Below are positions 1-64,000 of a stretch of 64,000 nucleotides of DNA, piece by piece. How positions within the stretch are numbered: the first letter of the stretch is position 1; every line of letters starts with the position of its first letter. Where the stretch lies: NCBI GenBank assembly GCA_023078555.1, contig CM041197.1, positions 12,001,257 through 12,065,256 of the forward strand, given 5' to 3'. Below the pieces are notes generated by a model. It did not search any database. It saw only the letters and a list, made by a program, of their open reading frames with translations, and was not told the origin of the DNA. Both the position numbers and the translations under genes were made by a program. The stretch is from Ulva prolifera. Taxonomy: Eukaryota; Chlorophyta; Ulvophyceae; Ulvales; Ulvaceae.

Positions 1-3000
1 CGTAAGTCCCTAGCATTGTACGTAAGTCTCGAGCAGTGTACGTAAGTCCCGAGCAGTGTACATAAGTCCCGAGCAGTGTACGTAAGTCCCGAGCACCATA
101 CATAAGTCGCTAGCAGTGTACGTAAGTCCCGAGCACCATACATAAGTCCCGAGCATTGTACGTAAGTCCCGAGCACCATACGTAAGTCCCGAGCAGTGTA
201 CGTAAGTCCCGAGCAGTGTACGTAAGTCCCGAGCACCATACATAAGTCCCGAGCAGTGTACGTAAGTCCCGAGCACCATACATAAGTCCCGAGCAGTGTA
301 CGTAAGTCCCGAGCACCATACATAAGTCCCGAGCAGTGTACGTAAGTCCCGAGCAGTGTACGTAAGTCCCGAGCACCATACATAAGTCCCGAGCAGTGTA
401 CGTAAGTCCCGAGCAGTGTACATAAGTCCCGAGCACCTTACATAAGTCCCTAGCATTGTACGTAAGTCCCGAGCAGTGTGCGTAAGTCCCGAGCAGTGTA
501 CGTAAGTCCCGAGCACCATACATAAGTCCCGAGCAGTGTACGTAAGTCCCGAGCACCATACATAAGTCCCGAGCAGTGTACGTAAGTCCCGAGCAGTGTA
601 CGTAAGTCCCGAGCACCATACATAAGTCCGGAGCAGTGTACGTAAGTCCCGAGCAGTGTACGTAAGTCCCGAGCACCATACATAAGTCCCGAGCAGTGTA
701 CGTAAGTCCCGAGCACCATACATAAGCCGCTAGCAGTGTACGTAAGTCCCGAGCACCATACATAATTCCCGAGCACTGTACGTAAGTCCCGAGCAGTGTA
801 CGTAAGTCCCGAGCACCATACATAAGTCCCGATCAGTGTACGTAAGTCCCGAGCACCATACATAAGTCCCGAGCAGTGTACGTAAGTCCCTAGCATTGTA
901 CGTAAGTCTCGAGCAGTGTACGTAAGTCCCGAGCAGTGTACATAAGTCCCGAGCAGTGTACGTAAGTCCCGAGCACCATACATAAGTCGCTAGCAGTGTA
1001 CGTAAGTCCCGAGCACCATACATAAGTCCCGAGCAGTGTACGTAAGTCCCGAGCACCATACATAAGTCCCGAGCAGTGTACGTAAGTCCCGAGCAGTGTA
1101 CGTAAGTCCCGAGCACCATACATAAGTCCCGAGCAGTGTACGTAAGTCCCTAGCATTGTACGTAAGTCTCGAGCAGTGTACGTAAGTCCCGAGCAGTGTA
1201 CATAAGTCCCGAGCAGTGTACGTAAGTCCCGAGCACCATACATAAGTCGCTAGCAGTGTACGTAAGTCCCGAGCACCATACATAAGTCCCGAGCATTGTA
1301 CGCAAGTCCCGAGCACCATACGTAAGTCCCGAGCAGTGTACGTAAGTCCCGAGCAGTGCACGTAAGTCCCGAGCACCATACATAAGTCCCGAGCAGTGTA
1401 CGTAAGTCCCGAGCACCATACATAAGTCCCGAGCAGTGTACGTAAGTCCCGAGCACCATACATAAGTCCCGAGCAGTGTACATAAGTCCCGAGCAGTGTG
1501 CGTAAGTCCCGAGCAGTGTACGTAAGTCCCGAGCACCATACATAAGTCCCTAGCAGTGTACGTAAGTCCCGAGCACCATACATAAGTCCCGAGCACCATA
1601 CATAAGTCCCTAGCAGTGTACGTAAGTCCCGAGCACCATACATAAGTCGCTAGCAGTGTACGTAAGTCCCTAGCATTGTACGTAAGTCTCGAGCAGTGTA
1701 CGTAAGTCCCGAGCAGTGTACATAAGTCCCGAGCAGTGTACGTAAGTCCCGAGCACCATACATAAGTCGCTAGCAGTGTACGTAAGTCCCGAGCACCATA
1801 CATAAGTCCCGAGCATTGTACGTAAGTCCCGAGCACCATACGTAAGTCCCGAGCAGTGTACGTAAGTCCCGAGCAGTGTACGTAAGTCCCGAGCACCATA
1901 CATAAGTCCCGAGCAGTGTACGTAAGTCCCGAGTACCATACATAAGTCCCGAGCAGTGTACGTAAGTCCCGAGCACCATACATAAGTCCCGAGCAGTGTA
2001 CGTAAGTCCCGAGCAGTGTACGTAAGTCCCGAGCACCATACATAAGTCCCGAGCAGTGTACGTAAGTCCCGAGCAGTGTACATAAGTCCCGAGCACCTTA
2101 CATAAGTCCCTAGCATTGTACGTAAGTCCCGAGCAGTGTGCGTAAGTCCCGAGCAGTGTACGTAAGTCCCGAGCACCATACATAAGTCCCTAGCAGTGTA
2201 CGTAAGTCCCGAGCACCATACATAAGTCCCGAGCACCATACATAAGTCCCTAGCAGTGTACGTAAGTCCCGAGCACCATACATAAGTCCCGATCAGTGTA
2301 CGTAAGTCCCGAGCACCATACATAAGTCCCGAGCAGTGTACGTAAGTCCCTAGCATTGTACGTAAGTCTCGAGCAGTGTACGTAAGTCCCGAGCAGTGTA
2401 CATAAGTCCCGAGCAGTGTACGTAAGTCCCGAGCACCATACATAAGTCGCTAGCAGTGTACGTAAGTCCCGAGCACCATACATAAGTCCCGAGCAGTGTA
2501 CGTAAGTCCCGAGCACCATACATAAGTCCCGAGCAGTGTACGTAAGTCCCGAGCACCATACATAAGTCCCGAGCAGTGTACATAAGTCCCGAGCAGTGTG
2601 CGTAAGTCCCGAGCAGTGTACGTAAGTCCCGAGCACCATACATAAGTCCCTAGCAGTGTACGTAAGTCCCGAGCACCATACATAAGTCCCGAGCACCATA
2701 CATAAGTCCCTAGCAGTGTACGTAAGTCCCGAGCACCATACATAAGTCGCTAGCAGTGTACGTAAGTCCCTAGCATTGTACGTAAGTCTCGAGCAGTGTA
2801 CGTAAGTCCCGAGCAGTGTACATAAGTCCCGAGCAGTGTACGTAAGTCCCGAGCACCATACATAAGTCGCTAGCAGTGTACGTAAGTCCCGAGCACCATA
2901 CATAAGTCCCGAGCATTGTACGTAAGTCCCGAGCACCATACGTAAGTCCCGAGCAGTGTACGTAAGTCCCGAGCAGTGTACGTAAGTCCCGAGCACCATA

Positions 3001-5992
3001 CATAAGTCCCGAGCAGTGTACGTAAGTCCCGAGTACCATACATAAGTCCCGAGCAGTGTACGTAAGTCCCGAGCACCATACATAAGTCCCGAGCAGTGTA
3101 CGTAAGTCCCGAGCAGTGTACGTAAGTCCCGAGCACCATACATAAGTCCCGAGCAGTGTACGTAAGTCCCGAGCAGTGTACATAAGTCCCGAGCACCTTA
3201 CATAAGTCCCTAGCATTGTACGTAAGTCCCAAGCAGTGTGCGTAAGTCCCGAGCAGTGTACGTAAGTCCCGAGCACCATACATAAGTCCCTAGCAGTGTA
3301 CGTAAGTCCCGAGCACCATACATAAGTCCCGAGCAGTGTACGTAAGTCCCGAGCAGTGTACATAAGTCCCGAGCACCTTACATAAGTCCCTAGCATTGTA
3401 CGTAAGTCCCGAGCAGTGTACGTAAGTCCCGAGCAGTGCACGTAAGTCCCGAGCACCATACATAAGTCCCGAGCAGTGTACGTAAGTCCCGAGCACCATA
3501 CATAAGTCCCGAGCAGTGTACGTAAGTCCCGAGCAGTGTACGTAAGTCCCGAGCACCATACATAAGTCCCGAGCAGTGTACGTAAGTCCCGAGCACCATA
3601 CATAAGTCCTGAGCAGTGTACGTAAGTCCCGAGCAGTGTACGTAAGTCCCGAGCACCATACATAAGTCCCGAGCAGTGTACGTAAGTCCCTAGCATTGTA
3701 CGTAAGTCTCGAGCAGTGTACGTAAGTCCCGAGCAGTGTACATAAGTTCCGAGCAGTGTACGTAAGTCTCGAGCAGTGTACGTAAGTCCCGAGCAGTGTA
3801 CATAAGTCCCGAGCAGTGTACGTAAGTCCCGAGCACCATACATAAGTCGCTAGCAGTGTACGTAAGTCCCGAGCACCATACATAAGTCCCGAGCATTGTA
3901 CGTAAGTCCCGAGCACCATACATAAGTCCCTAGCAGTGTACGTAAGTCCCGAGCACCATACATAAGTCCCGAGCACCATACATAAGTCCCGAGCATTGTA
4001 CGTAAGTCCCGAGCACCATACGTAAGTCCCGAGCAGTGTACGTAAGTCCCGAGCAGTGTACGTAAGTCCCGAGCACCATACATAAGTCCCGAGCAGTGTA
4101 CGTAAGTCCCGAGCAGTGTACGTAAGTCCCGAGCAGTGTACATAAGTCCCGAGCACCTTACATAAGTCCCTAGCATTGTACGTAAGTCCCGAGCAGTGTG
4201 CGTAAGTCCCGAGCAGTGTACGTAAGTCCCGAGCACCATACATAAGTCCCGAGCACCATACATAAGTCCCTAGCAGTGTACGTAAGTCCCGAGCACCATA
4301 CATAAGTCCCGAGCAGTGTACGTAAGTCCCGAGCACCATACATAAGTCCTGAGCAGTGTACGTAAGTCCCGAGCAGTGTACGTAAGTCCCGAGCACCATA
4401 CATAAGTCCCGAGCAGTGTACGTAAGTCCCTAGCATTGTACGTAAGTCTCGAGCAGTGTACGTAAGTCCCGAGCACCATACATAAGTCCCGAGCAGTGTA
4501 CGTAAGTCCCGAGCAGTGTACATAAGTCCCAAGCACCTTACATAAGTCCCTAGCATTGTACGTAAGTCCCGAGCAGTGTGCGTAAGTCCCGAGCAGTGTA
4601 CGTAAGTCCCGAGCACCATACATAAGTCCCTAGCAGTGTACGTAAGTCCCGAGCACCATACATAAGTCCCGAGCACCATACATAAGTCCCGAGCACCATA
4701 CATAAGTCCCGAGCACCATACATAAGTCCCGAGCAGTGTACGTAAGTCCCGAGCACCATACATAAGTCCCGAGCAGTGTACGTAAGTCCCGAGCAGTGTA
4801 CGTAAGTCCCGAGCACCATACATAAGTCCCGAGCAGTGTACGTAAGTCCCGAGCAGTGTACGTAAGTCCCGAGCACCATACATAAGTCCCGAGCAGTGTA
4901 CGTAAGTCCCGAGCACCATACATAAGTCCCGAGCAGTGTACGTAAGTCCCGAGCAGTGTACGTAAGTCCCGAGCACCATACATAAGTCCCGAGCAGTGTA
5001 CGTAAGTCCCTAGCATTGTACGTAAGTCTCGAGCAGTGTACGTAAGTCCCGAGCAGTGTACATAAGTTCCGAGCAGTGTACGTAAGTCTCGAGCAGTGTA
5101 CGTAAGTCCCGAGCAGTGTACATAAGTCCCGAGCAGTGTACGTAAGTCCCGAGCACCATACATAAGTCGCGAGCAGTGTACGTAAGTCCCGAGCACCATA
5201 CATAAGTCCCGAGCATTGTACGTAAGTCCCGAGCACCATACATAAGTCCCTAGCAGTGTACGTAAGTCCCGAGCACCATACATAAGTCCCGAGCACCATA
5301 CATAAGTCCCGAGCATTGTACGGAAGTCCCGAGCACCATACGTAAGTCCCGAGCAGTGTACGTAAGTCCCGAGCAGTGTACGTAAGTCCCGAGCACCATA
5401 CATAAGTCCCGAGCAGTGTACGTAAGTCCCGAGCAGTGTACGTAAGTCCCGAGCAGTGTACATAAGTCCCGAGCACCTTACATAAGTCCCTAGCATTGTA
5501 CGTAAGTCCCGAGCAGTGTGCGTAAGTCCCGAGCAGTGTACGTAAGTCCCGAGCATTGTACGGAAGTCCCGAGCACCATACATAAGTCCCTAGCAGTGTA
5601 CGTAAGTCCCGAGCACCATACATAAGTCCCGATCAGTGTACGTAAGTCCCGAGCACCATACATAAGTCCCGAGCAGTGTACGTAAGTCCCGAGCAGTGTA
5701 CGTAAGTCCCGAGCACCATACATAAGTCCCTAGCATTGTACGTAAGTCCCGAGCAGTGTGCGTAAGTCCCGAGCAGTGTACGTAAGTCCCGAGCACCATA
5801 CATAAGTCCCGAGCACCATACATAAGTCCCTAGCAGTGTACGTAAGTCCCGAGCACCATACATAAGTCCCGATCAGTGTACGTAAGTCCCGAGCACCATA
5901 CATAAGTCCCGAGCAGTGTACGTAAGTCCCGAGCAGTGTACGTAAGTCCCGAGCACCATACATAAGTCCCGAGCAGTGTACGTAAGTCCCGA
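1..5992 (+). repeat. 20-bp satellite array, left block (continues beyond window start)
   Basis: About 300 head-to-tail copies of a 20-bp unit, consensus CGTAAGTCCCGAGCAGTGTA. The unit is best read as a near-constant 12-mer AAGTCCCGAGCA followed by one of a few 8-mers: GTGTACGT, CCATACAT, GTGTACAT, TTGTACGT, and rarely CCATACGT, CCTTACAT or GTGTGCGT. The array is already in progress at base 1, so its true start is outside the window. Higher-order duplication is visible: 1361-2230 and 2461-3330 are almost the same, offset 1,100 bp, and parts of 3660-4000 recur 1,320 bp later. The minus strand has few stops in any frame, so long apparent ORFs arise; I treat them as artefacts. No unrelated sequence interrupts this block. 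Confidence 0.98.
5990..5992. other. target site duplication, left copy (CGA)
   Basis: The bases CGA directly precede the CACTA terminus and recur directly after the right terminus at 20631-20633. A 3-bp duplication is the length expected for CACTA/EnSpm insertion. Joining the flanks through a single CGA rebuilds an exact 20-bp satellite unit, so the duplication was made by insertion into the array. Confidence 0.93.
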
Positions 5993-6015
5993 CACTACAA
6001 GGATGGTAGGCAGGT
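5993..6015 (+). repeat. left terminal inverted repeat of the CACTA element
   Basis: Starts CACTACAAGGATG, the superfamily's hallmark CACTA followed by the ACAA seen in many members. It pairs with 20608-20630 over 23 bases with two mismatches, at repeat positions 14 and 15. It is the expected cleavage site for the Tnp2 transposase. Confidence 0.95.
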
Positions 6016-6142
6016 CGGCGTGTACACTCGCGACACATGTTTTGCTCGCTGGCACATTCGCGCACTGTTCACGCACTCTTCAAACACATTCCGTATCTGC
6101 GTGAAGTGCGTGCCAAAAATGTAGGTGAGATGTGTTAGCGGA
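6016..6142. promoter_or_regulatory. left subterminal region with short recurring motifs
   Basis: CACTA elements carry short repeated motifs just inside the ends, bound by the TnpA-type protein. Here I see GTGTACAC at 6020-6027, several GCAC and CGCACT words, and a GAAGTGCGTG. The right end has GTGCACAT (20351 and 20372), GTGTACAT (20423) and two more GAAGTG. The shared words suggest binding sites, but they are short and no single strict consensus is certain. Confidence 0.45.
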
Positions 6143-6423
6143 GTGTTGTGGTGGTGCGCACCTGCAGCGCACCTCATTGAGGAAATGCACATGCCGCGAC
6201 CGCGCTTTCACGCTCCTACGAACAGCATATTATTTGTGTTGTGGTGGTGCGCACCTGCAGCGCACCTCATGGAGCGAAATGCACATGCCGCGAACGCGCT
6301 TTCACGCTCCTACGAACAGCATATTATTTGTGTTGTGGTGGTGCGCACCTGCAGCGCACCTCATGGAGCGAAATGCACATGCCGCGAACGCGCTTTCACG
6401 CTCCTTTGAACAGCACATTTTTT
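6143..6423 (+). repeat. 93-bp tandem repeat, three copies, left subterminal
   Basis: Three consecutive copies begin with GTGTTGTGGTGGTGCGCACC at 6143, 6236 and 6330, so the period is 93-94 bp. Each contains the inverted GGTGCGCACC word, then CTGCAGCGCACC, then ATGCACATG, then GCTTTCACGCTCC. The third copy degenerates at its end. The position just inside the terminus fits a subterminal repeat block of a CACTA element. Short plus-strand ORFs pass through it only because the unit lacks stops. Confidence 0.9.
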
Positions 6424-7568
6424 GCTGGGCTGATTGCGCTCGTCATGCGCATTGTGCCGCCAGAGCCACTATCAGCCGAGCTCCACTGGAACGCGCATCT
6501 ACACTCCTTCGGCGTGTACATGCTGGTTGCACATCTCCACTATACTGCGTGCCCTGCGCCACGCCCGTCGTTGCATTCGTAGCTGGCTCAAGGTGGCATA
6601 CTCTCGCGGCTCTCGGGCAAATGCCACCTTTTAATAATGTCAAATGCACTGTAGCTTAAGAAGAAGCTTTGTATGCGCCGCTGTGGTACAGGGCCCCAAT
6701 CTGCGCAGCAGTCGACACAGCTGCAGGTGCGTATTCCGCCTCGTACGGAGTGCAAACGACGATTAGCGCAAAATTCCGAGACAGTATCCTAACCTGTTGT
6801 GCCCTCTTCCGAGCTGCACGGTGCCCGAGGTCCTTGATCGTATCTGTTGCTGGGGGGGTCTCTATAGCTACGGCGGTATGGGATGCAGTATTTGCTTCAC
6901 CACCAGCTGTCGTATGTACAGCGATAATCCCTGCGGTATCTGCAATAGTATCTGTGGTGACCTCAGCTGGACGAGTATACAATGATGCATTCTTGTATGT
7001 CAATTATCTGGCATGCTTAAATGCTTCACACTTGCAGGCACCGTGTCTGTAGACACCAAGACAGGGACCATCCTGGTTGTGCCACTGATGACATGGGTGT
7101 ATTTGTATGTATTCGATGTTGCTTTGCAACAGTAGGTGCACTAGTGAAGGACTGTGGGTACTAGCCACGATCTAGCAGTGTAACGTAACTTCCAGTCACA
7201 CTTAGCTGCAAACAGGCCTGGGCACCACCTTTACTAGCCGTGCAGTGTTCAGGATCTTTCATGTTTTTGCCGAATGTTTAAATGAGTTTGATGTTTAGCT
7301 AGGTGAGTGCTACTTTGAACCAGCCTCGAATGTTTGCGAATCTGCACTGACTGTGGCCACATGGTTGAAGAGCGTGGTTGAGTCCATATACAGAACATGC
7401 GAATGCAGCATTCATGCATCATGGACCATGAGTCACAGGTGGTGGACATATCCCATTCGGAATACCGTTGGCCGCGATTCCAGTACACTACCAAAAACAA
7501 ATACTGTCATGCAAGGTCCTCCAAAGCAGAAGGCAGACTTATTACAACGACCTGCAGATCACATGCTA
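6424..7568. other. element interior without a recognised gene; possible minus-strand exon
   Basis: About 1.1 kb. I recognise no protein family. On the minus strand, 7003 to 6656 is open for 115 codons and encodes an Ala/Thr-rich stretch (ETPPATDTIKDLGHRAARKR) ending in TAA. It could be a 3' exon of the minus-strand gene further right (7569-8753), but I could not connect them by phase-compatible splice sites. A competing plus-strand frame covers 6669-7052, so neither is certain. From 7053 to 7568 I see no convincing coding sequence. Confidence 0.3.
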
Positions 7569-8753
7569 TCAACGGCTGCGACTACGAGAGTGGGCCTGGA
7601 TTGGCAGCTGCACCGGTCTTTGTTTCCTAGCGAAATGCTGAACCGTCTGGCGCTGGCCCCCATAGTCGTCAAGGCCAGGCGTTCGAACTAGATTGTTAAA
7701 GAACTGGTAATAGCCAGGATCTACGTCCTCTTCTGGAGGAGGTTGCACAGGCAAGTGGCTGAGTTCGCTGTCCGGCCAGAGTACCCCCCCTTCTCTAGTC
7801 AGCTCCCCGTTTTCTAAGTGCTGGCCCCAAGAGCAACCCATAAGCAACACCATCCTGCAATCACCTCAGCATTTTAGACCTTTGTGGAGTTGGCCGTGCC
7901 ACAGGTATAAGAAGGAGCGGGACGGTGAAGCACACCCATCATCTAGATAAGTATCAGACTGAAGCATCCACCTCAAGGTGGACGCCCCATCCCGATCCTC
8001 GACCTCAAAGGCGCGGATTGCCTCTCCCACAAATGAGGCCATCGTGCCGGAATCTTGAAACATCCATCGTGGATGCTTCACGAGCACGCGGCATAGGAAT
8101 TCATCAGGGGGGTCGTGCTCGGGTACTTCACTGGAGTCATGCTGTGATGCACCGATTCCCCCTTCCTGTCGCCGCAACATGTGGCGGTTCCGGAGAACGT
8201 GGAACTGAAATTGACTGGCGTCTACGCCCAAGTAGACGCCAGTCATCAGCGCTGTCAAGAACGGCAGGAACCTGCGGATCACATCCGTGATCCGCAAGAC
8301 CCACTGATTGCAGGCCGCAACGTCCTCCGCCAACTCTGCAGATGCACACGCACGGAGGTCCATGAACAGATTGCATGTCGTATCTACCATGGCCTCGAAT
8401 ATGTGCGGGGTGGGACGCCCATTGCGGGCAAGGTGCTGGATGGCGGAGTGGACGGTGTCCGCAACCGACGGGGTCATGACCACATTCGGGCACTCGTATT
8501 GGCGCCCTTGAGCCTCGCACTTGTCCACATCAATGTCTTCCTGGACGTAGTACATGCCCCACCATGCTCGGCCTTCTTGGGTCCCTATCGCTACTGGTCT
8601 CTCCATAGCTGTGTCTCTGCCGGTCCATCCGGGGAATACATACTGCATCCTCGTCCCCTCCTCATCTATCCGGACGGGGGCCTCTTGAATCAATCGCACA
8701 ACATCGTACTTGCTTTTGTACCGTTTGGAAGGTGCTTTCGAAAAACCCTGCAT
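7569..8753 (-). CDS. unrecognised ORF carried by the transposon (7866-8753, possibly extended to 7569)
   Basis: From ATG at 8753 a minus-strand frame runs 295 codons to a TGA at 7866-7868. The same frame then stays open for another ~99 codons, with ATG at 7853, to a stop at 7569. The first part is of mixed composition, with a helix-rich middle (around residues 130-190, FLPFLTALMTGVYLGVDASQ) and several Cys and Trp. The second part is Pro/Glu-rich (VQPPPEEDVDPGYY) and ends HSRSRSR. I recognise no family and assign no function. Extending across the TGA is inference: it could be a nonsense change, a true C-terminus followed by chance openness, or part of an intron. No GT-AG intron that removes the TGA in frame was found. 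The gene points the same way as the transposase but is separated from it by the 344-bp array. It may be cargo unique to this element lineage. Confidence 0.5.
8212..8245. repeat. perfect 14-bp inverted repeat with 6-nt loop
   Basis: TGACTGGCGTCTAC and its exact reverse complement flank a 6-base loop (GCCCAA). It lies inside the unrecognised minus-strand ORF, so the bases are also codons. A second perfect hairpin follows within 30 bp (8273-8296). Confidence 0.9.
8273..8296. repeat. perfect 10-bp inverted repeat with 4-nt loop
   Basis: TGCGGATCAC and GTGATCCGCA flank ATCC. It lies within the same ORF as the 14-bp hairpin at 8212-8245. Two exact hairpins this close together in coding sequence is unusual. 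Confidence 0.9.
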
Positions 8754-9097
8754 TGTGTGGACGGTCGCTATGGATCAGCCTAGGGAGAATGTCTGGTCGG
8801 CGTCAAAAAGCTACCTCTGGAATTACTGCGCGTCTGGTACGATGTTAACGTGATTGTCTTACTGCCTCTTTGGTGAGTCCTTATGATGGCTTGACGACAG
8901 TAGCGCAACACATGCCTGTACAGATCTGTAGAGCCCGATACCTCCTACGCGGCCTGGCACTGAGTGAACTAATAACTGGATCGCTCGGCCAACCGTTATC
9001 CTTCAAACAGCCACGCACCTAACGCAAATTACACGTGTGTCGTTCATTTGGTGTCACTGCTGCATGTATTACTCGGGGGCAGAAGTGTTGCACAACT
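8754..9097. other. spacer between the unrecognised ORF and the 344-bp array
   Basis: About 340 bp lying upstream of the minus-strand ORF that starts at 8753, so it would hold that gene's promoter. I see no clear TATA box, repeat or ORF here. Only weak similarity to the 344-bp unit appears close to its right edge. Confidence 0.5.
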
Positions 9098-12000
9098 GTA
9101 GCGGTCTCTCCCGAGCAGCCCTCTTGCTGCACGACCCGGGACTGAAGCACAGATGCATCGCACATCGAATAGGTATAAGAATGGGCGGTTTGTGGGCCAC
9201 CAAAAAATTTTGATGTCTGCTCTCCCGGGAGGGCTGCAGCCTACCATTATTTAGTCCAGACTCAAGCTGCCAGAGCTGATGTCTGCATATGCATCGAGCC
9301 GCGAACCTTGGCTAGGAATGCAGTGGATATGTTTGCCAGTCGAATGGTGAAAGAATTAATATGATAGCTTGAGAGTCCTGTCAGGATTGCACTGTTGCAC
9401 GAGTGTGCGTGTTTGGCAAAATGCTGGCACGAGGCACGCATGTAGCAGTCTCTCCCGAGCAGCCCTCTTGCTGCACGACCCGGGACTGAAGCACAGATGC
9501 ATCACACATCGAATAGGTATAAGAATGGGCGGTTTGTGGGCCACCAAAAAATTTTGATGTCTGCTCTCCCGGGAGGGCTGCAGCCTACCATTATTTAGTC
9601 CAGACTCAAGCTGCCAGAGCTGATGTCTGCATATGCATCGGGCCGTGAACCTTGGCTGAGAATGCAGTGGATATGTTTGCCAGTCGAATGGTGAAAGAAT
9701 TAATATGATAGCTTGAGAGTCCTGTCAGGATTGCACTGTTGCACGAGTGTGCGTGTTTGGCAAAATGCTGGCACGAGGCACGCATGTAGCAGTCTCTCCC
9801 GAGCAGCCCTCTTGCTGCACGACCCGGGACTGAAGCACAGATGCATCACACATCGAATAGGTATAAGAATGGGCGGTTTGTGGGCCACCAAAAAATTTTG
9901 ATGTCTGCTCTCCCGGGAGGGCTGCAGCCTACCATTATTTAGTCCAGACTCAAGCTGCCAGAGCTGATGTCTGCATATGCATCGAGCCGCTGAACCTTGG
10001 CTGAGAATGCAGTGGATATGTTTGCCAGTCGAATGGTGAAAGAATTAATAGGATAGCTTGAGAGTCCTGTCAGGATTGCACTGTTGCACGAGTGTGCGTG
10101 TTTGGCAAAATGCTGGCACGAGGCACGCATGTAGCAGTCTCTCCCGATGCAGCCCTCTTGCTGCACGACCCGGGACTGAAGCACAGATGCATCACACATC
10201 GAATAGGTATAAGAATGGGCGGTTTGTGGGCCACCAAAAAATTTTGATGTCTGCTCTCCCGGGAGGGCTGCAGCCTACCATTATTTAGTCCAGACTCAAG
10301 CTGCCAGAGCTGATGTCTGCATATGCATCGGGCCGTGAACCTTGGCTGAGAATGCAGTGGATATGTTTGCCAGTCGAATGGTGAAAGAATTAATATGATA
10401 GCTTGAGAGTCCTGTCAGGATTGCACTGTTGCACGAGTGTGCGTGTTTGGCAAAATGCTGGCACGAGGCACGCATGTAGCAGTCTCTCCCGAGCAGCCCT
10501 CTTGCTGCACGACCCGGGACTGAAGCACAGATGCATCACACATCGAATAGGTATAAGAATGGGCGGTTTGTGGGCCACCAAAAAATTTTGATGTCTGCTC
10601 TCCCGGGAGGGCTGCAGCCTACCATTATTTAGTCCAGACTCAAGCTGCCAGAGCTGATGTCTGCATATGCATCGAGCCGCGAACCTTGGCTGAGAATGCA
10701 GTGGTTATGTTTGCCAGTCGAATGGTGAAAGAATTAATAGGATAGCTTGAGAGTCCTGTCAGGATTGCACTGTTGCACGAGTGTGCGTGTTTGGCAAAAT
10801 GCTGGCACGAGGCACGCATGTAGCAGTCTCTCCCGAGCAGCCCTCTTGCTGCAGGACCCGGGACTCAAGCACAGATGCATCACACATCGAATAGGTATAA
10901 GAATGGGCGGTTTGTGGGCCACCAAAAAATTTTGATGTCTGCTCTCCCGGGAGGGCTGCAGCCTACCATTATTTAGTCCAGACTCAAGCTGCCAGAGCTG
11001 ATGTCTGCATATGCATCGAGCCGCGAACCTTGGCTGAGAATGCAGTGGATATGTTTGCCAGTCGAATGGTGAAAGAATTAATAGGATAGCTTGAGAGTCC
11101 TGTCAGGATTGCACTGTTGCACGAGTGTGCGTGTTTGGCAAAATGCTGGCACGAGGCACGCATGTAGCAGTCTCTCCCGAGCAGCCCTCTTGCTGCACGA
11201 CCCGGGACTGAAGCACAGATGCATCACACATCGAATAGGTATAAGAATGGGCGGTTTGTGGGCCACCAAAAAATTTTGATGTCTGCTCTCCCGGGAGGGC
11301 TGCAGCCTACCATTATTTAGTCCAGACTCAAGCTGCCAGAGCTGATGTCTGCATATGCATCGGGCCGTGAACCTTGGCTGAGAATGCAGTGGATATGTTT
11401 GCCAGTCGAATGGTGAAAGAATTAATATGATAGCTTGAGAGTCCTGTCAGGATTGCACTGTTGCACGAGTGTGCGTGTTTGGCAAAATGCTGGCACGAGG
11501 CACGCATGTAGCAGTCTCTCCCGAGCAGCCCTCTTGCTGCACGACCCGGGACTGAAGCACAGATGCATCACACATCGAATAGGTATAAGAATGGGCGGTT
11601 TGTGGGCCACCAAAAAATTTTGATGTCTGCTCTCCCGGGAGGGCTGCAGCCTACCATTATTTAGTCCAGACTCAAGCTGCCAGAGCTGATGTCTGCATAT
11701 GCATCGAGCCGCGAACCTTGGCTGAGAATGCAGTGGTTATGTTTGCCAGTCGAATGGTGAAAGAATTAATAGGATAGCTTGAGAGTCCTGTCAGGATTGC
11801 ACTGTTGCACGAGTGTGCGTGTTTGGCAAAATGCTGGCACGAGGCACGCATGTAGCAGTCTCTCCCGAGCAGCCCTCTTGCTGCACGACCCGGGACTGAA
11901 GCACAGATGCATCACACATCGAATAGGTATAAGAATGGGCGGTTTGTGGGCCACCAAAAAATTTTGATGTCTGCTCTCCCGGGAGGGCTGCAGCCTACCA

Positions 12001-12268
12001 TTATTTAGTCCAGACTCAAGCTGCCAGAGCTGATGTCTGCATATGCATCGGGCCGTGAACCTTGGCTGAGAATGCAGTGGATATGTTTGCCAGTCGAATG
12101 GTGAAAGAATTAATATGATAGCTTGAGAGTCCTGTCAGGATTGCACTGTTGCACGAGTGTGCGTGTTTGGCAAAATGCTGGCACGAGGCACGCATGTAGC
12201 AGTCTCTCCCGAGCAGCCCTCTTGCTGCACGACCCGGGACTCAAGCACAGATGCATCACACATCGAAT
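9098..12268. repeat. 344-bp tandem array inside the transposon, about 9.2 copies
   Basis: The anchor CCCGAGCAGCCCTCTTGCTG recurs close to every 344 bases (anchors near 9111, 9455, 9799, 10144, 10489, 10833, 11177, 11521, 11865 and 12209; two intervals are 345 through single-base insertions). Copies are nearly identical. Two variants differ at linked sites: one reads CATCGAGCCGCGAACC and usually AATAGGATAG, the other CATCGGGCCGTGAACC and AATATGATAG. Their order is roughly A B A B A A B A B, a dimeric higher-order repeat. Each unit holds the palindromes CTCCCGGGAG and TGCATATGCA. The 62-63-codon ORFs that recur on both strands are products of the repetition. The first and last copies are partial. 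Confidence 0.97.
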
Positions 12269-12319
12269 GTGTACATAACCAGACCTGATTCTCAGCACAA
12301 AGCAACAGCCACCCTGTAC

Positions 12320-15300
12320 CTATCGCTTTACACCGGCATACCTACTTGACAGTTTTGCAGAAACACAAAAGAACCTTGTGTCATTTCTCTCGCGTGTCGG
12401 TACTGCCTGCGAGTCGATTGCCCTAAGATCTAGCACAAACACCCCCTCAAACCGGGTGCCAGGTTTGGAGGGGTCCAACTTGTCAACTTTCACAAATTCG
12501 TGCAGCCGGCTGATACCCGGGTCTGCAGGCCGAACTCCCGGTCCATGCTGGTCCACACTTGTGTACAGGTTAGCCACCCCCAGCCGCAAATCAGCTGGGT
12601 GCTGCCGATCGCAGCCCGGACGATATGCCCCCTCTGGCAGCATACTACTCGTGAAAGTTGCGCGCACAAAGTACAAAAACTGCCCCACATACACCTTCAT
12701 TTCAGTGCTCCCGTCTGCATAAGCTACACTGTATCGGATCAGGAACCACTGATTGTTCTTCCTGGTCTGCGTTTTGCACTGCACACTGCTCATGGTATCC
12801 CCGATTGGAAGGTCAGCCCGGGTGAACTTCTGCAACTCCACCTCAACTCCAGCCTTGCCCGCACCGAGAGGGCCTTCCAACCCCAGTTCATGCAGAATGA
12901 GGCCCTCTCTTTCAGCAGCCTCGGTGTCTTTGAACACTGGCCACCCGTCCTGTAGGAGGGTCGTGTCTTCAAATAGGAGCAGAGGCAATCCCTTCATCAG
13001 CTGAGCATCCCCCGAAGCGCCCGGGGTGGGGCTCCACAGCACCTCTCCCTTTTCCCCGGCATCTACCTTCTTGGGTGCTCCCAGTAGCAGCGCCTGGTCT
13101 GGGAGGGGCATGTCACGTGAACACTGGCGACGTCTCTTGACGGCCCGCAGCGCTTCAGCCAGTGACACACAGTGACACCCGTCTGGAGTCAACTTCACCC
13201 GGCGGCATGCTAGGGTCAGTAGCCAATCGTGCACAAATAGCAGTTCAGGATAGGCAGTACTGCGGTACTTCACCATTCGCTTTACGAGCTGAACCATGCG
13301 TTCCACCCAGAACTCTGACCACGTATAGCCAGGCCCACATGCCCGAACCTGGTCTGCCAGGTGCATGGCAGCAAGATGCAGCTTGTATGTCGTCAAAAAT
13401 CTGCCCCCGTAGGCCTGCATTCTCGAACATGTTGGCAAAGTGCTTTAGAGACGGCAGTCACACAAGCTTCACAAGTCTGCAATACGCATACGCAGGTCCA
13501 TCAGCTGTCTGTTTGCCCAAGCGAGTACATCTGCAGCGTGCGGACCTTCTCTACAATTCTGCCATACTCCAACAGATCTTTCTGTGCCTGCAATATTCGC
13601 TCTTCGGTGTGTTGACCATCATGCCACTTCATGAAATAAAGGACCGAGGACCGCAGCAGTGTCCACTGCTCGTCGAAAGCCTTCTTCAGCCCGAGATGCT
13701 CTCGTTTCCACGGTAGGTCGTGGAGGAGAAACATGGAGAATGTCTCGGTGAATGCCAGCCATTCCTCCATCATCCACAGTCCTCTGTACCTGCACCAGCA
13801 GCAAACGATAGAGTTCATCGACACACTAGTGTGCCCCACAGTACTGTGGGGCATGCAATGCAACAGTAACGATTGCTTCACAGAAGGTGCATGTCGAGAC
13901 ACCGACAGAGATGGCAGGAGACTCACCGAATCAAGTCGGTGTACGGCTTGCCAAACAACTCTGTCACCAGAATTTCAGATCCCTTTTTTGAGATGTGTTG
14001 CCGGATGTAAGTCGGGAGAACATGTCCTCCAGAAGACACCTGCCTCAGCCACATGCGCCAGAAGTCCTTGAGGATGCCCAGCAAGAAGATGTGTGCAATC
14101 CCGTATCGAAAGAAATGACACGGGCTGCACACTTAAGATTAAGCAGTCAGTACTGCCCGTCCTTGCAGGAAACAGGTACATATTCGGGAAGACAGTCCGA
14201 ACAGCAAGAGACATACTTCACGTAGGACAGGCTCTGGAACATCGGTTCTCCGCGAGCTCCGAGCTCCTTCTGCATCTGGTTGGCCCACTCCTCCCGCTGG
14301 GTCTGATCCTTCTTTTCGACTGCTTCCAGTGATGGGTGCAGCACCTGGTCTTGATAGAGTTTTGCCTTTCTACCGCGCATCTTGATTTCAAGGTCGCTTA
14401 GCTTCAGCACATTGTCTGTCAGCCAGGTACTTGGGGCGACATCGATGGGATCAGTGAAGGCTGTCCTCGCAAGGTAACGCCCATCATCCTTCTGGAGGTA
14501 ACCTAGCGGCACGCGAGGATGGTCCCCAGAGGTATCAACAGCAGCCAATTCCTGTGGATGCAACGTCTGACCTGCCATTGGTGCACAGTGCCCAGCTGCG
14601 GCATAACATGGGACCCTCTGTTTCATTCCAGCATCAAACCCCAACCACCTGCATACATACGGCAGCTGTATATATCTGCATATATCTGCAGATACACCAG
14701 GTGGGGTCTCAAGTGTAGCCCCTGCACGCGTCTGGATCTGGAATATCCGCCTTCCAGTCCACACAGCAACGTACCGGACAGTGTTGGCTTCGTGGTTGTG
14801 GGCCCCCGACATCGCACACGCAAAGCAGGCATTCGGCCCGGTATGATGCAAGCCGCCTGTTAACTTGGTCATGAACGGGATGTCTCCCTGTGCACACACC
14901 AGAACCGGCCACACTTTCAGCAGCTGTGGCCCGCCAACATCGACCAGGAGAGGTGTGGAACCTGGTCGGCCTGTAGGTTCACTCAGTGTGAGAGACTGCT
15001 CAACAGGAGTGGAATGTCGTTGAAGTCAGTAGGCATGTACAGCAACACCACACCTGGATCATGTTTCTCAAAGAATTCTATGATGGGGGCCATGACATCA
15101 TGGTAAGAGCCAGGCTCTGTTGGTCCTTGAACGATGCACACCGGGGACCATGTTATATTCTTGGCTTGCAAACCCTCTGGCGCATCAGTCAACTTCAGCC
15201 CACAAGCCAACGTACCGTACACTTTGTTGGTGTAGATCTGGACACCATCCCCCCCTGCAGGAACCGGTGGCATTGTCACACTAGAGCTAGGCAGCAACTA

Positions 15301-16794
15301 CATGCCGTATTACTGGCCCAGGTTAGGTGCACCGTACCCACTGAAAACGGAATCACAATTTCATTCTCCTCAACGGAGGGGTTGCTGAGCTTGTGGCCTA
15401 TAGCGGCGTCCACGTGCAGTCCGGCGGGGCTGCTCAAAAAAGATGCAGGGTCTTGGTAGGCCTGTTTTCGCTGCTCACGGTATGCATCGAGGTCTTCCAA
15501 TACTGGATCCAGAAGGTCCAATACCGTTGCCCGTACATCAAAGTAGTAAATATTCCGCTTGGGGAACACCCCACCAGTTTCAGAAACGTCAAAACGCCGG
15601 TTGCCACAGCCTTCAGCAGCACACACTGCATCTGCATTTCCATGATACTGAGCCGGATCCATTGTTGGAAAGACAGTCCAACACTTGTCACATATATGTT
15701 TAGTACACGTGGTGCTTGATTCCACGTCCAATACCGCCTTCACCATATGGTATGATGCTGGGTACAAATTGTCAGGCGGCAGGATTAGGTGGTGCATCAT
15801 CGCACAGTACTGATCAATCACTGTGTCTGTGACTCTGTGATCGTTCTTCATCGTCGCCAACCAGTAACAGGCCTGCACAACGGTGACGGCATGCCCCGGT
15901 GTGATGGGATCCCCTCGGTGCGCACACAACCATGCGCCGGTCCCCTTCTTAGGCGGTCGACCACCCTGTTGCGCAGCATGGACTTCCTGCAACCGCCGTT
16001 GCGCCGGAGCCAGATGGACACCGATGGGCCTAGGTGCATACACACCCTGAGCGGCTGCGGCCTCAGCGAGCTCTTGACCCGGTAATGGGCCATGATCGCC
16101 AGCTGGCCGAGGGGCGATGTCATCCTCGTCTTCCTCATCCAGGTCCTCTAGTCCGCCTCGGGCTCTCCAGTCGTCATCTCCGATCAACTCCTGCAACAAC
16201 ACAGTTGTAGCAACATACGTCCTAGCCCACTCGGTCATGCATAAATATGCACCGGTACTAGAGAGGTACCTCTCTGATGTACTGCTCTAACATGGACTTG
16301 TGCAACTCAGCTGCGGGATCAGGATGTCACACCTCATAGGCAGCATTGAAGGCAGTCGCCCTTGCCATAGCGATTAAATCGGCCTCTTCTGCTGTGAAAT
16401 ACACAGGTGCATCTGCCTCAGTGCCTACCGCCCAATCTTCCGTGCATTCTGGAATGCTGTACGTGTATGCCTCTGGGGAGCCGGAGCCAGCAGCAGGCTC
16501 GTCTTGCAGAGATGCCCCCAAGGGCAGCCTCGTGTCGCAGCCGGCAAATGGACCGCCAACGTCGGTGTCGGTATGATGAGCCACACCCAGGGCAGCCTGG
16601 CACTCGTGCCGCGTTGCATGCGGTCTGCTAGAGGGCGCGAAAGGAGTGTGACAGTGCTTGCATCTGTACCTCTGAGCACCATTTGCGTCAGGGTCACTGT
16701 AAATACCTTTCTGCGCAAGACTGTACTCCATGTCAGCCTTTGTCCTCCTAACACGTTTCGCCATGGGCTCCGTCGCTACGTGATCGGCCTGCAT
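12320..16794 (-). CDS. tnp2: Tnp2-type CACTA transposase, seven exons
   Basis: It would excise and reinsert the element by cutting at the CACTA ends in the nucleus. Exons read by eye, high to low: 16794-16270, 16190-15338, 15254-15054, 14970-about 14222, about 14124-13927, 13789-13546, 13414-12320 (stop TAG). Introns are 79-137 nt, GT-AG, and phase-matched except between exons 4 and 5, where no canonical pair keeps the frame. About 1,290 residues, in the size range of plant TnpD. Exon 1 has a basic start (MAKRVRRTKAD) and a Cys45/Cys48/His59-63 finger. Exon 2 has the zinc-binding region before the Tnp2 core (HICDKCW, CAAEGCGNRRF). Exons 3-4 hold the core (GDGVQIYTNK, VWPVLVCAQGDIPFMTKLTG), whose aspartates are likely catalytic. 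Exon 7 opens with a DUF4218-like stretch (CGPGYTWSEFWVERMVQ). An in-frame TGA at 16327-16329 interrupts exon 1; the frame stays open on both sides. A restart at the ATG in HKSMLEQYIRE is possible. Confidence 0.85.
13832..13853. repeat. perfect 22-bp palindrome within a transposase intron
   Basis: TGCCCCACAGT followed directly by its reverse complement, with no loop. It lies wholly inside the 137-nt intron 13790-13926. An RNA hairpin here could affect splicing of that intron, but this is inference. Confidence 0.9.
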
Positions 16795-17174
16795 ACTTGA
16801 ACGGTTGCGGATGCAGGTGGTGCGAGCGGCGATTAATCGTAAAACGCAATTGTACTGGCTCCACTGTGCTCCATATCAAACGCTTCCAATCACCAAGACG
16901 CTAATTATAATACCATCTCTAGATCTCTCACCCGATCCGTGATGCGCACGACAGAGCACTCGCCTTGCATCTTTGGCCCACAGTCCAGCGACTTCATCAA
17001 AGCTGGTCGTGGCGACTAGAGGCTTAAGCCTCTAGTCGCCACTGCCACGCGGTCCCGCATTCAAACCGCAAGCTACGTACAAATATCCAGCATGTACAAA
17101 CTACCACCGATCACCTGCCACCGCGCACTGTCACACAACCCAGTTCAAGGAAACCTTTCATAGGCGTAGGCATC
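16795..17174. promoter_or_regulatory. divergent intergenic region between transposase and TnpA-like gene
   Basis: 380 bp separate the two start codons, which face away from each other, so both promoters must lie here. An AT-rich ATTATAATA stands at about 16905-16913, the only TATA-like word I notice. The 34-bp palindrome at 17009-17042 lies nearer the plus-strand gene. Shared control of both genes by one bound factor is a natural inference. Confidence 0.6.
17009..17042. promoter_or_regulatory. perfect 34-bp palindrome, candidate operator
   Basis: The half-site GTGGCGACTAGAGGCTT is followed directly by its exact reverse complement, with no mismatch and no spacer. It lies between the divergent transposase and coiled-coil genes, 133 bp upstream of the plus-strand start codon. 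Dimeric DNA-binding proteins favour such sites, and the neighbouring plus-strand gene encodes a protein with a probable dimerising coiled coil. It could equally form a cruciform or an RNA hairpin. Confidence 0.75.
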
Positions 17175-19779
17175 ATGGCAAATGTGCTTTTGAAATGCAA
17201 CAATGTTGACGGCAAGTCGCAGCAGATTTTCAGCAAGTGTCATACCAAACCGCGCGATCAAAATTCGTTCATGCTCACATTGCTAGTGAATTGTGGCATC
17301 AATGTATCCCACGATACCGATGGGTCCGAATGGAAGCGGCACAAGTTCAGAGTGACTCCCACGGGATCAAAGTCTACAGGCGCGACCGGAGCCATTTACA
17401 CAGGCGCTGATTTACTGGAGTTGTTGTGTGACACCGTTGCATTACCCGAGGGAGCCGATCCCGTAACACCAGAGCTGCCTGGCAAGGTCTGGGCGGTTTC
17501 GAGTTTGATGGGGCCAACTCCGGCTGCCACGAGCACGTTCGATCGTGGCGGCAGTCGGTCATGCGTCAGCGACGGGACGACTGCAAGGAACGTGGACTCC
17601 AAAGTTGCTAAATTGAGGGGCGGTATCTTCATGTGCGCGAAGATCCGGGAGACATTGAAAGCACTACCCGAGGGGTATAAAAAAAGCGCCAAGGCGAAAA
17701 AGGTACTTGACGACACGACTACGCCAGACGGCTGTTGGCTTCAGGTGACGCCCGTTGAAGGAATGGTTGAGTTTGCAAAAGAGGTGCGCAGAGCTACCCC
17801 GATTGCAAGTGCACGTGCATGTGGTCGATTGCAAGTGCATGTGCTAAGATGTCTGCTATACTGACATAGGCAATGGAGAATGGCGAGACAGACAAAGAGA
17901 AGGAGGCCGGACGCAAAATTCATAATCTGACACAGGCATGGGAACAGATGATGATGGGGTATACGACGCTTGTTGGTAGCAGGTACTCTTGCCCTCACTG
18001 TGACCGGAACCTGCTTCCTCCGGATGGTTCAACACAATGCACTGTGCAGGACTGCGGTCAACGGACGCATGGGCAATAACAATGTCAACATCCGCAAATT
18101 CGCAGCAGCACTGCGAGCTAATCCCGCGGCAACACACGAGGCAAAAGGACCAGGGAAATCCTTAATGGAACTGTCCATGCAGTTTGACAGAAAGCTGGCA
18201 CGTGCTCTAGAGCCTGTTCAAGTGGATTGTGCGAATGGGCCATGTGCTGATAATGATGGGATGCGTGCGTTACAGGTCAGGCACGATGGTGGTACAGCCG
18301 CAGTGGCTGGCCATGTACAGAAGACAAGGCTGGAATGGGCCTTTGATGACGGCCACTATCCTCCGTGGCAGCCTGATGAACCTAAGTACAAGTTCGAGCC
18401 CAAATGGGAGATCACTGCTAAGGATGCCAATGTGTCCAACATCGAGAGAACAGGTCAGACACCAGAGAAAGATCATCTTGAACCTGACCCCATCGCCCGA
18501 GCCATCCCCCTGCAGCTTCCCCCGGGTGTAGCTGGCAACCTGAAGCAGGTACGATGGTGTCAAGTGCAGGCATCATCGAAGTCTGTGTACTAGCAGCCAA
18601 ATTGAGACTATGAGATGCTGCTCGCAGTTGTTGGCAGCCCAATATCTGATAGCTTAAGAACATGTTCAGGTCATGCACGGCAACACGAGATGTATCGCCA
18701 CGGAGAGGAAGATACCAGAGAGGCTGAGGTACATGGGATTGACCCCAGAGACGGCCAACCTGAGGTACTTACCACCTCCTGAGGTCGGCAGGAAGAGACC
18801 AGAACCCGATCCGATTGCTGGCGTCGGTGCATCTACGGAATGGCGCCCTCCTAGCAAATTGGCCTCCGAGTTTGATGTGGGCACTCACGGCGAGGGGGCC
18901 CACAGAGCCGTTTCAGAGGTAACATGCTCTCGACTTCTAATACCTGCAAAGGCACGGGGTGCCAGCATGTCATGGGCGGTATGATTGTACTGCCTGCCCC
19001 ATTCAAGGACTGATTGTGTCTGCTAATAGCAGGTCATGCAAGTCACTGGTCATGGACATCAGACCCCGTATGTCTCCCCTGCAATGTTCTGTGCACAGTT
19101 GCCGACCCAGGCTGCGGAGACAGACCAGACACACAACGCAACAGTGGTGCCATCCGTGGCCGTTGACAGTGCAGCTGTGGATGATATGATGGCGATGATT
19201 GGCATCGACGATGTAGACCTGATGGGCCTACCTTTGAGCGACAAGGAGGCAAATGGGGATGGGACACTTCCTTCCCCTGATGTCCAGGTGCGGTCAGATC
19301 TCCACTAGACTGCTATGTGCATGTATGCACCAACTCAGCATTGCCTAATACTCAGTGATCTGCACCGCACACAACATGTCCAACCCATACTCAGCCTGCA
19401 CAGCTGCAGGTCAGCTCCACAAGCCACCCCGTCGTTGACCGTAAGGAATTCCTGAAGAGTGAACTGGCTCGCCTGGCCAAGGAACTGACATCAATTCAGA
19501 GCAAGATCGACGAGCAAGAAGCAGTGATTGAAGAATGCAAGCAGGGCTGTGCTGGCAAGCGCAACAATGTCAAGCCCAAAATGCGGACCGCACAGGACAC
19601 AGTCGGGAAACTGAAGGTGTGGCTCAGCCTACGTTTGCAATGTGTTCTTCAGGTCAAAATGACTATAGGGGATAATAAGCCGTGTGGCGGAGCTGCAGGA
19701 AACCAAGATGGAACTAATGGAGCAAAAGATGGCCTACTTTGAGGAGCTGCAGAATCTAGTGACTCAATGGGATAATTGA
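17175..19779 (+). CDS. TnpA-like coiled-coil protein of the CACTA element, seven exons
   Basis: Seven exons join in one frame: 17175-17783, 17870-17982, 18050-18548, 18670-18918, 19033-19287, 19410-19616, 19669-19779 (stop TGA). Every donor is AG|GT and every acceptor AG; introns are 52-121 nt, all phase 0 except the second (phase 2). The total is 2,043 nt, about 680 residues. Exon 1 is soluble and mixed; exons 3-5 are Pro-rich and acidic, probably disordered (HLEPDPIARAIPLQLPPG, VDDMMAMIGIDDVDLMG). Exons 6-7 form a clear heptad-rich coiled coil (SELARLAKELTSIQSKIDEQ, AELQETKMELMEQKM). If intron 2 is kept, a zinc-ribbon-like CPHCDRNLLPPDGSTQC follows but the frame soon ends, so alternative forms are possible. 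No homology is recognised. The TnpA-like role (binding subterminal repeats, pairing the ends) is inferred from position, size and C-terminal dimerisation, as in En/Spm TnpA. Unlike En/Spm it is divergent from the transposase. Confidence 0.72.
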
Positions 19780-20250
19780 AGTGTGCTGCCGAGCTGGCGG
19801 GAGCCTTTACCTGTTTCCGAGAGATACTGCAAAGGGGAAGGTACACTCCAGCACTGGTTGCTGGGATCACGAGGCAGAGGGTGATGGTGCACGGATGGCG
19901 GCATTTTTTCTTATTATTTTTATTGATGCCAACTGCACCGCCTGAGCCATGGCTCAGCTGGCGCTGGCCAGCTGCTATAGCTACAGCCTACATGTGATGG
20001 CTGCTTCGGTACCTCACCGATTGCCAGTGCGACGGCACGGACACGAGGGCCAGAGTGGCATGATAGTATCGACAATAACTATTTTCCGGACAATAGGAGC
20101 TCCAGATGATGTAAAGCAGCTGCAGCCTATACACGGACCGCATGACCGGGTATCTGCTATCGCATGTCGTGTGCACCAACTGTACATCATCGTGGTATAA
20201 CAGCACTCGTTGCTTACGCCTGACGAGTACATCATTGGTGAAAGAGTGTC
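19780..20250. other. 3' region of the TnpA-like gene; no ORF recognised
   Basis: A T-rich run (about 19905-19926) and small inverted repeats (GAGCCATGGCTC, and CAGCTGGC with GCCAGCTG) lie around 19940-19975. TGTAA occurs at 20110-20114; this word is the usual polyadenylation signal in green algae, so it is a candidate 3' end for the plus-strand gene. I see nothing else. Confidence 0.4.
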
Positions 20251-20607
20251 AGTAATGTGCCGGTTTTTAAGGACGTGAACACGCCACGCGAGGAATGTTC
20301 TCGTCGAGCGCATCTTGCCGGTCCACGTGCACTGCATGATGCAGGCCGAAGTGCACATCACCCAGGCACTCGTGCACATTTCACACGATTGAATGGACAG
20401 CTCGCGCACTCGTCGCACAGAAGTGTACATTTTCCACAGTCGCAGCGCGTCGACCGTGAAACATCACCGTTCACATCCCTGTCAGAAAGCACGTTAGCTG
20501 TACAGCACTCGGCCACTCCTGCGTCGATCGCCATACAGTTCATACACATCTGGACACTGTTTGCATACTGTTCAGCGGGCAATGGGTCACTGATAATGTA
20601 CAGCATC
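20251..20607. promoter_or_regulatory. right subterminal region with short recurring motifs
   Basis: GTGCACAT occurs at 20351-20358 and 20372-20379, GTGTACAT at 20423-20430, and related GTGCACTG near 20327. GAAGTG precedes two of them. Similar words occur inside the left end. They are candidate binding sites for the element's own DNA-binding protein. No ORF here is convincing; the minus-strand frame entering from the satellite is an artefact. Confidence 0.45.
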
Positions 20608-20630
20608 ACCTGCCTGGCATCCTTGTAGTG
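20608..20630 (-). repeat. right terminal inverted repeat of the CACTA element
   Basis: Ends CATCCTTGTAGTG, the exact inverse of the left terminus for 13 bases. Two mismatches follow, then eight further matches. The base after it (20631) begins the second CGA target copy. Confidence 0.95.
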
Positions 20631-20633
20631 CGA
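20631..20633. other. target site duplication, right copy (CGA)
   Basis: CGA repeats the three bases before the element's left end (5990-5992) and is followed by GCAGTGTACATAAG, the rest of a satellite unit. Confidence 0.93.
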
Positions 20634-23600
20634 GCAGTGTACATAAGTCCCGAGCACCTTACATAAGTCCCTAGCATTGTACGTAAGTCCCGAGCAGTGT
20701 ACGTAAGTCCCGAGCACCATACATAAGTCCCTAGCAGTGTACGTAAGTCCCGAGCACCATACATAAGTCCCGAGCACCATACATAAGTCCCGAGCAGTGT
20801 ACGTAAGTCCCGAGCACCATACATAAGTCCCGAGCAGTGTACGTAAGTCCCGAGCAGTGTACGTAAGTCCCGAGCACCATACATAAGTCCCGAGCAGTGT
20901 ACGTAAGTCCCGAGCAGTGTACGTAAGTCCCGAGCACCATACATAAGTCCCGAGCAGTGTACGTAAGTCCCGAGCACCATACATAAGTCCTGAGCAGTGT
21001 ACGTAAGTCCCGAGCAGTGTACGTAAGTCCCGAGCACCATACATAAGTCCCGAGCAGTGTACGTAAGTCCCTAGCATTGTACGTAAGTCTCGAGCAGTGT
21101 ACGTAAGTCCCGAGCAGTGTACATAAGTCCCTAGCAGTGTACGTAAGTCCCGAGCACCATACATAAGTCCCTAGCAGTGTACGTAAGTCCCGAGCACCAT
21201 ACATAAGTCCCGAGCAGTGTACGTAAGTCCCGAGCACCATACATAAGTCGCTAGCAGTGTACGTACGTCCCGAGCACCATACATAAGTCCCTAGCAGTGT
21301 ACGTAAGTCCCGAGCAGTGTACATAAGTCCCGAGCAGTGTACGTAAGTCCCGAGCAGTGTACGTAAGTCCCGAGCACCATACATAAGTCCCGAGCAGTGT
21401 ACGTAAGTCCCGAGCACCATACATAAGTCCCGAGCAGTGTACGTAAGTCCCGAGCAGTGTACGTAAGTCCCGAGCACCATACATAAGTCCCGAGCAGTGT
21501 ACGTAAGTCCCGAGCACCATACATAAGTCCCGAGCAGTGTACGTAAGTCCCGAGCAGTGTACGTAAGTCCCGAGCACCATACATAAGTCCCGAGCAGTGT
21601 ACGTAAGTCCCGAGCAGTGTACATAAGTCCCGAGCACCATACATAAGTCCCTAGCAGTGTACGTAAGTCCCGAGCAGTGTACATAAGTCCCGAGCAGTGT
21701 ACGTAAGTCCCGAGCACCATACATAAGTCCCTAGCAGTGTACGTAAGTCCCGAGCAGTGTACATAAGTCCCGAGCACCATACATAAGTCCCGAGCAGTGT
21801 ACGTAAGTCCCGAGCAGTGTGCGTAAGTCCCGAGCAGTGTACATAAGTCCCGAGCACCTTACATAAGTCCCTAGCATTGTACGTAAGTCCCGAGCAGTGT
21901 GCGTAAGTCCCGAGCAGTGTACGTAAGTCCCGAGCACCATACATAAGTCCCTAGCAGTGTACGTAAGTCCCGAGCACCATACATAAGTCCCGAGCACCAT
22001 ACATAAGTCCCTAGCAGTGTACGTAAGTCCCGAGCACCATACATAAGTCCCGAGCAGTGTACATAAGTCCCGAGCAGTGTACGTAAGTCCCGAGCACCAT
22101 ACATAAGTCGCTAGCAGTGTACGTAAGTCCCGAGCACCATACATAAGTCCCGAGCATTGTACGTAAGTCCCGAGCACCATACGTAAGTCCCGAGCAGTGT
22201 ACGTAAGTCCCGAGCAGTGTACGTAAGTCCCGAGCACCATACATAAGTCCCGAGCAGTGTACATAAGTCCCGAGCACCATACATAAGTCCCTAGCATTGT
22301 ACGTAAGTCCCGAGCAGTGTACGTAAGTCCCGAGCAGTGTACGTAAGTCCCGAGCAGTGTACGTAAGTCCCGAGCACCATACATAAGTCCCGAGCAGTGT
22401 ACGTAAGTCCCGAGCACCATACATAAGTCCCGAGCAGTGTACGTAAGTCCCGAGCAGTGTACGTAAGTCCCGAGCACCATACATAAGTCCCGAGCAGTGT
22501 ACGTAAGTCCCGAGCAGTGTACATAAGTCCCGAGCACCTTACATAAGTCCCTAGCATTGTACGTAAGTCCCGAGCAGTGTGCGTAAGTCCCGAGCAGTGT
22601 ACGTAAGTCCCGAGCAGTGTACGTAAGTCCCGAGCACCATACATAAGTCCCGAGCAGTGTACGTAAGTCCCGAGCACCATACATAAGTCCCTAGCAGTGT
22701 ACGTAAGTCCCGAGCAGTGTACATAAGTCCCGAGCACCATACATAAGTCCCTAGCATTGTACGTAAGTCCCGAGCAGTGTACGTAAGTCCCGAGCAGTGT
22801 ACGTAAGTCCCGAGCAGTGTACGTAAGTCCCGAGCACCATACATAAGTCCCGAGCAGTGTACGTAAGTCCCGAGCACCATACATAAGTCCCGAGCAGTGT
22901 ACGTAAGTCCCGAGCACCTTACATAAGTCCCTAGCATTGTACGTAAGTCCCGAGCAGTGTACGTAAGTCCCGAGCAGTGTACGTAAGTCCCGAGCACCAT
23001 ACATAAGTCCCGAGCAGTGTACGTAAGTCCCGAGCACCATACATAAGTCCCGAGCAGTGTACGTAAGTCCCGAGCACCATACATAAGTCCCGAGCAGTGT
23101 ACGTAAGTCCCGAGCACCATACATAAGTCCCGATCAGTGTACGTAAGTCCCGAGCACCATACATAAGTCCCGAGCAGTGTACGTAAGTCCCGAGCAGTGT
23201 ACGTAAGTCCCGAGCACCATACATAAGTCCCGAGCAGTGTACGTAAGTCCCGAGCACCATACATAAGTCCCGAGCAGTGTACGTAAGTCCCGAGCAGTGT
23301 GCGTAAGTCCCGAGCAGTGTACGTAAGTCCCGAGCACCATACATAAGTCCCGAGCACCATACATAAGTCCCTAGCAGGGTACGTAAGTCCCGAGCACCAT
23401 ACATAAGTCCCGAGCAGTGTACGTAAGTCCCGAGCACCATACATAAGTCCCAAGCAGTGTACGTAAGTCCCGAGCAGTGTACGTAAGTCCCGAGCACCAT
23501 ACATAAGTCCCTAGCAGTGTACGTAAGTCCCGAGCAGTGTACATAAGTCCCGAGCACCATACATAAGTCCCTAGCATTGTACGTAAGTCCCGAGCAGTGT

Positions 23601-24954
23601 ACGTAAGTCCCGAGCATTGTACATAAGTCCCGAGCAGTGTACGTAAGTCCCGAGCACCATACATAAGTCCCAAGCAGTGTACGTAAGTCCCGAGCAGTGT
23701 ACGTAAGTCCCGAGCACCATACATAAGTCCCGAGCAGTGTACGTAAGTCCCGAGCACCATACATAAGTCCCGAGCAGTGTACGTAAGTCCCTAGCATTGT
23801 ACGTAAGTCTCGAGCAGTGTACGTAAGTCCCGAGCAGTGTACGTAAGTCCCGAGCACCATACATAAGTCCCGAGCAGTGTACGTAAGTCCCGAGCACCAT
23901 ACATAATTCCCGAGCACTGTACGTAAGTCCCGAGCAGTGTACGTAAGTCCCGAGCACCATACATAAGTCCCGATCAGTGTACGTAAGTCCCGAGCACCAT
24001 ACATAATTCCCGAGCACTGTACGTAAGTCCCGAGCAGTGTACGTAAGTCCCGAGCACCATACATAAGTCCCGATCAGTGTACGTAAGTCCCGAGCACCAT
24101 ACATAAGTCCCGAGCAGTGTACGTAAGTCCCGAGCACCATACATAAGTCCCAAGCAGTGTACGTAAGTCCCGAGCAGTGTACATAAGTCCCGAGCACCTT
24201 ACATAAGTCCCTAGCATTGTACGTAAGTCCCGAGCAGTGTGCGTAAGTCCCGAGCAGTGTACGTAAGTCCCGAGCACCATACATAAGTCCCGAGCACCAT
24301 ACATAAGTCCCTAGCAGGGTACGTAAGTCCCGAGCACCATACATAAGTCCCGAGCAGTGTACGTAAGTCCCGAGCACCATACATAAGTCCCAAGCAGTGT
24401 ACGTAAGTCCCGAGCAGTGTACGTAAGTCCCGAGCACCATACATAAGTCCCGAGCAGTGTACGTAAGTCCCGAGCACCATACATAAGTCCCGAGCAGTGT
24501 ACGTAAGTCCCTAGCATTGTACGTAAGTCTCGAGCAGTGTACGTAAGTCCCGAGCAGTGTACATAAGTCCCGAGCAGTGTACGTAAGTCCCGAGCAGTGT
24601 ACATAAGTCCCGAGCACCTTACATAAGTCCCTAGCATTGTACGTAAGTCCCGAGCAGTGTGCGTAAGTCCCGAGCAGTGTACGTAAGTCCCGAGCACCAT
24701 ACATAAGTCCCGAGCACCATACATAAGTCCCTAGCAGGGTACGTAAGTCCCGAGCACCATACATAAGTCCCGAGCAGTGTACGTATGTCCCGAGCACCAT
24801 ACATAAGTCCCAAGCAGTGTACGTAAGTCCCGAGCAGTGTACGTAAGTCCCGAGCACCATACATAAGTCCCGAGCAGTGTACGTAAGTCCCGAGCACCAT
24901 ACATAAGTCCCGAGCATTGTACGTAAGTCCCGAGCACCATACGTAAGTCCCGAG

Positions 24955-25641
24955 CAGTGTACGTAAGTCCCGAGCAGTGTACGTAAGTCCCGAGCACCAT
25001 ACATAAGTCCCGAGCAGTGTACGTAAGTCCCGAGCAGTGTACATAAGTCCCGAGCACCTTACATAAGTCCCTAGCATTGTACGTAAGTCCCGAGCAGTGT
25101 ACGTAAGTCCCGAGCACCATACATAAGTCCCGAGCACCATACATAAGTCCCTAGCAGTGTACGTAAGTCCCGAGCACCATACATAAGTCCCGAGCAGTGT
25201 ACGTAAGTCCCGAGCACCATACATAATTCCCGAGCAGTGTACGTAAGTCCCGAGCACCATACATAAGTCCCGAGCAGTGTACGTAAGTCCCGAGCACCAT
25301 ACATAAGTCCCGAGCAGTGTACGTAAGTCCCGAGCAGTGTACGTAAGTCCCGAGCACCATACATAAGTCCCGAGCACCATACATAAGTCCCTAGCAGGGT
25401 ACGTAAGTCCCGAGCACCATACATAAGTCCCGAGCAGTGTACGTAAGTCCCGAGCACCATACATAATTCCCGAGCACTGTACGTAAGTCCCGAGCAGTGT
25501 ACGTAAGTCCCGAGCACCATACATAAGTCCCGATCAGTGTACGTAAGTCCCGAGCACCATACATAAGTCCCGAGCAGTGTACGTAAGTCCCGAGCAGTGT
25601 ACGTAAGTCCCGAGCACCATACATAAGTCCCGAGCAGTGTA
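24955..25641 (+). repeat. satellite segment duplicated 2,699 bp downstream (copy 1)
   Basis: The order of variants in this ~690-bp stretch is the same as in 27654-28340. The offset, 135 units minus one base, is explained by a 19-bp unit near 27330 that lacks one C. Confidence 0.75.
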
Positions 25642-27653
25642 CGTAAGTCCCGAGCACCATACATAAGTCCCGAGCAGTGTACGTAAGTCCCGAGCAGTGT
25701 ACGTAAGTCCCGAGCACCATACATAAGTCCCGAGCAGTGTACGTAAGTCCCGAGCAGTGTACGTAAGTCCCGAGCACCATACATAAGTCCCGAGCAGTGT
25801 ACGTAAGTCCCGAGCAGTGTACATAAGTCCCGAGCAGTGTACGTAAGTCCCGAGCACCATACATAAGTCCCTAGCAGTGTACGTAAGTCCCGAGCACCAT
25901 ACATAAGTCCCTAGCAGTGTACGTAAGTCCCGAGCAGTGTACATAAGTCCCGAGCACCATACATAAGTCCCTAGCATTGTACGTAAGTCCCGAGCAGTGT
26001 ACGTAAGTCCCGAGCACCATACATAAGTCCCGAGCAGTGTACGTAAGTCCCGAGCACCATACATAAGTCCCGAGCAGTGTACGTAAGTCCCGAGCAGTGT
26101 ACGTAAGTCCCGAGCACCATACATAAGTCCCGAGCAGTGTACGTAAGTCCCGAGCAGTGTACGTAAGTCCCGAGCACCATACATAAGTCCCTAGCAGTGT
26201 ACGTAAGTCCCGAGCAGTGTACATAAGTCCCGAGCAGTGTACGTAAGTCCCGAGCACCATACATAAGTCCCTAGCAGTGTACGTAAGTCCCGAGCAGTGT
26301 ACATAAGTCCCGAGCACCATACATAAGTCCCTAGCATTGTACGTAAGTCCCGAGCAGTGTACGTAAGTCCCGAGCACCATACATAAGTCCCGAGCAGTGT
26401 ACGTAAGTCCCGAGCACCATACATAAGTCCCGAGCAGTGTACGTAAGTCCCGAGCAGTGTACGTAAGTCCCGAGCACCATACATAAGTCCCGAGCAGTGT
26501 ACGTAAGTCCCGAGCAGTGTACATAAGTCCCGAGCACCATACATAAGTCCCTAGCAGTGTACGTAAGTCCCGAGCAGTGTACATAAGTCCCGAGCAGTGT
26601 ACGTAAGTCCCGAGCACCATACATAAGTCCCTAGCAGTGTACGTAAGTCCCGAGCAGTGTACGTAAGTCCCGAGCACCATACATAAGTCCCGAGCAGTGT
26701 ACGTAAGTCCCGAGCAGTGTACGTAAGTCCCGAGCACCATACATAAGTCCCGAGCAGTGTACGTAAGTCCCGAGCACCATACATAAGTCCCGAGCAGTGT
26801 ACGTAAGTCCCGAGCAGTGTACGTAAGTCCCGAGCACCATACATAAGTCCCGAGCAGTGTACGTAAGTCCCGAGCAGTGTACATAAGTCCCGAGCACCAT
26901 ACATAAGTCCCTAGCAGTGTACGTAAGTCCCGAGCAGTGTACATAAGTCCCGAGCAGTGTACGTAAGTCCCGAGCACCATACATAAGTCCCTAGCAGTGT
27001 ACGTAAGTCCCGAGCAGTGTACATAAGTCCCGAGCACCATACATAAGTCCCGAGCAGTGTACGTAAGTCCCGAGCACCATACATAAGTCCCAAGCAGTGT
27101 ACGTAAGTCCCGAGCAGTGTACGTAAGTCCCGAGCACCATACATAAGTCCCGAGCAGTGTACGTAAGTCCCGAGCACCATACATAAGTCCCGAGCAGTGT
27201 ACGTAAGTCCCGAGCAGTGTACGTAAGTCCCGAGCACCATACATAAGTCCCGAGCAGTGTACGTAAGTCCCGAGCACCATACATAAGTCCCGAGCAGTGT
27301 ACGTAAGTCCCGAGCAGTGTACGTAAGTCCGAGCACCATACATAAGTCCCGAGCAGTGTACGTAAGTCCCGAGCAGTGTACATAAGTCCCGAGCACCATA
27401 CATAAGTCCCTAGCAGTGTACGTAAGTCCCGAGCAGTGTACATAAGTCCCGAGCAGTGTACGTAAGTCCCGAGCACCATACATAAGTCCCTAGCAGTGTA
27501 CGTAAGTCCCGAGCAGTGTACGTAAGTCCCGAGCACCATACATAAGTCCCGAGCAGTGTACGTAAGTCCCGAGCAGTGTACGTAAGTCCCGAGCACCATA
27601 CATAAGTCCCGAGCAGTGTACGTAAGTCCCGAGCACCATACATAAGTCCCGAG

Positions 27654-28340
27654 CAGTGTACGTAAGTCCCGAGCAGTGTACGTAAGTCCCGAGCACCATA
27701 CATAAGTCCCGAGCAGTGTACGTAAGTCCCGAGCAGTGTACATAAGTCCCGAGCACCTTACATAAGTCCCTAGCATTGTACGTAAGTCCCGAGCAGTGTA
27801 CGTAAGTCCCGAGCACCATACATAAGTCCCGAGCACCATACATAAGTCCCTAGCAGTGTACGTAAGTCCCGAGCACCATACATAAGTCCCGAGCAGTGTA
27901 CGTAAGTCCCGAGCACCATACATAATTCCCGAGCAGTGTACGTAAGTCCCGAGCACCATACATAAGTCCCGAGCAGTGTACGTAAGTCCCGAGCACCATA
28001 CATAAGTCCCGAGCAGTGTACGTAAGTCCCGAGCAGTGTACGTAAGTCCCGAGCACCATACATAAGTCCCGAGCACCATACATAAGTCCCTAGCAGGGTA
28101 CGTAAGTCCCGAGCACCATACATAAGTCCCGAGCAGTGTACGTAAGTCCCGAGCACCATACATAATTCCCGAGCACTGTACGTAAGTCCCGAGCAGTGTA
28201 CGTAAGTCCCGAGCACCATACATAAGTCCCGATCAGTGTACGTAAGTCCCGAGCACCATACATAAGTCCCGAGCAGTGTACGTAAGTCCCGAGCAGTGTA
28301 CGTAAGTCCCGAGCACCATACATAAGTCCCGAGCAGTGTA
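27654..28340 (+). repeat. satellite segment duplicated from 24955-25641 (copy 2)
   Basis: Matches 24955-25641 in variant order. Its match to copy 1 stops exactly where the indel-dense stretch starts at 28341. Confidence 0.75.
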
Positions 28341-28790
28341 CTAGTCCCGGCAGGTAAAGTCCCGAGCCGTGTACGTTAAGGTCCCTGAGCACCATAATAA
28401 GTCCCGAGCAGTGTACGTAAGTCCCGAGCAGTGTACATACGTCCCCGATGCACCATACATAAGGTCCACCTCGCAGTGTACGTACGTCCCGAGCAGTGTA
28501 CATACGTCCCGAGCAGTGTACGATATGAGTCCCGAGCACCATACATAAGTCCCCCTAGCAGTGTTACGTAAGTCCCCGAGCAGGTGTACGGTAAGTCCCG
28601 AGCACCATAACATAAGTCCCGAGCAGTGTACGTCAGTCCGAGCAGTGTAACGTAAGTCCCGAGCACCATACATAAGTCCCGAGCAGTGTACGTAAGTCCC
28701 GAGCACCATACATAAGTTCCCGAGCAGTGTACGTAAGTCCCGAGCAGTGTACGTAAGTCCGAGCACCATACCATAGTCCCGAGCAGTGTA
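28341..28790 (+). repeat. indel-dense, degraded satellite stretch
   Basis: The 20-bp period breaks down here: units have extra or missing single bases (for example GGTAAAGTCCC, GTTAAGGTCCC, CATAATAAG, CCCCCTAGCA, CATACCATAG). Neighbouring satellite on both sides is clean for kilobases. Single-base length errors, many in short homopolymers, look like an unpolished long-read consensus, though a truly degenerate patch is possible. Confidence 0.85.
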
Positions 28791-31700
28791 CGTAAGTCCC
28801 GAGCAGTGTACATAAGTCCCGAGCACCATACATAAGTCCCTAGCAGTGTACGTAAGTCCCGAGCAGTGTACATAAGTCCCGAGCAGTGTACGTAAGTCCC
28901 GAGCACCATACATAAGTCCCTAGCAGTGTACGTAAGTCCCGAGCAGTGTACATAAGTCCCGAGCACCATACATAAGTCCCTAGCATTGTACGTAAGTCCC
29001 GAGCAGTGTACGTAAGTCCCGAGCATTGTACGTAAGTCCCGAGAAGTGTACGTAAGTCCCGAGCACCATACATAAGTCCCTAGCAGTGTACGTAAGTCCC
29101 GAGCACCATACATAAGTCCCTAGCACCATACATAAGTCCCTAGCAGTGTACGTAAGTCCCGAGCATTGTACGTAAGTCCCGAGAAGTGTACGTAAGTCCC
29201 GAGCACCATACATAAGTCCCTAGCAGTGTACATAAGTCCCGAGCAGTGTACGTAAGTCCCGAGCACCATACATAAGTCCCGAGCAGTGTACGTAAGTCCC
29301 GAGCAGTGTACGTAAGTCCCGAGCACCATACATAAGTCACGAGCATCGTACGTAAGTCCCGAGCAGTGTACGTAAGTCCCGAGCACCATACATAAGTCCC
29401 GAGCAGTGTACGTAAGTCCCGAGCAGTGTACATAAGTCCCGAGCACCATACATAAGTCCCTAGCATTGTACGTAAGTCCCGAGCAGTGTACGTAAGTCCC
29501 GAGCAGTGTACGTAAGTCCCGAGCACCATACATAAGTCCCGAGCAGTGTACGTAAGTCCCGAGCACCATACATAAGTCCCGAGCAGTGTACGTAAGTCCC
29601 GAGCAGTGTACGTAAGTCCCGAGCACCATACATAAGTCCCGAGCAGTGTACGTAAGTCCCGAGCACCATACATAAGTCCCGAGCAGTGTACGTAAGTCCC
29701 GAGCAGTGTACGTAAGTCCCGAGCACCATACATAAGTCCCGAGCAGTGTACGTAAGTCCCTAGCATTGTACGTAAGTCTCGAGCAGTGTACGTAAGTCCC
29801 GAGCAGTGTACATAAGTCCCGAGCAGTGTACGTAAGTCCCGAGCACCATACATAAGTCGCTAGCAGTGTACGTAAGTCCCGAGCACCATACATAAGTCCC
29901 GAGCATTGTACGTAAGTCCCGAGCACCATACGTAAGTCCCGAGCAGTGTACGTAAGTCCCGAGCAGTGTACGTAAGTCCCGAGCACCATACATAAGTCCC
30001 GAGCAGTGTACGTAAGTCCCGAGCAGTGTACATAAGTCCCGAGCACCTTACATAAGTCCCTAGCATTGTACGTAAGTCCCGAGCAGTGTGCGTAAGTCCC
30101 GAGCAGTGTACGTAAGTCCCGAGCACCATACATAAGTCCCGAGCACCATACATAAGTCCCTAGCAGTGTACGTAAGTCCCGAGCAGTGTACGTAAGTCCC
30201 GAGCACCATACATAAGTCCCGAGCAGTGTACGTAAGTCCCGAGCAGTGTACATAAGTCCCGAGCACCATACATAAGTCCCTAGCATTGTACGTAAGTCCC
30301 GAGCAGTGTACGTAAGTCCCGAGCAGTGTACGTAAGTCCCGAGCACCATACATAAGTCCCGAGCAGTGTACGTAAGTCCCGAGCACCATACATAAGTCCC
30401 GAGCAGTGTACGTAAGTCCCGAGCAGTGTACGTAAGTCCCGAGCACCATACATAAGTCCCGAGCAGTGTACGTAAGTCCCGAGCACCATACATAAGTCCC
30501 GAGCAGTGTACGTAAGTCCCGAGCAGTGTACGTAAGTCCCGAGCACCATACATAAGTCCCGAGCAGTGTACGTAAGTCCCTAGCATTGTACGTAAGTCTC
30601 GAGCAGTGTACGTAAGTCCCGAGCAGTGTACATAAGTCCCGAGCAGTGTACGTAAGTCCCGAGCACCATACATAAGTCGCTAGCAGTGTACGTAAGTCCC
30701 GAGCACCATACATAAGTCCCGAGCATTGTACGTAAGTCCCGAGCACCATACGTAAGTCCCGAGCAGTGTACGTAAGTCCCGAGCAGTGTACGTAAGTCCC
30801 GAGCACCATACATAAGTCCCGAGCAGTGTACGTAAGTCCCGAGCAGTGTACGTAAGTCCCGAGCACCATACATAAGTCCCGAGCATTGTACGTAAGTCCC
30901 GAGCACCATACGTAAGTCCCGAGCAGTGTACGTAAGTCCCGAGCAGTGTACGTAAGTCCCGAGCACCATACATAAGTCCCGAGCAGTGTACGTAAGTCCC
31001 GAGCAGTGTACATAAGTCCCGAGCACCTTACATAAGTCCCTAGCATTGTACGTAAGTCCCGAGCAGTGTGCGTAAGTCCCGAGCAGTGTACGTAAGTCCC
31101 GAGCACCATACATAAGTCCCGAGCACCATACATAAGTCCCTAGCAGTGTACGTAAGTCCCGAGCAGTGTACGTAAGTCCCGAGCACCATACATAAGTCCC
31201 GAGCAGTGTACGTAAGTCCCGAGCAGTGTACATAAGTCCCGAGCACCATACATAAGTCCCTAGCATTGTACGTAAGTCCCGAGCAGTGTACGTAAGTCCC
31301 GAGCAGTGTACGTAAGTCCCGAGCACCATACATAAGTCCCGAGCAGTGTACGTAAGTCCCGAGCACCATACATAAGTCCCGAGCAGTGTACGTAAGTCCC
31401 GAGCAGTGTACGTAAGTCCCGAGCACCATACATAAGTCCCGAGCAGTGTACGTAAGTCCCGAGCACCATACATAAGTCCCGAGCAGTGTACGTAAGTCCC
31501 TAGCATTGTACGTAAGTCCCGAGCAGTGTACGTAAGTCCCGAGCAGTGTACGTAAGTCCCGAGCAGTGTACGTAAGTCCCGAGCACCATACAAAAGTCCC
31601 GAGCAGTGTACGTAAGTCCCGAGCAGTGTACATAAGTCCCGAGCACCATACATAAGTCCCTAGCATTGTACGTAAGTCCCGAGCAGTGTACGTAAGTCCC

Positions 31701-31800
31701 GAGCAGTGTACGTAAGTCCCGAGCACCATACATAAGTCCCGAGCAGTGTACGTAAGTCCCGAGCAGTGTACGTAAGTCCCGAGCACCATACATAAGTCCC

Positions 31801-34800
31801 TAGCAATGTACGTAAACCCGTGCACCATACGCACGTCCCGAGCAGCGTACGTAAGTCCCGAGCACCATACGCACGTCCCGAGCACCACACGTAAGTCACG
31901 AGCACCATACATAAGTCCCTAGCAGTGTACATAAGTCCCGAGCAGTGTACGTAAGTCCCGAGCAGTGTACATAAGTCCCGAGCAGTGTACATAAGTCCCT
32001 AGCAGTGTACGTAAGTCCCGAGCACCATACATAAGTCCCGAGCAGTGTACATAAGTCCCGAGCACCATACATAAGTCCCTAGCATTGTACGTAAGTCCCG
32101 AGCAGTGTACGTAAGTCCCGAGCAGTGTACGTAAGTCCCGAGCACCATACATAAGTCCCGAGCAGTGTACGTAAGTACCGAGCACCATACATAAGTCCCG
32201 AGCAGTGTACGTAAGTCCCGAGCACCATACATAATTCCCGAGCACTGTACGTAAACCCGTGCACCATACGCACGTCCCGAGCAGCATACGTAAACCCGTG
32301 CACCATACGCACGTCCCGAGCACCACACGTAAGTCACGAGCACCATACATAAGTCCCTAGCAGTGTACGTAAGTCCCGAGCACCATACATAAGTCCCGAG
32401 CAGTGTACGTAAGTCCCGAGCAGTGTACATAAGTCCCGAGCAGTGTACGTAAGTCCCGAGCAGTGTACGTACGTCCCGAGCAGTGTACGCAAGTCCCGAG
32501 CAGTGTACGTAAGTCCCGAGCACCATACATAAGTCCCGAGCAGTGTACGTAAGTCCCGAGCACCATACATAAGTCCCGAGCAGTGTACGTAAGTCCCGAG
32601 CAGTGTACGTAAGTCCCGAGCACCATACATAAGTACCGAGCACTGTACGTAAGTCCCGAGCAGTGTACGTAAGTCCCGAGCACCATACATAAGTCCCTAG
32701 CATTGTACGTATGTCCCGAGCAGTGTGCGTAAGTCCCGAGCAGTGTACGTAAGTCCCGAGCACCATACATAAGTCCCTAGCAGTGTACGTAAGTCCCGAG
32801 CACCATACATAAGTCCCGAGCAGTGTACGTAAGTCCCGAGCAGTGTACATAAGTCCCGAGCAGTGTACGTAAGTCCCGAGCAGTGTACGTACGTCCCGAG
32901 CAGTGTACGCAAGTCCCGAGCAGTGTACGTAAGTCCCGAGCAGTGTACATAAGTCCCGAGCAGCATACATAAGTCCCTAGCATTGTACGTAAGTCCCGAG
33001 CAGTGTACGTAAGTCCCGAGCAGTGTACGTAAGTCCCGAGCAGTGTACGTAAGTCCCGAGCACCATACAAAAGTCCCGAGCAGTGTACGTAAGTCCCGAG
33101 CAGTGTACATAAGTCCCGAGCACCATACATAAGTCCCTAGCATTGTACGTAAGTCCCGAGCAGTGTACGTAAGTCCCGAGCAGTGTACGTAAGTCCCGAG
33201 CACCATACATAAGTCCCGAGCAGTGTACGTAAGTCCCGAGCAGTGTACGTAAGTCCCGAGCACCATACATAAGTCCCTAGCAATGTACGTAAACCCGTGC
33301 ACCATACGCACGTCCCGAGCAGCGTACGTAAGTCCCGAGCACCATACGCACGTCCCGAGCACCACACGTAAGTCACGAGCACCATACATAAGTCCCTAGC
33401 AGTGTACATAAGTCCCGAGCAGTGTACGTAAGTCCCGAGCAGTGTACATAAGTCCCGAGCAGTGTACATAAGTCCCTAGCATTGTACGTAAGTCCCGAGC
33501 AGTGTACGTAAGTCCCGAGCAGTGTACGTAAGTCCCGAGCACCATACATAAGTCCCGAGCAGTGTACGTAAGTACCGAGCACCATACATAAGTCCCGAGC
33601 AGTGTACGTAAGTCCCGAGCACCATACATAATTCCCGAGCACTGTACGTAAACCCGTGCACCATACGCACGTCCCGAGCAGCATACGTAAACCCGTGCAC
33701 CATACGCACGTCCCGAGCACCACACGTAAGTCACGAGCACCATACATAAGTCCCTAGCAGTGTACGTAAGTCCCGAGCACCATACATAAGTCCCGAGCAG
33801 TGTACGTAAGTCCCGAGCAGTGTACATAAGTCCCGAGCAGTGTACGTAAGTCCCGAGCAGTGTACGTACGTCCCGAGCAGTGTACGCAAGTCCCGAGCAG
33901 TGTACGTAAGTCCCGAGCACCATACATAAGTCCCGAGCAGTGTACGTAAGTCCCGAGCACCATACATAAGTCCCGAGCAGTGTACGTAAGTCCCGAGCAG
34001 TGTACGTAAGTCCCGAGCACCATACATAAGTACCGAGCACTGTACGTAAGTCCCGAGCAGTGTACGTAAGTCCCGAGCACCATACATAAGTCCCTAGCAT
34101 TGTACGTATGTCCCGAGCAGTGTGCGTAAGTCCCGAGCAGTGTACGTAAGTCCCGAGCACCATACATAAGTCCCTAGCAGTGTACGTAAGTCCCGAGCAC
34201 CATACATAAGTCCCGAGCAGTGTACGTAAGTCCCGAGCAGTGTACATAAGTCCCGAGCAGTGTACGTAAGTCCCGAGCAGTGTACGTACGTCCCGAGCAG
34301 TGTACGCAAGTCCCGAGCAGTGTACGTAAGTCCCGAGCACCATACATAAGTCCCGAGCAGTGTACGTAAGTCCCGAGCACCATACATAAGTCCCGAGCAG
34401 TGTACGTAAGTCCCGAGCGGTGTACGTAAGTCCCGAGCACCATACATAAGTACCGAGCACTGTACGTAAGTCCCGAGCAGTGTACGTAAGTCCCGAGCAC
34501 CATACATAAGTCCCTAGCATTGTACGTATGTCCCGAGCAGTGTGCGTAAGTCCCGAGCAGTGTACGTAAGTCCCGAGCACCATACATAAGTCCCTAGCAG
34601 TGTACGTAAGTCCCGAGCACCATACATAAGTCCCTGGCAGTGTACGTAAGTCCCGAGCACCATACATAAGTCCCGAGCAGTGTACGTAAGTCCCGAGCAC
34701 CATACATAAGTCGCTAGCAGTGTACGTACGTCCCGAGCAGTGTACGTAAGTCCCGAGCACCATACATAAGTCCCTAGCAGTGTACGTAAGTCCCGAGCAC

Positions 34801-37800
34801 CATACATAAGTCCCGAGCAGTGTACGTAAGTCCCGAGCACCATACATAATTCCCGAGCACTGTACGTAAACCCGTGCACCATACGCACGTCCCGAGCAGC
34901 ATACGTAAACCCGTGCACCATACGAACGTCCCGAGCAGCGTACGTAAGTCCCGAGCACCATACATAAGTCCCGAGCACTGTACGTAAGTCCCGAGCACCA
35001 TACGCACGTCCCGAGCACCACACGTAAGTCACGAGCACCATACATAAGTCCCTAGCAGTGTACGTAAGTCCCGAGAAGTGTACATAAGTCCCGAGCAGTG
35101 TACGTAAGTCCCGAGCAGTGTACGTACGTCCCGAGCACCATACATAAGTCCCGAGCAGTGTACATAAGTCCTGAGCAGTGTACGTAAGTCCCGAGCACCA
35201 TACATAAGTCACGAGCATCGTACGTAAGTCCCGAGCAGTGTACGTAAGTCCCGAGCACCATACATAGGTCCCGAGCAGTGTACGTAAGTCCCGAGCAGTG
35301 TACGTAAGTCCCGAGCAGTGTACGTAAGTCCCGAGCACCATACATAAGTCCCGAGCAGTGTACGTAAGTCCCGAGCACCATACATAAGTCCCGAGCAGTG
35401 TACGTAAGTCCCGAGCAGTGTACGTAAGTCCCGAGCACCATACATAAGTACCGAGCACTGTACGTAAGTCCCGAGCAGTGTACGTAAGTCCCGAGCACCA
35501 TACATAAGTCCCTAGCATTGTACGTATGTCCCGAGCAGTGTGCGTAAGTCCCGAGCAGTGTACGTAAGTCCCGAGCACCATACATAAGTCCCTAGCAGTG
35601 TACGTAAGTCCCGAGCAGTGTACGTAAGTCCCGAGCACCATACATAAGTCCCGAGCAGTGTACGTAAGTCCCGAGCGGTGTACGTAAGTCCCGAGCACCA
35701 TACATAAGTACCGAGCACTGTACGTAAGTCCCGAGCAGTGTACGTAAGTCCCGAGCACCATACATAAGTCCCTAGCATTGTACGTATGTCCCGAGCAGTG
35801 TGCGTAAGTCCCGAGCAGTGTACGTAAGTCCCGAGCACCATACATAAGTCCCTAGCAGTGTACGTAAGTCCCGAGCACCATACATAAGTCCCTGGCAGTG
35901 TACGTAAGTCCCGAGCACCATACATCAGTCCCGAGCAGTGTACGTAAGTCCCGAGCACCATACATAAGTCCCGAGCAGTGTACGTAAGTCCCGAGCAGTG
36001 TACGTAAGTCCCGAGCACCATACATAAGTACCGAGCACTGTACGTAAGTCCCGAGCAGTGTACGTAAGTCCCGAGCACCATACATAAGTCCCGAGCAGTG
36101 TACGTAAGTCCCGAGCAGTGTACATAAGTCCCGAGCAGTGTACGTAAGTCCCGAGCAGTGTACGTACGTCCCGAGCAGTGTACGCAAGTCCCGAGCAGTG
36201 TACGTAAGTCCCGAGCACCATACATAAGTCCCGAGCAGTGTACGTAAGTCCCGAGCACCATACATAAGTCCCGAGCAGTGTACGTAAGTCCCGAGCAGTG
36301 TACGTAAGTCCCGAGCACCATACATAAGTACCGAGCACTGTACGTAAGTCCCGAGCAGTGTACGTAAGTCCCGAGCACCATACATAAGTCCCTAGCATTG
36401 TACGTATGTCCCGAGCAGTGTGCGTAAGTCCCGAGCAGTGTACGTAAGTCCCGAGCACCATACATAAGTCCCTAGCAGTGTACGTAAGTCCCGAGCACCA
36501 TACATAAGTCCCGAGCAGTGTACGTAAGTCCCGAGCAGTGTACATAAGTCCCGAGCAGTGTACGTAAGTCCCGAGCAGTGTACGTACGTCCCGAGCAGTG
36601 TACGCAAGTCCCGAGCAGTGTACGTAAGTCCCGAGCAGTGTACATAAGTCCCGAGCAGCATACATAAGTCCCTAGCATTGTACGTAAGTCCCGAGCAGTG
36701 TACGTAAGTCCCGAGCAGTGTACGTAAGTCCCGAGCAGTGTACGTAAGTCCCGAGCACCATACAAAAGTCCCGAGCAGTGTACGTAAGTCCCGAGCAGTG
36801 TACATAAGTCCCGAGCACCATACATAAGTCCCTAGCATTGTACGTAAGTCCCGAGCAGTGTACGTAAGTCCCGAGCAGTGTACGTAAGTCCCGAGCACCA
36901 TACATAAGTCCCGAGCAGTGTACGTAAGTCCCGAGCAGTGTACGTAAGTCCCGAGCACCATACATAAGTCCCTAGCAATGTACGTAAACCCGTGCACCAT
37001 ACGCACGTCCCGAGCAGCGTACGTAAGTCCCGAGCACCATACGCACGTCCCGAGCACCACACGTAAGTCACGAGCACCATACATAAGTCCCTAGCAGTGT
37101 ACATAAGTCCCGAGCAGTGTACGTAAGTCCCGAGCAGTGTACATAAGTCCCGAGCAGTGTACATAAGTCCCTAGCATTGTACGTAAGTCCCGAGCAGTGT
37201 ACGTAAGTCCCGAGCAGTGTACGTAAGTCCCGAGCACCATACATAAGTCCCGAGCAGTGTACGTAAGTACCGAGCACCATACATAAGTCCCGAGCAGTGT
37301 ACGTAAGTCCCGAGCACCATACATAATTCCCGAGCACTGTACGTAAACCCGTGCACCATACGCACGTCCCGAGCAGCATACGTAAACCCGTGCACCATAC
37401 GCACGTCCCGAGCACCACACGTAAGTCACGAGCACCATACATAAGTCCCTAGCAGTGTACGTAAGTCCCGAGCACCATACATAAGTCCCGAGCAGTGTAC
37501 GTAAGTCCCGAGCAGTGTACATAAGTCCCGAGCAGTGTACGTAAGTCCCGAGCAGTGTACGTACGTCCCGAGCAGTGTACGCAAGTCCCGAGCAGTGTAC
37601 GTAAGTCCCGAGCACCATACATAAGTCCCGAGCAGTGTACGTAAGTCCCGAGCACCATACATAAGTCCCGAGCAGTGTACGTAAGTCCCGAGCAGTGTAC
37701 GTAAGTCCCGAGCACCATACATAAGTACCGAGCACTGTACGTAAGTCCCGAGCAGTGTACGTAAGTCCCGAGCACCATACATAAGTCCCTAGCATTGTAC

Positions 37801-39990
37801 GTATGTCCCGAGCAGTGTGCGTAAGTCCCGAGCAGTGTACGTAAGTCCCGAGCACCATACATAAGTCCCTAGCAGTGTACGTAAGTCCCGAGCACCATAC
37901 ATAAGTCCCGAGCAGTGTACGTAAGTCCCGAGCAGTGTACATAAGTCCCGAGCAGTGTACGTAAGTCCCGAGCAGTGTACGTACGTCCCGAGCAGTGTAC
38001 GCAAGTCCCGAGCAGTGTACGTAAGTCCCGAGCACCATACATAAGTCCCGAGCAGTGTACGTAAGTCCCGAGCACCATACATAAGTCCCGAGCAGTGTAC
38101 GTAAGTCCCGAGCGGTGTACGTAAGTCCCGAGCACCATACATAAGTACCGAGCACTGTACGTAAGTCCCGAGCAGTGTACGTAAGTCCCGAGCACCATAC
38201 ATAAGTCCCTAGCATTGTACGTATGTCCCGAGCAGTGTGCGTAAGTCCCGAGCAGTGTACGTAAGTCCCGAGCACCATACATAAGTCCCTAGCAGTGTAC
38301 GTAAGTCCCGAGCACCATACATAAGTCCCTGGCAGTGTACGTAAGTCCCGAGCACCATACATAAGTCCCGAGCAGTGTACGTAAGTCCCGAGCACCATAC
38401 ATAAGTCGCTAGCAGTGTACGTACGTCCCGAGCAGTGTACGTAAGTCCCGAGCACCATACATAAGTCCCTAGCAGTGTACGTAAGTCCCGAGCACCATAC
38501 ATAAGTCCCGAGCAGTGTACGTAAGTCCCGAGCACCATACATAATTCCCGAGCACTGTACGTAAACCCGTGCACCATACGCACGTCCCGAGCAGCATACG
38601 TAAACCCGTGCACCATACGAACGTCCCGAGCAGCGTACGTAAGTCCCGAGCACCATACATAAGTCCCGAGCACTGTACGTAAGTCCCGAGCACCATACGC
38701 ACGTCCCGAGCACCACACGTAAGTCACGAGCACCATACATAAGTCCCTAGCAGTGTACGTAAGTCCCGAGAAGTGTACATAAGTCCCGAGCAGTGTACGT
38801 AAGTCCCGAGCAGTGTACGTACGTCCCGAGCACCATACATAAGTCCCGAGCAGTGTACATAAGTCCTGAGCAGTGTACGTAAGTCCCGAGCACCATACAT
38901 AAGTCACGAGCATCGTACGTAAGTCCCGAGCAGTGTACGTAAGTCCCGAGCACCATACATAGGTCCCGAGCAGTGTACGTAAGTCCCGAGCAGTGTACGT
39001 AAGTCCCGAGCAGTGTACGTAAGTCCCGAGCACCATACATAAGTCCCGAGCAGTGTACGTAAGTCCCGAGCACCATACATAAGTCCCGAGCAGTGTACGT
39101 AAGTCCCGAGCAGTGTACGTAAGTCCCGAGCACCATACATAAGTACCGAGCACTGTACGTAAGTCCCGAGCAGTGTACGTAAGTCCCGAGCACCATACAT
39201 AAGTCCCTAGCATTGTACGTATGTCCCGAGCAGTGTGCGTAAGTCCCGAGCAGTGTACGTAAGTCCCGAGCACCATACATAAGTCCCTAGCAGTGTACGT
39301 AAGTCCCGAGCAGTGTACGTAAGTCCCGAGCACCATACATAAGTCCCGAGCAGTGTACGTAAGTCCCGAGCGGTGTACGTAAGTCCCGAGCACCATACAT
39401 AAGTACCGAGCACTGTACGTAAGTCCCGAGCAGTGTACGTAAGTCCCGAGCACCATACATAAGTCCCTAGCATTGTACGTATGTCCCGAGCAGTGTGCGT
39501 AAGTCCCGAGCAGTGTACGTAAGTCCCGAGCACCATACATAAGTCCCTAGCAGTGTACGTAAGTCCCGAGCACCATACATAAGTCCCTGGCAGTGTACGT
39601 AAGTCCCGAGCACCATACATCAGTCCCGAGCAGTGTACGTAAGTCCCGAGCACCATACATAAGTCGCTAGCAGTGTACGTACGTCCCGAGCAGTGTACGT
39701 AAGTCCCGAGCACCATACATAAGTCCCTAGCAGTGTACGTAAGTCCCGAGCACCATACATAAGTCCCGAGCAGTGTACGTAAGTCCCGAGCACCATACAT
39801 AATTCCCGAGCACTGTACGTAAACCCGTGCACCATACGCACGTCCCGAGCAGCATACGTAAACCCGTGCACCATACGAACGTCCCGAGCAGCGTACGTAA
39901 GTCCCGAGCACCATACATAAGTCCCGAGCACTGTACGTAAGTCCCGAGCACCATACGCACGTCCCGAGCACCACACGTAAGTCACGAGCA
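31801..39990 (+). repeat. satellite domain with 19-bp variant units and large tandem duplication
   Basis: Only in this domain do shortened 19-bp units CGTAAACCCGTGCACCATA occur, together with GCACGTCCCGAGCAGC, GTACGTCCC and GTATGTCCC variants. 32365-35965 and 36060-39660 match almost perfectly with an offset of 3,695 bp (185 units minus five bases, as expected from five 19-bp units). Smaller nested copies at offsets of about 420, 1,397 and 1,477 bp are also visible. This domain expanded by repeated block duplication. Confidence 0.88.
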
Positions 39991-42594
39991 CCATACATAA
40001 GTCCCTAGCAGTGTACGTAAGTCCCGAGAAGTGTACATAAGTCCCGAGCAGTGTACGTAAGTCCCGAGCAGTGTACGTACGTCCCGAGCACCATACATAA
40101 GTCCCGAGCAGTGTACGTAAGTCCTGAGCAGTGTACGTAAGTCCCGAGCACCATACATAAGTCACGAGCATCGTACGTAAGTCCCGAGCAGTGTACGTAA
40201 GTCCCGAGCACCATACATAGGTCCCGAGCAGTGTACGTAAGTCCCGAGCAGTGTACGTAAGTCCCGAGCAGTGTACGTAAGTCCCGAGCACCATACATAA
40301 GTCCCGAGCAGTGTACGTAAGTCCCGAGCAGTGTACATAAGTCCCGAGCACCATACATAAGTCCCTAGCAGTGTACGTAAGTCCCGAGCACCATACATAA
40401 GTCCCGAGCAGTGTACGTAAGTCCCGAGCAGTGTACGTAAGTCCCGAGCAGTGTACATAAGTCCCGAGCACCATACATAAGTCCCGAGCATTGTACGTAA
40501 GTCCCGAGCACCATACGTAAGTCCCGAGCAGTGTACGTAAGTCCCGAGCAGTGTACGTAAGTCCCGAGCACCATACATAAGTCCCGAGCAGTGTACGTAA
40601 GTCCCGAGCACCATACATAAGTCCCGAGCAGTGTACGTAAGTCCCGAGCAGTGTACGTAAGTCCCGAGCACCATACATAAGTCCCTAGCAGTGTACGTAA
40701 GTCCCGAGCACCATACATAAGTCCCTATCACCATACATAAGTCCCTAGCAGTGTACGTAAGTCCCGAGCATTGTACGTAAGTCCCGAGAAGTGTACATAA
40801 GTCCCGAGCAGTGTACGTAAGTCCCGAGCAGTGTACGTACGTCCCGAGCACCATACATAAGTCCCGAGCACCATACATAAGTCCCGAGCAGTGTACGTAA
40901 GTCCCGAGCAGTGTGCGTAAGTCCCGAGCAGTGTACGTAAGTCCCGAGCACCATACATAAGTCCCTAGCAGTGTATGTAAGTCCCGAGCACCATACATAA
41001 GTCCCGAGCACCATACATAAGTCCCGAGCAGTGTACGTAAGTCCCGAGCACCATACATAAGTCCCTAGCAGTGTACGTAAGTCCCGAGCACCATACATAA
41101 GTCCCGAGCAGTGTACGTAAGTCCCGAGCACCATACAAAAGTCCCGAGCATTGTACGTAAGTCCCGAGCAGTGTACGTAAGTCCCGAGCAGTGTACGTAA
41201 GTCCCGAGCACCATACATAAGTCCCGAGCAGTGTACGTAAGTCCCGAGCACCATACATAAGTCCCGAGCAGTGTACGTAAGTCCCGAGCACCATACATAA
41301 GTCCCGAGCAGTGTACGTAAGTCCCGAGCACCATACATAAGTCCCTAGCACCATACATAAGTCCCGAGCAGTGTACGTAAGTCCCGAGCAGTGTACGTAA
41401 GTCCCGTGCACGTAAGTACCGAGCACCATACATAAGTCCCGAGCAGTGTACGTAAGTACCGAGCACCATACATAAGTCCCTAGCAGTGTACGTAAGTCCC
41501 GAGCAGTGTACGTAAGTCCCGAGCACCATACATAAGTCCCTAGCAGTGTACGTAAGTCCCGAGCACCATACAAAAGTCCCTAGCATTGTACGTAAGTCCC
41601 TAGCAGTGTACGTAAGTCCCGAGCAGTGTACGTAAGTCCCGAGCACCATACAAAAGTCCCGAGCATTGTACGTAAGTCCCGAGCAGTGTACGTAAGTCCC
41701 GAGCAGTGTACGTAAGTCCCGAGCACCATACATAAGTCCCGAGCAGTGTACGTAAGTCCCGAGCACCATACATAAGTCCCGAGCAGTGTACGTAAGTCCC
41801 GAGCACCATACATAAGTCCCTAGCAGTGTACGTAAGTCCCGAGCAGTGTACGTAAGTCCCGAGCACCATACATAAGTCCCTAGCAGTGTACGTAAGTCCC
41901 GAGCACCATACAAAAGTCCCTAGCATTGTACGTAAGTCCCGAGCAGTGTACGTAAGTCCCGAGCAGTGTACGTAAGTCCCGAGCACCATACATAAGTCCC
42001 GAGCAGTGTACGTAAGTACCGAGCACCATACATAAGTCCCGAGCATTGTACGTAAGTCCCGAGCACCATACGTAAGTCCCGAGCAGTGTACGTAAGTCCC
42101 GAGCAGTGTACGTAAGTCCCGTGCACGTAAGTCCCGAGCAGTGTACGTAAGTCCCGAGCAGTGTACGTAAGTCCCGAGCAGTGTACGTAAGTCCCGAGCA
42201 CCATACATAAGTCCCGAGCAGTGTACGTAAGTACCGAGCACCATACATAAGTCCCGAGCATTGTACGTAAGTCCCGAGCACCATACGTAAGTCCCGAGCA
42301 GTGTACGTAAGTCCCGAGCAGTGTACGTAAGTCCCGAGCACCATACATAAGTCCCGAGCAGTGTACGTAAGTCCCGAGCAGTGTACGTAAGTCCCGAGCA
42401 GTGTACATAAGTCCCGAGCACCATACATAAGTCCCTAGCATTGTACGTAAGTCCCGAGCAGTGTACGTAAGTCCCGAGCAGTGTACGTAAGTCCCGAGCA
42501 CCATACATAAGTCCCGAGCAGTGTACGTAAGTCCCGAGCACCATACATAAGTCCCGAGCAGTGTACGTAAGTCCCGAGCACCATACGTAAGTCC

Positions 42595-43596
42595 CGAGCA
42601 GTGTACGTAAGTCCCGAGCAGTGTACGTAAGTCCCCAGCACCATACATAAGTCCCGATCAGTGTACGTAAGTCCCGAGCACCATACATAAGTCCCGAGCA
42701 GTGTACGTAAGTCCCGAGCACCATACATAAGTCCCGAGCAGTGTACGTAAGTCCCGAGCAGTGTACGTAAGTCCCGAGCACCATACATAAGTCCCTAGCA
42801 GTGTACGTAAGTCCCGAGCACCATACATAAGTCCCTAGCACCATACATAAGTCCCTAGCAGTGTACGTAAGTACCGAGCACCATACATAAGTCCCGAGCA
42901 TTGTACGTAAGTCCCGAGCACCATACATAAGTCCCGAGCATTGTACGTAAGTCCCTAGCAGTGTACGTAAGTCCCGAGCACCATACATAAGTCCCGAGCA
43001 CCATACATAAGTCCCGAGCAGTGTACGTAAGTCCCGAGCAGTGTACGTAAGTCCCGAGCACCATACATAAGTCCCGAGCAGTGTACGTAAGTACCGAGCA
43101 CCATACATAAGTCCCGAGCATTGTACGTAAGTCCCGAGCACCATACGTAAGTCCCGAGCAGTGTACGTAAGTCCCGAGCAGTGTACGTAAGTCCCGAGCA
43201 CCATACATAAGTCCCGAGCAGTGTACGTAAGTCCCGAGCAGTGTACATAAGTCCCGAGCACCATACATAAGTCCCTAGCATTGTACGTAAGTCCCGAGCA
43301 GTGTACGTAAGTCCCGAGCAGTGTACGTAAGTCCCGAGCACCATACATAAGTCCCGAGCAGTGTACGTAAGTACCGAGCACCATACATAAGTCCCTAGCA
43401 TTGTACGTAAGTCCCGAGCAGTGTACGTAAGTCCCGAGCAGTGTACGTAAGTCCCGAGCACCATACATAAGTCCCGAGCAGTGTACGTAAGTACCGAGCA
43501 CCATACATAAGTCCCGAGCATTGTACGTAAGTCCCGAGCACCATACGTAAGTCCCGAGCAGTGTACGTAAGTCCCGAGCAGTGTACGTAAGTCCCG
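42595..43596 (+). repeat. satellite segment duplicated 2,260 bp downstream (copy 1)
   Basis: The variant string starting with GTCCCCAGCA and GATCA is repeated in 44855-45856 for about 1 kb. Confidence 0.75.
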
Positions 43597-44854
43597 AGCA
43601 CCATACATAAGTCCCGAGCAGTGTACGTAAGTACCGAGCACCATACATAAGTCCCGAGCATTGTACGTAAGTCCCGAGCACCATACGTAAGTCCCGAGCA
43701 GTGTACGTAAGTCCCGAGCAGTGTACGTAAGTCCCGAGCACCATACATAAGTCCCGAGCAGTGTACGTAAGTCCCGAGCAGTGTACGTAAGTCCCGAGCA
43801 CCATACATAAGTCCCGAGCATTGTACGTAAGTCCCGAGCACCATACGTAAGTCCCGAGCAGTGTACGTAAGTCCCGAGCAGTGTACGTAAGTCCCGAGCA
43901 CCATACATAAGTCCCGAGCAGTGTACGTAAGTCCCGAGCAGTGTACGTAAGTCCCGAGCACCATACATAAGTCCCTAGCAGTGTACGTAAGTCCCGAGCA
44001 CCATACATAAGTCCCTAGCACCATACATAAGTCCCTAGCAGTGTACGTAAGTACCGAGCACCATACATAAGTCCCGAGCATTGTACGTAAGTCCCGAGCA
44101 CCATACGTAAGTCCCGAGCAGTGTACGTAAGTCCCGAGCAGTGTACGTAAGTCCCGAGCACCATACATAAGTCCCGAGCAGTGTACGTAAGTCCCGAGCA
44201 GTGTACATAAGTCCCGAGCACCATACATAAGTCCCTAGCATTGTACGTAAGTCCCGAGCAGTGTACGTAAGTCCCGAGCAGTGTACGTAAGTCCCGAGCA
44301 CCATACATAAGTCCCGAGCAGTGTACGTAAGTACCGAGCACCATACATAAGTCCCTAGCATTGTACGTAAGTCCCGAGCAGTGTACGTAAGTCCCGAGCA
44401 GTGTACGTAAGTCCCGAGCACCATACATAAGTCCCGAGCAGTGTACGTAAGTACCGAGCACCATACATAAGTCCCGAGCATTGTACGTAAGTCCCGAGCA
44501 CCATACGTAAGTCCCGAGCAGTGTACGTAAGTCCCGAGCAGTGTACGTAAGTCCCGAGCACCATACATAAGTCCCGAGCAGTGTACGTAAGTACCGAGCA
44601 CCATACATAAGTCCCGAGCATTGTACGTAAGTCCCGAGCACCATACGTAAGTCCCGAGCAGTGTACGTAAGTCCCGAGCAGTGTACGTAAGTCCCGAGCA
44701 CCATACATAAGTCCCGAGCAGTGTACGTAAGTCCCGAGCAGTGTACGTAAGTCCCGAGCAGTGTACATAAGTCCCGAGCACCATACATAAGTCCCTAGCA
44801 TTGTACGTAAGTCCCGAGCAGTGTACGTAAGTCCCGAGCAGTGTACGTAAGTCC

Positions 44855-45856
44855 CGAGCAGTGTACGTAAGTCCCGAGCAGTGTACGTAAGTCCCCAGCA
44901 CCATACATAAGTCCCGATCAGTGTACGTAAGTCCCGAGCACCATACATAAGTCCCGAGCAGTGTACGTAAGTCCCGAGCACCATACATAAGTCCCGAGCA
45001 GTGTACGTAAGTCCCGAGCAGTGTACGTAAGTCCCGAGCACCATACATAAGTCCCTAGCAGTGTACGTAAGTCCCGAGCACCATACATAAGTCCCTAGCA
45101 CCATACATAAGTCCCTAGCAGTGTACGTAAGTACCGAGCACCATACATAAGTCCCGAGCATTGTACGTAAGTCCCGAGCACCATACATAAGTCCCGAGCA
45201 TTGTACGTAAGTCCCTAGCAGTGTACGTAAGTCCCGAGCACCATACATAAGTCCCGAGCACCATACATAAGTCCCGAGCAGTGTACGTAAGTCCCGAGCA
45301 GTGTACGTAAGTCCCGAGCACCATACATAAGTCCCGAGCAGTGTACGTAAGTACCGAGCACCATACATAAGTCCCGAGCATTGTACGTAAGTCCCGAGCA
45401 CCATACGTAAGTCCCGAGCAGTGTACGTAAGTCCCGAGCAGTGTACGTAAGTCCCGAGCACCATACATAAGTCCCGAGCAGTGTACGTAAGTCCCGAGCA
45501 GTGTACATAAGTCCCGAGCACCATACATAAGTCCCTAGCATTGTACGTAAGTCCCGAGCAGTGTACGTAAGTCCCGAGCAGTGTACGTAAGTCCCGAGCA
45601 CCATACATAAGTCCCGAGCAGTGTACGTAAGTACCGAGCACCATACATAAGTCCCTAGCATTGTACGTAAGTCCCGAGCAGTGTACGTAAGTCCCGAGCA
45701 GTGTACGTAAGTCCCGAGCACCATACATAAGTCCCGAGCAGTGTACGTAAGTACCGAGCACCATACATAAGTCCCGAGCATTGTACGTAAGTCCCGAGCA
45801 CCATACGTAAGTCCCGAGCAGTGTACGTAAGTCCCGAGCAGTGTACGTAAGTCCCG
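44855..45856 (+). repeat. satellite segment duplicated from 42595-43596 (copy 2)
   Basis: Same order of variants as copy 1. It ends at a shortened 15-bp unit (CGTAAGTCCCGTGCA, around 45847-45861). Confidence 0.75.
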
Positions 45857-47700
45857 TGCACGTAAGTCCCGAGCAGTGTACGTAAGTCCCGAGCACCATA
45901 CATAAGTCCCGAGCAGTGTACGTAAGTACCGAGCACCATACATAAGTCCCGAGCATTGTACGTAAGTCCCGAGCACCATACGTAAGTCCCGAGCAGTGTA
46001 CGTAAGTCCCGAGCAGTGTACGTAAGTCCCGAGCACCATACATAAGTCCCGAGCAGTGTACGTAAGTCCCGAGCAGTGTACATAAGTCCCGAGCACCATA
46101 CATAAGTCCCTAGCATTGTACGTAAGTCCCGAGCAGTGTACGTAAGTCCCGAGCAGTGTACGTAAGTCCCGAGCACCATACATAAGTCCCGAGCAGTGTA
46201 CGTAAGTACCGAGCACCATACATAAGTCCCGAGCATTGTACGTAAGTCCCGAGCACCATACGTAAGTCCCGAGCAGTGTACGTAAGTCCCGAGCAGTGTA
46301 CGTAAGTCCCGAGCACCATACATAAGTCCCGAGCAGTGTACGTAAGTCCCGAGCAGTGTACGTAAGTCCCGAGCAGTGTACATAAGTCCCGAGCACCATA
46401 CATAAGTCCCTAGCATTGTACGTAAGTCCCGAGCAGTGTACGTAAGTCCCGAGCAGTGTACGTAAGTCCCGAGCACCATACATAAGTCCCGAGCAGTGTA
46501 CGTAAGTCCCGAGCACCATACATAAGTCCCGAGCAGTGTACGTAAGTCCCGAGCACCATACGTAAGTCCCGAGCAGTGTACGTAAGTCCCGAGCAGTGTA
46601 CGTAAGTCCCCAGCACCATACATAAGTCCCGATCAGTGTACGTAAGTCCCGAGCACCATACATAAGTCCCGAGCAGTGTACGTAAGTCCCGAGCACCATA
46701 CATAAGTCCCGAGCAGTGTACGTAAGTCCCGAGCAGTGTACGTAAGTCCCGAGCACCATACATAAGTCCCTAGCAGTGTACGTAAGTCCCGAGCACCATA
46801 CATAAGTCCCTAGCACCATACATAAGTCCCTAGCAGTGTACGTAAGTCCCGAGCATTGTACGTAAGTCCCGAGAAGTGTACGTAAGTCCCGAGCACCATA
46901 CATAAGTCCCTAGCAGTGTACATAAGTCCCGAGCAGTGTACGTAAGTCCCGAGCACCATACATAAGTCCCTAGAATTGTACGTAAGTCCCGAGCAGTGTA
47001 CGTAAGTCCCGAGCAGTGTACGTAAGTCCCGAGCACCATACATAAGTCCCTAGCATTGTACGTAAGTCCCGAGCAGTGTGCGTAAGTCCCGAGCAGTGTA
47101 CGTAAGTCCCGAGCACCATACATAAGTCCCTAGCAGTGTACGTAAGTCCCGAGCACCATACATAAGTCCCGAGCACCATACATAAGTCCCGAGCAGTGTA
47201 CGTAAGTCCCGAGCACCATACATAAGTCCCTAGCAGTGTACGTAAGTCCCGAGCACCATACATAAGTCCCGAGCAGTGTACGTAAGTCCCGAGCAGTGTA
47301 CGTAAGTCCCGAGCACCATACATAAGTCCCGAGCAGTGTACGTAAGTCCCGAGCACCATACATAAGTCCCTAGCAGTGTACGTAAGTCCCGAGCACCATA
47401 CATAAGTCCCGAGCAGTGTACGTAAGTCCCGAGCACCATACATAAGTCCCGAGCAGTGTACGTAAGTCCCGAGCAGTGTACGTAAGTCCCGAGCACCATA
47501 CATAAGTCCCGAGCAGTGTACGTAAGTCCCGAGCACCATACATAAGTCCCGAGCAGTGTACGTAAGTCCCGAGCAGTGTACGTAAGTCCCGATCACCATA
47601 CATAAGTCCCGAGCAGTGTACGTAAGTCCCGAGCAGTGTACATAAGTCCCGAGCAGTGTACGTAAGTCCCGAGCACCATACATAAGTCCCTAGAATTGTA

Positions 47701-49100
47701 CGTAAGTCCCGAGCAGTGTACGTAAGTCCCGATCACCATACATAAGTCCCGAGCAGTGTACGTAAGTACCGAGCACCATACATAAGTCTCGAGCATTGTA
47801 CGTAAGTCCCGAGCACCATACGTAAGTCCCGAGCAGTGTACGTAAGTCCCGAGCAGTGTACGTAAGTCCCGAGCACCATACATAAGTCCCGATCAGTGTA
47901 CGTAAGTCCCGAGCAGTGTACATAAGTCCCGAGCACCATACATAAGTCCCTAGCAGTGTACGTAAGTCCCGAGCACCATACATAAGTCCCGAGCAGTGTA
48001 CGTAAGTCCCGAGCACCATACATAAGTCCCGAGCAGTGTACGTAAGTCCCGAGCAGTGTACGTAAGTCCCGAGCACCATACATAAGTCCCGAGCAGTGTA
48101 CGTAAGTCCCGAGCACCATACATAAGTCCCGAGCAGTGTACGTAAGTCCCGAGCAGTGTACGTAAGTCCCGATCACCATACATAAGTCCCGAGCAGTGTA
48201 CGTAAGTCCCGAGCAGTGTACATAAGTCCCGAGCACCATACATAAGTCCCTAGCATTGTACGTAAGTCCCGAGCAGTGTACATAAGTCCCGAGCAGTGTA
48301 CGTAAGTCCCGAGCACCATACATAAGTCCCAAGCAGTGTACGTAAGTCCCGAGCACCATACATAAGTCCCTAGCAGTGTACGTAAGTCCCGAGCAGTGTA
48401 CGTAAGTCCCGAGCACCATACATAAGTCCCTAGCAGTGTACGTAAGTCCCGAGCACCATACATAAGTCCCTAGCACCATACATAAGTCCCTAGCAGTGTA
48501 CGTAAGTCCCGAGCATTGTACGTAAGTCCCGAGAAGTGTACGTAAGTCCCGAGCACCATACATAAGTCCCTAGCAGTGTACATAAGTCCCGAGCAGTGTA
48601 CGTAAGTCCCGATCACCATACATAAGTCCCGAGCAGTGTACGTAAGTACCGAGCACCATACATAAGTCCCGAGCATTGTACGTAAGTCCCGAGCACCATA
48701 CGTAAGTCCCGAGCAGTGTACGTAAGTCCCGAGCAGTGTACGTAAGTCCCGAGCACCATACATAAGTCCCGATCAGTGTACGTAAGTCCCGAGCAGTGTA
48801 CGTAAGTCCCGAGCACCATACATAAGTCCCTAGCAGTGTACGTAAGTCCCGAGCACCATACATAAGTCCCTAGCACCATACATAAGTCCCTAGCAGTGTA
48901 CGTAAGTCCCGAGCATTGTACGTAAGTCCCGAGAAGTGTACGTAAGTCCCGAGCACCATACATAAGTCCCTAGCAGTGTACATAAGTCCCGAGCAGTGTA
49001 CGTAAGTCCCGATCACCATACATAAGTCCCGAGCAGTGTACGTAAGTACCGAGCACCATACATAAGTCCCGAGCATTGTACGTAAGTCCCGAGCACCATA
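47701..49100 (+). repeat. satellite segment duplicated 2,720 bp downstream (copy 1)
   Basis: 1,400 bp match 50421-51820 unit for unit; I noticed one base difference (CTC for CCC near 47788). GATCA, TAGCACC and GAGAAGTG variants serve as landmarks. Confidence 0.8.
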
Positions 49101-50420
49101 CGTAAGTCCCGAGCAGTGTACGTAAGTCCCGAGCAGTGTACGTAAGTCCCGAGCACCATACATAAGTCCCGATCAGTGTACGTAAGTCCCGAGCAGTGTA
49201 CGTAAGTCCCGAGCACCATACATAAGTCCCTAGCAGTGTACGTAAGTCCCGAGCACCATACATAAGTCCCGAGCAGTGTACGTAAGTCCCGAGCACCATA
49301 CATAAGTCCCGAGCAGTGTACGTAAGTCCCGAGCAGTGTACGTAAGTCCCGAGCACCATACATAAGTCCCGAGCAGTGTACGTAAGTCCCGAGCACCATA
49401 CATAAGTCCCGAGCAGTGTACGTAAGTCCCGAGCAGTGTACGTAAGTCCCGATCACCATACATAAGTCCCGAGCAGTGTACGTAAGTCCCGAGCAGTGTA
49501 CATAAGTCCCGAGCAGTGTACGTAAGTCCCGAGCACCATACATAAGTCCCTAGAATTGTACGTAAGTCCCGAGCAGTGTACGTAAGTCCCGATCACCATA
49601 CATAAGTCCCGAGCAGTGTACGTAAGTACCGAGCACCATACATAAGTCCCGAGCATTGTACGTAAGTCCCGAGCACCATACGTAAGTCCCGAGCAGTGTA
49701 CGTAAGTCCCGAGCAGTGTACGTAAGTCCCGAGCACCATACATAAGTCCCGATCAGTGTACGTAAGTCCCGAGCAGTGTACATAAGTCCCGAGCACCATA
49801 CATAAGTCCCTAGCAGTGTACGTAAGTCCCGAGCACCATACATAAGTCCCGAGCAGTGTACGTAAGTCCCGAGCACCATACATAAGTCCCGAGCAGTGTA
49901 CGTAAGTCCCGAGCAGTGTACGTAAGTCCCGAGCACCATACATAAGTCCCGAGCAGTGTACGTAAGTCCCGAGCACCATACATAAGTCCCGAGCAGTGTA
50001 CGTAAGTCCCGAGCAGTGTACGTAAGTCCCGATCACCATACATAAGTCCCGAGCAGTGTACGTAAGTCCCGAGCAGTGTACATAAGTCCCGAGCACCATA
50101 CATAAGTCCCTAGCATTGTACGTAAGTCCCGAGCAGTGTACATAAGTCCCGAGCATTGTACGTAAGTCCCGAGCACCATACGTAAGTCCCGAGCAGTGTA
50201 CGTAAGTCCCGAGCAGTGTACGTAAGTCCCGATCACCATACATAAGTCCCGAGCAGTGTACGTAAGTCCCGAGCAGTGTACATAAGTCCCGAGCAGTGTA
50301 CGTAAGTCCCGAGCACCATACATAAGTCCCTAGAATTGTACGTAAGTCCCGAGCAGTGTACATAAGTCCCGAGCATTGTACGTAAGTCCCGAGCACCATA
50401 CGTAAGTCCCGAGCAGTGTA

Positions 50421-51820
50421 CGTAAGTCCCGAGCAGTGTACGTAAGTCCCGATCACCATACATAAGTCCCGAGCAGTGTACGTAAGTACCGAGCACCATA
50501 CATAAGTCCCGAGCATTGTACGTAAGTCCCGAGCACCATACGTAAGTCCCGAGCAGTGTACGTAAGTCCCGAGCAGTGTACGTAAGTCCCGAGCACCATA
50601 CATAAGTCCCGATCAGTGTACGTAAGTCCCGAGCAGTGTACATAAGTCCCGAGCACCATACATAAGTCCCTAGCAGTGTACGTAAGTCCCGAGCACCATA
50701 CATAAGTCCCGAGCAGTGTACGTAAGTCCCGAGCACCATACATAAGTCCCGAGCAGTGTACGTAAGTCCCGAGCAGTGTACGTAAGTCCCGAGCACCATA
50801 CATAAGTCCCGAGCAGTGTACGTAAGTCCCGAGCACCATACATAAGTCCCGAGCAGTGTACGTAAGTCCCGAGCAGTGTACGTAAGTCCCGATCACCATA
50901 CATAAGTCCCGAGCAGTGTACGTAAGTCCCGAGCAGTGTACATAAGTCCCGAGCACCATACATAAGTCCCTAGCATTGTACGTAAGTCCCGAGCAGTGTA
51001 CATAAGTCCCGAGCAGTGTACGTAAGTCCCGAGCACCATACATAAGTCCCAAGCAGTGTACGTAAGTCCCGAGCACCATACATAAGTCCCTAGCAGTGTA
51101 CGTAAGTCCCGAGCAGTGTACGTAAGTCCCGAGCACCATACATAAGTCCCTAGCAGTGTACGTAAGTCCCGAGCACCATACATAAGTCCCTAGCACCATA
51201 CATAAGTCCCTAGCAGTGTACGTAAGTCCCGAGCATTGTACGTAAGTCCCGAGAAGTGTACGTAAGTCCCGAGCACCATACATAAGTCCCTAGCAGTGTA
51301 CATAAGTCCCGAGCAGTGTACGTAAGTCCCGATCACCATACATAAGTCCCGAGCAGTGTACGTAAGTACCGAGCACCATACATAAGTCCCGAGCATTGTA
51401 CGTAAGTCCCGAGCACCATACGTAAGTCCCGAGCAGTGTACGTAAGTCCCGAGCAGTGTACGTAAGTCCCGAGCACCATACATAAGTCCCGATCAGTGTA
51501 CGTAAGTCCCGAGCAGTGTACGTAAGTCCCGAGCACCATACATAAGTCCCTAGCAGTGTACGTAAGTCCCGAGCACCATACATAAGTCCCTAGCACCATA
51601 CATAAGTCCCTAGCAGTGTACGTAAGTCCCGAGCATTGTACGTAAGTCCCGAGAAGTGTACGTAAGTCCCGAGCACCATACATAAGTCCCTAGCAGTGTA
51701 CATAAGTCCCGAGCAGTGTACGTAAGTCCCGATCACCATACATAAGTCCCGAGCAGTGTACGTAAGTACCGAGCACCATACATAAGTCCCGAGCATTGTA
51801 CGTAAGTCCCGAGCACCATA
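50421..51820 (+). repeat. satellite segment duplicated from 47701-49100 (copy 2)
   Basis: Same variant order as copy 1, at an offset of exactly 136 units. Confidence 0.8.
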
Positions 51821-54800
51821 CATAAGTCCCGAGCAGTGTACGTAAGTCCCGAGCAGTGTACCTAAGTCCCGAGCAGTGTACGTAAGTCCCGAGCAGTGTA
51901 CGTAAGTCCCGAGCAGTGTACATAAGTCCCGAGCACCATACATAAGTCCCTAGCATTGTACGTAAGTCCCGAGCAGTGTACGTAAGTCCCGAGCAGTGTA
52001 CGTAAGTCCCGAGCACCATACATAAGTCCCGAGCAGTGTACGTAAGTCTCGAGCACCATACATAAGTCCCGAGCAGTGTACGTAAGTCCCGAGCACCATA
52101 CGTAAGTCCCGAGCAGTGTACGTAAGTCCCGAGCAGTGTACGTAAGTCCCGAGCACCATACATAAGTCCCGATCAGTGTACGTAAGTCCCGAGCACCATA
52201 CATAAGTCCCGAGCAGTGTACGTAAGTCCCGAGCACCATACATAAGTCCCGAGCAGTGTACGTAAGTCCCGAGCAGTGTACGTAAGTCCCGAGCACCATA
52301 CATAAGTCCCTAGCAGTGTACGTAAGTCCCGAGCACCATACATAAGTCCCTAGCACCATACATAAGTCCCTAGCAGTGTACGTAAGTCCCGAGCATTGTA
52401 CGTAAGTCCCGAGAAGTGTACGTAAGTCCCGAGCACCATACATAAGTCCCTAGCAGTGTACATAAGTCCCGAGCAGTGTACGTAAGTCCCGAGCACCATA
52501 CATAAGTCCCTAGAATTGTACGTAAGTCCCGAGCAGTGTACGTAAGTCCCGAGCAGTGTACGTAAGTCCCGAGCAGTGTACGTAAGTCCCGAGCACCATA
52601 CATAAGTCCCTAGCATTGTACGTAAGTCCCGAGCAGTGTGCGTAAGTCCCGAGCAGTGTACGTAAGTCCCGAGCACCATACATAAGTCCCGAGCAGTGTA
52701 CGTAAGTCCCGAGCAGTGTACGTAAGTCCCGAGCACCATACATAAGTCCCGAGCAGTGTACGTAAGTCCCGAGCACCATACATAAGTCCCGAGCAGTGTA
52801 CGTATGTCCCGAGCAGTGTACGTAAGTCCCGAGCACCATACATAAGTCCCGAGCAGTGTACGTAAGTCCCGAGCACCATACATAAGTCCCGAGCAGTGTA
52901 CGTAAGTCCCGAGCACCATACATAAGTCCCGAGCAGTGTACGTAAGTCCCGAGCACCATACATAAGTCCCGAGCAGTATACGTAAGTCCCGAGCAGTGTA
53001 CGTAAGTCCCGAGCACCATACATAAGTCCCGAGCAGTGTACGTAAGTCCCGAGCACCATACATAAGTCCCGAGCAGTGTATGTAAGTCCCGAGCAGTGTA
53101 CGTAAGTCCCGATCACCATACATAAGTCCCGAGCAGTGTACGTAAGTCCCGAGCAGTGTACATAAGTCCCGAGCACCATACATAAGTCCCTAGCATTGTA
53201 CGTAAGTCCCGAGCAGTGTACATAAGTCCCGAGCAGTGTACGTAAGTCCCGAGCACCATACATAAGTCCCAAGCAGTGTACGTAAGTCCCGAGCACCATA
53301 CATAAGTCCCTAGCAGTGTACGTAAGTCCCGAGCAGTGTACGTAAGTCCCGAGCACCATACATAAGTCCCTAGCAGTGTACGTAAGTCCCGAGCACCATA
53401 CATAAGTCCCTAGCACCATACATAAGTCCCTAGCAGTGTACGTAAGTCCCGAGCATTGTACGTAAGTCCCGAGAAGTGTACGTAAGTCCCGAGCACCATA
53501 CATAAGTCCCTAGCAGTGTACATAAGTCCCGAGCAGTGTACGTAAGTCCCGAGCACCATACATGAGTCCCAAGCAGTGTACGTAAGTCCCGAGCACCATA
53601 CAAAAGTCCCGAGCAGTATACGTAAGTCCCGAGCAGTGTACGTAAGTCCCGAGCACCATACATAAGTCCCGAGCAGTGTACGTAAGTCCCGAGCACCATA
53701 CATAAGTCCCGAGCAGTGTACGTAAGTCCCGAGCAGTGTACGTAAGTCCCGATCACCATACATAAGTCCCGAGCAGTGTACGTAAGTCCCGAGCAGTGTA
53801 CATAAGTCCCGAGCACCATACATAAGTCCCTAGCATTGTACGTAAGTCCCGAGCAGTGTACATAAGTCCCGAGCAGTGTACGTAAGTCCCGAGCACCATA
53901 CATAAGTCCCAAGCAGTGTACGTAAGTCCCGAGCACCATACATAAGTCCCTAGCAGTGTACGTAAGTCCCGAGCAGTGTACGTAAGTCCCGAGCACCATA
54001 CATAAGTCCCTAGCAGTGTACGTAAGTCCCGAGCACCATACATAAGTCCCTAGCAGTGTACATAAGTCCCGAGCAGTGTACGTAAGTCCCGAGCACCATA
54101 CATGAGTCCCAAGCAGTGTACGTAAGTCCCGAGCACCATACAAAAGTCCCGAGCATTGTACGTAAGTCCCGAGCAGTGTACGTAAGTCCCGAGCACCATA
54201 CATAAGTCCCGATCAGTGTACGTAAGTCCCGAGCACCATACATAAGTCCCGAGCAGTGTACGTATGTCCCGAGCAGTGTACGTAAGTCCCGAGCACCATA
54301 CATAAGTCCCGAGCAGTGTACGTAAGTCCCGAGCACCATACATAAGTCCCGAGCAGTGTACGTAAGTCCCGAGCAGTGTACGTAAGTCCCGAGCACCATA
54401 CATAAGTCCCGAGCAGTGTACGCAAGTCCCGAGCAGTGTACGTAAGTCCCGAGCACCATACATAAGTCCCTAGAATTGTACGTAAGTCCCGAGCAGTGTA
54501 CGTAAGTCCCGAGCAGTGTACGTAAGTCCCGAGCACCATACATAAGTCCCTAGCATTGTACGTAAGTCCCGAGCAGTGTACGTAAGTCCCGAGCACCATA
54601 CGTAAGTCCCGAGCAGTGTACGTAAGTCCCGAGCAGTGTACGTAAGTCCCGAGCACCATACATAAGTCCCGATCAGTGTACGTAAGTCCCGAGCACCATA
54701 CATAAGTCCCGAGCAGTGTACGTAAGTCCCGAGCAGTGTACGTAAGTCCCGAGCACCATACATAAGTCCCGAGCAGTGTACGTAAGTCCCGAGCACCATA

Positions 54801-57800
54801 CATAAGTCCCGAGCAGTGTACGTATGTCCCGAGCAGTGTACGTAAGTCCCGAGCACCATACATAAGTCCCGAGCAGTGTACGTAAGTCCCGAGCACCATA
54901 CATAAGTCCCGAGCAGTGTACGTAAGTCCCGAGCAGTGTACGTAAGTCCCGAGCACCATACATAAGTCCCAAGCAGTGTACGTAAGTCCCGAGCAGTGTA
55001 CATAAGTCCCGAGCACCATACATAAGTCCCTAGCAGTGTACGTAAGTCCCGAGCAGTGTACATAAGTCCCGAGCAGTGTACGTAAGTCCCGAGCACCACA
55101 CATAAGTCCCTAGCAGTGTACGTAAGCCCCGAGCAGTGTACATAAGTCCCGAGCACCATACATAAGTCCCTAGCATTGTACGTAAGTCCCTAGCAGTGTA
55201 CGTAAGTCCCGAGCATTGTACGTAAGTCCCTAGCAGTGTACGTAAGTCCCGAGCACCATACATAAGTCCCGAGCACCATACATAAGTCCCGAGCAGTGTA
55301 CGTAAGTCCCGAGCATTGTACGTAAGTCCCGAGCACCATACATAAGTCCCGAGCAGTGTACGTAAGTCCCGAGCAGTGTACATAAGTCCCGAGCACCATA
55401 CATAAGTCCCTAGCATTGTACGTAAGTCCCGAGCAGTGTACATAAGTCCCGAGCAGTGTACGTAAGTCCCGAGCACCATACATAAGTCCCGAGCAGTGTA
55501 CGTAAGTCCCGAGCACCATACATAAGTCCCTAGCAGTGTACGTAAGTCCCGAGCAGTGTACGTAAGTCCCGAGCACCATACATAAGTCCCTAGCAGTGTA
55601 CGTAAGTCCCGAGCACCATACATAAGTCCCCAGCACCATACATAAGTCCCTAGCAGTGTACGTAAGTCCCGAGCATTGTACGTAAGTCCCGAGAAGTGTA
55701 CGTAAGTCCCGAGCACCATACATAAGTCCCTAGCAGTGTACATAAGTCCCGAGCAGTGTACGTAAGTCCCGAGCACCATACATAAGTCCCTAGAATTGTA
55801 CGTAAGTCCCGAGCAGTGTACGTAAGTCCCGAGCAGTGTACGTAAGTCCCGAGCAGTGTACGTAAGTCCCGAGCACCATACATAAGTCCCTAGCATTGTA
55901 CGTAAGTCCCGAGCAGTGTACGTAAGTCCCGAGCATTGTACGTAAGTCCCTAGCAGTGTACGTAAGTCCCGAGCAGTGTACGTAAGTCCCGAGCACCATA
56001 CATAAGTCCCTAGCAGTGTACGTAAGTCCCGAGCACCATACATAAGTCCCCAGCACCATACATAAGTCCCTAGCAGTGTACGTAAGTCCCGAGCACCATA
56101 CATAAGTCCCGAGCAGTGTACGTACGTCCCGAGCAGTGTACGTAAGTCCCGAGCAGTGTACATAAGTCCCGAGCACCATACATAAGTCCCTAGCATTGTA
56201 CGTAAGTCCCGAGCAGTGTACGTAAGTCCCGAGCAGTGTACAAAAGTCCCGAGCAGTATACGTAAGTCCCGAGCAGTGTACGTAAGTCCCGAGCACCATA
56301 CATAAGTCCCGAGCAGTGTACGTAAGTACCGAGCACCATACATAAGTCCCGAGCATTGTACGTAAGTCCCGAGCACCATACGTAAGTCCCGAGCAGTGTA
56401 CGTAAGTCCCGAGCAGTGTACGTAAGTCCCGAGCACCATACATAAGTCCCGATCAGTGTACGTAAGTCCCGAGCAGTGTACGTAAGTCCCGATCACCATA
56501 CATAAGTCCCGAGCAGTGTACGTAAGTCCCGAGCAGTGTACATAAGTCCCGAGCACCATACATAAGTCCCTAGCATTGTACGTAAGTCCCGAGCAGTGTA
56601 CATAAGTCCCGAGCAGTGTACGTAAGTCCCGAGCACCATACATAAGTCCCGAGCAGTGTACGTAAGTCCCGAGCAGTGTACGTAAGTCCCGAGCACCATA
56701 CATAAGTCCCGAGCAGTGTACGTAAGTCCCGAGCAGTGTACATAAGTCCCGAGCACCATACATAAGTCCCGAGCAGTGTACGTAAGTCCCGAGCAGTGTA
56801 CGTAAGTCCCTAGCAGTGTACGTAAGTCCCGAGCACCATACATAAGTCCCGATCAGTGTACGTAAGTCCCGAGCACCATACATAAGTCCCGAGCAGTGTA
56901 CGTATGTCCCGAGCAGTGTACGTAAGTCCCGAGCACCATACATAAGTCCCGAGCAGTGTACGTAAGTCCCGAGCACCATACATAAGTCCCGAGCAGTGTA
57001 CGTAAGTCCCGAGCAGTGTACGTAAGTCCCGAGCACCATACATAAGTCCCAAGCAGTGTACGTAAGTCCCGAGCAGTGTACATAAGTCCCGAGCACCATA
57101 CATAAGTCCCTAGCAGTGTACGTAAGTCCCGAGCAGTGTACATAAGTCCCGAGCAGTGTACGTAAGTCCCGAGCACCATACATAAGTCCCTAGCAGTGTA
57201 CGTAAGCCCCGAGCAGTGTACATAAGTCCCGAGCACCATACATAAGTCCCTAGCATTGTACGTAAGTCCCGAGCAGTGTACGTAAGTCCCGAGCATTGTA
57301 CGTAAGTCTTTAGCAGTGTACGTAAGTCCCGAGCACCATACATAAGTCCCGAGCACCATACATAAGTCCCGAGCAGTGTACGTAAGTCCCGAGCATTGTA
57401 CGTAAGTCCCGAGCACCATACATAAGTCCCGAGCAGTGTACGTAAGTCCCGAGCACCATACATAAGTCCCGAGCAGTGTACGTAAGTCCCGAGCAGTGTA
57501 CGTAAGTCCCGAGCACCATACATAAGTCCCAAGCAGTGTACGTAAGTCCCGAGCAGTGTACATAAGTCCCGAGCACCATACATAAGTCCCTAGCAGTGTA
57601 CGTAAGTCCCGAGCAGTGTACATAAGTCCCGAGCAGTGTACGTAAGTCCCGAGCACCATACATAAGTCCCTAGCAGTGTACGTAAGCCCCGAGCAGTGTA
57701 CATAAGTCCCGAGCACCATACATAAGTCCCTAGCATTGTACGTAAGTCCCGAGCAGTGTACGTAAGTCCCGAGCATTGTACGTAAGTCTTTAGCAGTGTA

Positions 57801-60379
57801 CGTAAGTCCCGAGCACCATACATAAGTCCCGAGCACCATACATAAGTCCCGAGCAGTGTACGTAAGTCCCGAGCATTGTACGTAAGTCCCGAGCACCATA
57901 CATAAGTCCCGAGCAGTGTACGTAAGTCCCGAGCAGTGTACATAAGTCCCGAGCACCATACATAAGTCCCTAGCATTGTACGTAAGTCCCGAGCAGTGTA
58001 TATAAGTCCCGAGCAGTGTACGTAAGTCCCGAGCACCATACATAAGTCCCGAGCAGTGTACGTAAGTCCCGAGCACCATACATAAGTCCCTAGCAGTGTA
58101 CGTAAGTCCCGAGCAGTGTACGTAAGTCCCGAGCACCATACATAAGTCCCTAGCAGTGTACGTAAGTCCCGAGCACCATACATAAGTCCCTAGCACCATA
58201 CATAAGTCCCTAGCAGTGTACGTAAGTCCCGAGCATTGTACGTAAGTCCCGAGAAGTGTACATAAGTCCCGAGCACCATACATAAGTCCCTAGCAGTGTA
58301 CATAAGTCCCGAGCAGTGTACGTAAGTCCCGAGCACCATACATAAGTCCCTAGAATTGTACGTAAGTCCCGAGCAGTGTACGTAAGTCCCGAGCAGTGTA
58401 CGTAAGTCCCGAGCAGTGTACGTAAGTCCCGAGCACCATACATAAGTCCCTAGCATTGTACGTAAGTCCCGAGCAGTGTACGTAAGTCCCGAGCATTGTA
58501 CGTAAGTCCCTAGCAGTGTACGTAAGTCCCGAGCACCATACATAAGTCCCGAGCACCATACATAAGTCCCGAGCAGTGTACGTAAGTCCCGAGCAGTGTA
58601 CGTAAGTCCCGAGCACCATACATAAGTCCCGAGCAGTGTACGTAAGTCCCGAGCAGTGTACGTAAGTCCCGAGCAGTGTACATAAGTCCCGAGCACCATA
58701 CATAAGTCCCTAGCATTGTACGTAAGTCCCGAGCAGTGTACGTAAGTCCCGAGCAGTGTACGTAAGTCCCGAGCACCATACATAAGTCCCGAGCAGTGTA
58801 CGTAAGTACCGAGCACCATACATAAGTCCCGAGCATTGTACGTAAGTCACGAGCACCATACGTAAGTCCCGAGCAGTGTACGTAAGTCCCGAGCAGTGTA
58901 CGTAAGTCCCGAGCACCATACATAAGTCCCGATCAGTGTACGTAAGTCCCGAGCACCATACATAAGTCCCGAGCAGTGTACGTAAGTCCCGAGCAGTGTA
59001 CGTAAGTCCCGAGCACCATACATAAGTCCCGAGCAGTGTACGTAAGTCCCGAGCACCATACATAAGTCCCGAGCAGTGTACGTAAGTCCCGAGCAGTGTA
59101 CGTAAGTCCCGAGCACCATACATAAGTCCCGAGCAGTGTACGTAAGTCCCGAGCAGTGTACATAAGTCCCGAGCACCATACATAAGTCCCTAGCAGTGTA
59201 CGTAAGTCCCGAGCAGTGTACATAAGTCCCGAGCAGTGTACGTAAGTCCCGAGCACCATACATAAGTCCCTAGCAGTGTACGTAAGTCCCGAGCAGTGTA
59301 CATAAGTCCCGAGCACCATACATAAGTCCCTAGCATTGTACGTAAGTCCCGAGCAGTGTACGTAAGTCCCGAGCATTGTACGTAAGTCCCTAGCAGTGTA
59401 CGTAAGTCCCGAGCACCATACATAAGTCCCGAGCACCATACATAAGTCCCGAGCAGTGTACGTAAGTCCCGAGCAGTGTACGTAAGTCCCGAGCACCATA
59501 CATAAGTCCCGAGCAGTGTACGTAAGTACCGAGCACCATACATAAGTCCCGAGCATTGTACGTAAGTCCCGAGCACCATACGTAAGTCCCGAGCAGTGTA
59601 CGTAAGTCCCGAGCAGTGTACGTAAGTCCCGAGCACCATACATAAGTCCCGAGCAGTGTACGTAAGTCCCGAGCAGTGTACATAAGTCCCGAGCACCATA
59701 CATAAGTCCCTAGCATTGTACGTAAGTCCCGAGCAGTGTACGTAAGTCCCGAGCAGTGTACGTAAGTCCCGAGCACCATACATAAGTCCCGAGCAGTGTA
59801 CGTAAGTCACTAGCAGGACTGAACTCTCCTTACTAAGCCCCTATCGAGTCCCCTACCTAGGGACCTCCCTACTGGATCTGACTTCCCCTCGAGTGCTCAT
59901 TGTCATAAGGAGTGGCAAGTCGGGACATATCATTGATTCATCTTTACACAGAATGGGTTTTAGGGATTGCAGACGGACAGAATCTGAACTGGCTTCCGGC
60001 CCACTCGAGGATCCCCTAAGGAGGAATGGTCGTGAGTGTAAAGCAAAGGTAAAAACGGTACAGACACGGGGTATCCAACCTGAAATCGACAGCCTGTCTA
60101 CCACTGTGACAATGCAACGCACGGTCCAACGTATTTAACAGTGTATATATACATAAATAAATATACAGTCTGTGAACAAAAAAAGGGACTGCGCCTGCAG
60201 GCATCACGACAGATGCTGCAAGCGCCTTCCCATGGATGCACAGTGTCCTATGACATGCACAAGATCACATATGACAGGCGAGGCAATGATGATAGCTCCT
60301 GCAGAAGGTGAGCCGACTTCAGGCCAACACTGGGTGGGCAAACACTGGCAAAAGTTGAGCCCATGCATGGACAGGAAAC

Positions 60380-60399
60380 AGGGAACATATATGTTCCCT
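60380..60399. repeat. perfect 20-bp palindrome
   Basis: AGGGAACATA followed directly by its reverse complement TATGTTCCCT. No gene is recognised beside it, so its role is unknown. Confidence 0.85.
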
Positions 60400-61596
60400 A
60401 CTTCCAGCTCATGCATGTACCAGAGGACCGCGTCTGCTCTACATCTGCTGCAAGCAGTACCACTGCCCCACAGGCACCTGGCACGCAGCCATTGCGGGCG
60501 GCCACCACCCTGCACAGCTGGATGCAAAGCCTGGCCCACTTCAAAAGCATTGAGTTGTCTCAGAAATGCAGACAGAATCGACAAAGACCTCAAAAGTGTA
60601 CATTAGTTGCTGCATGACCGACCTTTCAGACTAAGTCCCCCCCCCCCCGGACAGTCTCCCAGCACACAAAAGGGTCTATGTGGCCTGGTTGTATGCGCAT
60701 TCGAGCTGGGTGCTACGTGCGGGGGCAGTTCGTTGCTGCCCCACCTGGCGGCCGTCGAATGGATTCAAGACACATAAGTCGCAGGATCGCAAGACAAGCA
60801 TACCGAGATCATTTATGTTTCTGCTACATGGCTCAGAGGCATGGCCCTGCTGCTCCCGGGCTCACTTGCAGCGTGGCGCGCCGTCGTCAGCAGCAGCGCA
60901 CAGGCAGCCCCACCACCGCATGATTCCAGACATTGATGTCAAACGTTGCTGATTACATAAACACAAAAATCTATATGCCTGCACATCACTACATAGAAGT
61001 CAGCGCGGGACATCAGACTGTATGCCAAAACGGTGTCAGCTGCACATGCTACGCCCTGCCCGTGTAAAGGCAGATAATCACATGCCGATTACGATCGTTG
61101 ATAGAAGACTGTCCCTGTGGGCATAGCCGGAAAAAGTATTACAATAGTACGCTCAGAAGACGCCGACTGCAGTCCGCGCGCAGTGTGTCTAGTAGTGCTG
61201 ACGGCAGATCGACGATTCCACGTCGTTTTCAGCCTAGCGGCGTCGAACACACGTAGCGAGACGAGATATGTCTTCGTGGTTAAGTGGCTGCATTTGCTCT
61301 TGCTGTGGGCGCGCGTGCGATCACAGCCTGGTCCGTATTCTGACGGATGCTGATCGAGATCAGCATGCAAGCTGCTCGCTTGCAGTACATGGTCGATCAT
61401 GTTAGCTCTGCACGTCAGTAGAGAGGATTACAGATACAATCTTGGTTTGCATGATACATTCGCGAGAAGACGTGGCCCACGTCAGGCTCACTTGGGTTTG
61501 CTTTAGATTTGCACTAATACAGGACGCTGTCGACTAGTGCGTGCGTAGTATAGTCGTCAACGGGCCCACTGCTAGTTATTATAGTTATCTGAACGG

Positions 61597-61803
61597 TCAA
61601 TGGGGGTGCATCTCGGCAGTGTCACGGCAGGCTTTGACGTGCATGCGTCTGACCTCAGCAAAGTTGTTCTGGGAACTGCCCAAGCTGACAACAGCACGCT
61701 GAGGAAGTCGCCCTAAAGCATCGGAAAACACTTCAACATCAGATAGCAGCTTCGTGTACGCCCAGTGTCGCAAGCCTGTGTTCAACTTACCCTGGCCATG
61801 CAC
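61597..61803 (-). CDS. hypothetical short minus-strand ORF, possibly one exon of a spliced gene
   Basis: 68 codons from ATG at 61803 to a stop at 61597, with ordinary protein-like composition (NTGLRHWAYTKLLSDVEVFS). No family is recognised. Just upstream on the minus strand another frame reads MAEFTLVATETPVPLCMAR and then meets AGG|GTAAGT, a textbook splice donor that overlaps this ORF's start. So the true structure may be an upstream exon ending near 61795 and joining an acceptor further on, in which case this ORF is partly intron. Low certainty. Confidence 0.25.
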   Translation of the reverse strand: MHGQGKLNTGLRHWAYTKLLSDVEVFSDALGRLPQRAVVSLGSSQNNFAEVRRMHVKACRDTAEMHPH

Positions 61804-62035
61804 AGCGGAACCGGCGTTTCAGTAGCTACCAAGGTAAATTCCGCCATGAACAGCACTTGCACTGCACTGCAGATGGCCTGCCTGACCTACTGCTGGCCTG
61901 AAAAGTAGCAGTCGTTACTCGTCACTAATAGCCTCGCCGGTGGAACAATGCAACGACGCCTCTCAGGCATGCTTGAAACAATGCCTGCTTGCACCCCACA
62001 GCAGCCCCTAATGATAACAACAGGACTGATGTGGA

Positions 62036-63965
62036 GGAGCAACACCCAATGCTCGCACACAGCCTGCTCCGCACACAGCACCAGGACACCCCACGCCCAC
62101 TCCCCCCTCCCCACCTGCTGCACCGAGGCAGAGCAGCAACACTGCATGTTTCCACACAGCCTTCTCCGCAACGCCACCAGCACACCCCACGCCCACTCCC
62201 CCCTCCCCACCTGCTGCACCGAGGCAGAGCAGCAACACTGCATATTTCCACACAGCCTTCTCCGCACACGGCACCAGCACACCCCACGCCCACTCCCCCC
62301 TCTCCACCTGCTGCGCCGAGGCAGAGCAGCAACACTGCATGTTTCCACACAGCCTTCTCCGCACACAGCACCAGCACACCTTACGCCCACTCCCCCCTCT
62401 CCACCTGCTGCGCCGAGGCAGAGCAGCAACACTGCATGTTTCCACACAGCCTTCTCCGCACACGGCACCAGCACACCCCACGCCCACTCCCCCCTCTCCA
62501 CCTGCTGCGCATAGGCAGAGCAGCAACACTGCATGTTTCCACACAGCCTTCTCCGCACACGGCACCAGCACACCCCACGCCCACTCCCCCCTCTCCACCT
62601 GCTGCGCCGAGGCAGAGCAGCAACACTGCATGTTTCCCCACAGCCTTCTCCGCACACGCCACCAGCACACCCCACGCCCACTCCCCCCTCTCCACCTGCT
62701 GCGCCGAGGCAGAGCAGCAACACTGCATGTTTCCACACAGCCTTCTTCGCACACAGCACCAGCACACCATACGCCCACTCCCCGCTCTCCACCTGCTGCG
62801 CCGAGGCAGAGCAGCAACACTGCATGTTTCCACACAGCCTTCTCCGCACACGGCACCAGCACACCCCACGCCCACTCCCCCCTCTCCACCTGCTGCACCC
62901 AGGCAGAGCAGCAACACTGCATGTTTCCACACAGCCTTCTCCGCACACGGCACCAGCACACCCCACGCCCACTCCCCCCTCTCCACCTGCTGCACCGAGG
63001 CAGAGCAGCAACACTGCATGTTTCCACACAGCCTTCTTCGCACACAGCACCAGCACACCATACGCCCACTCCCCGCTCTCCACCTGCTGCGCCGAGGCAG
63101 AGCAGCAACACTGCATGTTTCCACACAGCCTTCTCCGCACACGGCACCAGCACACCCCACGCCCACTCCCCCCTCTCCACCTGCTGCGCCGAGGCAGAGC
63201 AGCAACACTGCATGTTTCCACACAGCCTTCTCCGCACACAGCACCAGCACACCTTACGCCCACTCCCCCCTCTCCACCTGCTGCGCCGAGGCAGAGCAGC
63301 AACACTGCATGTTTCCACACAGCCTTCTCCGCACACGGCACCAGCACACCCCACGCCCACTCCCCCCTCTCCACCTGCTGCGCAGAGGCAGAGCAGCAAC
63401 ACTGCATGTTTCCACACAGCCTGCTCCGCACACAGCACCAGCACACCCCACGCCCACTCCCCCCTCTCAACCTGCTGCGCCGAGGCAGAGCAGCAACACT
63501 GCATATTTCCACACAGCCTTCTCCGCACACGCCACCAGCACACCCCACGCCCACTCCCCCCTCCCAGCCTGCTGCGCCGAGGCAGAGCAGCAACACTGCA
63601 TGTTTCCACACAGCCTTCTCCGCACACGCCACCAGCACACCCCACGCCCACTCCCCCCTCTCCACCTGCTGCACCGAGGCAGAGCAGCAACACTGCATAT
63701 TTCCACACAGCCTTCTCCGCACACGCCACCAGCACACCCCACGCCCACTCCCCCCTCCCAGCCTGCTGCACCGAGGCAGAGCAGCAACACTGCATGTTTC
63801 CACACAGCCTTCTTCGCACACAGCACCAGCACACCATACGCCCACTCCCCGCTCTCCACCTGCTGCGCCGAGGCAGAGCAGCAACACTGCATGTTTCCAC
63901 ACAGCCTTCTCCGCACACGGCACCAGCACACCCCACGCCCACTCCCCCCTCTCCACCAGCTGCAC
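62036..63965 (+). repeat. 97-bp C-rich minisatellite, about 20 copies
   Basis: The phrase GCAACACTGCATGTTTCCAC recurs every 96-97 bases. Each unit then reads ACAGCCTTCTCCGCACACGG, CACCCCACGCCCACTCCCCC, CTCTCCACCTGCTGCGCCGA. Copies differ at a few linked sites (CACCCCACG, CACCATACG or CACCTTACG; CATGTTT or CATATTT; TTCTTCG or TTCTCCG), giving hints of a three-unit repeat. As 97 is not a multiple of three and the unit has few stops, one plus frame (659 codons) and two minus frames (660 and 692 codons) stay open. I do not call these genes. The last unit decays at CTCCACCAGCTGC, leaving 35 unrelated bases before the window end. Confidence 0.93.
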
Positions 63966-64000
63966 TAATGTGGATCAGCAGTGGCGGCAACCGCTCTGGT

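Follow-up and report, generated by a model that had tools for sequence, protein, structure and literature searches.

The window, by which we mean the whole 64-kb stretch of DNA analyzed here, contains an element of 14,638 bp with CACTA termini that interrupts a 20-bp satellite. The features to which the text refers are as follows.

1 to 5992, no strand: 20-bp satellite, left flank (Tandem Repeats Finder), its final 3 bases being the left CGA
5990 to 5992, no strand: left CGA copy of the target-site duplication, junction read directly
5993 to 20630, no strand: CACTA element, 14,638 bp, both ends present
5993 to 6015, plus strand: left terminal inverted repeat, CACTACAAGGATGGTAGGCAGGT, paired with the right end
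6143 to 6424, no strand: left subterminal tandem repeat, 94 bp x 3.0, with the palindrome GGTGCGCACC in every copy
7866 to 8753, minus strand: third ORF, ATG to stop, 295 aa (302 aa from stop to stop)
9097 to 12268, no strand: internal tandem array, 344 bp x 9.2, 98% matches, directly 3' of the transposase stop codon
12320 to 16794, minus strand: predicted transposase gene, 7 exons and 6 GT-AG introns, 1,240 aa (codon-and-splice model)
17175 to 19779, plus strand: divergent second gene, spliced, model uncertain (codon score), TNPA/ORF2-like by position
20608 to 20630, minus strand: right terminal inverted repeat, paired with the left end
20631 to 20633, no strand: right CGA copy of the target-site duplication, junction read directly
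20631 to 59816, no strand: 20-bp satellite, right flank (Tandem Repeats Finder), its opening 3 bases being the right CGA; it holds paralogous empty sites

In the satellite, the main 20-bp units are of two types, CGAGCAGTGTACGTAAGTCC and CGAGCACCATACATAAGTCC, and the phase is shifted within the right-hand array by small length changes. Among self-match distances of 1 to 2999 bp, the best were 40, 60, 100, and 140 bp in the right array and 1660 and 1320 bp in the left array, indicating that the two arrays differ in higher-order structure. All minus-strand frames of the two commonest units are free of stop codons, and stop-free minus-strand stretches in the right array reach 804 codons (41603 to 44014); we attribute these long stretches to the repetition itself and do not regard them as genes. 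Derivation of the satellite from the element was considered but found no support, the 20-bp unit having no blastn-short match in the window outside its own array. Farther along, 2,239 bp of nonsatellite sequence separates the 20-bp satellite from a second tandem array (62056 to 63963; 97 bp x 19.7, 95% matches, about 64% GC).

Termini, target-site duplication, and empty site

The CACTA superfamily is described as having CACTA/TAGTG ends, a 3-bp duplication, and a DDD/E transposase (PMC4158355). The element starts at 5993 with CACTACAAGGATG and is closed at 20630 by the complement of CACTACAAGGATG, giving the CACTA/EnSpm termini CACTA...TAGTG inside inverted repeats, with the 3-bp duplication CGA on either side. 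The 21/23 inverted repeats and the flanking CGA copies claimed in the earlier note are indeed there: all 13 of the outermost bases pair, as do 21 of the outermost 23, and the pairing extends more weakly to 34 bases (79%). When 23-mers were drawn from the element in 200,000 random pairs, the top inverted match was 16/23, reached by 2 pairs. CACTACAAG and its complement each occur once in the window, both at the element ends. The span of 5990 to 20633 first given for the element has sound edges but takes in both CGA copies, and the element proper is 5993 to 20630.

The repeated nature of the target allowed the site to be reconstructed. The flanks were joined by script with 0 to 23 bp removed (24 registers), and each junction was sought in the arrays. 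With 3 bp removed, 124 array sites carry the identical 20 bp across the junction, the best of them matching at 120/120 positions; with 23 bp removed, that is, one satellite period more, 15 array sites do so, the best also at 120/120. None of the other 22 registers gave an array site with the junction 20 bp. Phase alone sets the duplication length only modulo 20, because the target repeats every 20 bp, but a 23-bp duplication leaves one mismatch and a 3-bp duplication none, so that only 3 bp is an exact fit. The 77-bp site closed with 3 bp removed has 9 exact occurrences in the arrays, and the longest perfect copy spanning the closed junction is 217 bp, at 27730 in the right array; the claim that the flanks close into a perfect satellite unit is thereby borne out. 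The element joined the satellite at one CGA, and both its boundaries and its preinsertion site are legible to the base.

Satellite arrays are prone to misassembly, and this general risk is what speaks for an artifact in which two satellite arrays were joined around an unrelated contig. Such a join would not be expected to end exactly at 21/23 inverted CACTA repeats, nor to leave an exact 3-bp duplication in satellite register, and we consider an artifact of this kind close to impossible. The earlier note also saw in this site an unusually clean record of target choice. Cleanness is not in question, but only one insertion is on record, in an array occupying 45,178 bp of the window in total, and a preference for the target is not to be inferred from it.

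Coding regions and repeats within the element

Long minus-strand ORFs between 16875 and 12320 can be joined through GT-AG introns into one gene, whose splice sites are computed predictions. The model scored 171.9; the highest score among 15 shuffles was 40.8, and the opposite strand scored 6.0. The codon table behind these scores was trained partly on the same ORFs. Four of the 31 stop-to-stop ORFs listed (374, 336, 302, and 292 aa) exceed 287 aa, the longest found in 200 base shuffles of the element. An alternative donor for the second intron (15337), picked by eye, retains more sequence and gives a protein of 1,287 aa, which was the version used for the catalytic-pattern search and the full-model Pfam search.

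This predicted protein contains, in order, DGVQ, GDIP, CFAC, HLAAMH, and WVER, with 20 residues from the last H to the E, and so displays the D, D, C(2)C, H(4)H, E succession of a CMC-type DDE transposase as defined in PMC12730594 (first D at 15249, second D at 14884, CFAC at 14827, HLAAMH at 13378, and E at 13303). The pattern was composed after the sequence had been read; its loose form occurs in 278 of 2000 protein shuffles and its strict form in 0 of 5000. The H(4)H-E segment matches Pfam DUF4218 with an E value of 0.0047 and 17.2 bits, below the curated cutoff of 27, and the match is weaker in the full model (E value of 0.016). DUF4218 is given as one of four domains in plant CACTA ORF1 (PMC8978399). 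Pfam Transposase_21 had no match in the predicted protein at E values up to 10, placing this transposase far from the plant model, and DUF4216 was absent from its Pfam matches. A PDB sequence search with one transposase ORF (14147 to 15025) returned nothing better than an E value of 0.54. An RNHCP domain at the N terminus was rejected as a weak match (E value of 0.0026) below its cutoff. From its sequence, we read the minus-strand gene as a divergent but genuine CACTA transposase.

The same residues leave some room for a CMC-related superfamily other than EnSpm/CACTA proper, such as Plavaka, ESTA, Mirage, Chapaev, or Transib. The C(2)C-H(3-4)H-E signature is reported as common to these groups, EnSpm, Mirage, Chapaev, and Transib sharing a C(2)C and an H(3-4)H that lie between the second D and the last E (PMC12730594), and the failure to detect Transposase_21 points the same way. 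The CACTA...TAGTG termini and the 3-bp duplication argue against it. As summarized in that source, PlavakaA has TGT ends with 2 bp, PlavakaB has CATCA ends with 2 or 3 bp, and ESTA has TA duplications (PMC12730594); neither of the Plavaka arrangements (TGT...ACA with 2 bp, or CATCA...TGATG with 2 or 3 bp) is seen here, where the ends are CACTA...TAGTG. Assignment to one of these other groups is highly unlikely.

When codons learned from the transposase gene were applied to the divergently oriented plus-strand region (17175 to 19779), it scored 40.6, and none of 15 shuffles scored above 11.2. Its best model starts at the ATG at 17271, with an in-frame upstream ATG at 17175, and the product ends in a charged, coiled-coil-like stretch recognized by eye, matches to coiled-coil families being weak and below cutoff. 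The position of the gene would suit an accessory ORF2/TNPA protein, a putative DNA-binding partner of the transposase. Between the two divergent genes lies a 22-bp inverted repeat without a spacer (17004 to 17047; 91% complementary), possibly part of a shared promoter. The third ORF has a modest codon score (9.1, compared to a maximum of 6.5 in 15 shuffles) and no Pfam match, and its structure prediction without an alignment was uninformative (mean pLDDT of 40.2).

The gene models also bear on whether the element could have moved by itself. A nonautonomous or decayed CACTA element, mobilized by the transposase of another element, would fit with the single copy observed, with gene models that depend on computed introns, with a third ORF lacking a Pfam match, and with a plus-strand gene that has only matches below cutoff. 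Against it stand long, open transposase exons whose codon signal is strong and which retain the catalytic residues, and we give this scenario an appreciable but clearly minor weight. The element was probably autonomous at the time of its insertion.

Repeats occur both near the left end and in the interior. The palindrome GGTGCGCACC of the 94-bp repeat is found at 6153, 6246, and 6340 and nowhere else in the window, and a counterpart of this repeat sought at the right end was not found. A comparison of the outermost 700 bp on either side, inverted repeats excluded, revealed a single 9-base word in common. TGTACA occurs 13 times, and 6 of these sites fall within 600 bp of an end (5993 to 6592 and 20031 to 20630), 2 on the left and 4 on the right, an end enrichment with a P value of 0.0003, or about 0.02 after correction for 64 palindromes. 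By sequence, this hexamer is a possible, weak candidate for a motif common to both ends and a putative site of an accessory protein. The 344-bp array sits between the transposase stop and the third ORF, with one spacing of 346 in place of 344; kinship with other sequence in the window found no support, blastn-short giving no match outside the array itself.

Interpretation and comparison with known CACTA elements

The locus is very probably a full-length CACTA (EnSpm) DNA transposon that entered one unit of a preexisting 20-bp satellite by cut-and-paste insertion. The element ends, the duplication, the empty site, the coding regions, and the catalytic signature can all be read directly in the window. 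A staggered 3-bp cut at CGA within one satellite unit would have been followed by insertion of the element, and its own minus-strand DDE transposase, binding the CACTA ends, may have done both the cutting and the joining. The plus-strand product might have served as the accessory TNPA/ORF2-like DNA-binding partner, for which the subterminal palindromes are likely sites, and the 344-bp array would be a tandem expansion that arose inside the element. The earlier note's description of a complete CACTA transposon in a 20-bp satellite, with base-exact edges, is supported, the more so for the exact paralogous empty sites and the catalytic signature in the predicted transposase.

Searches for relatives were made in collections of viral and prokaryotic contigs, in which absence is uninformative about eukaryotic relatives. 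The inverted-repeat pattern was found in 0 stretches of the genome_contigs collection, and a shortened pattern with 16 fixed bases was found in 1 stretch of the viral_contigs collection. This lone viral match was rejected as a relative and taken as chance, since CTTGTAGTG is missing from the 6,624 bases examined of its 48,849-base contig. The satellite pattern had 0 matches in viral_contigs, and four exon or ORF queries, three against viral_contigs and one against genome_contigs, with the plus-strand gene left out, gave no confirmed relative.

A more ambitious reading would place the element in a deeply divergent CACTA lineage of an unsampled eukaryote, a host to which the introns and satellites would point, and would give that lineage three genes (a transposase, a divergently oriented coiled-coil partner, and a third gene) and a preference for one phase of the host 20-bp satellite as a safe harbor, where its insertions would do no harm; we think this unlikely. 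As a full-length CACTA transposon, the element is a clean example of a well-known kind and not a new kind of system, with unusually legible boundaries, and a single copy leaves existing knowledge of CACTA elements unchanged. It is usable as a reference copy of a divergent CACTA, since its edges, its preinsertion site, and its apparent full gene set come from one window. If a family landed often in such a tandem array, its insertion phase could be counted statistically, since nearly every unit is an empty site.

The length of 14.6 kb, noted earlier as large for the superfamily, is large but falls within the published range, which includes the 20.5-kb Tgmt* (PMC2613891) and a Chenopodium quinoa element of 16,523 bp (PMC8978399). 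Tgmt* of soybean is likewise described as a CACTA element: its inverted ends are 13 bp long, its duplication is 3 bp, its subterminal repeats are asymmetric and can form palindromes, and it combines a transposase with a presumed DNA-binding function, as is predicted here from sequence (PMC2613891). In its published description, Tgmt* differs not only in size (20.5 kb, compared to 14,638 bp) but also in gene content, its single large gene giving rise to alternatively spliced products where the prediction here is of two divergent genes plus a third ORF, and in carrying subterminal repeats at both borders, which are obvious only on the left here (PMC2613891). The quinoa CACTA-like element also carries a multikilobase internal tandem array after its coding sequence; that array is 5,550 bp long with a 171-bp unit, compared to a 344-bp unit repeated 9.2 times here, and a Transposase_21 domain is recognized in the quinoa element but not in this one (PMC8978399). 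SmTRC1 of Schistosoma mansoni, a CACTA-related element, has CCC ends and 2-bp duplications (7 of 14 copies), in contrast to the CACTA ends and 3 bp found here (PMC1636069). Three of its copies lie in genomic repeats, and its duplication was demonstrated through paralogous sequences, so that the use of repeats as paralogous empty sites has a precedent in SmTRC1 (PMC1636069).
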